IMG/VR virus record: IMGVR_UViG_3300047312_000136
Coordinates: 1-36,019 of that record
Source of the DNA: a virus
Length of the DNA stretch: 36,019 nucleotides
Reading direction: 5' to 3' (one strand)
The notes under the pieces were generated by a model. The model made no database searches, was not told where the DNA came from, and saw only the letters and a program-made list of their open reading frames with translations. Position numbers and translations under genes: made by a program. Positions 1-36,019 of this stretch are shown here, piece by piece; within the stretch, counting starts at the first letter, position 1; each line of letters starts with the position of its first letter.

Positions 1-615
1 GCGATACGGCGGGTCTTTACCTTCCGACGTGCGATCTTCGTAGGCAGGGCTGTCATCATAGCCATACACCCGATTCGTCTTTGTCAGATGGTAGACGCCA
101 AACATGGCGCTGTCCTCGCCGACATGCACCTTCATGCCTAAACCCTCGGCGTACCCGACCCAATACTCCGCGCACTTGGCGGCGCTCGTCTGCTCCATCA
201 TGCCCTCGCGCTCAAGGGCGAAGCCGTGCAGATGCACCGCCCCGAAGCCCTCGTAAAGAGCAAGAGTAATCAGCCAATCGCAGCTATTGCAGTGATATTC
301 GCCACGCGGATATTTCGCCTGCAATTGAGCGCGTGGAAATATCTCGGCGTGAGCCATGCGCTTATCCGGCCAGTCGTCGGCCAGGACGATGCGAGTTTTA
401 GGATGCTCTAACGCCCAGACCGCATCGCGCCAGCAGGGGTAGCCGTATTTCTTGAGTAGCGTGTAACGATGAACATTGAACATACGGTCGTAGCGCGGCA
501 CCCAATCCTTCACCGAAAAATTGATGCCCCAAATCTCAACGTCATCATCCTCCGCCAACTGGAAATCAAAGCAGCGCGCCTTTGCGCCGCCACCCAAGAT
601 GATGGCTTGTTTCAT
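1..615 (-). CDS. Rossmann-like phage protein, possible glycosyltransferase (partial, 3' end cut by window)
   Basis: An open frame of 205 codons runs from an ATG at 615 off the left edge. The start has a strong ribosome site (AGGAGG, a few bases upstream). The N-terminus begins IILGGGAKA, a glycine-rich Rossmann-type loop, followed by a strand pattern with EIWGIN. Near residues 109-135 lies a pattern of a serine-containing segment, an ALYEGFG helix and a VHLHGF strand. This layout recalls the DUF115/MptE-like and GT42 sialyltransferase folds, which share a GxGxS N-terminal loop and a later helix-strand-GxD/GF motif. That resemblance is weak and by eye. It is the last visible gene of the minus-strand head cluster. 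If it is a glycosyltransferase, the nonulosonate operon at 8467-16362 would give it a donor. Otherwise it is an unknown phage protein. Confidence 0.75.
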   Translation of the reverse strand, partial: MKQAIILGGGAKARCFDFQLAEDDDVEIWGINFSVKDWVPRYDRMFNVHRYTLLKKYGYPCWRDAVWALEHPKTRIVLADDWPDKRMAHAEIFPRAQLQAKYPRGEYHCNSCDWLITLALYEGFGAVHLHGFALEREGMMEQTSAAKCAEYWVGYAEGLGMKVHVGEDSAMFGVYHLTKTNRVYGYDDSPAYEDRTSEGKDPPYR

Positions 616-681
616 AAAGTCCTCCTCTATTTTTGCGAGAGCCGATCACCTTGAACGGTTTTATGAGGCTACGCATAGCCC

Positions 682-747
682 GTAGGGGCCGCAGGCGATC
701 TTTCTGAAAGCCGAACCTCTCGCTGCCCGACTTGGAGACTCCCCTAC
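682..747 (-). other. Possible structured RNA between two minus-strand genes
   Basis: The 136-base gap between the genes at 752-1180 and 1-615 contains a perfect 7-base closing stem (GTAGGGG with CCCCTAC). On the minus strand a 4-base stem (TCTC with GAGA) lies just inside, followed by a small CTTTC/GAAAG hairpin. Just downstream on the same strand is a GGCTA/TAGCC hairpin. The outline imitates a tRNA acceptor and D arm, but there is no room for a T arm and no TTC loop in the right place. It may be a processing or translational control structure, or chance. Confidence 0.3.
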
Positions 748-751
748 CAAA

Positions 752-1180
752 TTAGATGGTATCGGGATGCCCTTCCGGGTGATTGCCATTGCCCTTAGCA
801 ATCAAAAGCCGTTTCAAAATATATTTATTCGTCCCGGGCAGTTTCGTGTACTTGTGTGGCTTTTTAGTAAACAATCTTTGTATTTCGGGCACCGAAACGG
901 TCGAATCTATATACCCGGCAGCAACTGCCGACTGTTGACATTCAACCGGATCAACACCAACGGGATTGTTAACGAAGAACCTATCAATGTTGCCATCCAG
1001 CCCAATGCGTGGCTCCATGCGTCCCTTTCTGCTTTTGGGACGGACGCTTTCTTCCGCCATCATCTCTTGCGACGAGATGTCGTCTGTCAAAAGAGCTACA
1101 CCAAGTTCTCGTTGTTCATCGGTAAGACTCGTAACACCCCACATCATCGCAAGGGTTCTAATCTTGTCTTCTACTTTCAT
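752..1180 (-). CDS. Hypothetical phage protein, 142 aa
   Basis: The ATG at 1180 follows an AGGAGG ribosome site 5-6 bases upstream. The gene starts 12 bases after the head morphogenesis stop, so it is in the same operon. The N-terminal 35 residues look helical. The middle is basic (PKSRKGR), and the end has many lysines with a GTNKYILKRLL stretch. I do not recognise a family. By position it could be a head-associated or scaffold-related protein, but nothing in the sequence shows that. Confidence 0.7.
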   Translation of the reverse strand: MKVEDKIRTLAMMWGVTSLTDEQRELGVALLTDDISSQEMMAEESVRPKSRKGRMEPRIGLDGNIDRFFVNNPVGVDPVECQQSAVAAGYIDSTVSVPEIQRLFTKKPHKYTKLPGTNKYILKRLLIAKGNGNHPEGHPDTI

Positions 1181-1192
1181 TACAACCTCCTC

Positions 1193-2521
1193 TTAGGTTT
1201 GTGTTTGATACTCATACTCACTTTCACTCTCACTGTCGTCAGGGACTTTAGTTAAGTCTGTAACATAATCAACGCTGCACTCGCAATTAGGATGCACAGG
1301 CGGGTCGTCAATCGGGCCGTCGTCACTATCAAACGGTTCGTCTATCCCGACGCCATCCGGGTTGTTGTCTGGTATCGACTCGCAGATCGGGCAGGGGCTA
1401 TCGCCTAATTGCCATTGCCGCGTCAGCGCGTCTTCGGGAATTGCGCCACGATCAACCGCTTGGCTGTAGGCGTCATGCAATCCTAAATTTGCTGCACGCG
1501 TACTCTCAGTCTGAGCAATCGTAGCAGCACGATAGTCCAAATAATTTTCAATGTAATCTGACACCATGCTTTCGACAGCAGCATCCGACAGGTCGTTACC
1601 CGCGTCGATTGCGTCTTGGTAAACGGCGTCATACTCGGTGTTCCTTAGCTGCCGCTGTAGAGCTTTCGGGTCGAGGTCTTGTAGCATGCTCTGATAATTC
1701 AATACCGCCTGCGCCTGCGTATCGGTTAGGCCGATCATATCGCGCACACTGGCGGCGACCTCCTCCATATCCAAGCCTTCGCTAACGCCGTCCGATATAA
1801 TCGTGTCGATTGCATCGCGCGCGTCAGTCTCTAATTGTGCGATCAGCCGATCCTGCTCATCGCGTATCTCCTTCGCAATGTCAGGCGCGAACGCATCGAA
1901 GTTGAACTGATCGCCGGTTGCCTTCGTTATTTTGAGCAGCTTCGCAACAGTCGGCTCCCTGTCCTCGAAGAAGTCGCAAACATCATCAGCCATTATTCTG
2001 CCAGCGACCGCCGTGCAGTTACCGCCGCGACCTTCGCTGCCATCAAATGTTTCGGCGTACATCGAGCAAGTATCACATCGCGGATAGTCGGCGCGCCGCC
2101 CCAAACGTCCGGGCTTCCATTGCTGCTCCTGGGTGCGATAGTTTGCTTGCTTCTTCGTCGCCAGCCCACCCCATTCAACGCTACTTTGAAATCGTTTCTT
2201 AAACCGCACCTTGCGCCGCTTGGCGGCAAACAACCCGTTGATCTTGCGAGCGCCGAGCGCGCCACCAGCAGCGCGTAGCTTGCCGAGCCTATCGAACGGC
2301 CCGCGCAAGACCTCGCGGTAGTGATGCCAGTTGATAAGCATGGCAGGATTGATGCCGTGCTTGAGCGCATCGATTACCTTGCCGACCGGCACCATATCGC
2401 TGAGATTGTTGAAAGCGTGCTGTAGATCGCGCGCAACGCCCTTCATGGCCGAACGCGATAGCCGCAAGATTGGATCGTCGTCGCGCTGATAATGTCGAGC
2501 GGGGCGGATGCGCTTTACCAT
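1193..2521 (-). CDS. Head morphogenesis protein, SPP1 gp7 / Mu F-like
   Basis: A 442-residue minor head protein, expected to sit inside the procapsid near the portal and help DNA injection or assembly. The C-terminal third carries the family signature: a helix with IAQTESTRAANLG, then QWQLGDSPCPIC and, after an acidic insert, HPNCECSV. These are the paired cysteines typical of SPP1 gp7/MuF proteins. The longer frame reaches 2572, but I place the start at the ATG at 2521. It has GGAG upstream and lies one base after the preceding stop (TGA at 2523-2525). The first 150 residues are basic and contain no recognised domain. The last residues form an acidic SESESEYEYQTQT tail. The portal and terminase genes lie upstream on the same strand, which supports the call. 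Confidence 0.88.
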   Translation of the reverse strand: MVKRIRPARHYQRDDDPILRLSRSAMKGVARDLQHAFNNLSDMVPVGKVIDALKHGINPAMLINWHHYREVLRGPFDRLGKLRAAGGALGARKINGLFAAKRRKVRFKKRFQSSVEWGGLATKKQANYRTQEQQWKPGRLGRRADYPRCDTCSMYAETFDGSEGRGGNCTAVAGRIMADDVCDFFEDREPTVAKLLKITKATGDQFNFDAFAPDIAKEIRDEQDRLIAQLETDARDAIDTIISDGVSEGLDMEEVAASVRDMIGLTDTQAQAVLNYQSMLQDLDPKALQRQLRNTEYDAVYQDAIDAGNDLSDAAVESMVSDYIENYLDYRAATIAQTESTRAANLGLHDAYSQAVDRGAIPEDALTRQWQLGDSPCPICESIPDNNPDGVGIDEPFDSDDGPIDDPPVHPNCECSVDYVTDLTKVPDDSESESEYEYQTQT

Positions 2522-2522
2522 C

Positions 2523-2792
2523 TCATCTCCATGCGACGTTTTGAGGAAGCTCAGCCGTTCCGTACACCTCAAGACATAGCCGACTTTCGCGCTCGTAACC
2601 AGTCACCTTGATCCAATCGTAGACCTCTTTATTGCGGAATCCATGTAGCGTCTGAAGCTGCGGGAGCCTTTGTTCTGCCTGCGGCTCGACCTCGCGATAT
2701 AGCCAATCAACTATAACGTATTGGATGATGAACGGATTGAGCGGGCTACGCCATATTCGCGGAAAACCAGCAGCGCTTAGTTCTTCGCCCAT
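2523..2792 (-). CDS. Hypothetical phage protein, 89 aa
   Basis: The start ATG at 2792 overlaps the end of the 51-residue gene upstream by 16 bases. The stop at 2523 abuts the head morphogenesis start, so all three are probably translated together. The protein is rich in aromatic residues and starts with a proline-containing IWRSPLNPF segment. I see no known motif. Position between the portal side and MuF suggests a small head-completion or accessory protein, by inference only. Confidence 0.65.
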   Translation of the reverse strand: MGEELSAAGFPRIWRSPLNPFIIQYVIVDWLYREVEPQAEQRLPQLQTLHGFRNKEVYDWIKVTGYERESRLCLEVYGTAELPQNVAWR

Positions 2793-2932
2793 TGCGTTTT
2801 TATAATCTTGTACCCGCGATCCTCAAGACCATCCAAAACCAAATCTGCCATCTGCTGCGGGTTTTGAATACTGACAGCAGCCATAGCATCGATCAACGCT
2901 TGGCGAGCCTTTAATTGCTTCTCGGTCAGCAT
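2777..2932 (-). CDS. Small hypothetical phage protein, 51 aa
   Basis: An ATG at 2930-2932 directly follows the lipoprotein stop (TAA at 2933-2935), and the frame runs 51 codons to a TAA at 2777-2779. The product begins MLTEKQLKARQ and is mostly alpha-helical with a charged surface (DLVLDGLEDRGYKIIKTQ). Its tight packing between two coupled genes, with a 16-base overlap into the next, is the main support. Function unknown. Confidence 0.65.
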   Translation of the reverse strand: MLTEKQLKARQALIDAMAAVSIQNPQQMADLVLDGLEDRGYKIIKTQWAKN

Positions 2933-3553
2933 TTACTGCACCGTAAAGCTATTGACCTTGAACGTAGCGCTGCCGCTTGAGAGAAAGATACCGTGACCGG
3001 CGAAATACTGCCCGCCGAAGGTAAAGCCAGCACCGAACAGGTTGGACAGCAAGCCCTGGAACGCAGCCGCGCTTCCTACGCCGTAGCAACCAGTCCAAAG
3101 CGTCGGATCGAGCTTGACGGTTATTATCTGATTGTTGCCGACAACGAGCGGCGTTCGCGCAGCAAATTGCCGATACCAATTATATTCGTTCGCGCACGTC
3201 AGAGTGTCGCCGCTGCGCCACAAGAATAGATGCATCGTCGGCGGGTTGATGTCGGTTTGACTGTTGCCGCCCGATGCTTGCAGTTGCGCCCATACCGGAT
3301 TGTTCGCCGTAACAGAAAAGTTCAGCGTGAGAGTTTGACCGATCTTGGGGACACTCGGAAGCTGTGTATAAAAATAGCCAGCGTAACTACCGGGGCCTGG
3401 AAACGCGAAGCTCCCATTAGCGACTTTTACGCCGCTGTCGCTAACCCACTGCCCTACGTTTGGCGGGCTGCTACTTCCGCCGCCGCAGCCGAGCAGAAGG
3501 AGTAACCACCACAAGGCAAAAATGATTGCTACGTAGAGCCACCAAGGACGCAT
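2933..3553 (-). CDS. Predicted lipoprotein with beta-rich domain
   Basis: Residues 1-23 form a lipoprotein signal: basic start, a very hydrophobic Trp/Leu core, and a lipobox LLGC with the acylated cysteine at position 23. A GGGSSSPP linker follows. The remaining 170 residues are rich in alternating hydrophobic, Gly and Ser residues, as in a beta-sandwich, and end with FGGQYFAGHGIF. I recall this GHG-type beta domain from other uncharacterised phage proteins. The ATG at 3553 has AGGGA upstream. It should be exported and anchored to a membrane of the infected cell. Lipoproteins in phage genomes often act in superinfection exclusion, but here that is inference. It sits between portal and head genes, an unusual place for a lipoprotein. 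Confidence 0.85.
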   Translation of the reverse strand: MRPWWLYVAIIFALWWLLLLLGCGGGSSSPPNVGQWVSDSGVKVANGSFAFPGPGSYAGYFYTQLPSVPKIGQTLTLNFSVTANNPVWAQLQASGGNSQTDINPPTMHLFLWRSGDTLTCANEYNWYRQFAARTPLVVGNNQIITVKLDPTLWTGCYGVGSAAAFQGLLSNLFGAGFTFGGQYFAGHGIFLSSGSATFKVNSFTVQ

Positions 3554-3562
3554 TTTCGATCC

Positions 3563-3838
3563 CTAAGAAGATGGCAGGATAAACAGACACATCGGTGCGC
3601 CGCCCTTCTGCGCACAGGCATGACATTGCTTATCGAACGATGGGAACGTCTGCTTTGGTGTAAAGTGAATCCCGGCCCACTCATAACCCGTATCAGTCTC
3701 GGTAATGCTGTCGCAGGCGACGTTCTTGCAATCCCCCGTCTCACCGTCGCCGTTACAGCACCATGCCGGGTAGTTATCGTGCGCCCGAACCGGGGCGCAC
3801 AACAACATCGCAGCAATAAATACCGACAACCACTTCAT
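3563..3838 (-). CDS. Small secreted cysteine-rich protein
   Basis: A 91-residue protein with a clear signal peptide (MKWLSVFIAAMLLCAPVRA, cleavage before HDNYP). The mature part has eight cysteines, including CC after AHDNYPAW, then DC, KQCHAC and a final PMCLFI. The AH-x-x-YP-x-x-CC start and the CLF/CLY end match a family of short periplasmic proteins that I recall as common in Bradyrhizobium and relatives, function unknown. The ATG overlaps the upstream stop as ATGA at 3835-3838. A host-derived exported protein inside the head cluster suggests an accessory gene picked up from the host. Disulfides would need the periplasm. Confidence 0.82.
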   Translation of the reverse strand: MKWLSVFIAAMLLCAPVRAHDNYPAWCCNGDGETGDCKNVACDSITETDTGYEWAGIHFTPKQTFPSFDKQCHACAQKGGAPMCLFILPSS

Positions 3839-4155
3839 GCAGCGGGCGTATTCGCCGTAACCGCAGCGGCCACTGCCGCGTCATTAGTCGTAAGCGAGGC
3901 AGTGAGCGCGTCGAGCGCCGCCTGCGTAACCGGATCGCTCGAAGGCGGAATCGCCTTGATGAGCGCAGTCAGATTGCCGAGCAGAGCGATAACCGAGTTC
4001 GTTACGTTCGTGTTGTTTGTGACCTCTGCCGTAAGTGCGTCTAGGGTAACAGCCATGCTTCTCTCCTGTGATGAAAGTCTCTGTAGCATGCCAATCATGA
4101 CACGCTGATTGGCAACAATCTCGTTTAGCTGATCGCCCCACCACTTCCAAGGCAT
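3835..4155 (-). CDS. Small helical/coiled phage protein, 106 aa (two possible starts)
   Basis: The first ATG at 4155 lies one base after the upstream stop but has no clear ribosome site. An in-frame ATG at 4056 (residue 34) has AGGAGAG about 7 bases upstream. That would give a 73-residue protein beginning MAVTLDALTAEV. The shorter part is a regular pattern of Ala, Thr, Val and Asn (TNNTNVTNSVIALLGNLTALI, then AALDALTASLTTND). It is like short helical proteins that I recall from many alphaproteobacterial phages. The longer form adds a Trp-rich charged start. Either or both may be made. Function unknown. Confidence 0.7.
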   Translation of the reverse strand: MPWKWWGDQLNEIVANQRVMIGMLQRLSSQERSMAVTLDALTAEVTNNTNVTNSVIALLGNLTALIKAIPPSSDPVTQAALDALTASLTTNDAAVAAAVTANTPAA

Positions 4156-4156
4156 T

Positions 4157-4453
4157 TTATGCTGACTCTGCTGGCTTGATTGGTATTCGCTTGGCGATTT
4201 CCGGGGTGCTGACTACGATGATATTCAATCCGAGCACTTCGATAATATATTCTGAGCCGTTGACGCGCTTCATCGTGGCCGCATCGAATTCATTGGCAAA
4301 AACAATACTAAGGCGGTCCTTGTCCGCCTTCGTCGGCACACCGATAGTAACCAACGTTTTCTCTGCATCGATGCCGCTCTTTTCCAAAAGCCAGCGAAGA
4401 TCGGCCCCGACCTTGCATAACGTTGGTCTGCTAGTCGGGGCCAGTTGTGACAC
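4157..4453 (-). CDS. Hypothetical phage protein, 98 aa
   Basis: This uses a GTG start at 4451-4453 just after the upstream stop (TGA at 4455-4457), so it is coupled to the MCDYS gene. The product has alternating strand-like stretches (TLVTIGVPT, YIIEVLGLNIIVV) and ends KRIPIKPAESA. I do not recognise a family. The position between portal and MuF is compatible with a structural role, but nothing confirms one. Confidence 0.7.
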   Translation of the reverse strand: MSQLAPTSRPTLCKVGADLRWLLEKSGIDAEKTLVTIGVPTKADKDRLSIVFANEFDAATMKRVNGSEYIIEVLGLNIIVVSTPEIAKRIPIKPAESA

Positions 4454-4454
4454 C

Positions 4455-4895
4455 TCAGGCGACTACTTCGAGCCGCTTCTGCTCCGAAGCCTCTTTTGCG
4501 TTCTTGGGCTTGGCTGGCATTTGCAGCACAGTCGCCGTCTGACCTTCATCGAGTCCAGTCAAGAGAACGACATGACCATCCGGCATTTCGATTGCATCGT
4601 GGTGCCGCATTGGCTCGTCTAGATTGATCTGGCGGAAGATCGCGACCTTATGTTCGTTCTTCGCAAACGTAGTCATAATGCCTGCGAGCGCCTTGTAGTA
4701 CCACGGCAGTGCCGTAGTGACCTCGGCATCAAACGCAATCTCGGTGCCGGGGAGTAGGCACACGGCAACGTTGACAGGATCATCTGGCCCCGCACCCGCG
4801 AAGCCCTTTGTTCCAGTGCCGAAGTTCTTCACCACAAGCTTGTCGCCAACCTTGGCTGAGCGAAAAGCAACGTTCTGTAGACTGTAGTCACACAT
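4455..4895 (-). CDS. MCDYS-family small protein, function unknown
   Basis: I place the start at the ATG at 4895 (MCDYSLQNV), which has GGGAG upstream. A longer frame begins at 4910. It overlaps the portal stop by 8 bases. The protein has the sequence order MCDYS, AKVGDKLV, VAVCLLPGTEIAFDAEV, FRQINLDEP, HHDAIEMPDG and ATVLQMP. I recognise this from short uncharacterised proteins in Bradyrhizobium and related genomes, by memory. Conserved positions are intact, so it is not a decayed copy. Its role is unknown. Its presence points to a Nitrobacteraceae-type host and is a second host-like gene inside the head cluster. Confidence 0.8.
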   Translation of the reverse strand: MCDYSLQNVAFRSAKVGDKLVVKNFGTGTKGFAGAGPDDPVNVAVCLLPGTEIAFDAEVTTALPWYYKALAGIMTTFAKNEHKVAIFRQINLDEPMRHHDAIEMPDGHVVLLTGLDEGQTATVLQMPAKPKNAKEASEQKRLEVVA

Positions 4896-6552
4896 GATGC
4901 TTGCTCCCATTGTGCCTGTTCGCGCTAATCCCGAATCGCGGGCCTTGCTGCCTGATGATACGCTTCGCCAAGCTCGCGAGTAGCATCTTATTTAATCGGT
5001 CGGACGGGCTTCCGGGTTTCGCGGGCTGTGGCGGATTCTTGATGTTTTCCGTCTGCGCCTGATCTGCCTCATCTTGATTATCCAACTGCTCATCGAGCAA
5101 GCCAGCGGCCTGCAATGCGCGAGGATCGCTAACATCGGGCAATCCGCCAGCGTCTAGCAGGAAGGTTTGCAGATCCTCGTTCGGGAACATCGGCATACCG
5201 GCTTGCGACATGCGCAGCACATAATTCGAAAGCACATCTAGGTCTACCCGCTGCGCTAGATCAGGGACAAGCTTCGGCTTTGTTTTCGGATCGAAGCCGT
5301 TTAACTGCCACAACCGCTCGACGGCGTACTTGTTATAGACCTCGGCAAAATTATTCAGGTAGCCCTCCACTGCCTGAAAAAACATATCGACCTTAGTGAC
5401 CGCCAGCGATTGCGTGCCGCGCGCTTCGTGCCCAAGGCTTAGGAAGTCCGCAAGCACAGATGTCATCATGCCGATATTGTAGCGACCGATTGCGACCTCG
5501 AAATTCAACGCCGTGCCGCGACCGCCTTGTGGCGTCTGTAGCTCAAGTGAAAATTGCGGAAGACTGGTCGGGCCGTTTGCGCCCTGCCACGGATCGCTTG
5601 GCATCACGGCACCCATCTGTTCGTCCACTCGCATGTTACGCGCGAGAGAGCGAAACGATTCCATGCTCGCCATCGCTTTTGAATTGCCTGCGTTGGCGGC
5701 TTCAATCATCGCCATCGGCACCTTGACGACAGGAAAGCCGCCCATGCGTTCGCCCAAGATAGCCTCTAGCTCCTGCAATCGTTTGATAAAGTAATAGGGA
5801 ACGTAGGCAGTACGTAGGATCGAGCGGCCTTCTGGATTGTTCTTATGCGAAGTCGGCCGAAACAGCAGCATCTTCTCTATTGCCATGTCGCGCATGATGC
5901 CGGTCCACGGCAACTGACGCACGCCGGTGATCGTGCCGACACCATCGAAGTACCATTGCAGAATAGTATCCTGCCCGCGTAACGGAATGCGCCGCCAGCC
6001 AATCAATCCATCATCGTAATCGCTCGCGCCTTGCCGCTGGCCGTCAGCAGATTGCGGCGGCGTTTTTCCGAGCCTGCGCTTATAGACAATCTCGTGCGGA
6101 GCGTAGCCGTACTGTAGCGCCGATAGATTCTCGATAATCAAATCGGACCACGTGTGGCTCATGTCGTCCATGCACGATTGAATAAAGTCTGCCGCTTGCT
6201 GTCCCTGGCCGGTGCCGACTTCCTCGCTTGGCTCGACGCGCCACTCCACTTTGCGCATGGTACTTTGAATTGCGTAAAGCAACGCGCCAATAGTCGGGCT
6301 GTTGTCGCCCATCTCGCGGTATTTCTGCGCGCCCTGCCGACCTTGTAACTCAAAAAGCGTTTCTTCCTTCACCCAACCGGAAAAGACGCGAAGGCCGGAG
6401 ACGCCAATTTCTCGGAAGGTCAGCCCTCGCTGAATATTCCCGGTGTCGAATACCGGGGCCGCACCCGGCGTTGACATGATGTTGGTAGTGATGTCCGCGC
6501 GCTCATCGATCGGTCGAGAGAACGGATTTACTGGTTGCGTCGGATCAGCCAT
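4888..6552 (-). CDS. Phage portal protein, DUF935 / Mu gp29-like
   Basis: A 554-residue portal subunit. It would form the dodecameric ring at the capsid vertex through which TerL pumps DNA. The central region carries the family pattern: REMGDNSPTIGALLYAI with VEWRVEPSEE, a WSDLIIENLSALQYGYAPHEIVYKR-type stretch in pieces, and NPEGRSILRTAYVPYYFIKR followed by a helical LQELEAILGERMGGFPV. A later ARGTQSLAVTKVDMF segment also fits. The C-terminus is Gln/Asp/Pro-rich and probably disordered. The start at 6552 is six bases after the TerL stop. Length is in the usual range for this portal class. Confidence 0.9.
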   Translation of the reverse strand: MADPTQPVNPFSRPIDERADITTNIMSTPGAAPVFDTGNIQRGLTFREIGVSGLRVFSGWVKEETLFELQGRQGAQKYREMGDNSPTIGALLYAIQSTMRKVEWRVEPSEEVGTGQGQQAADFIQSCMDDMSHTWSDLIIENLSALQYGYAPHEIVYKRRLGKTPPQSADGQRQGASDYDDGLIGWRRIPLRGQDTILQWYFDGVGTITGVRQLPWTGIMRDMAIEKMLLFRPTSHKNNPEGRSILRTAYVPYYFIKRLQELEAILGERMGGFPVVKVPMAMIEAANAGNSKAMASMESFRSLARNMRVDEQMGAVMPSDPWQGANGPTSLPQFSLELQTPQGGRGTALNFEVAIGRYNIGMMTSVLADFLSLGHEARGTQSLAVTKVDMFFQAVEGYLNNFAEVYNKYAVERLWQLNGFDPKTKPKLVPDLAQRVDLDVLSNYVLRMSQAGMPMFPNEDLQTFLLDAGGLPDVSDPRALQAAGLLDEQLDNQDEADQAQTENIKNPPQPAKPGSPSDRLNKMLLASLAKRIIRQQGPRFGISANRHNGSKHHV

Positions 6553-6558
6553 GAGTCA

Positions 6559-7935
6559 TCACCATAAGACGCCTTTTTCTTTTTTAGCCGGTTGATTACC
6601 AGGACGCACAGGCGACAAGGCCGGGTTTTGTACCTCACCCCATTGCGGGTCGCCAAAGTATTCTCGCGGTTGGGCTACTACACCGAATCCGCCTGTGCCT
6701 ACGACAGTACGCCGAACCGACTCGACTGCATAGCGCACAGCATCAATAGTATGGTTGTCCTTGTCGAGCAGCGACGGCAGCACTTCATCAGTCAGCTTGT
6801 CTCGCTCGTAGGCGTAAAACGTAAATTCGTCCACGACACGCTTACAGTTTGGGTGGATAATGACATCGTATGATTTGATGAACTCCACGCCCTCCTCGAC
6901 AGAGCCTGATCCCTTGCGCGCTCGTTCAATCTGCGGGTAGCCGTGATTTGACATGTAGCTGATAGTTTCCGGCCGAGCGCTGTCAGCCATGATAGGCCAT
7001 TTGCGGGGGTGTAATTCATCTTCAGGTCCATTCGCTATGCTATCAAATAGCGCTGGCGTCTTGTCTATCTCGACGCCTACGCCGCTTGCCTCAGCATCGA
7101 TATAAAGCACCCTCGTTTCTGGGAACACGTAGCAGCGCACCAGGACCGTAGGATCAACGGAGAACCCCCAGTCTGCGCCGTAGTATGGACGTGTCCCGCT
7201 GGGCACGTCCAATGCCTCAATCTTCCAATTCCTAAACACTGCCGAGTCGGTGCGGTGAGCGTACTGGCCTCGCCAGACGTGCTTATACTTCTCTGGGTCA
7301 CGAACCTGATCCCTTTCCATTTCTACTTTGAGAACTTCGGGAAAGAACGGGTTATCCTCAATCTGCAATTCCTTAACGATTGCCCACTTGTCATAATACC
7401 GTTTAAGTGACGACGGCACTCCGGCGTCGGCAATATCCCCTTTCCGAAACATCGCATCAACCGGATCGCGCGGGCTACGCGGATTCCAGGCGAACCAAAT
7501 CTCCGAGCCGTTCTTACGAATGGTAGGGATTAGCGTGTTAAGACTGACTTGCGATACGGTGCTGGCTTCCTCTACCCATACGATGTCGATATTTGCCATT
7601 GATTGCATCGACACTGCACGCGCAGTCTGCAAGCCCTCAAATATAAACTGCGAGCCGTTTACTCCGGTGATGGTGTTCGCCGTAGACACGAAGAACGTAT
7701 CCAACCCTGCCCGCATAATTGCTTCGTCGAGCATGTGTTTGACCGACTCGCGGATTGTCTTCTGTACCTCGCGGCAACAGAGTATACGGGTGGGCTTTTT
7801 GGTGGCCTTTAAGATGGCGGCAATAGCAAAGCTTGTACTCTTAGCTGCACCGCGACCGGAGAACATTGCCTTATAGCGCGCTCGAACCTTAACTAGATCA
7901 CGGAACGCTTTCGGCAATTCCAGATCATGCGCCAT
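6559..7935 (-). CDS. terL: Terminase large subunit (PBSX/Terminase_3 type)
   Basis: The packaging ATPase and nuclease. Residues 27-34 are the Walker A variant GRGAAKST, and 116-124 (IDIVWVEEA) are Walker B with the catalytic Glu. The nuclease half starts at D255 in YGADWGFSVDP and continues with D318 (MADSARPE) and the DNHTIDAVRYA helix near 400. These supply the acidic metal ligands of the RNase H-like fold. At 458 residues it is full length. The start ATG overlaps the upstream stop by one base (TAATG). The adjacent portal gene confirms the packaging module. The short tail rich in Pro/Lys after residue 435 is variable in the family. Confidence 0.95.
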   Translation of the reverse strand: MAHDLELPKAFRDLVKVRARYKAMFSGRGAAKSTSFAIAAILKATKKPTRILCCREVQKTIRESVKHMLDEAIMRAGLDTFFVSTANTITGVNGSQFIFEGLQTARAVSMQSMANIDIVWVEEASTVSQVSLNTLIPTIRKNGSEIWFAWNPRSPRDPVDAMFRKGDIADAGVPSSLKRYYDKWAIVKELQIEDNPFFPEVLKVEMERDQVRDPEKYKHVWRGQYAHRTDSAVFRNWKIEALDVPSGTRPYYGADWGFSVDPTVLVRCYVFPETRVLYIDAEASGVGVEIDKTPALFDSIANGPEDELHPRKWPIMADSARPETISYMSNHGYPQIERARKGSGSVEEGVEFIKSYDVIIHPNCKRVVDEFTFYAYERDKLTDEVLPSLLDKDNHTIDAVRYAVESVRRTVVGTGGFGVVAQPREYFGDPQWGEVQNPALSPVRPGNQPAKKEKGVLW

Positions 7936-8300
7936 TAGACAAACTTGACGTTGACTTGAATCGGCGGCGCACTCTTGTCCGCATCGCTTCGCAACGTAGT
8001 GTTTTGCAGCTTGGGCGATTGATACGGCGCGAGATTATTCGCAATCGTCGTGCCCTCATGTAGCGCCGCTTTCATCTTGCTTTGATCCGGATTGGGACCA
8101 TTCGGCTGATGCTGCGCCGCAAGCCCGAACCAGAACTCCATCGCCTCGGCCATGCGCTCGACCGCTAGCCTGCGCCCGGACTGACGTTCTTCTTTCTCTA
8201 CTCGCTCGCGTGCGGCAGCCGTTGATTTATTGAGCGTGCCGCGTTGACGACCGCCAGTTTTCTTCTGACCGATGATGCCCATGTCCCGATAATAGAGCAT
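7935..8300 (-). CDS. Small DNA-binding-like protein, candidate terminase small subunit
   Basis: A 121-residue basic protein immediately upstream of, and overlapping, terL by one base. Residues 14-34 hold a GGRQRGTLNKST stretch. This is like the AT-hook-like GRPKGSLNK starts of many phage small-terminase or DUF5681-type proteins. A charged helix follows, then AMEFWFGLAAQ. Two starts are possible: ATG at 8300 or ATG at 8282 (MGIIGQKK); neither has a strong ribosome site. The function as small terminase is inferred from position, size and the basic N-terminus. Confidence 0.72.
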   Translation of the reverse strand: MLYYRDMGIIGQKKTGGRQRGTLNKSTAAARERVEKEERQSGRRLAVERMAEAMEFWFGLAAQHQPNGPNPDQSKMKAALHEGTTIANNLAPYQSPKLQNTTLRSDADKSAPPIQVNVKFV

Positions 8301-8330
8301 TAGAACAAGTCACACAAAGAGCAGCTTCGT

Positions 8331-8368
8331 AAAAAAAACAAGCGCCCTGACGGGGAGCCAGAGCGCTT
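8331..8368 (-). terminator. Rho-independent terminator ending the nonulosonate operon
   Basis: On the minus strand AAGCGC and GCGCTT pair around an inner CTG/CAG helix with one mismatch (8340-8368), followed by G and eight T residues (8331-8338). It separates the operon above it from the terminase operon, whose first gene starts only 30 bases further on. It could also act as a partial read-through point feeding the head genes. The remaining 8369-8466 holds no gene that I can support. Confidence 0.8.
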
Positions 8369-8466
8369 GGAGGTCTACAAAACAGGGTCATCCCATTGGG
8401 GGCTGCAAGGAAACAGGACGACCTAATAATGCCTATTACCGCGATTCCGCTTATATGTGCAATGGG

Positions 8467-9090
8467 CTAGTTCTTCGTCGCTATTATAAGCCAGTCCTCG
8501 ACCACCTTGCCGTTCTCTTGAACCGAGTGCTGTTCGACTTCGGCGCTAAAGCCATTGCGAGCAATTAACCCTTCGATCTGGTCCTGCTTGAGTTTCAATA
8601 CCTTACCAGCGGTTGTCAGCTTATCGTCCCGCAATGGAGATGCGCAGACGCTTAGAAACCGACCGCCGCTGCATAAGACACGCGCCGCTTGCGCCCAGGC
8701 ATAAGTCAGTTCTTCTTCGGTCAGGTTTTCCAATGAGCGAATATCGACCACGAGATGAAACGACCGGGGCGTATACGGCCACGGCTTTGTGCAATCCGCC
8801 ACGATCAGGCGCGGGAAGTTATGGATCGACTTCGCTGTGAGCCTATATAGCGCCCTAGAGATGGCCGTGGGTGAGCTATCGAAGCCGCAAGTAGAAAACC
8901 CTTGAGCGGATAGATACTCGGTATTCCTTGCCGTCCCGCAGCCGACCTCAAGACAGCTTACGGCGTGGCGCTGTTCTTCATCCCGCCCTTTTAGCCAATA
9001 TTGCGCCTCGGCGATCAGGCGAAAATCGGGAGCGCGCCCTATAAGCAAACGCGCCTTATGCGCTTCATTCCATTCAACGGCGTAGTTCAT
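8467..9090 (-). CDS. SAM-dependent methyltransferase (class I)
   Basis: A 207-residue class I methyltransferase. Motif I is LEVGCGTAR at residues 47-55. GFDSSPTAIS is the acidic end of strand 2, VADCTKPWP is motif II/III, and DIRSLENLTEEEL is motif IV. The ARVLCSGGRFLSVCAS stretch is the usual post-motif strand. It is the last gene of the nonulosonate operon and overlaps neuC by 17 bases. In such a setting it could O-methylate a sugar, or methylate another small molecule or protein; the substrate cannot be read from the sequence. The terminator at 8331-8368 follows. Confidence 0.88.
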   Translation of the reverse strand: MNYAVEWNEAHKARLLIGRAPDFRLIAEAQYWLKGRDEEQRHAVSCLEVGCGTARNTEYLSAQGFSTCGFDSSPTAISRALYRLTAKSIHNFPRLIVADCTKPWPYTPRSFHLVVDIRSLENLTEEELTYAWAQAARVLCSGGRFLSVCASPLRDDKLTTAGKVLKLKQDQIEGLIARNGFSAEVEQHSVQENGKVVEDWLIIATKN

Positions 9091-10108
9091 TTTCGACGTG
9101 TTTCACGTGTGACACTTCTCGCCTTTCGCTTAACCATCGCCATACATTCTCCTCTAGAGCCTCGACTATTCGCGGCGCGCTATTGCCATCGCCGTAGGGA
9201 TTCTCACAGGTTGATCGACCGTGATCGGCCAATTTCATTATTATTTCCGCAATGCGATCAGGCTCAAGCCCTGAGTGGTAAACGTTGTCTGGTATTGTTC
9301 GCCCCCTCTGCCTGTCTCCCACAAGCACGCATTGCAGTCCGAAACTCGGTGCCTCATAGAGCATTGCGCTTGAGTTACCGACCATGACATCGCAATGAGT
9401 CATTAGAGAATAATAGAGTTGCGGCGAAACGTTCTCGGCGAACACGCATTGATGCCTGCTACCGCTCCAATCGCGCCACACACTATTGATCGCTTCGCCT
9501 CCCGGATCAGCATTCGCGCCTAAGCACACGCACTGTATTTCAATTTTGGATAACGCAGCCACGACAGCCCGCGCTTCCATCATTGGCTCTGACTCTACGG
9601 TATTCGGATGAACGCACACGATAGCGGCCTTTTGGTCGAGCCGCCAATCCATGCGCTTAAACACGCCTTCCCTTGTCAGCACCGCCGTCTGCTTGATGCG
9701 ATCGATGGCTGGCGAGCCGGTCATGTAGACCTTGTCGCCTTTGTGACTCAGCGGTCCCTCATTATAGTCGCCGCCAGTAATGCGATTGAACGCAACAGCA
9801 TTGGTAGCGAAGTGGATACAGCTTAAAGCCGTGATCGCGTCCCTATAGCGATTGTCCGCCGAGCCTTCCGTTACGTCGCCGCCCGCTATGTGGGCGATAG
9901 GAATGCGTCGTCGCGCAAGTTCAACTACTGCCTCCAAAACCTCAAATCTATCGCCGCCGACAATGGCCGCGTCTACGTGCTTAGACGAATAGCCGAAGTC
10001 ATCTGCTTGCCATAGGTGCGAAGTATGCCACGCCTTCAATAACGCCTCATGCACGACCTCTAGGCCGTTACGATCCGCGCGAGAGCCGGTGATGACCAGG
10101 ACTTTCAT
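9074..10108 (-). CDS. neuC: NeuC/LegG-type hydrolysing UDP-sugar 2-epimerase
   Basis: This enzyme makes an N-acetylmannosamine-type sugar from a UDP-sugar with release of UDP, the entry to sialic or legionaminic acid. The family features are complete: ITGSRADRNGLE at the start, HIAGGDVTEGSADNRYRDAIT at residues 73-93, a CVHPNT strand, and VGNSSAMLYEAPSFG with LVGDRQRGR toward the end. WecB-type non-hydrolysing epimerases lack this exact AGGD-TEGS pattern. I choose the ATG at 10108 (344 aa). It overlaps the small lipoprotein stop as ATGA, although a longer frame starts at 10126. The true substrate (UDP-GlcNAc or UDP-diacetylbacillosamine) is uncertain; the neighbouring LegC-type aminotransferase favours the second. 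Confidence 0.92.
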   Translation of the reverse strand: MKVLVITGSRADRNGLEVVHEALLKAWHTSHLWQADDFGYSSKHVDAAIVGGDRFEVLEAVVELARRRIPIAHIAGGDVTEGSADNRYRDAITALSCIHFATNAVAFNRITGGDYNEGPLSHKGDKVYMTGSPAIDRIKQTAVLTREGVFKRMDWRLDQKAAIVCVHPNTVESEPMMEARAVVAALSKIEIQCVCLGANADPGGEAINSVWRDWSGSRHQCVFAENVSPQLYYSLMTHCDVMVGNSSAMLYEAPSFGLQCVLVGDRQRGRTIPDNVYHSGLEPDRIAEIIMKLADHGRSTCENPYGDGNSAPRIVEALEENVWRWLSERREVSHVKHVENELRR

Positions 10109-10266
10109 TTTCGCTCTACCATGCATCTAAATCCAAACGTGTGTACTAGCCTTGCCACGTCCGGGCGACCGTTGCAGGTGAAATCTTCCTTTCGCGACTC
10201 CTCATAGTTGCGAGCGCAGCCGCAGCAGGTCAAAAGCAGAACTGCTAGAATCATGATGACCTTCAT
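10105..10266 (-). CDS. Tiny lipoprotein-like exported protein, 53 aa
   Basis: An ATG at 10264-10266 with AGAGGGG about 8 bases upstream opens a 53-codon frame, ending in the TGA that overlaps the neuC start (ATGA). The first 17 residues are a hydrophobic signal (MKVIMILAVLLLTCCGC) rich in cysteines that could be lipid-modified, though it does not fit the lipobox exactly. The mature part is short, with two further cysteines. The size and signal resemble phage o-spanins or entry-exclusion lipoproteins, but there is no partner here. It is interesting because it sits inside a sugar operon and sets the translation of neuC. Confidence 0.68.
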   Translation of the reverse strand: MKVIMILAVLLLTCCGCARNYEESRKEDFTCNGRPDVARLVHTFGFRCMVERK

Positions 10267-10281
10267 TGCTGAGTCCCCTCT

Positions 10282-11436
10282 TTACGGTGTCGATGGCAGG
10301 CAGATGCAGCGCCGCCAGATGTCCTCCGCTGTTTGTAGACTACCTTGACGGGGGGCAAATTTGAAATGCGACAGCTTATGCAGTGGCGTGAAGATCGCTC
10401 GCGCTTCGAACCCGTCATCCAATAGCGCCTGGATCACCGCGTCCCGCTCGTTCATTACGCGAGGATCGAGCAGTATGGCATTGAGCCAGTGATTGCTTCC
10501 TGGCACGTCAATCATGCTGACGTTTTTGTTATCGTCAAAGGACACCGCATAGCGCGCCGCCAACGTCAGCTTGGCGCTCAATGTCTGAGCAAGCCTGCCA
10601 AGCTGTTCAACGCCCAACGCAGCGCCCATAGACGACATGCGATAATTCCAGCCGACCTCATCGTGCTGCCACAAGAACGGATGCTCGACTTTAGCTTGTC
10701 TCGCTAAATGACTGACGCGCTCCGATATTTGCTGATTGTTTGTCAGCACCGCTCCACCGCAGTCAGTCGTAACGATCTTATTAAGGTTGAAGCTCAATGC
10801 GCCAGCCATGCCGATTGTGCCGCAATGCTGCGTCAGAGCAAATGATCCCAAAGCCTCTGCGGCGTCCTCGATAACCACAATGCCGTAATACTCCGCAATG
10901 CTGTGTATGTCGTAAATCTCGCAGGGATTGCCGAGTAGATGAACGGCGACTATGGCCGCGACCCGCCGCCCGGTCGCAATGTTCTGCAATGTGCCGTCCT
11001 GATGTCGATGGAAGAAGCCCCTATCCCCAAGATACTGTCGCAATTTGAAACGGGCGACCCCTAGCGTTTGAACGTTGTTATCCACAAAATGCGGGACGGC
11101 CCCGGCGTATACGATGGCGTTGGCCGTGGCAGCGAAGGTCAGGGATGGGCATAGAACCTCATCCCCCTTCCCCACACCCGCCGCTATCAAAGCGAGATGC
11201 AGAGCCGCCGTACCGCTACTGACGGGTATTACAAAATCAGCCCCGGTAATCCGCTTCAGGCTCGCTTCGAACTCCCATACATAGCCCTCCCCCAGATTTA
11301 TCCTGCTCAAATGAATAGCGTGCTTGGGCCGCTGAAGCTCACGCGACCCGTCGCCTATTACCGCCCGGACGACGCCAACAATCTCATCCGCTATCATTGG
11401 ACGTTTTCTTCCGATCAGTCTCTGCCATAAAAGCAT
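10282..11436 (-). CDS. legC: LegC-type DegT/DnrJ/EryC1/StrS aminotransferase
   Basis: A PLP-dependent sugar aminotransferase, expected to convert a UDP-4-keto-6-deoxy-HexNAc to the 4-amino sugar. The SSGTAALHLAL helix (residues 73-82), the EDAAEALGS motif (D191 contacts the PLP ring nitrogen) and LSFNLNKIVTTDCGG (K220 forms the Schiff base) are all present. The segment TLGVARFKLRQYL and the later GRRVAAIVAVHLLGN match the LegC/bacillosamine subfamily better than WecE or PseC. Two starts are possible: 11436 (GAGG upstream) or 11397 (MIADEIV, GGAAGA upstream, better aligned to relatives). The frame overlaps the preceding gene by 53 or 14 bases. The catalytic set looks intact. Confidence 0.88.
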   Translation of the reverse strand: MLLWQRLIGRKRPMIADEIVGVVRAVIGDGSRELQRPKHAIHLSRINLGEGYVWEFEASLKRITGADFVIPVSSGTAALHLALIAAGVGKGDEVLCPSLTFAATANAIVYAGAVPHFVDNNVQTLGVARFKLRQYLGDRGFFHRHQDGTLQNIATGRRVAAIVAVHLLGNPCEIYDIHSIAEYYGIVVIEDAAEALGSFALTQHCGTIGMAGALSFNLNKIVTTDCGGAVLTNNQQISERVSHLARQAKVEHPFLWQHDEVGWNYRMSSMGAALGVEQLGRLAQTLSAKLTLAARYAVSFDDNKNVSMIDVPGSNHWLNAILLDPRVMNERDAVIQALLDDGFEARAIFTPLHKLSHFKFAPRQGSLQTAEDIWRRCICLPSTP

Positions 11437-11656
11437 TTAGTGTCGCCTCGACCCGCGATCTAATGATGTCCATATCTATAGCCTGCCGCTGTCGGTGCAG
11501 ATTTATCATCGAGACTACGGCCTGAAGATTATTGCGAACCTGATGTTGCAACTCCGCGAGCAGAATTTCTTTTTCGTTTGCGCATTCCGCTAACAATTTT
11601 CTCAATCGTTTAACCTCGCCCCTTAGATGATTTTGTTGATGCCCGTTCGTTTCCAT
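11384..11656 (-). CDS. Stand-alone histidine-kinase phosphoacceptor (DHp, HisKA_2/HWE-like) domain
   Basis: A 90-residue protein consisting mainly of a charged helix (EVKRLRKLLAECANEKEILL) running into the box LAELQHQVRNNLQAVVSMI. This is the HisKA_2/HWE phosphoacceptor signature; the usual form is LxExxHRVKNNLQ, and H38 is the phosphorylatable residue. It ends soon after, with no ATP-binding (N, G1, G2 box) domain and no sensor. The ATG at 11656 has GAGAGG four bases upstream, so it is a real gene rather than debris. It overlaps neuA by 47 bases and legC by up to 53. It could be a phosphotransfer or dimerising decoy acting on host two-component signalling. Confidence 0.75.
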   Translation of the reverse strand: METNGHQQNHLRGEVKRLRKLLAECANEKEILLAELQHQVRNNLQAVVSMINLHRQRQAIDMDIIRSRVEATLNAFMAETDRKKTSNDSG

Positions 11657-12296
11657 AAAGCCTCTCCCAAGCTACTTGTGCCATTTCCAAGTCCATGCCG
11701 TTGTCGATGTCGATGCTCCGCTCCTTCGGCATGACGTAGGAGTAAGCATAAGGGCCGTACCAATGACCGCCGCCACGCAACACCGATGTCTTGATAACGT
11801 AGACGGCACCATTGGGGCGCACGATGTCGGGTATGTGTTCGAGTCGTCCCGCGTGCCGACGATGGAATGCAATGTCGTCCTCACCTTCGGTAACACTCAC
11901 CACGGAGTCCACACCGGCAGTAAGCATGTCGATGCACTGCGCTACGTCTATCGCTGTGCGTAACGGCGATGTCGGTTGCAGCAGACAAATTGCATCAGCA
12001 TCACAGCCGAGCTTTATTAACTCATCGTCCGCGTGTTTCATCACCTGCACCATCACATCGTAGGTTTGTTCGAACTGCGGTTGTTTGATTAAAATAATTG
12101 GTTCAACAGACATCATCGCCGCCCCGACAAATATGCGTTCGTCGTCACTACTTATAGCGATTGGATTGCATAGACCACTATTACGCGCGTGATTTACCGC
12201 ATGAATCCACAACGAAACGCCGCCAACCTCACTCCAATTCTTTTCCGGCAGGCGCTTGCTGTTCTTTCGTGCCGGTATCAGTCCGACGACTTTCAT
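11610..12296 (-). CDS. neuA: CMP-nonulosonate (sialic/legionaminic) cytidylyltransferase
   Basis: This activates the nonulosonic acid with CTP, giving the CMP-sugar donor. The N-terminal nucleotide loop IPARKNSKRLPEKN (residues 7-20), LLQPTSPLR (105-113), RPNGAVYV (160-167) and SIDIDNGMDLEMA (194-206, the metal-binding Asp pair) match NeuA/LegF/PseF. At 228 residues it is a single-domain form without the C-terminal esterase of some NeuA proteins. I choose the ATG at 12296, which overlaps the upstream stop as ATGA; a longer frame starts at 12308. The nucleotide is probably CTP, because the operon has NeuB. Substrate choice between Neu5Ac and legionaminic acid is not readable. Confidence 0.92.
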   Translation of the reverse strand: MKVVGLIPARKNSKRLPEKNWSEVGGVSLWIHAVNHARNSGLCNPIAISSDDERIFVGAAMMSVEPIILIKQPQFEQTYDVMVQVMKHADDELIKLGCDADAICLLQPTSPLRTAIDVAQCIDMLTAGVDSVVSVTEGEDDIAFHRRHAGRLEHIPDIVRPNGAVYVIKTSVLRGGGHWYGPYAYSYVMPKERSIDIDNGMDLEMAQVAWERLYGNERASTKSSKGRG

Positions 12297-13330
12297 GCGG
12301 ATCGCCATACAGCAACAGCAACCTTCACTATATCGCTAGGCGTCATGCTTTCATGAATTGGCAACAGCAAATGTTTGTCCCAAAAGTCCCTTGCTGGCGA
12401 ACCGCTAGGAGGACTTATCCAGCGGTCAGACACAATCTCCGCAGCCACACCTAATTTAGCCATCTGATCTGCTGCGCGCAGACGGTGCCCGCATCGAACA
12501 GGCAACGCAAAAATCGGAACGTCATTCCTGAACAAATAGCGCGACCGCAGCCGTTTAATTATCTTGCTGGCATTTTCCCGCCGTATCTTAACGATGCCGT
12601 GAAAATCAAGGTCGTTACGAAACGCTCGCGCAAGCGCGGACATGGCACGCGGCTGCATATCAGATGAAATGGATCTGTAGTAATCCTCATAGTGGTTTAG
12701 GCTTTGAGCGTGCGCCTCCGGATACAGCGACGAAGAAGTCAGAGCAATAAAGCGATTTGCCACCATGTGCTGAAAATAAGCGTTTACGGCAACATCGTCG
12801 CTCGGCCGCAAATCCTTCGGCATGCTCACGTCCGCATTAGGCGAGCGAGAGAACAGCATCGCCCCATCAGACACCGGCAATATCTTATTCATCGAATACA
12901 GCGCGATGTCGGCGCAGTCGTTCTTCGGGTCGGGATTGACCAAGCAGTGCGCGCAATCTTCGAGCAGCAAGCCGCCCGCTTCGTGCGCCATGATCGCCGC
13001 GTCACACGTTGGCATCGCATAGCCGAAGTAATGCACCACCACGACAAGCGGCCGTTTTGTCGATGGACGCCCGGCAAATCCATGAACGCGACCAATCGCA
13101 CGCCCTAGACTGCCAAGGTGAGGCGACAGGTCCGCTCTCAGATCGTAGAAGTCAACGCGAATGCCTGCTTTCTCAAACGGCATTATCAGTCCTTCCGGCA
13201 CCATGTGCGGCATCACCACGCGGTCGGGACCGTAACGCTCGATAAGATGCACCAAGCAACTGCGCCCGGTAGCAAACGTACAGGTTGTCAGCGGCAAGAG
13301 CATCGTATCGTAGCGCAAGACGGTCAGCAT
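12293..13330 (-). CDS. Second PLP fold-type I aminotransferase-like protein (divergent DegT)
   Basis: A 345-residue protein with the PLP fold-type I landmarks of sugar aminotransferases: VVHYFGYAMP, LLLEDCAHCL with D125 in place to contact PLP, and YSMNKILPVSDGAML with K149 as candidate Schiff-base lysine. The N-terminal glycine-serine phosphate loop is shortened (FATGRSCLVHLI), and the C-terminal half is unlike LegC. I recall similar SLRKxLPVPDG proteins in surface-polysaccharide clusters. It follows neuB with a one-base TGATG overlap and precedes neuA with ATGA. It could act on a different keto-sugar, for example to put a second amino group on the nonulosonate precursor, but the reaction is not known. 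Confidence 0.75.
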   Translation of the reverse strand: MLTVLRYDTMLLPLTTCTFATGRSCLVHLIERYGPDRVVMPHMVPEGLIMPFEKAGIRVDFYDLRADLSPHLGSLGRAIGRVHGFAGRPSTKRPLVVVVHYFGYAMPTCDAAIMAHEAGGLLLEDCAHCLVNPDPKNDCADIALYSMNKILPVSDGAMLFSRSPNADVSMPKDLRPSDDVAVNAYFQHMVANRFIALTSSSLYPEAHAQSLNHYEDYYRSISSDMQPRAMSALARAFRNDLDFHGIVKIRRENASKIIKRLRSRYLFRNDVPIFALPVRCGHRLRAADQMAKLGVAAEIVSDRWISPPSGSPARDFWDKHLLLPIHESMTPSDIVKVAVAVWRSA

Positions 13331-14151
13331 CAGGATGCAGTGAGGTGTTTATATTGATGTTTGACGAAGCGGTCATACTCGGCGCGGTTCTCGACCTCGC
13401 ACGGCATCAACGTTTTGATGCCAGAGCCAAGCGATTTAGAGGCGGCGCGCAGCGTGTCTACATAGGACGCCATCAGGCTAGGCGTGCATGACGCGGCATG
13501 ATCCCGACCGGCTTGATGAGTGTCGAGCGTTATATGCTTCTCGAAGATGCGTGCTCCCAATCCAATCGCAATCAACGCCGCTTGACTAGTGCGTGTGTGA
13601 TCTGAAAACCCGACCGTTATCTGACCAAACCGCCTGAAAATTTGGCGAATAACCAGCAGATTGAGTTGATCGTGCGGCGCAGGGTAAGCCGACACGCAAT
13701 GCAATATCGTAGTCTTGGCCGGTTGCAGCGCATGGATAGCCGCCGCCATCTCGCCCCACTCGCACGCGCCGGTCGAGAGAAGCACCGGCTTGCCGCGCTT
13801 GGCAAGCTGATAGAGTAACGGCTTGTTTGTAATATTTGATGAACCGATCTTGATACGCTCGACGCCCATTTCAATCAACGCATTGAGGTCTTGCCAGTCA
13901 TCCGGCGTGCAGAGAAACCGTAGCTGCATGCCCTCCGCCAATCCCTTTAGTCGAGACAAGTCATCGGCGGACAATTCCAGCTTCTTCATTTCCTCCCACC
14001 GCTCGCGCGGATAGACACGCTCGCTATTCCATAGCTGAAACTTGACCGTATCGCAGCCAGCGTCCTTCGCCGCCTTCATCAGCATCAACGCGGTGCCGAT
14101 GTCGCCGTTATGATTGACGCCAATCTCGGCTATGATTTCGATGTCGTTCAA
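13330..14151 (-). CDS. neuB: NeuB-type nonulosonic acid synthase lacking the SAF domain
   Basis: This condenses PEP with a mannosamine-type sugar to give the nine-carbon acid. The TIM-barrel motifs are complete: IAEIGVNHNGD (7-17), DTVKFQLW (34-41), STGACEW, ILHCVSAYPAP (149-159), VGFSDHT (180-186) and FEKHITLD with GRDHAAS (203-221). At 273 residues it stops at the MPCEVENR linker, just where the C-terminal SAF/antifreeze-like domain of normal NeuB, LegI or PseI (about 340-350 residues) would start. That domain normally covers the active site of the partner subunit. The start is TTG at 14149-14151 with AAAGGA seven bases upstream, and it overlaps the preceding TGA. No SAF-like frame is visible downstream. 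Confidence 0.92.
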   Translation of the reverse strand: MNDIEIIAEIGVNHNGDIGTALMLMKAAKDAGCDTVKFQLWNSERVYPRERWEEMKKLELSADDLSRLKGLAEGMQLRFLCTPDDWQDLNALIEMGVERIKIGSSNITNKPLLYQLAKRGKPVLLSTGACEWGEMAAAIHALQPAKTTILHCVSAYPAPHDQLNLLVIRQIFRRFGQITVGFSDHTRTSQAALIAIGLGARIFEKHITLDTHQAGRDHAASCTPSLMASYVDTLRAASKSLGSGIKTLMPCEVENRAEYDRFVKHQYKHLTAS

Positions 14152-14348
14152 TATGGGTTCCTTTCGCCGCTCAGCAAACCCTCAATGCAATCATCCATGC
14201 GCTCCTGCTCGGCCTCTATAGCTTTTGTTAATTCCTCGCCCTTCATCCCATCAAAAGCGTTCCGCATCGGAAAGTATACGCGCTTGAGCAAGGCACGAAG
14301 TCCATTCTCGATGCGCTCCAAGGCGTCAACGGTTGCGTGCACAGTCAT
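14148..14348 (-). CDS. Small helical protein, 66 aa
   Basis: The ATG at 14348 has AGGAGG five bases upstream and overlaps the preceding stop (TGATG). A GTG three bases earlier is an alternative. The product is almost entirely charged helix (VDALERIENGLRALLKR, then EELTKAIEAEQERMDD). It may dimerise as a coiled coil. No family is recognised. Its stop overlaps the TTG start of neuB, so it is probably needed to set neuB translation. Confidence 0.72.
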   Translation of the reverse strand: MTVHATVDALERIENGLRALLKRVYFPMRNAFDGMKGEELTKAIEAEQERMDDCIEGLLSGERNPY

Positions 14349-14740
14349 CACTTCCTCCTGTCCGGTGCCGTATCATTCTCGCCAATGCCAATCGCCCCCG
14401 GCAACTGCGGCTCCGGCGTAATCACCCCACGTTCCAGATTAGCCCCGGCAAGCAGCGGTCCAGCCGTTTTAGATGCGCGCTCGATGTCGTCCACAACGGC
14501 AAGAATCTGATCGCTGGTACACGTCCACGGTTCGCCATCCTTCCACCACCCGGTCGTGCGATGCATGAAGCGCATGTAGAAAGTCGTCGCAAGGTACTGA
14601 TCCATTGTTTCAGTCAGCAGCGCCTTGCACAGCTTAATTGACTTCGGCGGCTTGCCCCATTCAAACGTGCCAAGCTCCCTCACGCCTGGATTGACGGCGA
14701 ATACGCGCCCATCGTTGCCACCGACAAAACGTATTTTCAA
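14348..14740 (-). CDS. Hypothetical protein, 130 aa
   Basis: The start is TTG at 14738-14740, preceded by a perfect AGGAGG seven bases away and overlapping the upstream stop as TTGA. The first 30 residues look beta-stranded (KIRFVGGNDGRVFAVNPGVRELGTFEWG). The middle is helical with TGWWKDGEPW, and the last 30 residues are proline/glycine-rich and probably disordered. No family is recognised. Position within the sugar operon does not define a function; it may be a virion gene carried in this transcript. Confidence 0.72.
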   Translation of the reverse strand: MKIRFVGGNDGRVFAVNPGVRELGTFEWGKPPKSIKLCKALLTETMDQYLATTFYMRFMHRTTGWWKDGEPWTCTSDQILAVVDDIERASKTAGPLLAGANLERGVITPEPQLPGAIGIGENDTAPDRRK

Positions 14741-15780
14741 ACGAACGGCCTCCTATAAGCGGGAAAGAACTCAGCGGTAGACTCTCGACCGTGCTGCTCT
14801 TGTTCTTCCATCGCCTTGCGATTGCATAGCGACTCATAAGCCGTGGCGTCGAAGATGCGCCCGTATCGCCTTGCTACCAAGAGAACGTCAGAGAATCCAG
14901 ACTTGAAGAACAACAGCGAATTTGTCTGCGCACCCTCGACGTGCGGGCCGTCACCACCAAGATGAAAACGCTTGAAGCCCATATCGCGCAATTCGCACGC
15001 CACTTTGAAATACATAAAATCATCTAACCCGTCGCCTCGGCTCTCATCGTCACTACCAAGAAAATGAGCATAGGCCGTTTCACCTAAACCTATTGTTAGC
15101 AACGCACGATGCCAGCCGCCATCTGTCCAGACTTCCCAGAAGCGAGCACCAACCCCTTCTTTCTGATAGGCGTCCCAATATTCAAGCGAGTGCTTCCAGT
15201 AGGCGCTCGCCTCTAACCGCTCCATCGCTTTGTCATAAAGCACTTCAAGCGACTTCGGCGTGCCCGCATGCAGGGTCGCTCGCGCTTCCTTCGCCGCCTT
15301 AATTCCGCGCCGCACGCGACGGCGCAAATGTTCGATGTCGAAATTAGTCAGATCGACAACAACAACTTCCTTGGCTTCTAGATAGGTATTAACAGCGTGA
15401 TTTAATAACTTGCCCTGCAAATCATCAAACAACGGATGCATGCAACAGAACTCCGACACGATATATTCACGTCGCGCCCAGGCCCATAGATTGTCTTGAA
15501 ACGGTGCCGCCAATTCAGGGCTGGCCCCTATCGGCCCGCCGTACCCGTAGAGACTTGTTAGCTCGAAATGATCTGCGCCGACCGGCATCATGAACATCGG
15601 CTGCATCACGAAGTCCGACCCTCGCGTGAACACTACGAGGATCGCATGACCCGGCCAGCGCGATTCATGGATGCGCGCATAGGCGGACGTGAAATGCACG
15701 TCCTGAAGCTCTATCGGAAGTCTATCGAAAAAACCGTCCCATTCGGCGCGATCATCCGTAGCAGAGAGAATTATGAGCAT
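14737..15780 (-). CDS. FemAB-like GNAT-fold acyltransferase
   Basis: A 347-residue protein of the FemAB/BioF2-like double-GNAT type. The hallmarks are SLYGYGGPIG near residue 80, a strand-helix stretch with VDLTNFDIEHLRRRVRRGIKAA-type basic helix around 140-165, a YWDAYQKEG segment, then FHLGGDGPHVEGAQTNSLLFFKSGFS. The last of these is the second-domain acyl-donor loop region of this superfamily. In surface-glycan clusters such proteins N-acylate amino sugars. Here it could replace the missing LegH acetyltransferase or modify the finished nonulosonate. It begins three bases after the preceding stop. Confidence 0.8.
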   Translation of the reverse strand: MLIILSATDDRAEWDGFFDRLPIELQDVHFTSAYARIHESRWPGHAILVVFTRGSDFVMQPMFMMPVGADHFELTSLYGYGGPIGASPELAAPFQDNLWAWARREYIVSEFCCMHPLFDDLQGKLLNHAVNTYLEAKEVVVVDLTNFDIEHLRRRVRRGIKAAKEARATLHAGTPKSLEVLYDKAMERLEASAYWKHSLEYWDAYQKEGVGARFWEVWTDGGWHRALLTIGLGETAYAHFLGSDDESRGDGLDDFMYFKVACELRDMGFKRFHLGGDGPHVEGAQTNSLLFFKSGFSDVLLVARRYGRIFDATAYESLCNRKAMEEQEQHGRESTAEFFPAYRRPFV

Positions 15781-15783
15781 GAC

Positions 15784-16362
15784 TTAGTGCCGCGTAGATG
15801 GCGGTTTGAGCAGCAACGCTTCACCTGAGGTCGAGTTCACCTTTACTCGTGCGGCGGCCAAGTGCTGACGTTCTTCGTCCGTGAGCCGAGACATTATGTT
15901 GCCGGTTAGCGTTTGCGCCAGCCCTAACCCGGACAGATTCATCATGACGTAGGACGCTTCGGACGGCTTTCCTAAATCGAACGATACAACAACCTTGCCG
16001 CCTACCGGCATAACGCTTGCATTATCAGCAAGCTTGAATGCCTGAGTATCTAATTCAGGCGCGCAGCCAACCCCCCACTCCATCGGGAAATGAAACAGCG
16101 AGCCGGATTTGTGGCCTATCTTCTCAGCGGCCTGCACAACCTCATAAACAAGACCGAGCAACCACTTCGCTTTTTCTACAGGGAAGGTGATCGCGAACTT
16201 ACGCGGCGGCGCGTCCTCTGTCCCGCCGCCAACCATGAACACCATCATGGCCGTAGTACCATCCGTCGATAAGCCCTGCGAAACAGATTCAAGCAAATGA
16301 ACGTGGCTGCCGCCTTCGCCTGAAGCCAACTTCTCCATTACATCATCAGTGGTATCATTCAT
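15784..16362 (-). CDS. Hypothetical protein, 192 aa, first gene of the nonulosonate operon
   Basis: The ATG at 16362 has GGAGG upstream. The first 50 residues are acidic and contain GEGGSHVHLLESV. The middle holds KFAITFPVEKAKWLLGLVYEVVQAAEKIGHKSG and a strand VVVSFDLG. The last part is MSRLTDEERQHLAAARV, a helical end. I do not recognise it. As the promoter-proximal gene it might be regulatory or structural. It is separated by three bases from the acyltransferase gene. Confidence 0.7.
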   Translation of the reverse strand: MNDTTDDVMEKLASGEGGSHVHLLESVSQGLSTDGTTAMMVFMVGGGTEDAPPRKFAITFPVEKAKWLLGLVYEVVQAAEKIGHKSGSLFHFPMEWGVGCAPELDTQAFKLADNASVMPVGGKVVVSFDLGKPSEASYVMMNLSGLGLAQTLTGNIMSRLTDEERQHLAAARVKVNSTSGEALLLKPPSTRH

Positions 16363-16480
16363 GGTTGCCTCCTCTGAGAGGCGTCACTGTATCACTCGAA
16401 ATCGCTAGGGCAAGCCGCGTTTTACTTCATCGGTATAAAAATATATGATGGTTTAAGGTACAAACCAATAGGGGTCTGCA
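16363..16480 (-). promoter_or_regulatory. Divergent intergenic region, probable promoters both ways
   Basis: 118 bases lie between the divergent starts at 16362 (minus) and 16481 (plus). On the plus side, an AT-rich stretch with TATAAAA (near 16432) is followed by an inverted repeat GGTTT-N7-AAACC at 16450-16466 and an AGGGGTCTGCA ribosome site. The inverted repeat lies between the candidate -10 element and the start, where a repressor would block transcription. The -35 boxes are not clear. Strand is given as minus only because the longer operon reads that way. Confidence 0.5.
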
Positions 16481-16753
16481 ATGTCAGCTTATGTTCCATG
16501 TCAACTGTCATTCCGCGCGCTCACAATCCTTGTCGAGCATATTGAAAATAACTCGGATTGGCCCGTCATCGTCAACGACCAATCGCGCAATATCTGCACC
16601 ACGGCTTTAATAAATCGCGGCTTTCTGCGCGTTAAAAACTCCCGCACTACAACCATCACTCGCCAAGGCCATGAAACGTTCCTAAAGGCGGCTGCGCTAT
16701 GGGCCGACTTCTACGAGCGGGCAGAACTCGCAGCGGCCGATTTAGCGGCGTAG
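16481..16753 (+). CDS. Small hypothetical protein, possibly winged-helix, 90 aa
   Basis: The ATG at 16481 follows AGGGG. It is the first gene of the plus-strand transcript. The order helix (FRALTILVEHI), helix (QSRNICTTALINRGFL), then beta-hairpin (LRVKNSRTTTITRQGHETF) is that of a winged helix, and the RQGHETFL end resembles MarR-like DNA-binding proteins. No family is confirmed. A regulator in first position beside the inverted repeat at 16450-16466 would make sense as an autoregulator, by inference. Confidence 0.65.
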   Translation: MSAYVPCQLSFRALTILVEHIENNSDWPVIVNDQSRNICTTALINRGFLRVKNSRTTTITRQGHETFLKAAALWADFYERAELAAADLAA

Positions 16754-17167
16754 GGGAACGGCCGCGAATCTGCGGTTCAGGCCCCCGGCCTTAGAACCCC
16801 CGATTGAGGGGTGTCCTAACCCCCCGTCAGCGCATCATAATTTAGGCTAAAATTTTACTTGCCCTGCCGCTGGCAGCGGTTATCCTTCTTTCTGGGCCCC
16901 CGGTTCGGGGGGCCGGGGAGAGGCGGATCGAGAGCAGACGGCCCAAGGGCGACACTTCCGGGGTAAGCGGTTAAGGCCCACCCAATCCAGACGCGGGATT
17001 GCAAGTGAAGCCGAAGTCCACCCAAAGACGAAGGTAAAACCTTTGCACGTAGCGGCGACACAGGGCTGAAACAGTCCCGACCGACCTACCCTAAAAACTT
17101 TTTACAATTTATTGCGGCGGGGAGTTCTCGCCGCGTTAGGCAATTTGCCAATCAATGGAGATTGAAA
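16754..17167 (+). other. Structured non-coding stretch of about 410 bases
   Basis: No supportable gene lies here. It is full of inverted repeats: CCGC/GCGG at 16762-16775, ACCCC/GGGGT around 16797-16812, CCGCTG/CAGCGG near 16866-16879, GGCCCCC/GGGGGCC around 16895-16914, GGG-CTG/CAG-CCC near 17063-17078, and GCGGCG/CGCCGC near 17114-17134. Two AT-rich patches (near 16836-16858 and 17091-17112) could hold promoters. There is no U-tract after the strong GC hairpin, so it is not a standard terminator. Candidate roles are a regulatory RNA, an origin or a packaging/recognition site. I cannot decide among them. Confidence 0.4.
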
Positions 17168-17380
17168 ATGTCGCAGGAATTGAAGTTTAACGGACGCGGA
17201 CTAAAGACGACGGCGGGCGCTCGCGGGCGGCTGCATCTTATAGCGCACCTGCTAGATGAACGGTGCCGCGCTTTCGTAGCAGAGCAGAACGGAATGTTTT
17301 ACCCGGTTGTGATGCTAAGTGAAGCCACGCAGCACTGCTTCGCAATCGCTAGCCTGGGCGTGACGGTCGTTCGAGTTTGA
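17168..17380 (+). CDS. Small hypothetical protein, 70 aa
   Basis: The ATG at 17168 has GGAG seven bases upstream; an in-frame TTG at 17162 is less likely. The product has a basic start (MSQELKFNGRGLKTTAGARGR), a helix (LHLIAHLLDERCRAF) and beta-like segments (MFYPVVMLS, IASLGVTVVRV). No family is recognised. It precedes the double-hairpin leader at 17389-17432. Confidence 0.65.
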   Translation: MSQELKFNGRGLKTTAGARGRLHLIAHLLDERCRAFVAEQNGMFYPVVMLSEATQHCFAIASLGVTVVRV

Positions 17381-17388
17381 TTGCAGTC

Positions 17389-17432
17389 TAGGTGCCGGGT
17401 TCGCTCCCGACACCTAAACGGCAATCACGCCG
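17389..17432 (+). repeat. Double-hairpin leader, copy 1
   Basis: TAGGTG-CGGG pairs with CCCG-CACCTA around a TTCGCT loop (17389-17416). A second hairpin follows: CGGC, six bases, GCCG (17419-17432). The start codon at 17451 lies 18 bases further on. The same arrangement recurs at 19231-19271. It is within a plus-strand operon, so it is probably an RNA element that sets processing, stability or translation. Confidence 0.65.
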
Positions 17433-17450
17433 ACAACGGGGCACGGCATC

Positions 17451-18224
17451 ATGAGCAAGATCACCAAAAAACTCGCCGCCAAGGTTGACGCGGCAATTAA
17501 GAAGTACAACGAGAACGAGTTGATTACCACTCAGAAGCAGATCGACAAGATTACCGCTGACGTTCGGCGGAATGGAATTCCCGACAGCCTCAACCGCTGG
17601 ATCGGGATGACGCCCGCGCTACTCGTTGCCAATAAGGCGCAACGAACGCGCATCACTAACCAGCAAAAGAGGATGGACACTATGTCGAAAGTCGGAACGA
17701 AAGAAGCAGCGCTGCGCGAGCAACGCGGCTCCGTCACTACCCCGGCCACTACAAACCTCACCGAGAAGGACAAGGTGGCTATCGTGGAAATTCAGGCACA
17801 AAAGGAAGCCAAGGTCGAAGCGAAGGCCAAGGCGAAGGCGGAGGAGAAAAAGGAGAACAAAAAAATCCGCGAAAAACAGAAGGCGGCGATCAAGGCGGGC
17901 GAGGTCGTTACCAAGCCCACAACGGTGACGGCAATCGCCAAGGTAACGCCAGAGCCGAAGACGGCGGCACCGAAGAAGACCAACGGCACCGCCAAGACAA
18001 CCGAGCATAAGGGAGCGTTCACCGCCAAGGTGATCGATGATCTAATGCCGATGGTAAAGAAGGGAACCACGTTAGGCGCGCTGATTAGCGCCGCGCGTTG
18101 GGGTTCCTGCGGCAACCCGGTTCGCCGAGCAACGCGGTTTATTACGACCGTGGCGCAAGGTGACTTCGGCCTCAAGGTTAAGATCGAGGGCGACGGAGAA
18201 GAAGCGAAAGTGAAGGTTGCCTGA
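17451..18224 (+). CDS. Lysine/alanine-rich protein with C-terminal winged-helix-like domain
   Basis: A 257-residue protein in three parts. Residues 1-90 are charged helices with a SLNRWIGMTPALLV core. Residues 110-185 are a low-complexity Ala/Lys/Glu linker (EAKVEAKAKAKAEEKKENK pattern, then PKTAAPKKTNGTAK) like histone-H1-type tails. Residues 190-257 (VIDDLMPMVKKGTTLGALISAA, then RRATRFITTV, FGLKVKIEG) look like a small winged helix, reminiscent of DUF3489. The basic linker suggests nucleic-acid binding. It precedes the DUF3150-MoxR-VWA triad and may act with it. Function unknown. Confidence 0.75.
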   Translation: MSKITKKLAAKVDAAIKKYNENELITTQKQIDKITADVRRNGIPDSLNRWIGMTPALLVANKAQRTRITNQQKRMDTMSKVGTKEAALREQRGSVTTPATTNLTEKDKVAIVEIQAQKEAKVEAKAKAKAEEKKENKKIREKQKAAIKAGEVVTKPTTVTAIAKVTPEPKTAAPKKTNGTAKTTEHKGAFTAKVIDDLMPMVKKGTTLGALISAARWGSCGNPVRRATRFITTVAQGDFGLKVKIEGDGEEAKVKVA

Positions 18225-18233
18225 TTACTTTTT

Positions 18234-18253
18234 GCCCCGCGCCAATGCGGGGC
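18234..18253 (+). promoter_or_regulatory. Intergenic hairpin before the DUF3150 gene
   Basis: GCCCCGC and GCGGGGC pair around a six-base GCCAAT loop. The T-run (ACTTTTT) lies before the stem and only GTTTGG follows, so it is not a convincing terminator for the plus strand. On the minus strand the T-run becomes A residues. The loop GCGCCAATG also occurs in the leader repeat at 22034-22074, suggesting related elements. Confidence 0.5.
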
Positions 18254-18297
18254 GTTTGGAAATTTGAAACTGCAACACCAACCATGGAGACGGTACG

Positions 18298-19221
18298 ATG
18301 TTACAAGTTACCCGAAAGACAGACGCCGAGACGATACTTTCATCGAAGGCGATCATCGCGGCACCGACTATTAGCCATTGGACGGCCCGCAAGTTCGACC
18401 GCAAGATGACCAAAGACCTCCACGAGCAGAAGAAGATGTCTGCCGATGCAGGGCGATACAGGAAGTATCTAGTCGGTGAGAACGACCTAAACGAGATTGC
18501 CCAGATTGTCGGGCGGGCGCGGTCCTATCACCTGTCGGCAACGCTCGCGTGGCTGGATCAAGAGGGCCGCCGCTTGTTGCCATCGCAAAAGTACGTCGAA
18601 TACTGCGAGCAAATGAACACGCTCAAGCAGGAACACGAAGCGGCGGTCAACAGATTCGTTCCACGCTACCCGGCAATGATCGAGCAAGCTAAGGCGCGCC
18701 TCGTTGATGCATTCGATCCAGCCGACTATCCGAACCCGCAGTCGATCAGATCGAAGTTCAAATTCGACCTGAAGTTTTACCCGGTCGAGACATCGGACTT
18801 TCGTTGCCAAATCTCATCTGACGACATCGAGACACTACGCGACCAAATGAAGGACGGCATGCGCGATGCGTTGGAGCAGACGCAACGCGAGGCCATGCAG
18901 CGGGCGGTCAAGGCGATGGAGCACATGGTCGAGCGGCTCCGCGCCTTCAGGCCCGCAGAAAAGAAGAAAGGCATGAAGGGGGGCCAGAAGGTCGAAGGCA
19001 AATTCCACGACACGCTCGTGGAGAACGTTCGCGACCTGATCCCGGTCCTCCGGTCGTTCAACTTCGCCAACGACAAGGCTTTCGATCAAATCTGTGACGA
19101 CATGCAGAAAGACCTTTGCCGTTACGACGCCGACGAATTGCGGGACGACCAAGACACCCGTAAGCAAGTAGCCGATTCCGCCGAGAAGATATTGGCGGAC
19201 GTTTCACAGTTCATGGCCTGA
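18298..19221 (+). CDS. DUF3150 protein, partner of MoxR/VWA
   Basis: A 307-residue helical protein. The region with SADAGRYRKYLVG, RARSYHLSATLAWLDQEGRRLLPSQKYVEY, FDPADYPNPQSIRSKFKFDLKFYPV (seen in segments around residues 48-160) and SDFRCQIS follows the DUF3150 pattern that I recall next to phage and bacterial MoxR-like ATPases. A basic Lys/Gly loop (KKKGMKGGQK) splits the C-terminal helices. The ATG at 18298 follows GGAG. It probably forms a complex with, or is a substrate adapter for, the AAA+ ATPase and VWA protein that follow in the same operon. Confidence 0.78.
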   Translation: MLQVTRKTDAETILSSKAIIAAPTISHWTARKFDRKMTKDLHEQKKMSADAGRYRKYLVGENDLNEIAQIVGRARSYHLSATLAWLDQEGRRLLPSQKYVEYCEQMNTLKQEHEAAVNRFVPRYPAMIEQAKARLVDAFDPADYPNPQSIRSKFKFDLKFYPVETSDFRCQISSDDIETLRDQMKDGMRDALEQTQREAMQRAVKAMEHMVERLRAFRPAEKKKGMKGGQKVEGKFHDTLVENVRDLIPVLRSFNFANDKAFDQICDDMQKDLCRYDADELRDDQDTRKQVADSAEKILADVSQFMA

Positions 19222-19230
19222 TCGCAGCTT

Positions 19231-19271
19231 GGGTGCCTCGTTCGCGGGGCACCCTATCGGCAATCCTGCCG
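19231..19271 (+). repeat. Double-hairpin leader, copy 2
   Basis: GGGTGCC pairs with GGCACCC (19231-19254), followed by CGGC-N6-GCCG (19258-19271). The flanks match copy 1 at 17389-17432: GAT-C/T-GCAG before, a TTCGC loop, CGGCAATC, then GCCGA and GGGG before the next start at 19289. The first stems differ in sequence yet still pair, a sign that the structure is kept. Confidence 0.65.
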
Positions 19272-19288
19272 AACTAGGGGACTACAAA

Positions 19289-20350
19289 ATGTCACAAGAC
19301 ATCAACCTTGAAATCGAGAATCCAGTTACCTCGCGGGAACTGGTTGACCTAATTCAACTACATTGGAACGCTAAGCCGAAGCCGCAGCCCGTCATGATTT
19401 GGGGCGATAGCGGCATCGGCAAGTCGGACCTCGCACACCAACTCGCGGCGGCGACCAAGCGCAGGCCCGTCATGTTCATGCTCAACGTTCGCGAGCCTGT
19501 GGACATGCGCGGCGTCCCGATGGTCGATCCGAAGACCAAGACGACGCTGTGGTGCGCGCCGTCCGAACTGCCCAAGGCAGACGGCAGCGACGGCGACACG
19601 CTTCTGATCCTCGACGAAATCAATACCGGCGGACTTCAGATGCTGGCAGTGGCGATGCAGCTTGTTCTCGCGGGCGAGATTGGCGATTACAGACTGCCAA
19701 GCAACTGCCGCATCCTCGCGATGGGCAATCGAACGAAAGACAGCCGAGCGGTTGTCCAGATGCCGAAGCCACTCCGCAACCGCTTCGCGCATTACACCAT
19801 GATAATCGACCACGACAGTTTGGTCGCGCATCTAAAGACGGTCGGTTGCCGCGACGAAATCGTAGCGTTCATCCGCTTCCGACCAGAGTGCGTTACCCGC
19901 CAGCCGAAGGGCGATGCAAACGCCTACGGCTCGCCTCGCTCCGTTCACCGTTGCGAGTCCTATGTAGACGCCAAGCCGCATCTGCGGTTGAAAGCGTTTA
20001 CCGCACTCATCGGCAAGGATGACGGCACCGAGTTGGAAGCCTTCGTCGCCATGTATCAGAGCCTGACTTGCATCGCGGACGTACTACAGAACCCGACCAC
20101 TGCAAGGCTTCCTTCGCAGCGTTCGGAAATGTACGCGGTCGCAACGGCGCTCGGCAGACTGGCAGACAAGAAAAACTTTGCAAACATCATCACGTATGCA
20201 AAGCGCCTCGGCCAGCTTCATCGGGATATGGAAGTCGTCACCGTTACCGACGCAACCGACCGCGACGGCAAGCTCTGTGAGTGCGCCGCCTATACGCAAT
20301 GGGCGCTCGCCAATCAGGACGTGACGTTGCGGCATTTCGAAATCGCTTAA
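19289..20350 (+). CDS. MoxR-like AAA+ ATPase
   Basis: A 353-residue AAA+ ATPase. Walker A is GDSGIGKS (39-46), Walker B LLILDE (105-110), sensor 1 Asn is in ILAMGNRTKD, and the arginine-finger region is PLRNRF. The insert with REPVDMRGVP is typical of MoxR-family members that sit next to VWA proteins. The C-terminal part (SPRSVHRCESYVD and helices after) is the lid. The longer frame starts at 19229, but I choose the ATG at 19289, which lies after the leader and close to AGGGGAC. MoxR ATPases remodel or load partner VWA proteins; the target here is unknown. Confidence 0.9.
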   Translation: MSQDINLEIENPVTSRELVDLIQLHWNAKPKPQPVMIWGDSGIGKSDLAHQLAAATKRRPVMFMLNVREPVDMRGVPMVDPKTKTTLWCAPSELPKADGSDGDTLLILDEINTGGLQMLAVAMQLVLAGEIGDYRLPSNCRILAMGNRTKDSRAVVQMPKPLRNRFAHYTMIIDHDSLVAHLKTVGCRDEIVAFIRFRPECVTRQPKGDANAYGSPRSVHRCESYVDAKPHLRLKAFTALIGKDDGTELEAFVAMYQSLTCIADVLQNPTTARLPSQRSEMYAVATALGRLADKKNFANIITYAKRLGQLHRDMEVVTVTDATDRDGKLCECAAYTQWALANQDVTLRHFEIA

Positions 20351-20375
20351 CTTAACTCAAACAATGGAGACATCG

Positions 20376-21734
20376 ATGAAGATGATGACCCGGCAGGAAA
20401 TGGAGCGGGCGGCAGCGGCGATTGTCCGCAAGGCCCGCTTCGAAATCCTCGCCAAGCATAAGTTCTACGCGGTGCTGCTGTCGCAGACGACAGACGTTGC
20501 CCGGTGGGATATTCCCACGATGGCAACCGATAGCGTCACCCATTTCTACAATCCGCAGTTTGTTCTCGATCAGAGTTTTAGAAAAATCGTAGGGACAAAC
20601 ATTCACGAAGCAGAACATGATGCTCGCCATCATTCGACACGGCGCAAGGGTCGCGACCCATTGCTGTGGAACTACTCATGTGACTACTCGATCAACCCCG
20701 ACATCATTGATGAGGGCTACGAACTGCCGGATGGCATTCTTCTTCGCGATGACCTGCGCGGTCTAGGCGCTGAGGAAATTCACCGCATTCTTCGCAGCGA
20801 ACAAGACCAGAAGCGGCAAGAGGAGCAGAAGGATGAAGGCCAGGAAGACAAGGACGGTGACGAGCAACAAGAAGGCAGTTCGCAAGGCGATGAGCAAGGC
20901 GACCAGTCCGAAGGCCAAGGCCAGAGCGAAGAAGGAACAGGCTCTGATGCAGAAGCTGATGCGGGAACTGGCGATGGCGCTACCGAGGCCGAGGGCGCAG
21001 GCGCTGGCGGTGATATTCCCTCATCGTGTGGAGCCGGTAGGTGCGGCGAAGTTCTCGACGCGCCTGGAGATGAGGCGGAGCAGGCGGACCTCGACGCGCG
21101 TTGGGAAGTGACAACGCGCCAAGCGGTCAGCATGGCGAAGAAGGCCGGGACGCTTCCCGGTCATTGGGCGGCGGAAATCGAACGCCGCCACACGCCGACG
21201 CAAAACTGGAAAGAGGTTTTGCGCGAATACATCGACTCGTTTGCTGATCGAGTGCAAACGTGGAACCGAGTAAACCGCCGCTTTGTATCTTCGGGAATCA
21301 CGCTCCCAAGCTATCAGCGCGACGGCGTGAACAAGGTTTGCTTCATCATCGACGCTTCCGGCTCGATGGGCGGTCAGCACGTCAAGATCGCAAACGAGCT
21401 ACAGGCGGCGCTCGATGATGGGTCGATCACCGATGCGGTCTTTATTTACTGTGACACAGAGGTCTATCACACCGACCGTTTCACAGGCGGCGACCGCATA
21501 ACACTGGCACCGATCCGCTTGGGCGGCACCGACATGAAGCCAGCCTTTGCACAGATCGAACAGGACGATGGCGATGCTTCGCTTATCATCTGCTTGACCG
21601 ATCTTTACATCGGCGACCCAGGACCGGAGCCGCAGCAACAAGTGCTGTGGATGGCCTACGGCGATCCGCGATCAATTGAGCATGAAGGCTCCCTGCTTCC
21701 TTGGGGCCGAGTGCTGGACGTGGACACCGAATAG
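20376..21734 (+). CDS. DUF2201-type metallopeptidase-like protein with VWA domain
   Basis: A 452-residue two-domain protein. The N-terminal domain has a zinc-type HEAEH motif (77-81) within IVGTNIHEAEHDARHH, then LWNYSCDYSINPDI and GYELPDGILLRDDLRGLGAEEIHRIL-like segments, as in the DUF2201 putative metallopeptidase. Residues 143-215 are an Asp/Glu/Gln/Gly-rich linker. The C-terminal VWA-like domain carries the MIDAS motif DASGS (326-330), GGTD (383-386) and LTDLY. I choose the ATG at 20376 (GGAG six bases upstream). With the MoxR ATPase just upstream it forms the classical MoxR-VWA pair. The target of the predicted protease or chelatase-like activity is unknown. Confidence 0.88.
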   Translation: MKMMTRQEMERAAAAIVRKARFEILAKHKFYAVLLSQTTDVARWDIPTMATDSVTHFYNPQFVLDQSFRKIVGTNIHEAEHDARHHSTRRKGRDPLLWNYSCDYSINPDIIDEGYELPDGILLRDDLRGLGAEEIHRILRSEQDQKRQEEQKDEGQEDKDGDEQQEGSSQGDEQGDQSEGQGQSEEGTGSDAEADAGTGDGATEAEGAGAGGDIPSSCGAGRCGEVLDAPGDEAEQADLDARWEVTTRQAVSMAKKAGTLPGHWAAEIERRHTPTQNWKEVLREYIDSFADRVQTWNRVNRRFVSSGITLPSYQRDGVNKVCFIIDASGSMGGQHVKIANELQAALDDGSITDAVFIYCDTEVYHTDRFTGGDRITLAPIRLGGTDMKPAFAQIEQDDGDASLIICLTDLYIGDPGPEPQQQVLWMAYGDPRSIEHEGSLLPWGRVLDVDTE

Positions 21735-21751
21735 GAGGGCGAAAGCCCTCC
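21734..21751 (+). terminator. GNRA-capped hairpin directly after the VWA gene
   Basis: GGAGGGC, GAAA loop, GCCCTCC: a very stable 7-base stem beginning in the stop codon. Only CACTTTCTT follows, so termination would be partial at best. It may lower expression of the small genes downstream or protect the upstream mRNA end. Confidence 0.5.
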
Positions 21752-21758
21752 ACTTTCT

Positions 21759-21799
21759 TAACCCGCGCCGATGACGCTAACCAACGGAGAATGACGATG
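21759..21799 (+). repeat. TAACCCGCGCC leader repeat, copy 1
   Basis: A 41-base unit running from TAACCCGCGCC through GACGCTAAC, GGAGAATGACG and the start ATG. The inner GCG/CGC arms can form a small hairpin. Copies at 22034, 22242 and a shortened one at 22647 precede the next genes. Confidence 0.7.
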
Positions 21800-22036
21800 C
21801 CACGCGAAACATTAGATACATTGATAAGCCGCGATCCATTCGCGCGCACGGAATTACATCGGTTCAACTCGCGCCACCTTGGACAAGGACTGACCTGTGA
21901 TTGGTGTGGCTCAAAGGGCCGACAGCTAAAATTCGATTGGCTGCTGTACCGCTACACCACAGAAACGGATGGTGGTTCGATGGTTCATGATGGCGTATTC
22001 TGCTGCAAATCTTGTCACGATAGTTATCACAGCTAA
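21797..22036 (+). CDS. Small zinc-ribbon-like protein, 79 aa
   Basis: The ATG at 21797 ends leader copy 1 and has GGAGA upstream; the open frame extends further 5' but without a good start. Two cysteine pairs (CDWCGS near residue 34 and CCKSCH near 70) with the spacing of a zinc ribbon are visible. The end HDSYHS may add ligands. The stop codon TAA is the first triplet of leader copy 2. Function unknown; small zinc-ribbon proteins in phages are often nucleic-acid-binding. Confidence 0.75.
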   Translation: MPRETLDTLISRDPFARTELHRFNSRHLGQGLTCDWCGSKGRQLKFDWLLYRYTTETDGGSMVHDGVFCCKSCHDSYHS

Positions 22037-22074
22037 CCCGCGCCAATGGCGCTAACTGATGGGGAATGACGATG
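22034..22074 (+). repeat. TAACCCGCGCC leader repeat, copy 2
   Basis: The unit matches copy 1 at most positions: CCCGCGCC, ATGGCGCTAAC and GGGGAATGACGATG. GCGC-CAATG-GCGC forms a perfect small hairpin. It starts with the stop codon of the upstream gene and ends with the start codon of the next. Confidence 0.7.
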
Positions 22075-22239
22075 GTTCGCCAAGATGAAAACTTTCTTCA
22101 ATGGTTGGCGACCGTGGAGAAAGAGATAACCGCCTCCAAACGACGCATCGTGTCATTGCGGTATTGGCGGGTTTCCTTCGATAAGGGCCGCACACCTTAT
22201 GAGGCCGCACGGCATTATTTTCCAACAACGGAGAAGTGA
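22072..22239 (+). CDS. Small hypothetical protein, 55 aa
   Basis: The frame starts at the ATG that closes leader copy 2 and runs 55 codons to a TGA at 22237-22239. The product begins MVRQDENFLQWLATVEKEI, continues with a basic helix (ASKRRIVSLRYWR) and ends TPYEAARHYFPTTEK. It is likely a compact helical protein. No family is recognised. The flanking leader repeats on both sides are the best support. Confidence 0.7.
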   Translation: MVRQDENFLQWLATVEKEITASKRRIVSLRYWRVSFDKGRTPYEAARHYFPTTEK

Positions 22240-22241
22240 CG

Positions 22242-22280
22242 TAACCCGCGCTACTGGCGCTAACTGAGGAGACGACAATG
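22242..22280 (+). repeat. TAACCCGCGCC leader repeat, copy 3
   Basis: TAACCCGCGCT-ACTGGCGCTAAC is followed by TGAGGAGACGACA and ATG. The GCGC-TACTG-GCGC hairpin keeps its pairing, while the ribosome-site half differs from copies 1 and 2 and equals that of copy 4. Confidence 0.68.
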
Positions 22281-22649
22281 AAGTGCAGAGTTATAGAGCT
22301 TGTGGCCGATGTGACAAACCCGGCCGCAGATCGCCGATCTAGGGACTGGAACAAGACTCCACTGCTCAAGAAGGGGCAGCGGTTCACGGTGCACGAGGGT
22401 AAGGATTTTGAGTTTCTCTACTCTTGCGACCATAGATACTCACACGAAATCGCGCATAGCGATTTGGGCAAGGCCATTCTTGCTAACTCTGTCACGGCAG
22501 AGGCGGCGACTGTGACCGAGCTTGCCCGCGTACACGATTGCGATTTTAGCGGCGACGAAATCTTACGGATACTCGTCAAGCTTGGTCGCGTCGATGATAC
22601 GGACTTCGCCGCAGTTGGCGAGGCCCTTGCTGCCGACGAAAGCCTTTAA
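22278..22649 (+). CDS. Hypothetical protein, 123 aa
   Basis: The ATG at 22278 has AGGAG upstream within leader copy 3. The first half is beta-like (CRVIELVADVTN, GQRFTVHEGKDFEFLYSC). The second half is helical and acidic (AEAATVTELARVHDCDFSGDEILRILVKLG). No family is recognised. The N-terminus has the style of small phage proteins that bind nucleic acid or regulate, but this is not evidence. The stop TAA starts leader copy 4. Confidence 0.72.
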   Translation: MKCRVIELVADVTNPAADRRSRDWNKTPLLKKGQRFTVHEGKDFEFLYSCDHRYSHEIAHSDLGKAILANSVTAEAATVTELARVHDCDFSGDEILRILVKLGRVDDTDFAAVGEALAADESL

Positions 22650-22666
22650 CCCAGGAGACGACAATG
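22647..22666 (+). repeat. Shortened leader repeat, copy 4
   Basis: TAACCC joins directly to AGGAGACGACAATG, identical to the ends of copy 3 with the hairpin middle deleted. It shows how the unit decays while keeping stop, ribosome site and start. Confidence 0.55.
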
Positions 22667-22837
22667 AAATATCGTTTTTATCTGGAATGCCCACGCTGCA
22701 GTCATGAGGCCGAGTTCGTGACGGACAATTACTGGCAGAAGCCGCGCTTCCAGTGCGGCGACTGCCTGATGGACCGCGTTGAAATCGTGGAAATGAAAGT
22801 GGTGACATCGGAGCAGTTGCCCACTTTCTCACAATAG
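22664..22837 (+). CDS. Small zinc-ribbon protein, 57 aa
   Basis: The frame starts at the ATG of leader copy 4 (AGGAG seven bases upstream) and ends at a TAG at 22835-22837. The cysteine pairs CPRC (9-12) and CGDC (31-34), nearly 20 residues apart, and strand-like flanks (KYRFYLE, RFQCG) form a zinc ribbon. The tail is VEIVEMKVVTSEQL. Such tiny ribbons occur throughout phage genomes; function unknown. Confidence 0.75.
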   Translation: MKYRFYLECPRCSHEAEFVTDNYWQKPRFQCGDCLMDRVEIVEMKVVTSEQLPTFSQ

Positions 22838-22846
22838 GAGACTAAA

Positions 22847-23032
22847 ATGGAATACCACTATAGCGATCTGAACAGCCTTGCCGACTCCTTCGAGAACGAA
22901 GCGCGCAAGCTGCGCGCTTCAATGTCGGGGAAGCCGGGTAGCAAGAAACTGAAAGACATCGAATTGCGCGAGCGGGCGGCGGCCTTTGAGTCGGTTGCCT
23001 ACACCATTCGGCACACAAAGCTTGGAGGGTGA
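22847..23032 (+). CDS. Small helical protein, 61 aa
   Basis: The ATG at 22847 has AGGAG seven bases upstream. The product is charged helix throughout (SDLNSLADSFENEARKLRA, then KKLKDIELRERAAAFESVAYTI). The stop lies one base before the start of the next gene, suggesting coupling. No family is recognised. Confidence 0.7.
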   Translation: MEYHYSDLNSLADSFENEARKLRASMSGKPGSKKLKDIELRERAAAFESVAYTIRHTKLGG

Positions 23033-23033
23033 T

Positions 23034-23291
23034 ATGTGGAAGCTCTTTTGTCTCGTAGTCGTCGCGCCGATGTCGTTCATCCTTACCGATGTGATGATGC
23101 CGTATCACCCGCCGCTCACTTTCGAGCAGCGGTGGGAGGCGGTGCCGCAGTCCAATGTCGGCGTTAAGAAGGGCGATAGGCTCGACCGCAAGGTTGCGCC
23201 AGCGCCTAAGCCACAGCAGCGGCAGCCGACAATGGTGCCGATGCGAATTCGCGTTGCTGGCGGGTGCATATCGTTCTGTGATTATCCATGA
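23034..23291 (+). CDS. Small membrane-anchored or exported protein, 85 aa
   Basis: I choose the ATG at 23034 (GGAGG upstream, one base after the preceding stop). A longer frame starts at 22986. Residues 1-18 (MWKLFCLVVVAPMSFILT) are a signal peptide or membrane anchor. The rest is basic and Pro/Gln-rich (APAPKPQQRQP), ending with VAGGCISFCDYP containing two cysteines. It may sit in the inner membrane with the tail in the periplasm. Function unknown. Confidence 0.7.
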   Translation: MWKLFCLVVVAPMSFILTDVMMPYHPPLTFEQRWEAVPQSNVGVKKGDRLDRKVAPAPKPQQRQPTMVPMRIRVAGGCISFCDYP

Positions 23292-23303
23292 TGGAGGTGG
23301 AAA

Positions 23304-23483
23304 ATGGCAAATACCAAACAGGCGCATATCATTAACATGATGAACGCTCTTCAAGACTACGTTGACGAGCGTATTTTCCACCATATCGCCCGTTACGAGC
23401 ATGGACACGACCCGGATTGCGATAGATTGCTGAAGACGGCAAGCGATCTGGAAACAACGATAGAGAAGCTAATGGAGTCGTGA
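23304..23483 (+). CDS. Small helical protein, 59 aa
   Basis: The ATG at 23304 has GGAGG upstream; the frame ends at a TGA at 23481-23483. The product is helical with several histidines (ERIFHHIARYEHGHDPDC). A histidine/cysteine cluster could bind metal. It is the last gene before the terminator at 23518-23550. Confidence 0.68.
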   Translation: MANTKQAHIINMMNALQDYVDERIFHHIARYEHGHDPDCDRLLKTASDLETTIEKLMES

Positions 23484-23517
23484 CTGCGGCCTGCTGCGCC
23501 AGTGCAAGAGGAGAGGA

Positions 23518-23550
23518 GGGCCGCCCCTCGCGGGGCGGCCCCCTTTTTTT
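23518..23550 (+). terminator. Strong rho-independent terminator, plus strand
   Basis: GGGCCGCCCC pairs with GGGGCGGCCC around a four-base TCGC loop, followed by CC and seven T residues. It ends the plus-strand operon and faces the converging minus-strand operon, which stops at 23555. On the minus strand the hairpin is followed by a C/T mix, so it would work mainly in the plus direction. Confidence 0.92.
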
Positions 23551-23554
23551 GCTT

Positions 23555-24073
23555 TCACTCAGGCACCCAGCCGTTTGCAAAGGCCGCAGCAGAACCGCGC
23601 TCGATCATTCCGCCCGTATCCTGAAGGCGGTCCACTTCTTCGTCTTCCATCCCTAGCCGCCGCATAATCTCCTCCGCTGGAATTTTCATTTCATGCGCCA
23701 GCGTGCGCACAATATCCGCCATCTTTAAGACGCCATGATTTCCGCGCGCCCGATTATGCCGGATGGTAGACATCATCTGGTGCGCCGCATCGCCGGGTCG
23801 CAATCGGACTACCGGGACCAGCCCCTTAGTTAAAGCCTTTACGTCCTTGTCGGCCGAAGCGAGCACCCATCTATGAAAGCCATCTACGAGCTCACCGTCC
23901 TGGCGGGCGACTAGCGGCTGAGTCCAGCCGTCCTCTAGCAGCGACACCTTGAGCAATTCTAGTTCGGGCGGCGCAACGTGATTAGGATTATAGTTGTTGG
24001 CGCGGAGCGTGTCGGGCTTGACCCACTCGACCGCGCTGATCGGTTGCTTCTTTAGGCCCGGAATATCCACCAT
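23555..24073 (-). CDS. ParB/Srx-fold protein, IbrB-like
   Basis: A 172-residue single-domain ParB-like protein. The markers are ANNYNPNHV (26-33), LVDGFHRW (62-69, the pocket equivalent to GxxR/DGxHR) and STIRHNRARGNH (102-113), then a helical end with MKIPAEEIMRRLGM. These match the IbrB-type partner of PAPS-reductase-like IbrA, and the IbrA gene lies 49 bases upstream. ParB/Srx domains bind CTP or ATP and some act as nucleases or kinases; no activity can be assigned here. In E. coli, IbrAB was described as activating eib gene expression, mechanism unknown. The start at 24073 has no strong ribosome site. Confidence 0.8.
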   Translation of the reverse strand: MVDIPGLKKQPISAVEWVKPDTLRANNYNPNHVAPPELELLKVSLLEDGWTQPLVARQDGELVDGFHRWVLASADKDVKALTKGLVPVVRLRPGDAAHQMMSTIRHNRARGNHGVLKMADIVRTLAHEMKIPAEEIMRRLGMEDEEVDRLQDTGGMIERGSAAAFANGWVPE

Positions 24074-24122
24074 AGCTGCACCATTATAACCGCGAGGAGA
24101 ATCAAGACCGGCCAGGGTTCTC

Positions 24123-25373
24123 TCACGTAGCGAGTTCTTTACGGTAATGCTCCCACGCTTTTTTCATCTCTGCCTCTTGCCGGAATGGCCGAACTGGTTG
24201 CTTACGGCCTTTATAGTCGCCGCGCATTGCAATCATCAACAGGAACCGCCAGGAAACACCCGTATCCGGATGCGGCACCGTTGGCGCTATAGGGTCCGAG
24301 GTCTTACCGTAGTGATTACGAACCCAGTTCTGCACCCGGCTGGCAATCTGCGAGCGGTACGGCTGTGGATGCTTAGCGATCCAGTACCGGACCCAATTAG
24401 GCCACGTAAAATTACCCGGCTTGGATGGTAGAGCGCTGAAAGCATAAAGTTCAGTCGTAGAGTAGCGCGCCGCCGTTGCGCTACCGGGAACCCGGTTACT
24501 CATCTTGTCCCAGATGTCGGGAAAACACACCGAATACATCCACAGGTTTTGCATCGGTTCCTCGCCGTAAGGTGGCGCGCAACGCTGCGCGTTGCGGGAG
24601 ACACCGGCCATTTCCATCGCATCATAGGCGCGGTTGTAATCGAGCTTGAACTGCTTGGGGTAGGTCCAGACGTCAGCCGTTGACCAGTCGTAGATCGGAT
24701 AGACCTTCCAGAGATTATCCGCCCAAGGCCGCACATAGGGTCGGGTGTCCCGATGCCGATGGAGGACAGCGCGAGTCCGCGCGAGGCTCTCATTGGCCCG
24801 TATACCCATAACCATCCCTACCCGGCCGTAGTCCAAGGCATCGAATATAAGAGGTACGCTTTCGGGCATCGTAGGGCGGGCCGCGGTAGCCCTTGGGAAC
24901 CCCGGCACGGCCCCTGCCGTAATAGCCTCCGGGGGTAGGGGCCTAACCCATTTGGCCTCTACCTCCGGCCCCCAGGGATACCAGAAGGGTTCCCGCCTGG
25001 AACAGCCGTTTCGATGCTGAATGGGTAGGCAATACCAGCGTACTTCTACCCCCGGTAGCACAGTGCAGCGGCGCACGTAATGCTCTGTATCGTAGGGAAT
25101 AGCCTCCTCGTCATAGAAAAACGCTATAACCCGCTGCCCCCGCGCGCGGGCTACCTCAAGGGTCAGGTGTAGACAAACCGTCGAATCCTTGCCCCCGCTA
25201 AATGAGACTGCGAGCGTATCGAATAGCTTGTAGCAATCGTTTAGCCGTTCAAGCGCTAGGTCGAGCACGCTACGGTCAACAAGCTTTTTCTTGGCGTAGA
25301 CTCCTGTCGATAGCGACTTGCTCGACTTACTATCTTGGACCAGATCATCGCCGCTGTAGCCTTCGTCGCTCAC
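24123..25373 (-). CDS. PAPS-reductase-family protein, IbrA-like (DUF3440)
   Basis: A 416-residue protein with a PP-loop SGGKDST (59-65), the ATP pyrophosphatase motif shared with PAPS reductases and DndC. Beyond it come a WYCLPIQHRN segment, EPFWYPWGPE, VMGIRANESLARTR, YPIYDWSTADVWTYPK, LDYNRAYDAMEMAGV and QRCAPPYGEEPMQNLWMY, all in the IbrA order. It lacks the C-terminal thiol motif of assimilatory reductases. The start is GTG at 25371-25373 with AGGA upstream, overlapping the cupin stop as GTGA. Family members have an unknown reaction, probably adenylation or sulfur chemistry on a nucleic acid or protein. It sits between a cupin and an IbrB-like gene. Confidence 0.85.
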   Translation of the reverse strand: MSDEGYSGDDLVQDSKSSKSLSTGVYAKKKLVDRSVLDLALERLNDCYKLFDTLAVSFSGGKDSTVCLHLTLEVARARGQRVIAFFYDEEAIPYDTEHYVRRCTVLPGVEVRWYCLPIQHRNGCSRREPFWYPWGPEVEAKWVRPLPPEAITAGAVPGFPRATAARPTMPESVPLIFDALDYGRVGMVMGIRANESLARTRAVLHRHRDTRPYVRPWADNLWKVYPIYDWSTADVWTYPKQFKLDYNRAYDAMEMAGVSRNAQRCAPPYGEEPMQNLWMYSVCFPDIWDKMSNRVPGSATAARYSTTELYAFSALPSKPGNFTWPNWVRYWIAKHPQPYRSQIASRVQNWVRNHYGKTSDPIAPTVPHPDTGVSWRFLLMIAMRGDYKGRKQPVRPFRQEAEMKKAWEHYRKELAT

Positions 25374-26095
25374 GTTATTTCCTGCGTCCTGATACGGTCT
25401 ATGTTCTTGGCCGAGACGCCGCCAACGAGAGTGCGGTTTAGCATCGGGTGTTCTTCATGCGTCGGGCCGAAGTCGGAATCCGGATGAAAGACGGTAAGCT
25501 GCATCGCACTATCGGTTGTCTCGAAAGCGTGCACGGCGTCCGGGGCCAGGATGAACATACTACCCGCGTCTAGGCTCTCGGTGCCGTCCTCTGTATGGCA
25601 CAGGCCATGACCAGTGTGGATCATGCCGATACGCACGCTAGGGTGCGTATGTTTGGTCTGTGAAATACCGACCGGAAAGTGCAGGAAATTAAAGCATGGC
25701 TCGCCGCGTAGCGGCGGCGAGATTAACAGCGTGTCCGAACAGCCGTCGATATATTTCAGCCGCCCTTTGTCTTCCAGAAACCGGCCGACAATATTAAGGC
25801 CGAAGTAGTCATTGCGAAATGCAATAAAGCCCTTGCTCCCCTCCGAGGCAAGGATCTTGGAGCGATTGTTCTGTGGGATTGAAAAGTAGGAGTGATCGAA
25901 CAACACCCGATCAAAGCGACCGTCAACCATCACCCACGTTTGTCCTTCATGCAGATAACCGAACAGCGTACCCTTGCCATGTATCTCCAAGGATTCCATG
26001 TCACTGTTTATGCCGTAGGCGCGGCACGGAAATTCCGCATCATCGAACGCGGCCATTAGGCCATGCCGCACTGGCTCGATAGTGGCTGGCTTCAT
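25370..26095 (-). CDS. Cupin-domain protein (two-part)
   Basis: A 241-residue protein. Residues 40-100 look like a degenerate first cupin barrel (GTLFGYLHEGQTWVMVDG, SYFSIPQNN). Residues 130-205 form the better one, with GISQTKHTHPSVRIGMIHTGHG giving H149 and H151, GSMFILAPDAVHAF giving H189. The usual metal-ligand Glu of motif 1 is replaced by Arg155 or its neighbours. The tail HPDSDFGPTHEEHPMLNRT is characteristic, and I recall it from phage cupins near PAPS-reductase-like genes. It could be a metal oxygenase or a ligand-sensing protein. It overlaps both neighbours by four bases, so it is part of the IbrA cassette. Confidence 0.82.
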   Translation of the reverse strand: MKPATIEPVRHGLMAAFDDAEFPCRAYGINSDMESLEIHGKGTLFGYLHEGQTWVMVDGRFDRVLFDHSYFSIPQNNRSKILASEGSKGFIAFRNDYFGLNIVGRFLEDKGRLKYIDGCSDTLLISPPLRGEPCFNFLHFPVGISQTKHTHPSVRIGMIHTGHGLCHTEDGTESLDAGSMFILAPDAVHAFETTDSAMQLTVFHPDSDFGPTHEEHPMLNRTLVGGVSAKNIDRIRTQEIT

Positions 26096-26763
26096 GTTTT
26101 CCTCTTTGTATTTTTTGCCATTCCGATTAGCGCCTCCGCAGTCGTGCGCAGCTTTAGCTTGTCACGCTCCCCGGATAGCCATGTAACTACGATGTCTCGA
26201 TCCTCCGGCATCATATCAAAGCGAAGCTGTACCCCGCGCGTCCCCGGCATGACCGCGCTACTCTGCGTCACGCTTTCAGGCTCGATCATGTCGCCCATGA
26301 AACTGCTAAGCTTGAAGCCCTCTAGCTCCTGATCGCCGAACCCTAGAAGCGGCAGATCAAAGCCAGCTATCTCAAGGTCGCGCAATTCTGCGGTAAGCTT
26401 TGGAATGTCCCACTCAGCTAATCGACCCAGTTGGTTGTCCGCCACGCGGTAGGCGCTCTTTTCCTCCACCGTCCAGCCTACCGCTACTGCTACCGGGAAG
26501 GATGCAAGACCGAGACGTTGCGCCGCTAAGAGGCGGCCATGCCCATAGATCAACACTCCATCCTCATCGACTAGCACCGGCGCAGTCACGCCGAACCGTC
26601 GCATACTTTCTGCTAGTTGCTTGACCTGTGCATCAGTATGGCGCAGCGGGTTGCGCTCGTAGGGCTTAATCTTCTCTATAGGCCAGCGCTCGATCTTATC
26701 GACCGGCCAATCCCTAAGCGGCCCCGAATCCTTGGTCTTGATCTTGGTCGCACTCTTCGCCAT
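26092..26763 (-). CDS. ParB-domain protein of the DNA-methylase-associated type
   Basis: A 223-residue protein. Residues 30-115 are a ParB N-terminal domain: IKPYERNPLRHTDAQVKQLAES-like start, VLVDEDGVLIYGHGRLLAA (GHGR, 74-77) and SAYRVADNQLGRLAEWD. This exact subtype is usually fused to or beside an N4/N6 DNA methylase in phages. Here the domain is followed only by a short FDLPLLGFGDQELEGF stretch and a basic C-terminus, with no methylase motifs. The methylase-like protein at 28804-29379 lies in the same operon. The gene overlaps the SH3-like small gene by 50 bases. The second ParB-like protein in the cassette is the IbrB-like one. Confidence 0.82.
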   Translation of the reverse strand: MAKSATKIKTKDSGPLRDWPVDKIERWPIEKIKPYERNPLRHTDAQVKQLAESMRRFGVTAPVLVDEDGVLIYGHGRLLAAQRLGLASFPVAVAVGWTVEEKSAYRVADNQLGRLAEWDIPKLTAELRDLEIAGFDLPLLGFGDQELEGFKLSSFMGDMIEPESVTQSSAVMPGTRGVQLRFDMMPEDRDIVVTWLSGERDKLKLRTTAEALIGMAKNTKRKT

Positions 26764-26938
26764 TGGGCCATCCGAGTCTGCTTACCCGAACGTAATCATA
26801 GCGCCTATATTCCCCCTGGCCTAGATACACGCGAATATTTGCATATCCCTGCTGCGGGAAACTTAAAATCTGCGCCGGGACATCGTCGCCGTCTGCCAGA
26901 CTATAGATAACCGCATCACCGATTCCGGGTACACTCAT
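26714..26938 (-). CDS. Small beta-rich protein, 74 aa
   Basis: The ATG at 26938 has GGGAG upstream, inside the end of the previous gene (23-base overlap). The pattern GIGDAVIYSLADGDDVPAQILSF, then ANIRVYLGQGEYRRYDYVRVS suggests a five-strand SH3-like barrel. The acidic tail DQDQDQGFGAA follows, which overlaps the ParB start by 50 bases. No family is confirmed. Confidence 0.68.
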   Translation of the reverse strand: MSVPGIGDAVIYSLADGDDVPAQILSFPQQGYANIRVYLGQGEYRRYDYVRVSRLGWPNGEECDQDQDQGFGAA

Positions 26939-27116
26939 CGAGGCTCTCCCTTAATAGCTTGCGTAAGTGAGCGCGCTCCCTGCGCTTTTGCATGGGCGTG
27001 CGATAGTGCGGGCAGATATGCCCGCTCATGGTCTTGGGGAATTGCTCAAGCTGTTTGAACACGTAGGCGAGCGATTCCGCCTGCTTACCATCGGTCATAT
27101 TACGAACGTTGCTCAT
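26916..27116 (-). CDS. Small basic protein, 66 aa
   Basis: The ATG at 27116 has GAGG seven bases upstream. The product is basic and helical (RTPMQKRRERAHLRKLLRES) with SGHICPHYR containing one Cys and one His. No family is recognised. It overlaps both neighbours (17 and 23 bases), so it belongs to the same operon. Confidence 0.65.
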   Translation of the reverse strand: MSNVRNMTDGKQAESLAYVFKQLEQFPKTMSGHICPHYRTPMQKRRERAHLRKLLRESLDECTRNR

Positions 27117-27501
27117 TCAAATACCTCATACCGGCAGCGGTGATCCAATGAACCTGCTGAGAAGCACCCTTGCTCCACTTGCGCCTTACAGGATGCCCGT
27201 TAGCGCCGTCCCTATACTCAAGAAACCCGAAGTCGTGCAGCGGCGCGAAACGCGGGCCGATGCTATCGACATTCCCGATAGTAGGATCATCGCGGAGCAA
27301 ATAATCCCACACCTCGCCTTTAGTCGATCCGCTTTCTCTGCGGCTTGGTAGCCCACAACACTTGAGAACCTTCAGTTGCAGGGCATCGCACTTGACCAGC
27401 CTCGCTGCATCGTGGCTTGTCTGCGGATCACTACTGCGCGCTAGCGCACGCGCCGGATAGTTGAATAGCGTCTCGCCTAGCGAATCTTTCATCCCGCCCA
27501 T
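27100..27501 (-). CDS. Winged-helix phage protein with DPQTSHDAAR motif
   Basis: I choose the ATG at 27501 (GGAGG nine bases upstream, TGATG overlap); GTG at 27504 and ATG at 27492 are alternatives. The motif RSSDPQTSHDAARLV is common at the start of short phage proteins. It is followed by a helix-turn-helix-wing pattern (TKGEVWDYLLRDDPTIGNVDSIGPRFAPLHDFGFLEYRD, seen in pieces). The end VHWITAAGMRYLNE is the usual wing. It is probably a DNA-binding regulator or replication helper. Confidence 0.75.
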   Translation of the reverse strand: MGGMKDSLGETLFNYPARALARSSDPQTSHDAARLVKCDALQLKVLKCCGLPSRRESGSTKGEVWDYLLRDDPTIGNVDSIGPRFAPLHDFGFLEYRDGANGHPVRRKWSKGASQQVHWITAAGMRYLNEQRS

Positions 27502-28133
27502 CACACGCCCCCTCCATTGCTAGCTTTAGCTTCCTGCTCTCGCTTGCCGTAGTAAGCCCGTAGCTCGGCATCACTTGGTGACTTCCACCCGCCGACCTTT
27601 GCACCGTGGGTATTTAAGCGAACGAAGATATAGAGCGCCACCCAAATGCCCGGTCTGTTGTTTGCATCCTCCATGTAATCGCGCGTATCGGCCTCGTCAG
27701 TTTCCGACCACGCCCTAACAATCGCATACTGCGGCGCTTCAGCGTGGACGAAGACGTTACACCGGCATCCTGGGTAACTGTCTCGCGCTGGTATCGCTAA
27801 CTTTGCCTTGCGCGATTGATGTGCCGCCTTAGCGACACGATCGCGATGCAGCGTTTCTTCGTCAAACGCCTCGCTTATCTCTTGCAGAGTCGGCGGCCAC
27901 TTATAGCGTAACTGTAAGCAGTTCCAGTTGCGAACGTCCGTTAGATGCTCCACGACCGCAATATCATACTTCTCGAATAGCACCGCGCATTGTAGCGCGA
28001 ACCCGTCAGAGTCGGCGAACTGATCTATCCTGTATCCCGAGCAAAGAGCCTTGCCCGCTCTCGCTATTCTCACCTGCTTCGACAGCCCTTGATAGCTTGT
28101 CCCATGCCTCGAAGATTCCGACTTTCCGACCAT
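27501..28133 (-). CDS. Hypothetical protein, 210 aa, overlapping the DUF1376 gene
   Basis: I choose the ATG at 28133, which has GGAGG five bases upstream; the frame itself begins at 28157. This gives a 128-base out-of-frame overlap with the DUF1376 gene. The first 45 residues look unstructured and basic. From residue 50 the protein becomes regular: LQCAVLFEKYDIAVVEHLTDVRNWNCLQLRYKWPPTLQEISEAFD. A conserved-looking YPGCRCNVFVHAE follows. No family is recognised. A later start, such as GTG near residue 58 of the long frame, would avoid most overlap but lacks a ribosome site. Confidence 0.65.
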   Translation of the reverse strand: MVGKSESSRHGTSYQGLSKQVRIARAGKALCSGYRIDQFADSDGFALQCAVLFEKYDIAVVEHLTDVRNWNCLQLRYKWPPTLQEISEAFDEETLHRDRVAKAAHQSRKAKLAIPARDSYPGCRCNVFVHAEAPQYAIVRAWSETDEADTRDYMEDANNRPGIWVALYIFVRLNTHGAKVGGWKSPSDAELRAYYGKREQEAKASNGGGV

Positions 28134-28800
28134 TATAGCCTCCGTTGCGTTGACCATTGCGGTAGGCGAACTGCGCCGCCCGATCTACCCACGTTCGCCA
28201 CGTCGCGTGCAGATCGGCAATCATCGTACCCTTGCTCTGGTGATAATTCCGGCAGGCGCTTGCCATGCGCTCGACCTCGCCATGACCATGACCGGCCCGA
28301 TGTGCATAGGCCCGGTCCTGTTCGTCTGGATACCAATCAGCAGGCATAGGATGGCGAGTTTTACGACGACGCCCTACTGTGACTCTTTCTGAATCTTCCT
28401 TACTTGGTAGACTCTTCTTAGAGTCAGAGTCTAAGAAAGAGTCTATATAGGTCGTGTTCAGGGGTTTTAATTCCGGCTCTATAGTTTTCAACGGGTTAGC
28501 ACCGTCGCCGGTTAACTGGCCGAGATTCCGGCGCTTTTCTTTTTGAAGCCGTTTCTGGCTAACTTTCTCGTCCCGTTCGATCAGTAGCGCGCGAATGGTC
28601 GGTGCTATCTTACGCCAGCGATCCAACGTCATTCTGGTAGCGTGGGAAAGGTAGCGGTCGTCCCCCGCGAGCCATCCATCCGCTGATCGCCACATAGCAA
28701 TTAGTAAAAGCAAATAGGCCCCGTTCTCTGTAGTCGTCAGGTGCCCGGTATCGGCTAGGTAGGCATCGGTGTCGAGGCACAACTTGCTAAGTACGGCCAT
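28006..28800 (-). CDS. DUF1376-type replication protein
   Basis: A 264-residue protein whose first 75 residues carry the DUF1376 pattern: LDTDAYLADTGHLTTTENGAYLLLLIAMWRSADGWL (in segments), then DDRYLSHATRMTLDRWRKI and IRALLIERD. DUF1376 proteins act like phage replication initiators (O-like) or helicase-loader partners. The middle is a variable linker with SDSKKSLPSKEDSERVTV. The C-terminal third has PADWYPDEQDRAYAHR and a WRTWVDRAAQFAYRNG segment, as seen in many such proteins. GGGAG precedes the ATG at 28800. Confidence 0.85.
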   Translation of the reverse strand: MAVLSKLCLDTDAYLADTGHLTTTENGAYLLLLIAMWRSADGWLAGDDRYLSHATRMTLDRWRKIAPTIRALLIERDEKVSQKRLQKEKRRNLGQLTGDGANPLKTIEPELKPLNTTYIDSFLDSDSKKSLPSKEDSERVTVGRRRKTRHPMPADWYPDEQDRAYAHRAGHGHGEVERMASACRNYHQSKGTMIADLHATWRTWVDRAAQFAYRNGQRNGGYNGRKVGIFEAWDKLSRAVEAGENSESGQGSLLGIQDRSVRRL

Positions 28801-28803
28801 AAG

Positions 28804-29379
28804 CTACTCCCATGAAATACGATTGATTATCGTCGAGCCTTCATGCTCGGCATCCCAAACAAACCATGCATAAGCGGTAGAGCTAGGAGCGCGCGGGCCG
28901 GTCCAGCCGTCGCGGTGCATCATCGGCAGCCGATTGCGAAAGACGTGAACGCGAGATAGCGCGCCTTCTAAAATATCGCTGCGCCCGGTAGCTTCGAGGA
29001 ACGCCAACCGCAGCAGCATCACTACCTTTGGGCAGAGCGTTAGCGCGTGGCGCACAAATTCGTTGGCAAGCTTAAACGGCGGGTTAGTAATAATTGCGCT
29101 GCAATGCGGTGGCGCTCGTGTCTCCATAAGAAAATCGACGCCGCCTTCGTCGGGGGTAAAACCGCCGTAAGTAACGAGGTCGGTTGACCAGACACCAAAC
29201 CCGGCTTGCCGTAGAACGTAGGAGATTGCGCCGCGACCACACGCTGGTTCCCAAATATTTAGCGGGAACGTCTCGACCTGCAGCAAGGCGCGGGTAGCTT
29301 CGGGCGGCGTCTCGTACAGATCGTCCTTACGATCCGCTAAGACGTGATGACCGGCTTGTACCGATTGTTTGTTTGACAC
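28804..29379 (-). CDS. DNA adenine methylase-like protein
   Basis: The start is a GTG at 29377-29379 with GGGG eight bases upstream; a longer frame begins at 29436. The 191-residue product has motif I IWEPACGRGAISYVL (EPACGRG 44-50) and motif IV IITNPPFKLANEF (NPPF 99-102), typical of N6-adenine methylases. No target-recognition domain or restriction partner is visible, so it is an orphan methylase or a methylase-fold protein with other use. The later ADNQ/ParB protein at 26092-26763 is a plausible partner. Confidence 0.82.
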   Translation of the reverse strand: MSNKQSVQAGHHVLADRKDDLYETPPEATRALLQVETFPLNIWEPACGRGAISYVLRQAGFGVWSTDLVTYGGFTPDEGGVDFLMETRAPPHCSAIITNPPFKLANEFVRHALTLCPKVVMLLRLAFLEATGRSDILEGALSRVHVFRNRLPMMHRDGWTGPRAPSSTAYAWFVWDAEHEGSTIINRISWE

Positions 29380-29404
29380 TGCGCAGACCCCGAAAAGAAT
29401 CGCG

Positions 29405-29851
29405 CTATAATAAGCCCGGTAATAGGGTGGACTCAAGTTCTGCTACTATCACCTGCAATGTCGGTGTTTGTCCGTAAACTTTTCGGAAGCGTGAGGCGAC
29501 GACTTGCGAATCATCGCGCCATACGACCCCCTTGATCGCGTCCGCAACCATCTTCTCTATATTATCAAAATCAGGTTTGGTTACTGGATAGAGATAGCCG
29601 GTCAGTGCGTTGTTGCGTTTCTTAATCGGCCAGCTTTTCGGCACCGGGAACGTCGCGGTTATCAACAACTCTACCGGGCCACCAAACAACCCTATGTGTC
29701 CCATCGCGTCCTTAGCTACCGCCCGTAGTTCTTTTTCGTAGGCGCGCGTCGGCGCTGGCGTATATCCCCAGGTTTTACCGCCGTGACTTACAATTTGTGC
29801 GCGAGCCTTGCCGCGCGGCTTTCCGTCCAAGCTGAAGGATACGGAGGTCAA
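29405..29851 (-). CDS. rusA: RusA-like Holliday junction resolvase
   Basis: A 148-residue RusA-family nuclease. GKPRGKARAQI at the N-terminus, TKPDFDNIEKMVADA (the catalytic Asp cluster, KPDFDN 92-97) and IKGVVWRDDSQVV (107-118) are the family signatures. It resolves four-way junctions during phage recombination and packaging. The start is a TTG at 29849-29851 whose frame is closed by a stop just upstream, so no ATG is possible. It overlaps the preceding gene's TGA as TTGA. RecE/RecT are on the opposite strand nearby, completing the recombination set. Confidence 0.9.
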   Translation of the reverse strand: MTSVSFSLDGKPRGKARAQIVSHGGKTWGYTPAPTRAYEKELRAVAKDAMGHIGLFGGPVELLITATFPVPKSWPIKKRNNALTGYLYPVTKPDFDNIEKMVADAIKGVVWRDDSQVVASRFRKVYGQTPTLQVIVAELESTLLPGLL

Positions 29852-30018
29852 TGCAGCGCCGCGCTATGCGTAGACTCGTCATCGAGCATGATATGAAAGA
29901 GCAGACTAGCGGCGACATCGCCGGGTTTCATACCCATGCGCGCCGCCAGCTTGAGCAGCCATTCGGCGGTGCGCTCATCGAGTTCTACGAGGTCAGTATT
30001 GGTGTCACGATTTTTCAT
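29848..30018 (-). CDS. Small protein, possible RHH/antitoxin-like, 56 aa
   Basis: The ATG at 30016-30018 has AAGG nine bases upstream, and the 56-codon frame ends in the TGA overlapping the rusA TTG start. The sequence DLVELDERTAEWLLKLAARMGMKPGDVAASLLFHIM has one strand followed by two helices, as in ribbon-helix-helix proteins. It may be a small repressor in the rusA leader. The fold is inferred from the pattern only. Confidence 0.68.
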   Translation of the reverse strand: MKNRDTNTDLVELDERTAEWLLKLAARMGMKPGDVAASLLFHIMLDDESTHSAALH

Positions 30019-30044
30019 GACGGGCGGCCTTAAGTGATTCGCGG

Positions 30045-30272
30045 CTAAATGTCAGTCGGCCAAGCCACGTTTTCCGGCCAATATTTGTGAAACGCCATCT
30101 CAAGTTCGTCATACTTGCGCAGCGTGATTGATACTTGTCCCTTTCTAAACTTGGGCAGGAAGTCGCGATGTCCGTATAGCTTGGCGCTTGCTTGTCCTAG
30201 AGTAAGCCGCGTTGCCTTACAGTAAATTCTGGCAAGGTTTAGTAGGCGCTCGCGTGCTTCGGCTTCGATCAT
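30045..30272 (-). CDS. HTH-like small regulator, 75 aa
   Basis: The first gene of the minus-strand replication operon, divergent from recE. The pattern LLNLARIYCKATRLTLGQASAKLYGHRDFLPKFRKG, followed by TLRKYDELEMAFHKYWPENVAWP, is like short Rhizobiales proteins that I recall, with a Cro/CI-type helix-turn-helix and a conserved WPxxxxWP end. It is well placed to control the divergent region 30273-30348. Repressor function is inferred. Confidence 0.75.
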   Translation of the reverse strand: MIEAEARERLLNLARIYCKATRLTLGQASAKLYGHRDFLPKFRKGQVSITLRKYDELEMAFHKYWPENVAWPTDI

Positions 30273-30348
30273 GTGAATTTCTCTTTGCGTTCAGCATAAA
30301 AAAATACTATAAATTAGATTCGTCGTCAATCCTACTAGGGGCTGCAAA
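30273..30348 (+). promoter_or_regulatory. Divergent control region between regulator and recE
   Basis: 76 bases separate the minus start at 30272 and the plus start at 30349. The plus side has an A-rich stretch (30298-30305) and a TATAAATT -10-like element near 30310-30317, then CCTACTAGGGGCTGCAAA before ATG. That AGGGG-CTGCA ribosome site is nearly the same as the one at 16470-16480. The short width means both promoters must overlap, so the adjacent small regulator could switch between them. Confidence 0.55.
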
Positions 30349-31290
30349 ATGAAACCTGTACGATGGGATGGCACGCTACCAATAAAACGGCCCGGTATTT
30401 ATGCCGGGGTGCCGATGTCCGTCTATCACAGCCAGGATATTTGTCCGGGGCCGAGTATCAGTAGCGGTGGCCTCCGTAGGATGTTCAAGGAATCGCCCGC
30501 GCACTTTTTTGCTAAGTGGGATGGCAACCCGAACCGTAAGCCGGAAGAAACGCCGCGCCACTTCATCTTAGGACAAGCCCTCCATCATTTGCTGCTAGGC
30601 GAGCCGGGGTTCGCCAAGTTCTTTGCTATCCAGCCCGCCGAGTATGAAAACAAAAAGGGTGAGGTAAAGCCGTGGAGCAATAACGCTACTGATTGCAAAG
30701 AGTGGCACGAGGCGCGCAAGGCGGAAGGCCGCAAGGTTTTGTTAGCGAGCGAAGTCGAAGACATACGCGGCATGGCTGAGAGCCTTGGCAGGCACCCTAT
30801 TATCAAAGCCGGTGCGCTAAACGGTCAGATAGAACGCTCGATCATCTGGCAAGATAAAGAGACGGGCATTTGGCTCAAGTCTCGACCCGATACCATCCCC
30901 GGTGATAGCGCCGACTTTGTTGATCTGAAGTCAATCTTCAGCGTGCAATATAATGACGTAGTAAAACGCATGGGGGATTCTTCCTACCAGATGCAGGCGG
31001 CGTTAGGGCGGCGCGCAGCGCGCGAAGTTCTCGGCTTACGCGCTATCACATGGTCGTTGGTGTTCGTAGAAAAATCCACGCCCTATTGCGTGCGGGTATT
31101 CACGCTAAAGGATAACGACCTTGATCGCGGCGAGAAGCAGATACAGGCGGCGATTCATGCCTTTGTGCGATGCCTAAAGTCTAAACACTGGCCGGGGCCG
31201 GGGGGGGAGAGCCGCGATGCAGAATATATTGAACTAAGTGAGCGTGAGCAGAAAGCCATAGATGACAAGCTTGCAATGATGGAGAGCTAA
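30349..31290 (+). CDS. recE: RecE-like PD-(D/E)XK exonuclease
   Basis: A 313-residue exonuclease of the DUF3799/RecE C-terminal type. It contains a ILGQALHHLLLGE helix (H79-H80), then IWLKSRPDTIPGDSADFVDLKSI, which provides the metal-binding D181 and the D192-x-K194 pair. SSYQMQAALG (the Q motif that contacts the DNA end) and LVFVEKSTPYCVRVF follow. It resects double-strand ends to single strands for RecT, encoded two bases downstream. No other nuclease of this kind is seen in the window. Confidence 0.88.
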   Translation: MKPVRWDGTLPIKRPGIYAGVPMSVYHSQDICPGPSISSGGLRRMFKESPAHFFAKWDGNPNRKPEETPRHFILGQALHHLLLGEPGFAKFFAIQPAEYENKKGEVKPWSNNATDCKEWHEARKAEGRKVLLASEVEDIRGMAESLGRHPIIKAGALNGQIERSIIWQDKETGIWLKSRPDTIPGDSADFVDLKSIFSVQYNDVVKRMGDSSYQMQAALGRRAAREVLGLRAITWSLVFVEKSTPYCVRVFTLKDNDLDRGEKQIQAAIHAFVRCLKSKHWPGPGGESRDAEYIELSEREQKAIDDKLAMMES

Positions 31291-31292
31291 CT

Positions 31293-32381
31293 ATGAGCGA
31301 CCTAGAATATATGCCGAGCAACCAACAACAGAAGCCGATGACCAAGCGAGACTTGGCAACCTTCGGCATGGAAGCGCTGGATAAGACCCGCGCGGGACAA
31401 GTAGCCGTAACGCGCGCCGCTGGCGGCGTTTCGTTTGCTAGCGCGCTTGAGGTAATGGAGTTCGCAAAGCTAATGGCCGTTGCCGACAAAGCGGTGCCGA
31501 GGCATTTACGAAACAATGCCGGTGCCTGTCTGCGTATCGTCTTCCAGGCAGTCGAGTGGCAGATGTCACCGTGGGCGGTCGCGGACAAAAGCTACGAAGT
31601 AAACGACCGCATCGCCTATGAGAGCCAACTAATTCATGCCGTGATCGAAGCCCGCGCGCCGCTGCGCGAGCGGTTGATATGCGAGTACGCTGGCGAGGGG
31701 GCCGAGCGCGAATGTCGAGTAGTCGGCAAATTCCTTGACGGTACGGAGCGCGATTACACGACGCCGCAAATAGGAAAGATACGGGTCAAGAATAGCCCGC
31801 TCTGGAAAGACGACCCGGACCAGCAGCTATTCTATGCGGGCAGTCGTAGTTGGGCGCGCAAGTGGTGTCCTGATGTTCTGATGGGACTCTATACCAAAGA
31901 CGAACTAGCACGCGATCCTACCTTGGGCCGTGACGAGTCCGAACTGCCGGGGCCGGGGCTACATGCGCGGCTCGTTAGCGGCAACGTAGATCGAGAGGAA
32001 GGACATAGGGAGGGCTATGTTGAAACAGAACTTGGACCTGAAAAAGATAACGCAAGTGTGGATGACGCAGAACCACGGGGTGATGATACTACTGCCCCGG
32101 CGACTAGCACTGTTCGCAAGGGCAAGCGTAGCAGAAAAACTAAGCCAGTCGAAGCTATCGCGCCGTCGCCCTCGCTCAAAGCCGAAGATATAAAGAACGC
32201 AAAGCAGTGGGCAATCTATTGCGCGGCATGGCTAAGGGAATCTATCAGCGCTGACGATATTCGCAAGCGATGGGATGCAGAGCGCAAGCTGCGTAACAAC
32301 GCTGGCGTTACCGCCGACGAGCGAGTGCCGGTGCAGAACTACATGGTAGATCGCTGCAAGGAATTGGGAGAACCCCAATGA
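31293..32381 (+). CDS. recT: RecT-family single-strand annealing protein
   Basis: A 362-residue RecT. The core (residues 50-200) includes EVMEFAKLMAVADKAVPRHLR, CLRIVFQAVEWQMSPWAVADKSYEVN, IAYESQLIHAVI and, after a long beta region, QLFYAGSRSWARKWCPDVLMGLYTKDEL. These are the RecT fold landmarks. Residues 240-275 are an acidic linker and 290-362 a helical tail with KAEDIKNAKQWAIYCAAWL. It anneals the ssDNA made by RecE. The ATG at 31293 has GGAG upstream. Confidence 0.9.
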   Translation: MSDLEYMPSNQQQKPMTKRDLATFGMEALDKTRAGQVAVTRAAGGVSFASALEVMEFAKLMAVADKAVPRHLRNNAGACLRIVFQAVEWQMSPWAVADKSYEVNDRIAYESQLIHAVIEARAPLRERLICEYAGEGAERECRVVGKFLDGTERDYTTPQIGKIRVKNSPLWKDDPDQQLFYAGSRSWARKWCPDVLMGLYTKDELARDPTLGRDESELPGPGLHARLVSGNVDREEGHREGYVETELGPEKDNASVDDAEPRGDDTTAPATSTVRKGKRSRKTKPVEAIAPSPSLKAEDIKNAKQWAIYCAAWLRESISADDIRKRWDAERKLRNNAGVTADERVPVQNYMVDRCKELGEPQ

Positions 32382-33082
32382 AGAAGGACAGGGCAGAGGA
32401 AGCATACGCCGCCATGAAGACAATCGGGCGACCAGTGACCATGCCAGAGTTGGCGGACCATACCAAAATCCCGATTGGGTCAATCGGCGCAGCCCTCAGA
32501 CGCTTTGTAAAGCATGGCGTCGCTGCCGAGGTCGGCGTCAAAAAGATGACGAATGGACATCTGGCTAAAACGTTCAAGCTGAACGGCACCCTACTACTGT
32601 CAGGGCGCAGCGGCAGGCAACTTTCCATCACGCTAGATGATGTCCGCCAAAACCGGCATCTTAATCGAAGTCAATTAAGAGTGAAATTCAATGCTCGTAA
32701 TTGGCGGACAGTCGATCTAGCCGTTTGTTTGGTCAGCTTGTTAGAGAACCCGTACCTATCAAATGAACAGCGTTCTGTCGTTGCTGAATCAGAGCAACGA
32801 TTCAAGATAGGCCAAGTTGAAAGGGCGAGGAAGCTGATAGACCCGATCCGGCGCAAGGCTTGGGGTAATAGCAAACAGTACGGTTCGCCCGAACATCTTG
32901 CAAATCGCCGACGTGTTGATCTTGAAAAGCCAATCGACGTTATATGCGTGGTGGCCGACAGGCTCTCCACCATAGAGGTTCCGCTGCTAGGGGAGGCCGA
33001 CAGGGTTGCCTTCGCGCATCGGATTAACGACGCCTGTAAGCAGTTGATACAACTGCGGCGGCGTATCAATAGAGGAGGATGA
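32378..33082 (+). CDS. Winged-helix protein of unknown function
   Basis: A 234-residue protein overlapping recT by four bases (ATGA). Residues 1-70 form a winged helix (RAEEAYAAMKTIGRPVTMPELADHTKIPIGSIGAALRRFVKHG in pieces). The middle has a LSITLDDVRQNRHLNRSQLRVKFN beta-helix stretch, and the end a helical pair (QRFKIGQVERARKLI, RLSTIEVPLL, CKQLIQLRRRINRGG). It is basic and probably binds DNA. Position next to RecT suggests a recombination helper, by inference. Confidence 0.75.
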   Translation: MKKDRAEEAYAAMKTIGRPVTMPELADHTKIPIGSIGAALRRFVKHGVAAEVGVKKMTNGHLAKTFKLNGTLLLSGRSGRQLSITLDDVRQNRHLNRSQLRVKFNARNWRTVDLAVCLVSLLENPYLSNEQRSVVAESEQRFKIGQVERARKLIDPIRRKAWGNSKQYGSPEHLANRRRVDLEKPIDVICVVADRLSTIEVPLLGEADRVAFAHRINDACKQLIQLRRRINRGG

Positions 33083-33083
33083 A

Positions 33084-33896
33084 ATGACGACGACTCACTT
33101 TCCAGACAAGCAGAAGATCACTTGGATTTCGGTCAAATACATCTCGGTGATCTGGCCGAATGCACAGCGACCGTTCCGACCAGAAAAGGCCAAACGGATT
33201 GCTGACAATCTCGACCCCGACATGCTAGGGGAGATTCTTGTGACCAAGCCGAACGGCAAGGGAATCTATCACAACATCGATGGTCAGCACCGCGTTGCCG
33301 CCGTCCGCTTGTTGTGGGGACCAGATGAGCAGGTGCCGTGCGTGGTCAAGGACGCCGAAGCCGTTGACGAGAAGCGCGCCGCAAAACTATTCGACGGCAT
33401 CAACAGCACGCAGTCGCGCACACCGCCGAACCAGCTTGAGACTTTCAGGGTACGGCTAACGGCTGAAGAAGCAGATGAGGTCGAGGTAGACAGGATCGTG
33501 CGCTTTTACGGCTTCCGCGTCGGCTACAGTGACAAGAGTGGTCGCAATATCAGTGCCTGCGGCACGCTGTTGAGCATTTTGCGTCGGTATAACGCGGACA
33601 TTCTGAAGGCTACGCTAGTCACTGTTAGGACGACTTGGGGCTTCGATCCAGCGGCGGTGAACGGCACTATGCTAGCAGGTTACGCAATGTTCTTGCGGGA
33701 GTTCGGACACCGTTGCGATCATAAGCGGCTAATCAGGGTCATGGAGAAGAAATATACTCCTGGCCGTCTGCTCGCCGCCATCAAGGCAATGAAGGAATCC
33801 AACTTCGCACCCAACGGACCCGCCGCCTTAGTAGACATCATCCTGATGAACTATAATCAGCGTTTGGCCGCTGATGCGGTCTTGAAGCGCAAGTGA
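33084..33896 (+). CDS. ParB-like (DUF6551 family) protein
   Basis: A 270-residue protein. Residues 13-75 form a ParB-type fold (YISVIWPNAQRPFRPEKAKRIADNLDPDMLGEILV in pieces; IDGQHRVAAVRLLWG, IDGQHR 65-70). After KLFDGINSTQSRTPP follow helical repeats (VRFYGFRVGYSDKSGRNISACGTLLSIL, AGYAMFLREFGH). DUF6551 proteins are widespread in phages and actinobacteria with unknown role. This is the third ParB-like fold in the window. It is coupled to the next gene by a GTGA overlap. GGAGG precedes the ATG. Confidence 0.82.
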   Translation: MTTTHFPDKQKITWISVKYISVIWPNAQRPFRPEKAKRIADNLDPDMLGEILVTKPNGKGIYHNIDGQHRVAAVRLLWGPDEQVPCVVKDAEAVDEKRAAKLFDGINSTQSRTPPNQLETFRVRLTAEEADEVEVDRIVRFYGFRVGYSDKSGRNISACGTLLSILRRYNADILKATLVTVRTTWGFDPAAVNGTMLAGYAMFLREFGHRCDHKRLIRVMEKKYTPGRLLAAIKAMKESNFAPNGPAALVDIILMNYNQRLAADAVLKRK

Positions 33897-34408
33897 AACT
33901 CCCTCGACCATACATACCGCTCCGCGTCCGAGTTGTGGTCGCGGAGCGGAAAGCTACGGCGGCAGGGGTTTATCCCCGCGCCAGTATTTCAACGTGGCCC
34001 TACGGGGCGCAGCTACGAGAACTACTTTATGTTCTATTTGGTGATGAAAAAGTTGAACTGCACCACCGGCCTGCACTCTGCAATCGGCAGCGATCAGCCA
34101 CGGTGAAGGGAATCGTTTATGATCCGCCAGCAAACGATCCTGATTATCTAGTCTATCTGCCCGCCGATGAACACGACATCGAAACTCGCGTGCGCGGACA
34201 GCACGGACAGCACAGCGACCTAGCTCTAGCGCGGAAGCGCAAACGGGCTGAGAAAAAAGCAAACAAACAACGAATTAAGGCAGTCGGTTATTTTCTCGCA
34301 TGGAAGCGACGGCAGCAGCAAAAAGCAAAGCGCTTGAAAACTCATTGGCCTAAACGTAAATTGCGCTCTGCAAACAGATGGCCGAAGAAAAAGCTAAGAG
34401 GAGATTGA
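33893..34408 (+). CDS. HNH-endonuclease-like protein
   Basis: The start is a GTG at 33893-33895 overlapping the preceding stop. In the 171-residue product, VELHHRPALCNR is the first His/Cys pair of an HNH motif, and PPANDPDYLVYLPADEHDIETRVRGQHGQHSDLALARKRKR is the second part, with the HD and QHGQH segments. I recall this arrangement in Rhizobiales phages. The last 60 residues are a very basic Lys/Arg tail (KKANKQRIK, RRQQQKAKRLK, KRKLRSANRWPKKKLRG). HNH activity is likely but the domain is divergent. Confidence 0.72.
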   Translation: MKLPRPYIPLRVRVVVAERKATAAGVYPRASISTWPYGAQLRELLYVLFGDEKVELHHRPALCNRQRSATVKGIVYDPPANDPDYLVYLPADEHDIETRVRGQHGQHSDLALARKRKRAEKKANKQRIKAVGYFLAWKRRQQQKAKRLKTHWPKRKLRSANRWPKKKLRGD

Positions 34409-34412
34409 CGCG

Positions 34413-34694
34413 ATGCTTTACAAGCCGACCTGGAATAAGACTCCGAGTTGCGCCGGTTTAATTGCTTGGCTCGAAACGCAAGACCCGGAGCGCACCTATG
34501 ATTGGCTCGCCATGAAAGGGTGTCTGATCTGCGCCTATTATGACGCTCTTGGGATCAATGATTTTAGCGACGTTAATCGACCCATGTACAAGGAGACATT
34601 TAGTTTGGCGGAACAATACTATGAGGTTTGCATGACAAAACCTTGGACTTTCGGCGCGGCGCTGGCTCGCGCTCGTTTGTTGAGGGGAGATTAA
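34413..34694 (+). CDS. Hypothetical protein, 93 aa
   Basis: The ATG at 34413 follows AGGAGATTGACGCG. The product is helical with aromatic residues (AGLIAWLETQDPERTYDWLAMKGCLICAYYDALG). It has the style of short phage proteins with the DPERTYDW motif. No family is confirmed. Its stop TAA is the middle of a GATTAACGATG cassette that also gives the next start. Confidence 0.72.
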   Translation: MLYKPTWNKTPSCAGLIAWLETQDPERTYDWLAMKGCLICAYYDALGINDFSDVNRPMYKETFSLAEQYYEVCMTKPWTFGAALARARLLRGD

Positions 34695-34696
34695 CG

Positions 34697-34870
34697 ATGC
34701 CCGATCTTTTTGAGCATCGCCAAGAGCGCCTAAAGGCGGCTGTCCGTGCGGCGTGTTGCGAGGCGTGCGACTGGCCTGACTGCGGCTGTGAGACAACCGC
34801 CAATATTGTCCGCAAGGCTATCGTAGCTTGGGACGATTTTGGCACCGATTCATCGGTCATGAAGGATTAA
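34697..34870 (+). CDS. Small cysteine-rich protein, 57 aa
   Basis: The ATG at 34697 lies in GGGGAGATTAACGATG; a longer frame exists upstream without a good start. The product has CCEACDWPDCGC within about 15 residues, the six-cysteine core of a small metal-binding or structural knot, then a helix (ETTANIVRKAIVAWDDFG). Function unknown. Confidence 0.72.
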   Translation: MPDLFEHRQERLKAAVRAACCEACDWPDCGCETTANIVRKAIVAWDDFGTDSSVMKD

Positions 34871-34872
34871 CA

Positions 34873-35031
34873 ATGGCGCGATCCAGAAAAGCGATTGAGG
34901 CGTGCGCGGCATGGCTCGCCTATTGCCTCAAGATCGGATGGAAGAAATCAAGTCTAGATGAGTTGGAGACACTTTGGTGGACACACCACGATGACCACGG
35001 GAAGCTAATGCAGCTTCCGCGTCGGTCATAG
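34873..35031 (+). CDS. Small helical protein, 52 aa
   Basis: The ATG at 34873 follows GAAGGATTAACA. The product is MARSRKAIEACAAWLAYCLKIGWKKSSLDELETLWWTHH in pieces: an amphipathic helix then a tryptophan-rich end. It resembles phage small proteins with LDxLExLWWxHHD, which I recall from other alphaproteobacterial phages. Function unknown. Confidence 0.7.
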   Translation: MARSRKAIEACAAWLAYCLKIGWKKSSLDELETLWWTHHDDHGKLMQLPRRS

Positions 35032-35040
35032 AGGATAACG

Positions 35041-35283
35041 ATGACGCACGACTTCGTATTATTGCCGCTTGGCACCTATATGCCGACCAGTTTTTCCTCT
35101 GACGCGCTAGACGGCCCCTGCACGATATGTGGCAAGCCAGCGAGGGAGCATCGTGTCGGCGGTCCCGGCCCTTCATGCCCAACGCAGCGTACGCGATGGG
35201 ATTTAGCAAAACTCGACTTAGGCCCCGCAATCGTTTTCATCGCGGGCTTTCTGTGCGGTGTGTTTGTTCCGTTCTGGCACTAA
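35041..35283 (+). CDS. Small protein with Cys pair and C-terminal membrane segment, 80 aa
   Basis: The ATG at 35041 follows GAGGATAACG. A CTICGK pair with a nearby His (AREHRV) and a second Cys (GPSCPT) suggest a zinc-binding head. Residues 62-78 (PAIVFIAGFLCGVFVPF) are a hydrophobic membrane segment with a very short outside end. This would be a membrane protein with a cytoplasmic zinc finger. Function unknown. Confidence 0.72.
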   Translation: MTHDFVLLPLGTYMPTSFSSDALDGPCTICGKPAREHRVGGPGPSCPTQRTRWDLAKLDLGPAIVFIAGFLCGVFVPFWH

Positions 35284-35300
35284 TAGGAAATGTGAAAGCA

Positions 35301-35459
35301 ATGGCGAAGAAGCGGGCTCAGATAATCAAAGTCAAAGACTACGGCGACCATTGGATAAACCGGCTCGCCGTCATTCTAGACACGCTCGCCAAGATGGAGC
35401 CGAGGGAACGAGAGGTGTCGCTTGAGTTCATCGTCGCGAAGTACCTCAAGCGTTCATGA
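35301..35459 (+). CDS. Small basic protein, 52 aa
   Basis: The ATG at 35301 is preceded by AGGAAATGTGAAAGCA; a longer frame starts at 35127 but lies inside the previous gene. The product is KRAQIIKVKDYGDHWINRLAVILDTLAKMEPREREVSLEFIVAKYL in pieces, a basic start then one long helix pair. Function unknown. Confidence 0.68.
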   Translation: MAKKRAQIIKVKDYGDHWINRLAVILDTLAKMEPREREVSLEFIVAKYLKRS

Positions 35460-35470
35460 AGGGATTAACG

Positions 35471-35674
35471 ATGGAGCAGGTCGAGAATTGCAAAGTCGAT
35501 GATTGCCAAAAGCGCGTATTGCTGGCGCACTTAAAGCAAGCACTTCGGCAATGGCATATGTATGCCGAAATGGTCGAAAACCCCAATGACTGTGATCTGA
35601 TAACTGAGCAAACGCCAGAAGGCGAAATGTATCGTGAGGCCGTCGCCTTTGTTGCTGCAATGGAAGCACACTAA
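35471..35674 (+). CDS. Small helical protein, 67 aa
   Basis: The ATG at 35471 follows GAAGGGATTAACG; a frame beginning at 35456 is less likely. The product has a cysteine pair near the N-terminus (NCKVDDC), then a long amphipathic helix (KRVLLAHLKQALRQWHMYAEMVE) and an acidic end. Function unknown. Confidence 0.7.
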   Translation: MEQVENCKVDDCQKRVLLAHLKQALRQWHMYAEMVENPNDCDLITEQTPEGEMYREAVAFVAAMEAH

Positions 35675-35687
35675 TAGGGAATTAACG

Positions 35688-35813
35688 ATGGGAGAGCGGC
35701 GTGAAGATGCCTGGAGATTTAGTCAGACACGCAGCGAAGGGACCGTGGGTGTCATCCCTCAGTCAGGACACCTAGAGCGGGCGTGGCGACCCGCCTCTCC
35801 CGCCAATCGCTGA
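35688..35813 (+). CDS. Tiny open frame, 41 aa, or structured RNA
   Basis: The ATG at 35688 follows AGGGAATTAACG and the frame ends at TGA 35811-35813. The same stretch has arms that pair across its length: GGGAGAG-CGG at 35689-35699 with CCG-CCTCTCCC near 35791-35801, and an inner GGTGTC/GACACC hairpin. Coding support is therefore weaker than for its neighbours; the ribosome cassette argues for translation. Confidence 0.5.
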   Translation: MGERREDAWRFSQTRSEGTVGVIPQSGHLERAWRPASPANR

Positions 35814-35826
35814 TGAAGGATTAACG

Positions 35827-36019
35827 ATGAAGCTGGATTGCAGAGTTACGAAAGTGTCCAACTCGGGGGATACCATAACGATTGGGCTGAGCGGCAAACA
35901 ACCGCATGATGCTTTCTGGCGGCCAGATGGCGATCACACAATCGAGGTTGCTTGCACTGACAAAGCGCGCCGCGCCTTTTGGCTTGGTCGTAAGGTAGTT
36001 GTTACGATTGAACCCCGTT
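35827..36019 (+). CDS. Hypothetical protein (partial, 3' end cut by window)
   Basis: The ATG at 35827 follows GAAGGATTAACG and the frame is open for 64 codons to the right edge. The visible part is beta-rich (KLDCRVTKVSNSG, TITIGLSG, HTIEVACTD, RKVVVTIEP), like a small OB or SH3 barrel. No family is recognised. Confidence 0.65.
   Translation, partial: MKLDCRVTKVSNSGDTITIGLSGKQPHDAFWRPDGDHTIEVACTDKARRAFWLGRKVVVTIEPR

Follow-up and report, generated by a model that had tools for sequence, protein, structure and literature searches.

The window, meaning the whole stretch of 36,019 nucleotides of viral DNA analysed here, carries a minus-strand operon running from 16362 to 8467. NeuB, NeuA, NeuC/LegG and LegC were assigned by family models, which agree with the coordinates and gene calls of an earlier sequence-only reading. 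Beyond these four core genes, the operon encodes an acyltransferase of the FemAB/GNAT type, a methyltransferase and, adjacent to NeuB, DegT2; most of its genes overlap by 1-53 bases. The operon and the neighbouring genes are described below.

15784..16362, minus strand: u192, first gene of the operon, function unassigned; open reading frame 3 bp away from FemAB
14737..15780, minus strand: FemAB/GNAT-like N-acyltransferase (PF13480, E 1.3e-4), proposed LegH substitute
14348..14740, minus strand: u130, open reading frame with a 4-bp overlap with FemAB
14148..14351, minus strand: u67, small protein; open reading frame with a 4-bp overlap with each neighbour
13330..14151, minus strand: NeuB/LegI nonulosonic acid synthase, barrel alone, without SAF (PF03102, E 5.8e-61, and active-site alignment)
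12293..13330, minus strand: DegT2, divergent DegT-type PLP enzyme (hhalign against the LegC profile, probability 95.8)
11610..12308, minus strand: NeuA/LegF CMP-nonulosonate synthetase (PF02348, E 2.6e-10; PseF model, E 6.2e-21)
11384..11656, minus strand: 90-aa protein similar to the phospho-acceptor helix of HisKA_2 (PF07568, E 3.2e-4, slightly under the cut-off), without ATPase domain
10282..11436, minus strand: LegC sugar 4-aminotransferase (TIGR04181, E 1.1e-104 over 51-382; 7b0m alignment)
9074..10126, minus strand: NeuC/LegG hydrolysing 2-epimerase with a compact N-terminal domain (TIGR03568, E 8.9e-68; 5xvs alignment)
8467..9090, minus strand: SAM methyltransferase, candidate sugar modifier (Methyltransf_25, E 7e-13; homologues in FemAB clusters)
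8339..8369, minus strand: intrinsic terminator at the operon end (13-pair stem, 8 G-C pairs, T8 tail)
7935..8300, minus strand: probable terminase small subunit, named from its position ahead of TerL
6559..7935, minus strand: terminase large subunit (phrog_3717, E 3.2e-52)
4888..6552, minus strand: portal protein (phrog_113, E 1.7e-63)
1193..2572, minus strand: head morphogenesis protein (phrog_3517, E 7.4e-41)
1..615, minus strand: GT1a, protein with a predicted sialyltransferase fold, truncated by the window boundary (AF2 pLDDT 83.6; Foldseek match CstII)

No match was obtained for u192 in Pfam, NCBIfam and PHROG searches, for u130 in family-model searches, or for the putative terminase small subunit in PHROG; u67 gave a sub-threshold Pfam match only. 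The true start of LegC may lie inside the annotated reading frame. A strong intrinsic terminator (8369-8339) stands between the operon and the terminase genes, so the operon could be expressed separately from the late genes. The Rfam search gave no match, and the promoter scan was scarcely above chance. The sequence-only reading makes no mention of the terminator, the second DegT-type enzyme or the methyltransferase, nor of the transferase and the domain changes in NeuB and NeuC.

Phage origin of the locus

The source of this DNA is an uncultivated tailed phage. The terminase large subunit is 54% identical to that of phage MW202613, and the junction between the operon and terL is crossed by three independent near-identical contigs. 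Another contig, L249/L323, runs on into genes for protease, scaffold, capsid, tail and tape measure. Genes for terminase, portal, capsid and tail are found on one molecule. Host chromosome on extension had been named as a refuting condition, and the terL-linked contigs answer phage. A host chromosome or a chimera is ruled out, since independent contigs span the junction and phage genes extend past the window.

Core enzymes of the operon

NeuA retains the motifs QPTSPLR, RPNGAVY and SIDID (compared with 1eyr), and its PF02348 match exceeds the cut-off for a CMP-synthetase. LegC keeps the catalytic residues D191 and K220; its TIGR04181 score of 350 bits covers almost the whole length and lies under the curated cut-off of 420, and we counted the protein as LegC. 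Likewise, NeuC was counted as LegG with a TIGR03568 score of 228.8 bits against a cut-off of 235.9. Its best solved relative is 5xvs, a hydrolysing diacetylbacillosamine 2-epimerase, and alignment to that structure showed the core motifs GDRFE, D and HP to be present, with a shortfall of about 45 residues in the N-terminal domain.

Another phage contig, L096, has the same gene order (FemAB-NeuB-NeuA-LegC-NeuC) in an operon that follows a Maf-type MptE-like gene (PF01973) and is flanked by capsid and tail genes. Its NeuC has the same compact form and is 41% identical; in a scan for compact NeuC, the close relatives were this phage and L096 only. Conservation of the compact form in L096 rules out random mutation as the cause of the shortening.

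DegT2 keeps the D and K residues, with homologues in clusters L166, L167 and L218, and a scan of viral contigs returned no relatives. The possibility that it is a second LegC was ruled out: it forms a distinct family of its own, found only with FemAB clusters.

These families bear on which sugar is made. A different but related product, such as pseudaminic acid, legionaminic acid with an aminoacyl or N-methyl group, or some other 3-deoxy-ulosonate, is conceivable, if on balance doubtful. The best-scoring model for NeuA is PseF, and FemAB, DegT2 and the methyltransferase tend to occur in the same clusters (Fisher p 1.6e-9 and 5e-5). Clostridial flagella carry Leg derivatives with N-methyl-glutamate (PMC2674064, PMC13317340). 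However, the aminotransferase and the epimerase fall in the LegC and NeuC families, not in PseC and PseG, and the additional enzymes would only modify the core route. The LegC, LegG and NulO-synthase families speak for the legionaminic-type route proposed from sequence, and the closest bacterial operons, L166 and L167, include LegB.

A nonulosonic acid synthase without SAF domain

In NeuB, a 273-aa protein, 13 of 15 checked active-site residues are identical to N. meningitidis NeuB, including the metal ligands H215/H236; the two substitutions are E134 to N and N184 to S. The barrel is present, and the entire C-terminal SAF domain is missing. A six-frame search across the contig, also outside NeuB, found no SAF domain. 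In characterised NeuB, this domain adds to the active site. The description of the four enzymes as having intact catalytic motifs therefore stands for LegC, NeuA, the 13 NeuB residues and the NeuC core motifs, and fails for E134, N184 and SAF in NeuB and for the NeuC N-terminus.

Such changes could mean that the nonulosonic acid is no longer made and that the truncated NeuB and NeuC have decayed or been repurposed. We regard this as highly improbable despite the missing SAF, the short NeuC N-domain and the E134N and N184S substitutions: every frame is open and overlapping, and the compact NeuC recurs in L096. Moreover, most viral NeuBs are SAF-less (74 of 103, compared with 2 of 84 in bacteria, one of these two being a frameshift), and the aligned ones retain most active-site residues. 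The PDB also holds a 290-residue NeuB chain (6ncs). The SAF loss in the window's NeuB is a separate event from that of the main viral clade.

A FemAB-like enzyme as proposed substitute for LegH

As the sequence-only reading had noted, LegB and LegH are missing: in six-frame HMM searches, the best LegB value was E 0.17 and LegH gave zero matches. It had also guessed that the FemAB-like enzyme replaces LegH, and bacterial clusters lend this comparative support, since FemAB and LegH almost never share a cluster there. Among 60 bacterial LegC loci, 1 had both, 7 FemAB only, 44 LegH only and 8 neither (Fisher p = 1.2e-4); in clusters with LegB, LegC, NeuB and NeuC, the counts were 0, 6, 23 and 3, respectively (p = 9e-5). 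FemAB homologues adjoin NeuB in L096, L166, L187, L198, L206, L218 and others.

Predicted sialyltransferase-fold proteins in the head module

Complete GT1a has 209 aa (L007:8415-9044). Its AF2 model, built with a 56-row alignment, reached pLDDT 83.6, against 34.8 for a single-sequence model. The top PDB match in Foldseek was CstII (1ro8; E 3.7e-6, probability 1.00), with a TM of 0.50, a moderate fold match; CMP-bound sialyltransferases are matched as well. By sequence, GT1 matched no Pfam family, and among its 56 members there was no match to a Pfam sialyltransferase family. When the family was examined for the catalytic His base of GT42 enzymes, sequence conservation was 84% for H49 and 86% for E141.

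GT1a, the more divergent of two copies, sits between the head morphogenesis and protease genes, and the second copy, GT1b, lies behind the major capsid gene. Elsewhere, GT1 lies within or adjoining NeuB/NeuC/NeuA genes (L254, L298, L290, L278, L282), with tight or overlapping NeuA-GT1 and NeuB-GT1-NeuC arrangements in five phages. In phages other than the present one, NeuA-GT1 or NeuB-GT1 pairs sit between terminase, portal and capsid genes. GT1 was found in none of 80 bacterial clusters.

That GT1 acts on something else, for example phage DNA, with an incidental operon link, seems very unlikely. NeuA was present within the stretch read at just 13 of 72 GT1 loci, and DNA-modifying phage glycosyltransferases exist, according to passages in PMC12619734 citing them. 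Against this stand the predicted CMP-sialyltransferase fold and the tight gene order in the five phages.

The same sugar might instead be placed on the surface of the host, in its LPS, capsule or flagellin, where it could block superinfection or change receptors, for instance. Temperate phages can cause seroconversion, the operon's own terminator would allow expression apart from the late genes, and the closest bacterial kin serve flagellin islands. Nevertheless, we consider this unlikely: the only transferase candidates are in the head module, the pairs in other phages lie among structural genes, and no flippase, polymerase, membrane transferase or integrase was noticed among the window's open reading frames. 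Of the two targets named in the sequence-only reading, virion and host surface, the virion is made the more probable by the position of GT1 among virion genes.

Proposed pathway

We propose, with a probability of roughly 0.58, that the enzymes of the operon turn a host 4-keto-sugar into a CMP-activated nonulosonic acid of the legionaminic type and that GT1 transfers it, most likely to virion proteins. The host would provide NDP-4-keto-6-deoxy-HexNAc, the product of LegB; LegC would aminate C4, and the FemAB-like enzyme would N-acylate the C4 amine, standing in for LegH. The compact LegG would then strip the nucleotide and invert C2, the SAF-less synthase would condense the product with PEP, and NeuA would use CTP to give the activated sugar. 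The methyltransferase, and perhaps DegT2, may make further modifications, and GT1a and GT1b, coded among the head genes, would transfer the sugar. The whole route would run during infection.

Sugar synthesis by the phage operon, as predicted from its genes, is well supported; we infer the enzyme activities and the exact sugar, and, from fold and gene order, the GT1 transfer reaction and its target. Counting against the proposal are the lost SAF, the missing NeuC N-terminal substrate-domain residues, NeuB E134N and a contig without LegB, as well as the lack of a Pfam sequence match for GT1, the TM of 0.50, the GT1a divergence and the operon terminator.

The gene set and a sialyltransferase-shaped enzyme among capsid genes suggest that there are phages whose particles bear a coat of sialic-acid-like, nine-carbon sugars. 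More broadly, and somewhat short of an even chance, many uncultivated tailed phages may carry a self-sufficient virion sialylation module, in which compact SAF-less synthases and compact LegG feed a new CstII-fold transferase family to give a sialic-acid-like coat. The repeated SAF loss would then reflect selection for small monodomain synthases. If true, phages would make and attach such a sugar themselves, beyond borrowing host sugars, with possible effects on adsorption, recognition by animal immunity or bacteria, and particle stability. Three possibilities would then become testable: that a nonulosonate synthase can function without SAF, that FemAB-like enzymes account for the absence of LegH from many bacterial flagellar islands, and that the phage CstII-like family glycosylates capsids.

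Comparison with known systems

Searches of open-access papers turned up no description of a nonulosonate operon in a phage, and a cultivated phage carrying the full gene set was likewise not found. In 2013, neuB reads were described in 8 of 9 cell-free viromes (PMC3877843), as reads only, without operon, domain or transferase analysis. The legionaminic pathway of Campylobacter and Legionella (LegB-C-H-G-I-F) shares LegC, a LegG-type NeuC, the synthase and the CMP-synthetase in one operon; the present operon differs in being phage-borne, without LegB and LegH, with a FemAB-like enzyme instead, a SAF-less synthase and a compact LegG.

The clostridial and Tepidibacter flagellar islands (flagellin-Maf-Leg) share FemAB, DegT2, the methyltransferase, NeuB, NeuC, NeuA and LegC, as in L168, a Tepidibacter flagellin-Maf island which, like L166 and L167, is a bacterial equivalent with LegB. 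These islands are bacterial and include LegB, PtmE, Maf and a flagellin acceptor, whereas the phage has the CstII-fold GT1 instead of Maf. The GT42 sialyltransferases (CstII) resemble GT1a in predicted fold, as the top PDB match, while GT1 lacks a sequence-level family match and is a phage family beside head genes. Finally, mycobacteriophage virions are glycosylated, with capsid and tail carrying sugars that the phage encodes (PMC12619734, citing Freeman et al. 2023); glycosyltransferases are reported in the cited passages, and the phage described here also encodes an almost complete predicted sugar synthesis route.

Operon organization and phage origin

The window (36,019 bases) is an entire virus record of IMG/VR. 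The operon occupies 16362 to 8467 on its minus strand, as consecutive genes with overlaps of a few bases in most cases. The assignments of NeuB (nonulosonic acid synthase), NeuA (CMP-synthetase), NeuC (hydrolysing 2-epimerase) and LegC (sugar 4-aminotransferase) are all backed by strong family matches, and a divergent DegT-type enzyme is named DegT2 here.

Features of the window
16362-8467 (-), operon, first half in order: u192, FemAB/GNAT-like protein, two small unknown proteins, NeuB, DegT2
16362-8467 (-), operon, second half in order: NeuA, 90-aa HisKA_2-like protein, LegC, NeuC, methyltransferase
8369-8339 (-): strong intrinsic terminator, end of operon
1-615: GT1a, full length in contigs L007 and L249

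Beyond the terminator lie probable TerS, TerL, portal and head morphogenesis genes, in that order. In its terminase region the window is matched at 99.9-100% by three further contigs of IMG/VR: L006 (window 5234-10910) and L007 (1-9029) span the operon/terminase junction, L008 covers 2789-7783, and the operon part upstream of 10910 was seen in the window contig only. The gene at 1-615 is shared at 100% with one more contig, L249/L323, which continues into protease, scaffold, capsid, tail and tape-measure genes (gene names by eye). The window is phage DNA; an origin in the host chromosome, which the sequence-only reading had set beforehand against its own interpretation, is ruled out by this junction coverage and these virion genes.

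Several further features were observed. The 90-aa protein (11384-11656, minus strand) overlaps both NeuA and LegC and carries a HisKA_2-like phospho-acceptor helix (ELQHQVRNNLQAVVSMI) without an ATPase domain. The longest non-coding gap inside the operon (155 bp, 10127-10281) separates LegC from NeuC, and phage L096 has a 153-aa gene at the matching position. At 19229-21734 (plus strand), a MoxR-like ATPase (phrog_1297) adjoins a DUF2201/VWA putative metallopeptidase pair, and at 23555-26763 (minus strand) two ParB-N genes flank a PAPS-reductase/DUF3440 protein and a 241-aa cupin protein. In L249 (972-2684), GT1a and the scaffold gene are separated by the gene of a 570-aa protein that, judged by eye, apparently joins an RHG stretch like that of histidine phosphatases to an XkdF-like protease end.

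Catalytic enzymes and pathway

The earlier description of an operon with intact catalytic motifs holds for the operon itself, for NeuA and LegC, and for NeuB in its metal-ligand histidines and the majority of its active-site positions. It does not hold for NeuB E134 and N184 (N. meningitidis comparison), replaced by N and S, for the SAF domain, absent from the NeuB C-terminus and from every frame of the window, or for NeuC, which is missing ~45 residues between the first strand and the GDRFE motif. Damage as the cause of these compact variants is rejected, because phage contig L096 has a block flanked by capsid and tail genes in which FemAB, NeuB, NeuA, LegC and NeuC keep the window's order; its NeuB also lacks SAF, and its NeuC is likewise compact (41% identical to that of the window). 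The operon is likely to synthesize a CMP-nonulosonate (estimated probability about 0.8). LegB is absent; therefore, the 4-keto-sugar would have to be supplied by the host.

The LegH step would be performed by FemAB, a proposal of the sequence-only reading that gains support here, as FemAB and LegH rarely co-occur. Among 60 bacterial LegC loci, gathered by NeuB similarity and compared with phylogeny ignored, 44 contained LegH only, 7 FemAB only, 1 both and 8 neither (p = 1.2e-4); the corresponding numbers for loci with LegB, LegC, NeuB and NeuC, gathered likewise, were 23, 6, 0 and 3 (p = 9e-5). Within NeuB-gathered loci, kinship again ignored, DegT2 was present in 8/10 with FemAB vs 0/70 without (p = 1.6e-9), and the methyltransferase in 6/10 vs 3/70 (p = 5e-5). 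L166 and L167, the bacterial neighbourhoods closest to the window's, encode LegB, NeuC, DegT2, NeuB, FemAB and methyltransferase. The Tepidibacter cluster (L168) comprises flagellin, Maf, NeuC, NeuB, methyltransferase, DegT2, FemAB, NeuA, PtmE-like, LegB and LegC, and no LegH was found in it. FemAB is likely an unrecognised LegH substitute in such LegH-less legionaminic/flagellar clusters. In five of these (L168, L187, L198, L206, L218), FemAB occurs together with a DegT2-like gene. Leg derivatives that carry N-methyl-glutamate are known from flagella (PMC2674064; PMC13317340), which suggests that an aminoacyl group may be added by FemAB and the methyltransferase.

GT1 and the proposed transfer step

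GT1a has no match in Pfam. Its predicted fold, obtained with 56 relatives (pLDDT 83.6, pTM 0.80), retrieved sialyltransferases as best PDB matches, CstII first (E 3.7e-6) and then a Pasteurella enzyme, with human ST6GALNAC2 (CMP-bound) and also ST8SiaIII ranked lower. A second GT1 copy lies a short distance behind the capsid gene of the same phage. Other phages show the arrangements NeuB-GT1-NeuC-NeuA (L254, L298), NeuB-NeuA-GT1 (L290) and NeuA-GT1 (L278, L282), all among terminase, portal, capsid or tail genes, while GT1 occurred in none of 80 bacterial nonulosonate loci (best 80 of the NeuB scan). NeuA was found in 13/72 GT1 loci vs 2/77 TerL loci (p = 0.002, locus lengths unequal between sets). 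Going by modelled fold and gene order, GT1 proteins probably transfer the nonulosonate; virion proteins are the likeliest putative target, with a chance of about even. At the place corresponding to GT1, L096 encodes a Maf-domain (MptE-like, PF01973) protein. In phage L058 (1522-5138), whose TerL is 46% identical, a further set of sugar genes (dehydratase-like, DegT, NeuB-like fragment, GNAT, NeuA) lies upstream of the terminase, and a GT1 gene follows the capsid-like one.

SAF loss in NeuB proteins

With a SAF profile built in this analysis, and the best 80 loci of each of two scans, 82 of 84 bacterial NeuBs were SAF-positive, a frameshift accounting for one of the two exceptions, vs 74 of 103 viral NeuBs SAF-negative; dereplicated, the viral set from these loci comprised 48 negative and 24 positive sequences. 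The domain is missing in most of the viral loci L086-L165 and others. In a quick tree with long branches, built from the same best 80 loci per scan, the window NeuB is sister (support 95) to a NeuB that carries SAF, from a Methylocystaceae MAG (L166), and is separate from the main viral SAF-less clade; therefore, SAF would have been lost more than once. The tree, requiring several separate changes, suggests repeated SAF loss in phages. A second, SAF-less NeuB of this MAG (L166:2332-3171) is placed within the viral SAF-less clade, possibly by phage/host transfer.

Comparison with known systems

Of 50,697 phage records, only 3 contain NeuB; in IMG/VR, a single pattern matched it in at least 394 contig stretches. 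The interpretation originally given to the operon is supported and extended. In the open-access literature, no description of a phage operon for nonulosonate synthesis together with its transferase was found. A 2013 paper (PMC3877843) already lists neuB reads from clean viromes, and glycosylation of mycobacteriophage virions is known from work cited in PMC12619734.

Follow-up and report, generated by a model that had tools for sequence, protein, structure and literature searches.

A 90-residue HisKA_2-type H-box gene within a nonulosonic-acid operon of an uncultivated tailed phage

Described systems and the phage locus

The closest described counterparts of the gene reported here are the HisKA_2 and HWE_HK kinases, which share with the orphan protein of this phage a linker and an H-box helix (LLxELxHxV[RK]NNLQ), the phosphoacceptor histidine and an asparagine at H+4. 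Unlike these kinases, the phage protein has no demonstrable second helix of the dimer of hairpins (DHp), lacks the ATPase and the sensor, and has HQxxN in place of HRxxN, which is given as the family motif (PMC5898713). The second, antiparallel DHp helix carries a conserved arginine known as the R-box (PMC12148442). PhyK and PhyT, whose H-box type matches that of the phage protein, act as phosphotransferases in Caulobacter and Sphingomonas (PMC5964349, PMC5898713) and provide an analogy for the handling of phosphate in the absence of a kinase activity of its own, although they differ from the 90-residue orphan in being full-length, with an ATPase domain that is degenerate in PhyT. The DHp alone of EnvZ or NtrB has been stated to suffice for a constitutive phosphatase phenotype in vivo (PMC3510030); like the orphan, these isolated domains are small, have no catalytic domain and hold the phosphoacceptor helix, but they are laboratory constructs of the HisKA type with both helices present. 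A further likeness is offered by PIT4 of Pseudomonas phage LSL4, a small phage protein that binds several host histidine kinases (PMC10714779), binding to kinase domains having been shown for it, whereas for the orphan such an action is proposed.

The window analyzed, 36,019 bases long, is the whole of one IMG/VR record and may fall short of the full genome. It comes from an uncultivated tailed phage that carries Mu-type portal, head-morphogenesis and terminase genes. On its minus strand an operon encodes, in order, an unknown protein of 192 aa, a FemAB/GNAT-like protein near the operon head (14737..15780), an unknown protein of 130 aa, a small ORF, a NeuB-like nonulosonate synthase (13330..14151; Pfam and NCBIfam matches), a 345-aa protein whose profile matches are weakly to DegT/PseC aminotransferases (12293..13330), a NeuA/PseF-like cytidylyltransferase (11610..12308), the orphan H-box protein (11384..11656, stop codon included), a LegC-like DegT aminotransferase (10282..11436), a NeuC-like UDP-GlcNAc 2-epimerase (9074..10126; profile matches) and a methyltransferase (8467..9090), which closes the sugar operon ahead of the terminase and portal genes. 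The NeuB-, NeuA-, LegC- and NeuC-like gene content therefore marks this as a nonulosonic-acid operon of the sialic or legionaminic type, and the sugar-operon setting that a sequence-only reading had assigned to the orphan gene is borne out by the sugar-nucleotide genes that surround it. The FemAB/GNAT-like protein has a relative in an alphaproteobacterial NeuA-NeuC-NeuB operon, and comparable LegC-NeuA-NeuB-NeuC sets occur in genomes of the bacterial class that we sampled.

Several other features of the record were observed. The phage NeuB (273 aa) consists of the NeuB barrel alone (PF03102 positions 1-241; TIGR03569 positions 3-274 of 329), without the C-terminal region that such proteins normally have, and the 345-aa protein, whose plasmid relatives are haloarchaeal (24-29% identity), is possibly a diverged or decayed aminotransferase. 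Positions 18298-21734 on the plus strand encode consecutively a DUF3150 protein, an AAA_5 ATPase and a DUF2201 metallopeptidase/VWA-like protein, the best PHROG of the last being named HNH endonuclease, at odds with Pfam. Positions 23555-26763 on the minus strand encode a PAPS-reductase/DUF3440 protein and a protein with a cupin/AraC-binding domain, between two ParB_N-like proteins.

The orphan gene is real and unusual. Its 90 codons stand where the sequence-only reading had placed them, on the minus strand, which that reading had omitted, and their translation is METNGHQQNHLRGEVKRLRKLLAECANEKEILLAELQHQVRNNLQAVVSMINLHRQRQAIDMDIIRSRVEATLNAFMAETDRKKTSNDSG. The ribosome site claimed for it is also present: GGGAGAGG, as read from the sequence, precedes the ATG by 4 bases (11661..11668, minus strand) and falls within the 3' end of the upstream NeuA/PseF-like gene, whose last 47 bases are shared with the orphan gene. 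At the other end the overlap with the LegC-like gene is 53 bases, which falls to 14 should LegC start at the in-frame ATG at 11397. Because of these overlaps on both sides there is no space for an ATPase or sensor domain, and Pfam found neither in the 90-aa protein, so that its claimed orphan status stands. Of the six frames across the span only the orphan frame is free of stops, and its codon score of 0.05 exceeds those of the other five (-0.17 to -0.47), the well-framed phage genes scoring 0.09-0.26; the codon table excluded four operon entries, with no effect on the six-frame ranking.

A codon score below that of the longer genes of the phage is what would be expected of a passenger remnant, that is, a piece of a host kinase left between neuA and legC by the recombination that built the operon, perhaps still made as a peptide and functionless. 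We consider this a serious possibility, though less likely than not, since the frame is intact, the ribosome site is good and the overlaps on both sides are those of a translationally coupled operon. Nor is the gene a simply frameshifted kinase, a candidate that we rejected because a second DHp helix is absent from the other minus-strand frames over the tail and the start of the next gene follows immediately, leaving no space for an ATPase.

The H-box helix and the tail

Taking the ORF list, the profiles and the structure models together, the orphan protein can be divided into a linker-like helix (residues ~9-34), a HisKA_2-type H-box helix (31-57) and a helical tail of uncertain kinship (58-90). 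It contains the box LAELQHQVRNNLQ, which by sequence comparison is a genuine HisKA_2-type H-box, and the would-be phosphoacceptor, His38 (codon at 11543..11545, minus strand), is invariant in the kinase alignment. The Pfam HisKA_2 profile (PF07568) matched the protein with E=3e-4 and 21.2 bits over profile positions 1-24 of 76 only, so that the DHp match sought by profile search was obtained, but marginally, under the gathering score of 22.3. The match to HWE_HK (PF07536) had E=0.024, and the top NCBIfam match was to PhyK (E=4e-5). A custom HisKA_2 profile, built from the DHp segments of full-length kinases including three spurious sequences, gave the protein 38.3 bits, whereas the highest of 200,000 shuffles reached 18.0; once the three spurious sequences were removed, the protein scored 36.6 bits. 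The score of 38.3 bits is somewhat flattered because some of the profile kinases were picked for their resemblance to the query; the identity of the H-box holds nonetheless, since it is borne out by Pfam and NCBIfam, both of them independent.

When the protein is aligned with seven full-length kinases encoded on viral contigs, residues L32, E35, H38, V40, N42, N43, L44 and R68 are invariant, and the context L-x-E-x-x-H-x-V-[RK]-N-N-L is present around His38. The family motif is broken at one position: the protein reads HQVRN, keeping the histidine and the asparagine at H+4 and replacing the arginine at H+1 by glutamine. Among 76 sampled kinases this position is R in 74 and Q in 1, the remaining one being unreadable, so that glutamine there is rare yet known in an otherwise ordinary kinase. 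The similarity reaches upstream into the linker helix, with 38% across residues 11-73 to a Rhizobium plasmid kinase and 44% across residues 5-59 to a kinase from our sample of 385 genomes of one class, and this extension means that the dimerization spine of the kinases has been retained.

The tail behaves differently from the H-box helix. Alignment to the custom profile stops at residue 71; 25,383 of 50,000 shuffles of residues 58-90 score at least as high as the real protein, which means that the tail contributes nothing; and when the tail was compared pairwise with 32 kinases, p was ~0.09. The phosphoacceptor that had been claimed from the sequence is thus confirmed as an H-box, but not as a whole DHp domain. 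AlphaFold2 predicted one continuous helix both for the protein alone (residues 3-88; pLDDT 94.6, pTM 0.58) and together with seven relatives (residues 2-89; pLDDT 92.3, pTM 0.51). The antiparallel helical pair is hence absent from both models, a result that is weak either way: it weakens a hairpin without disposing of it, because the runs, on one and eight sequences, were monomeric, used little or no alignment and included no control DHp. Our comparisons therefore support only the first helix (residues ~31-57) and the linker helix preceding it, not an entire DHp.

These results bear directly on the proposal of a minimal DHp which, in the manner of the isolated EnvZ DHp or of an HPt, would exchange phosphate with the response regulators of the host or remove it from them. 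R68-V69 follows H38 at a distance of 30 residues (29 in the Rhizobium plasmid kinase), where HisKA_2 kinases have the conserved arginine of the second helix, H38 and N42 are kept, and there are precedents in the isolated DHp domains (PMC3510030) and in PhyT and PhyK (PMC5898713, PMC5964349). Although R68 aligns with that arginine, the tail around it does no better than shuffles and the second helix is not significant by sequence; neither AlphaFold model has a hairpin, and HQxxN stands instead of HRxxN. Phosphotransfer requires both helices of a DHp, of which the sequence supports only the first, and we regard this reading as very unlikely.

A single continuous helix predicted with high confidence is also compatible with a sugar-operon protein that is no more than a coiled coil or a scaffold, perhaps holding the biosynthetic enzymes together, and whose H-box histidine no longer matters. 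The protein gave weak matches to coiled-coil proteins in the PDB, a Foldseek search of the PDB with the lone helix having found nothing, and the tight coupling to neuA and legC and the loss of arginine at H+1 would also fit. However, conservation peaks precisely at the phosphoacceptor site (L32, E35, H38, V40, N42, N43, L44), beyond what a coiled coil needs, and no such protein was found in the other NeuA and NeuB operons searched, which makes this explanation unlikely in our view.

The PhyK match raised the question of kinship with the stress-response kinases. The best match in the 385 class genomes lies 1.1 kb from nepR, and a nepR-linked kinase is the best match in 23 of the 43 nepR-positive genomes. 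In a leave-one-out comparison of two profiles, one built from 26 nepR-linked kinases and one from 44 other HisKA_2 kinases, the orphan protein scored 38.7 bits with the former and 41.3 with the latter, a difference of -2.6, outside the range of the nepR-linked kinases (+26, sd 8; -12, sd 7, for the others). A per-residue identity test leaned slightly toward the nepR-linked group (p 0.003), but the two most similar sequences are not nepR-linked. Kinship with PhyK/PhyT was consequently rejected; the nepR-linked kinases are probably simply near the HisKA_2 consensus, hence the apparent affinity.

Distribution and host

No functional-looking stand-alone counterpart of the protein was found in any of the collections searched. 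Single-sequence searches of phages, viral contigs and genome contigs found no close relatives, and PHROGs gave weak matches only. A degenerate H-box pattern applied to 2.9 million viral contigs yielded 24 stretches, with 7 relatives, all within full-length kinases. Every match listed in 398 genomes of one phylum, and likewise in 385 genomes of one class, is part of an open frame 249 aa or longer, as against the 90 aa of the orphan. The exact DNA pattern for HQVRNNLQ occurs in 22 places in 84,980 genomes, none titled as alphaproteobacterial. As a side observation, full-length HisKA_2 kinases are carried by contigs classed as viral, one of 607,744 bases, and some of these contigs may be host DNA.

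The surroundings of related sugar and packaging genes gave the same picture. Viral contigs frequently encode NeuB (a relative is present in at least 528 of the 599 candidate stretches listed), and the 80 viral NeuB loci examined, out of at least 528, contained no DHp-like ORF; a NeuA-like ORF was nearby in about 10 of these 80 and a LegC-like one in 7. Such an ORF was also absent from 20 NeuA neighbourhoods in bacterial genomes and from the 80 phages with the most similar terminases, in which the operon too is missing near the terminase. On these three samples we rejected a conserved accessory of sugar operons. The nearest viral contig has a LegC that is 100% identical and begins inside this gene, so that the position of the orphan gene lies beyond its end. 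As far as the searchable collections reach, the gene appears to be private to one phage.

That the gene is known from a single phage, and is missing from the viral NeuB, terminase-related and bacterial NeuA samples, is an argument for the passenger remnant, together with the tail that is not demonstrably DHp-like and the arginine lost at H+1. An H-box stub does exist elsewhere: a Mesorhizobium plasmid record annotates a 57-aa H-box ORF (4007-4180) just downstream of a sensor kinase gene, and its C-terminus suggests a decayed kinase.

The class sampled is, we infer, Alphaproteobacteria, as NepR occurred only in Caulobacter among 14 controls and was present in 40 of 58 matched genomes. Two genomes of this class contain relatives of the phage portal protein (45% and 38% identity), one of them being the sole match in the phylum-wide sample as well, and the best plasmid relative of the phage NeuA is from Sinorhizobium; a tRNA search of the phage gave no host clue. 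The kinase, portal and NeuA relatives are thus suggestive of an alphaproteobacterial host.

Proposed pairing with host kinases

Taking all these results, the reading that we prefer, with a probability of about 0.4, is that the gene represents the captured linker and H-box helix of a HisKA_2 kinase and that any action it may have is through pairing with kinases of the host. Under such a mechanism a cargo gene would encode the two helices cut loose from the sensor and ATPase of the kinase, and the small helical protein would dimerize through the parallel helical spine that joins kinase subunits. It would then pair with HisKA_2/HWE kinases of the host, or mask the face on which their response regulators dock, and as a dominant-negative decoy it would lower the output of these kinases while the sugar genes of the phage remodel the cell surface. 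Pairing is the most economical active role because the part retained is the spine that pairs subunits and the catalytic part is absent. In favour of it are an H-box far above chance, the similarity that reaches into the linker helix, an intact ORF that is preceded by a ribosome site and leads the six frames in codon score, the helix predicted with high confidence, the conservation of H38 and N42, and the precedents of the isolated EnvZ and NtrB DHp domains, of PhyT and PhyK and of PIT4; against it are the absence of a stand-alone homologue from the collections searched, the unsupported second helix, the lack of a predicted hairpin and the change of arginine to glutamine at H+1. That the protein might accept phosphate from host kinases, dimerize with them or block them, as the sequence-only reading proposed, is no more than a possibility, and both the passenger remnant and the plain coiled coil are serious rivals. 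The fuller scenario, in which a free-standing HisKA_2 phosphoacceptor of the phage dimerizes and exchanges phosphate with regulators or dephosphorylates them, shutting a stress or surface programme of the host alongside sugar remodelling, seems to us highly improbable.

Should the gene prove functional, it would show a phage in nature turning the phosphoacceptor spine of a kinase alone, without catalytic and sensor parts, against host signalling, and it would tie the control of signalling to phage-borne synthesis of surface sugars. If it is not, it would indicate that H-box stubs of kinase genes can travel in the cargo operons of phages.
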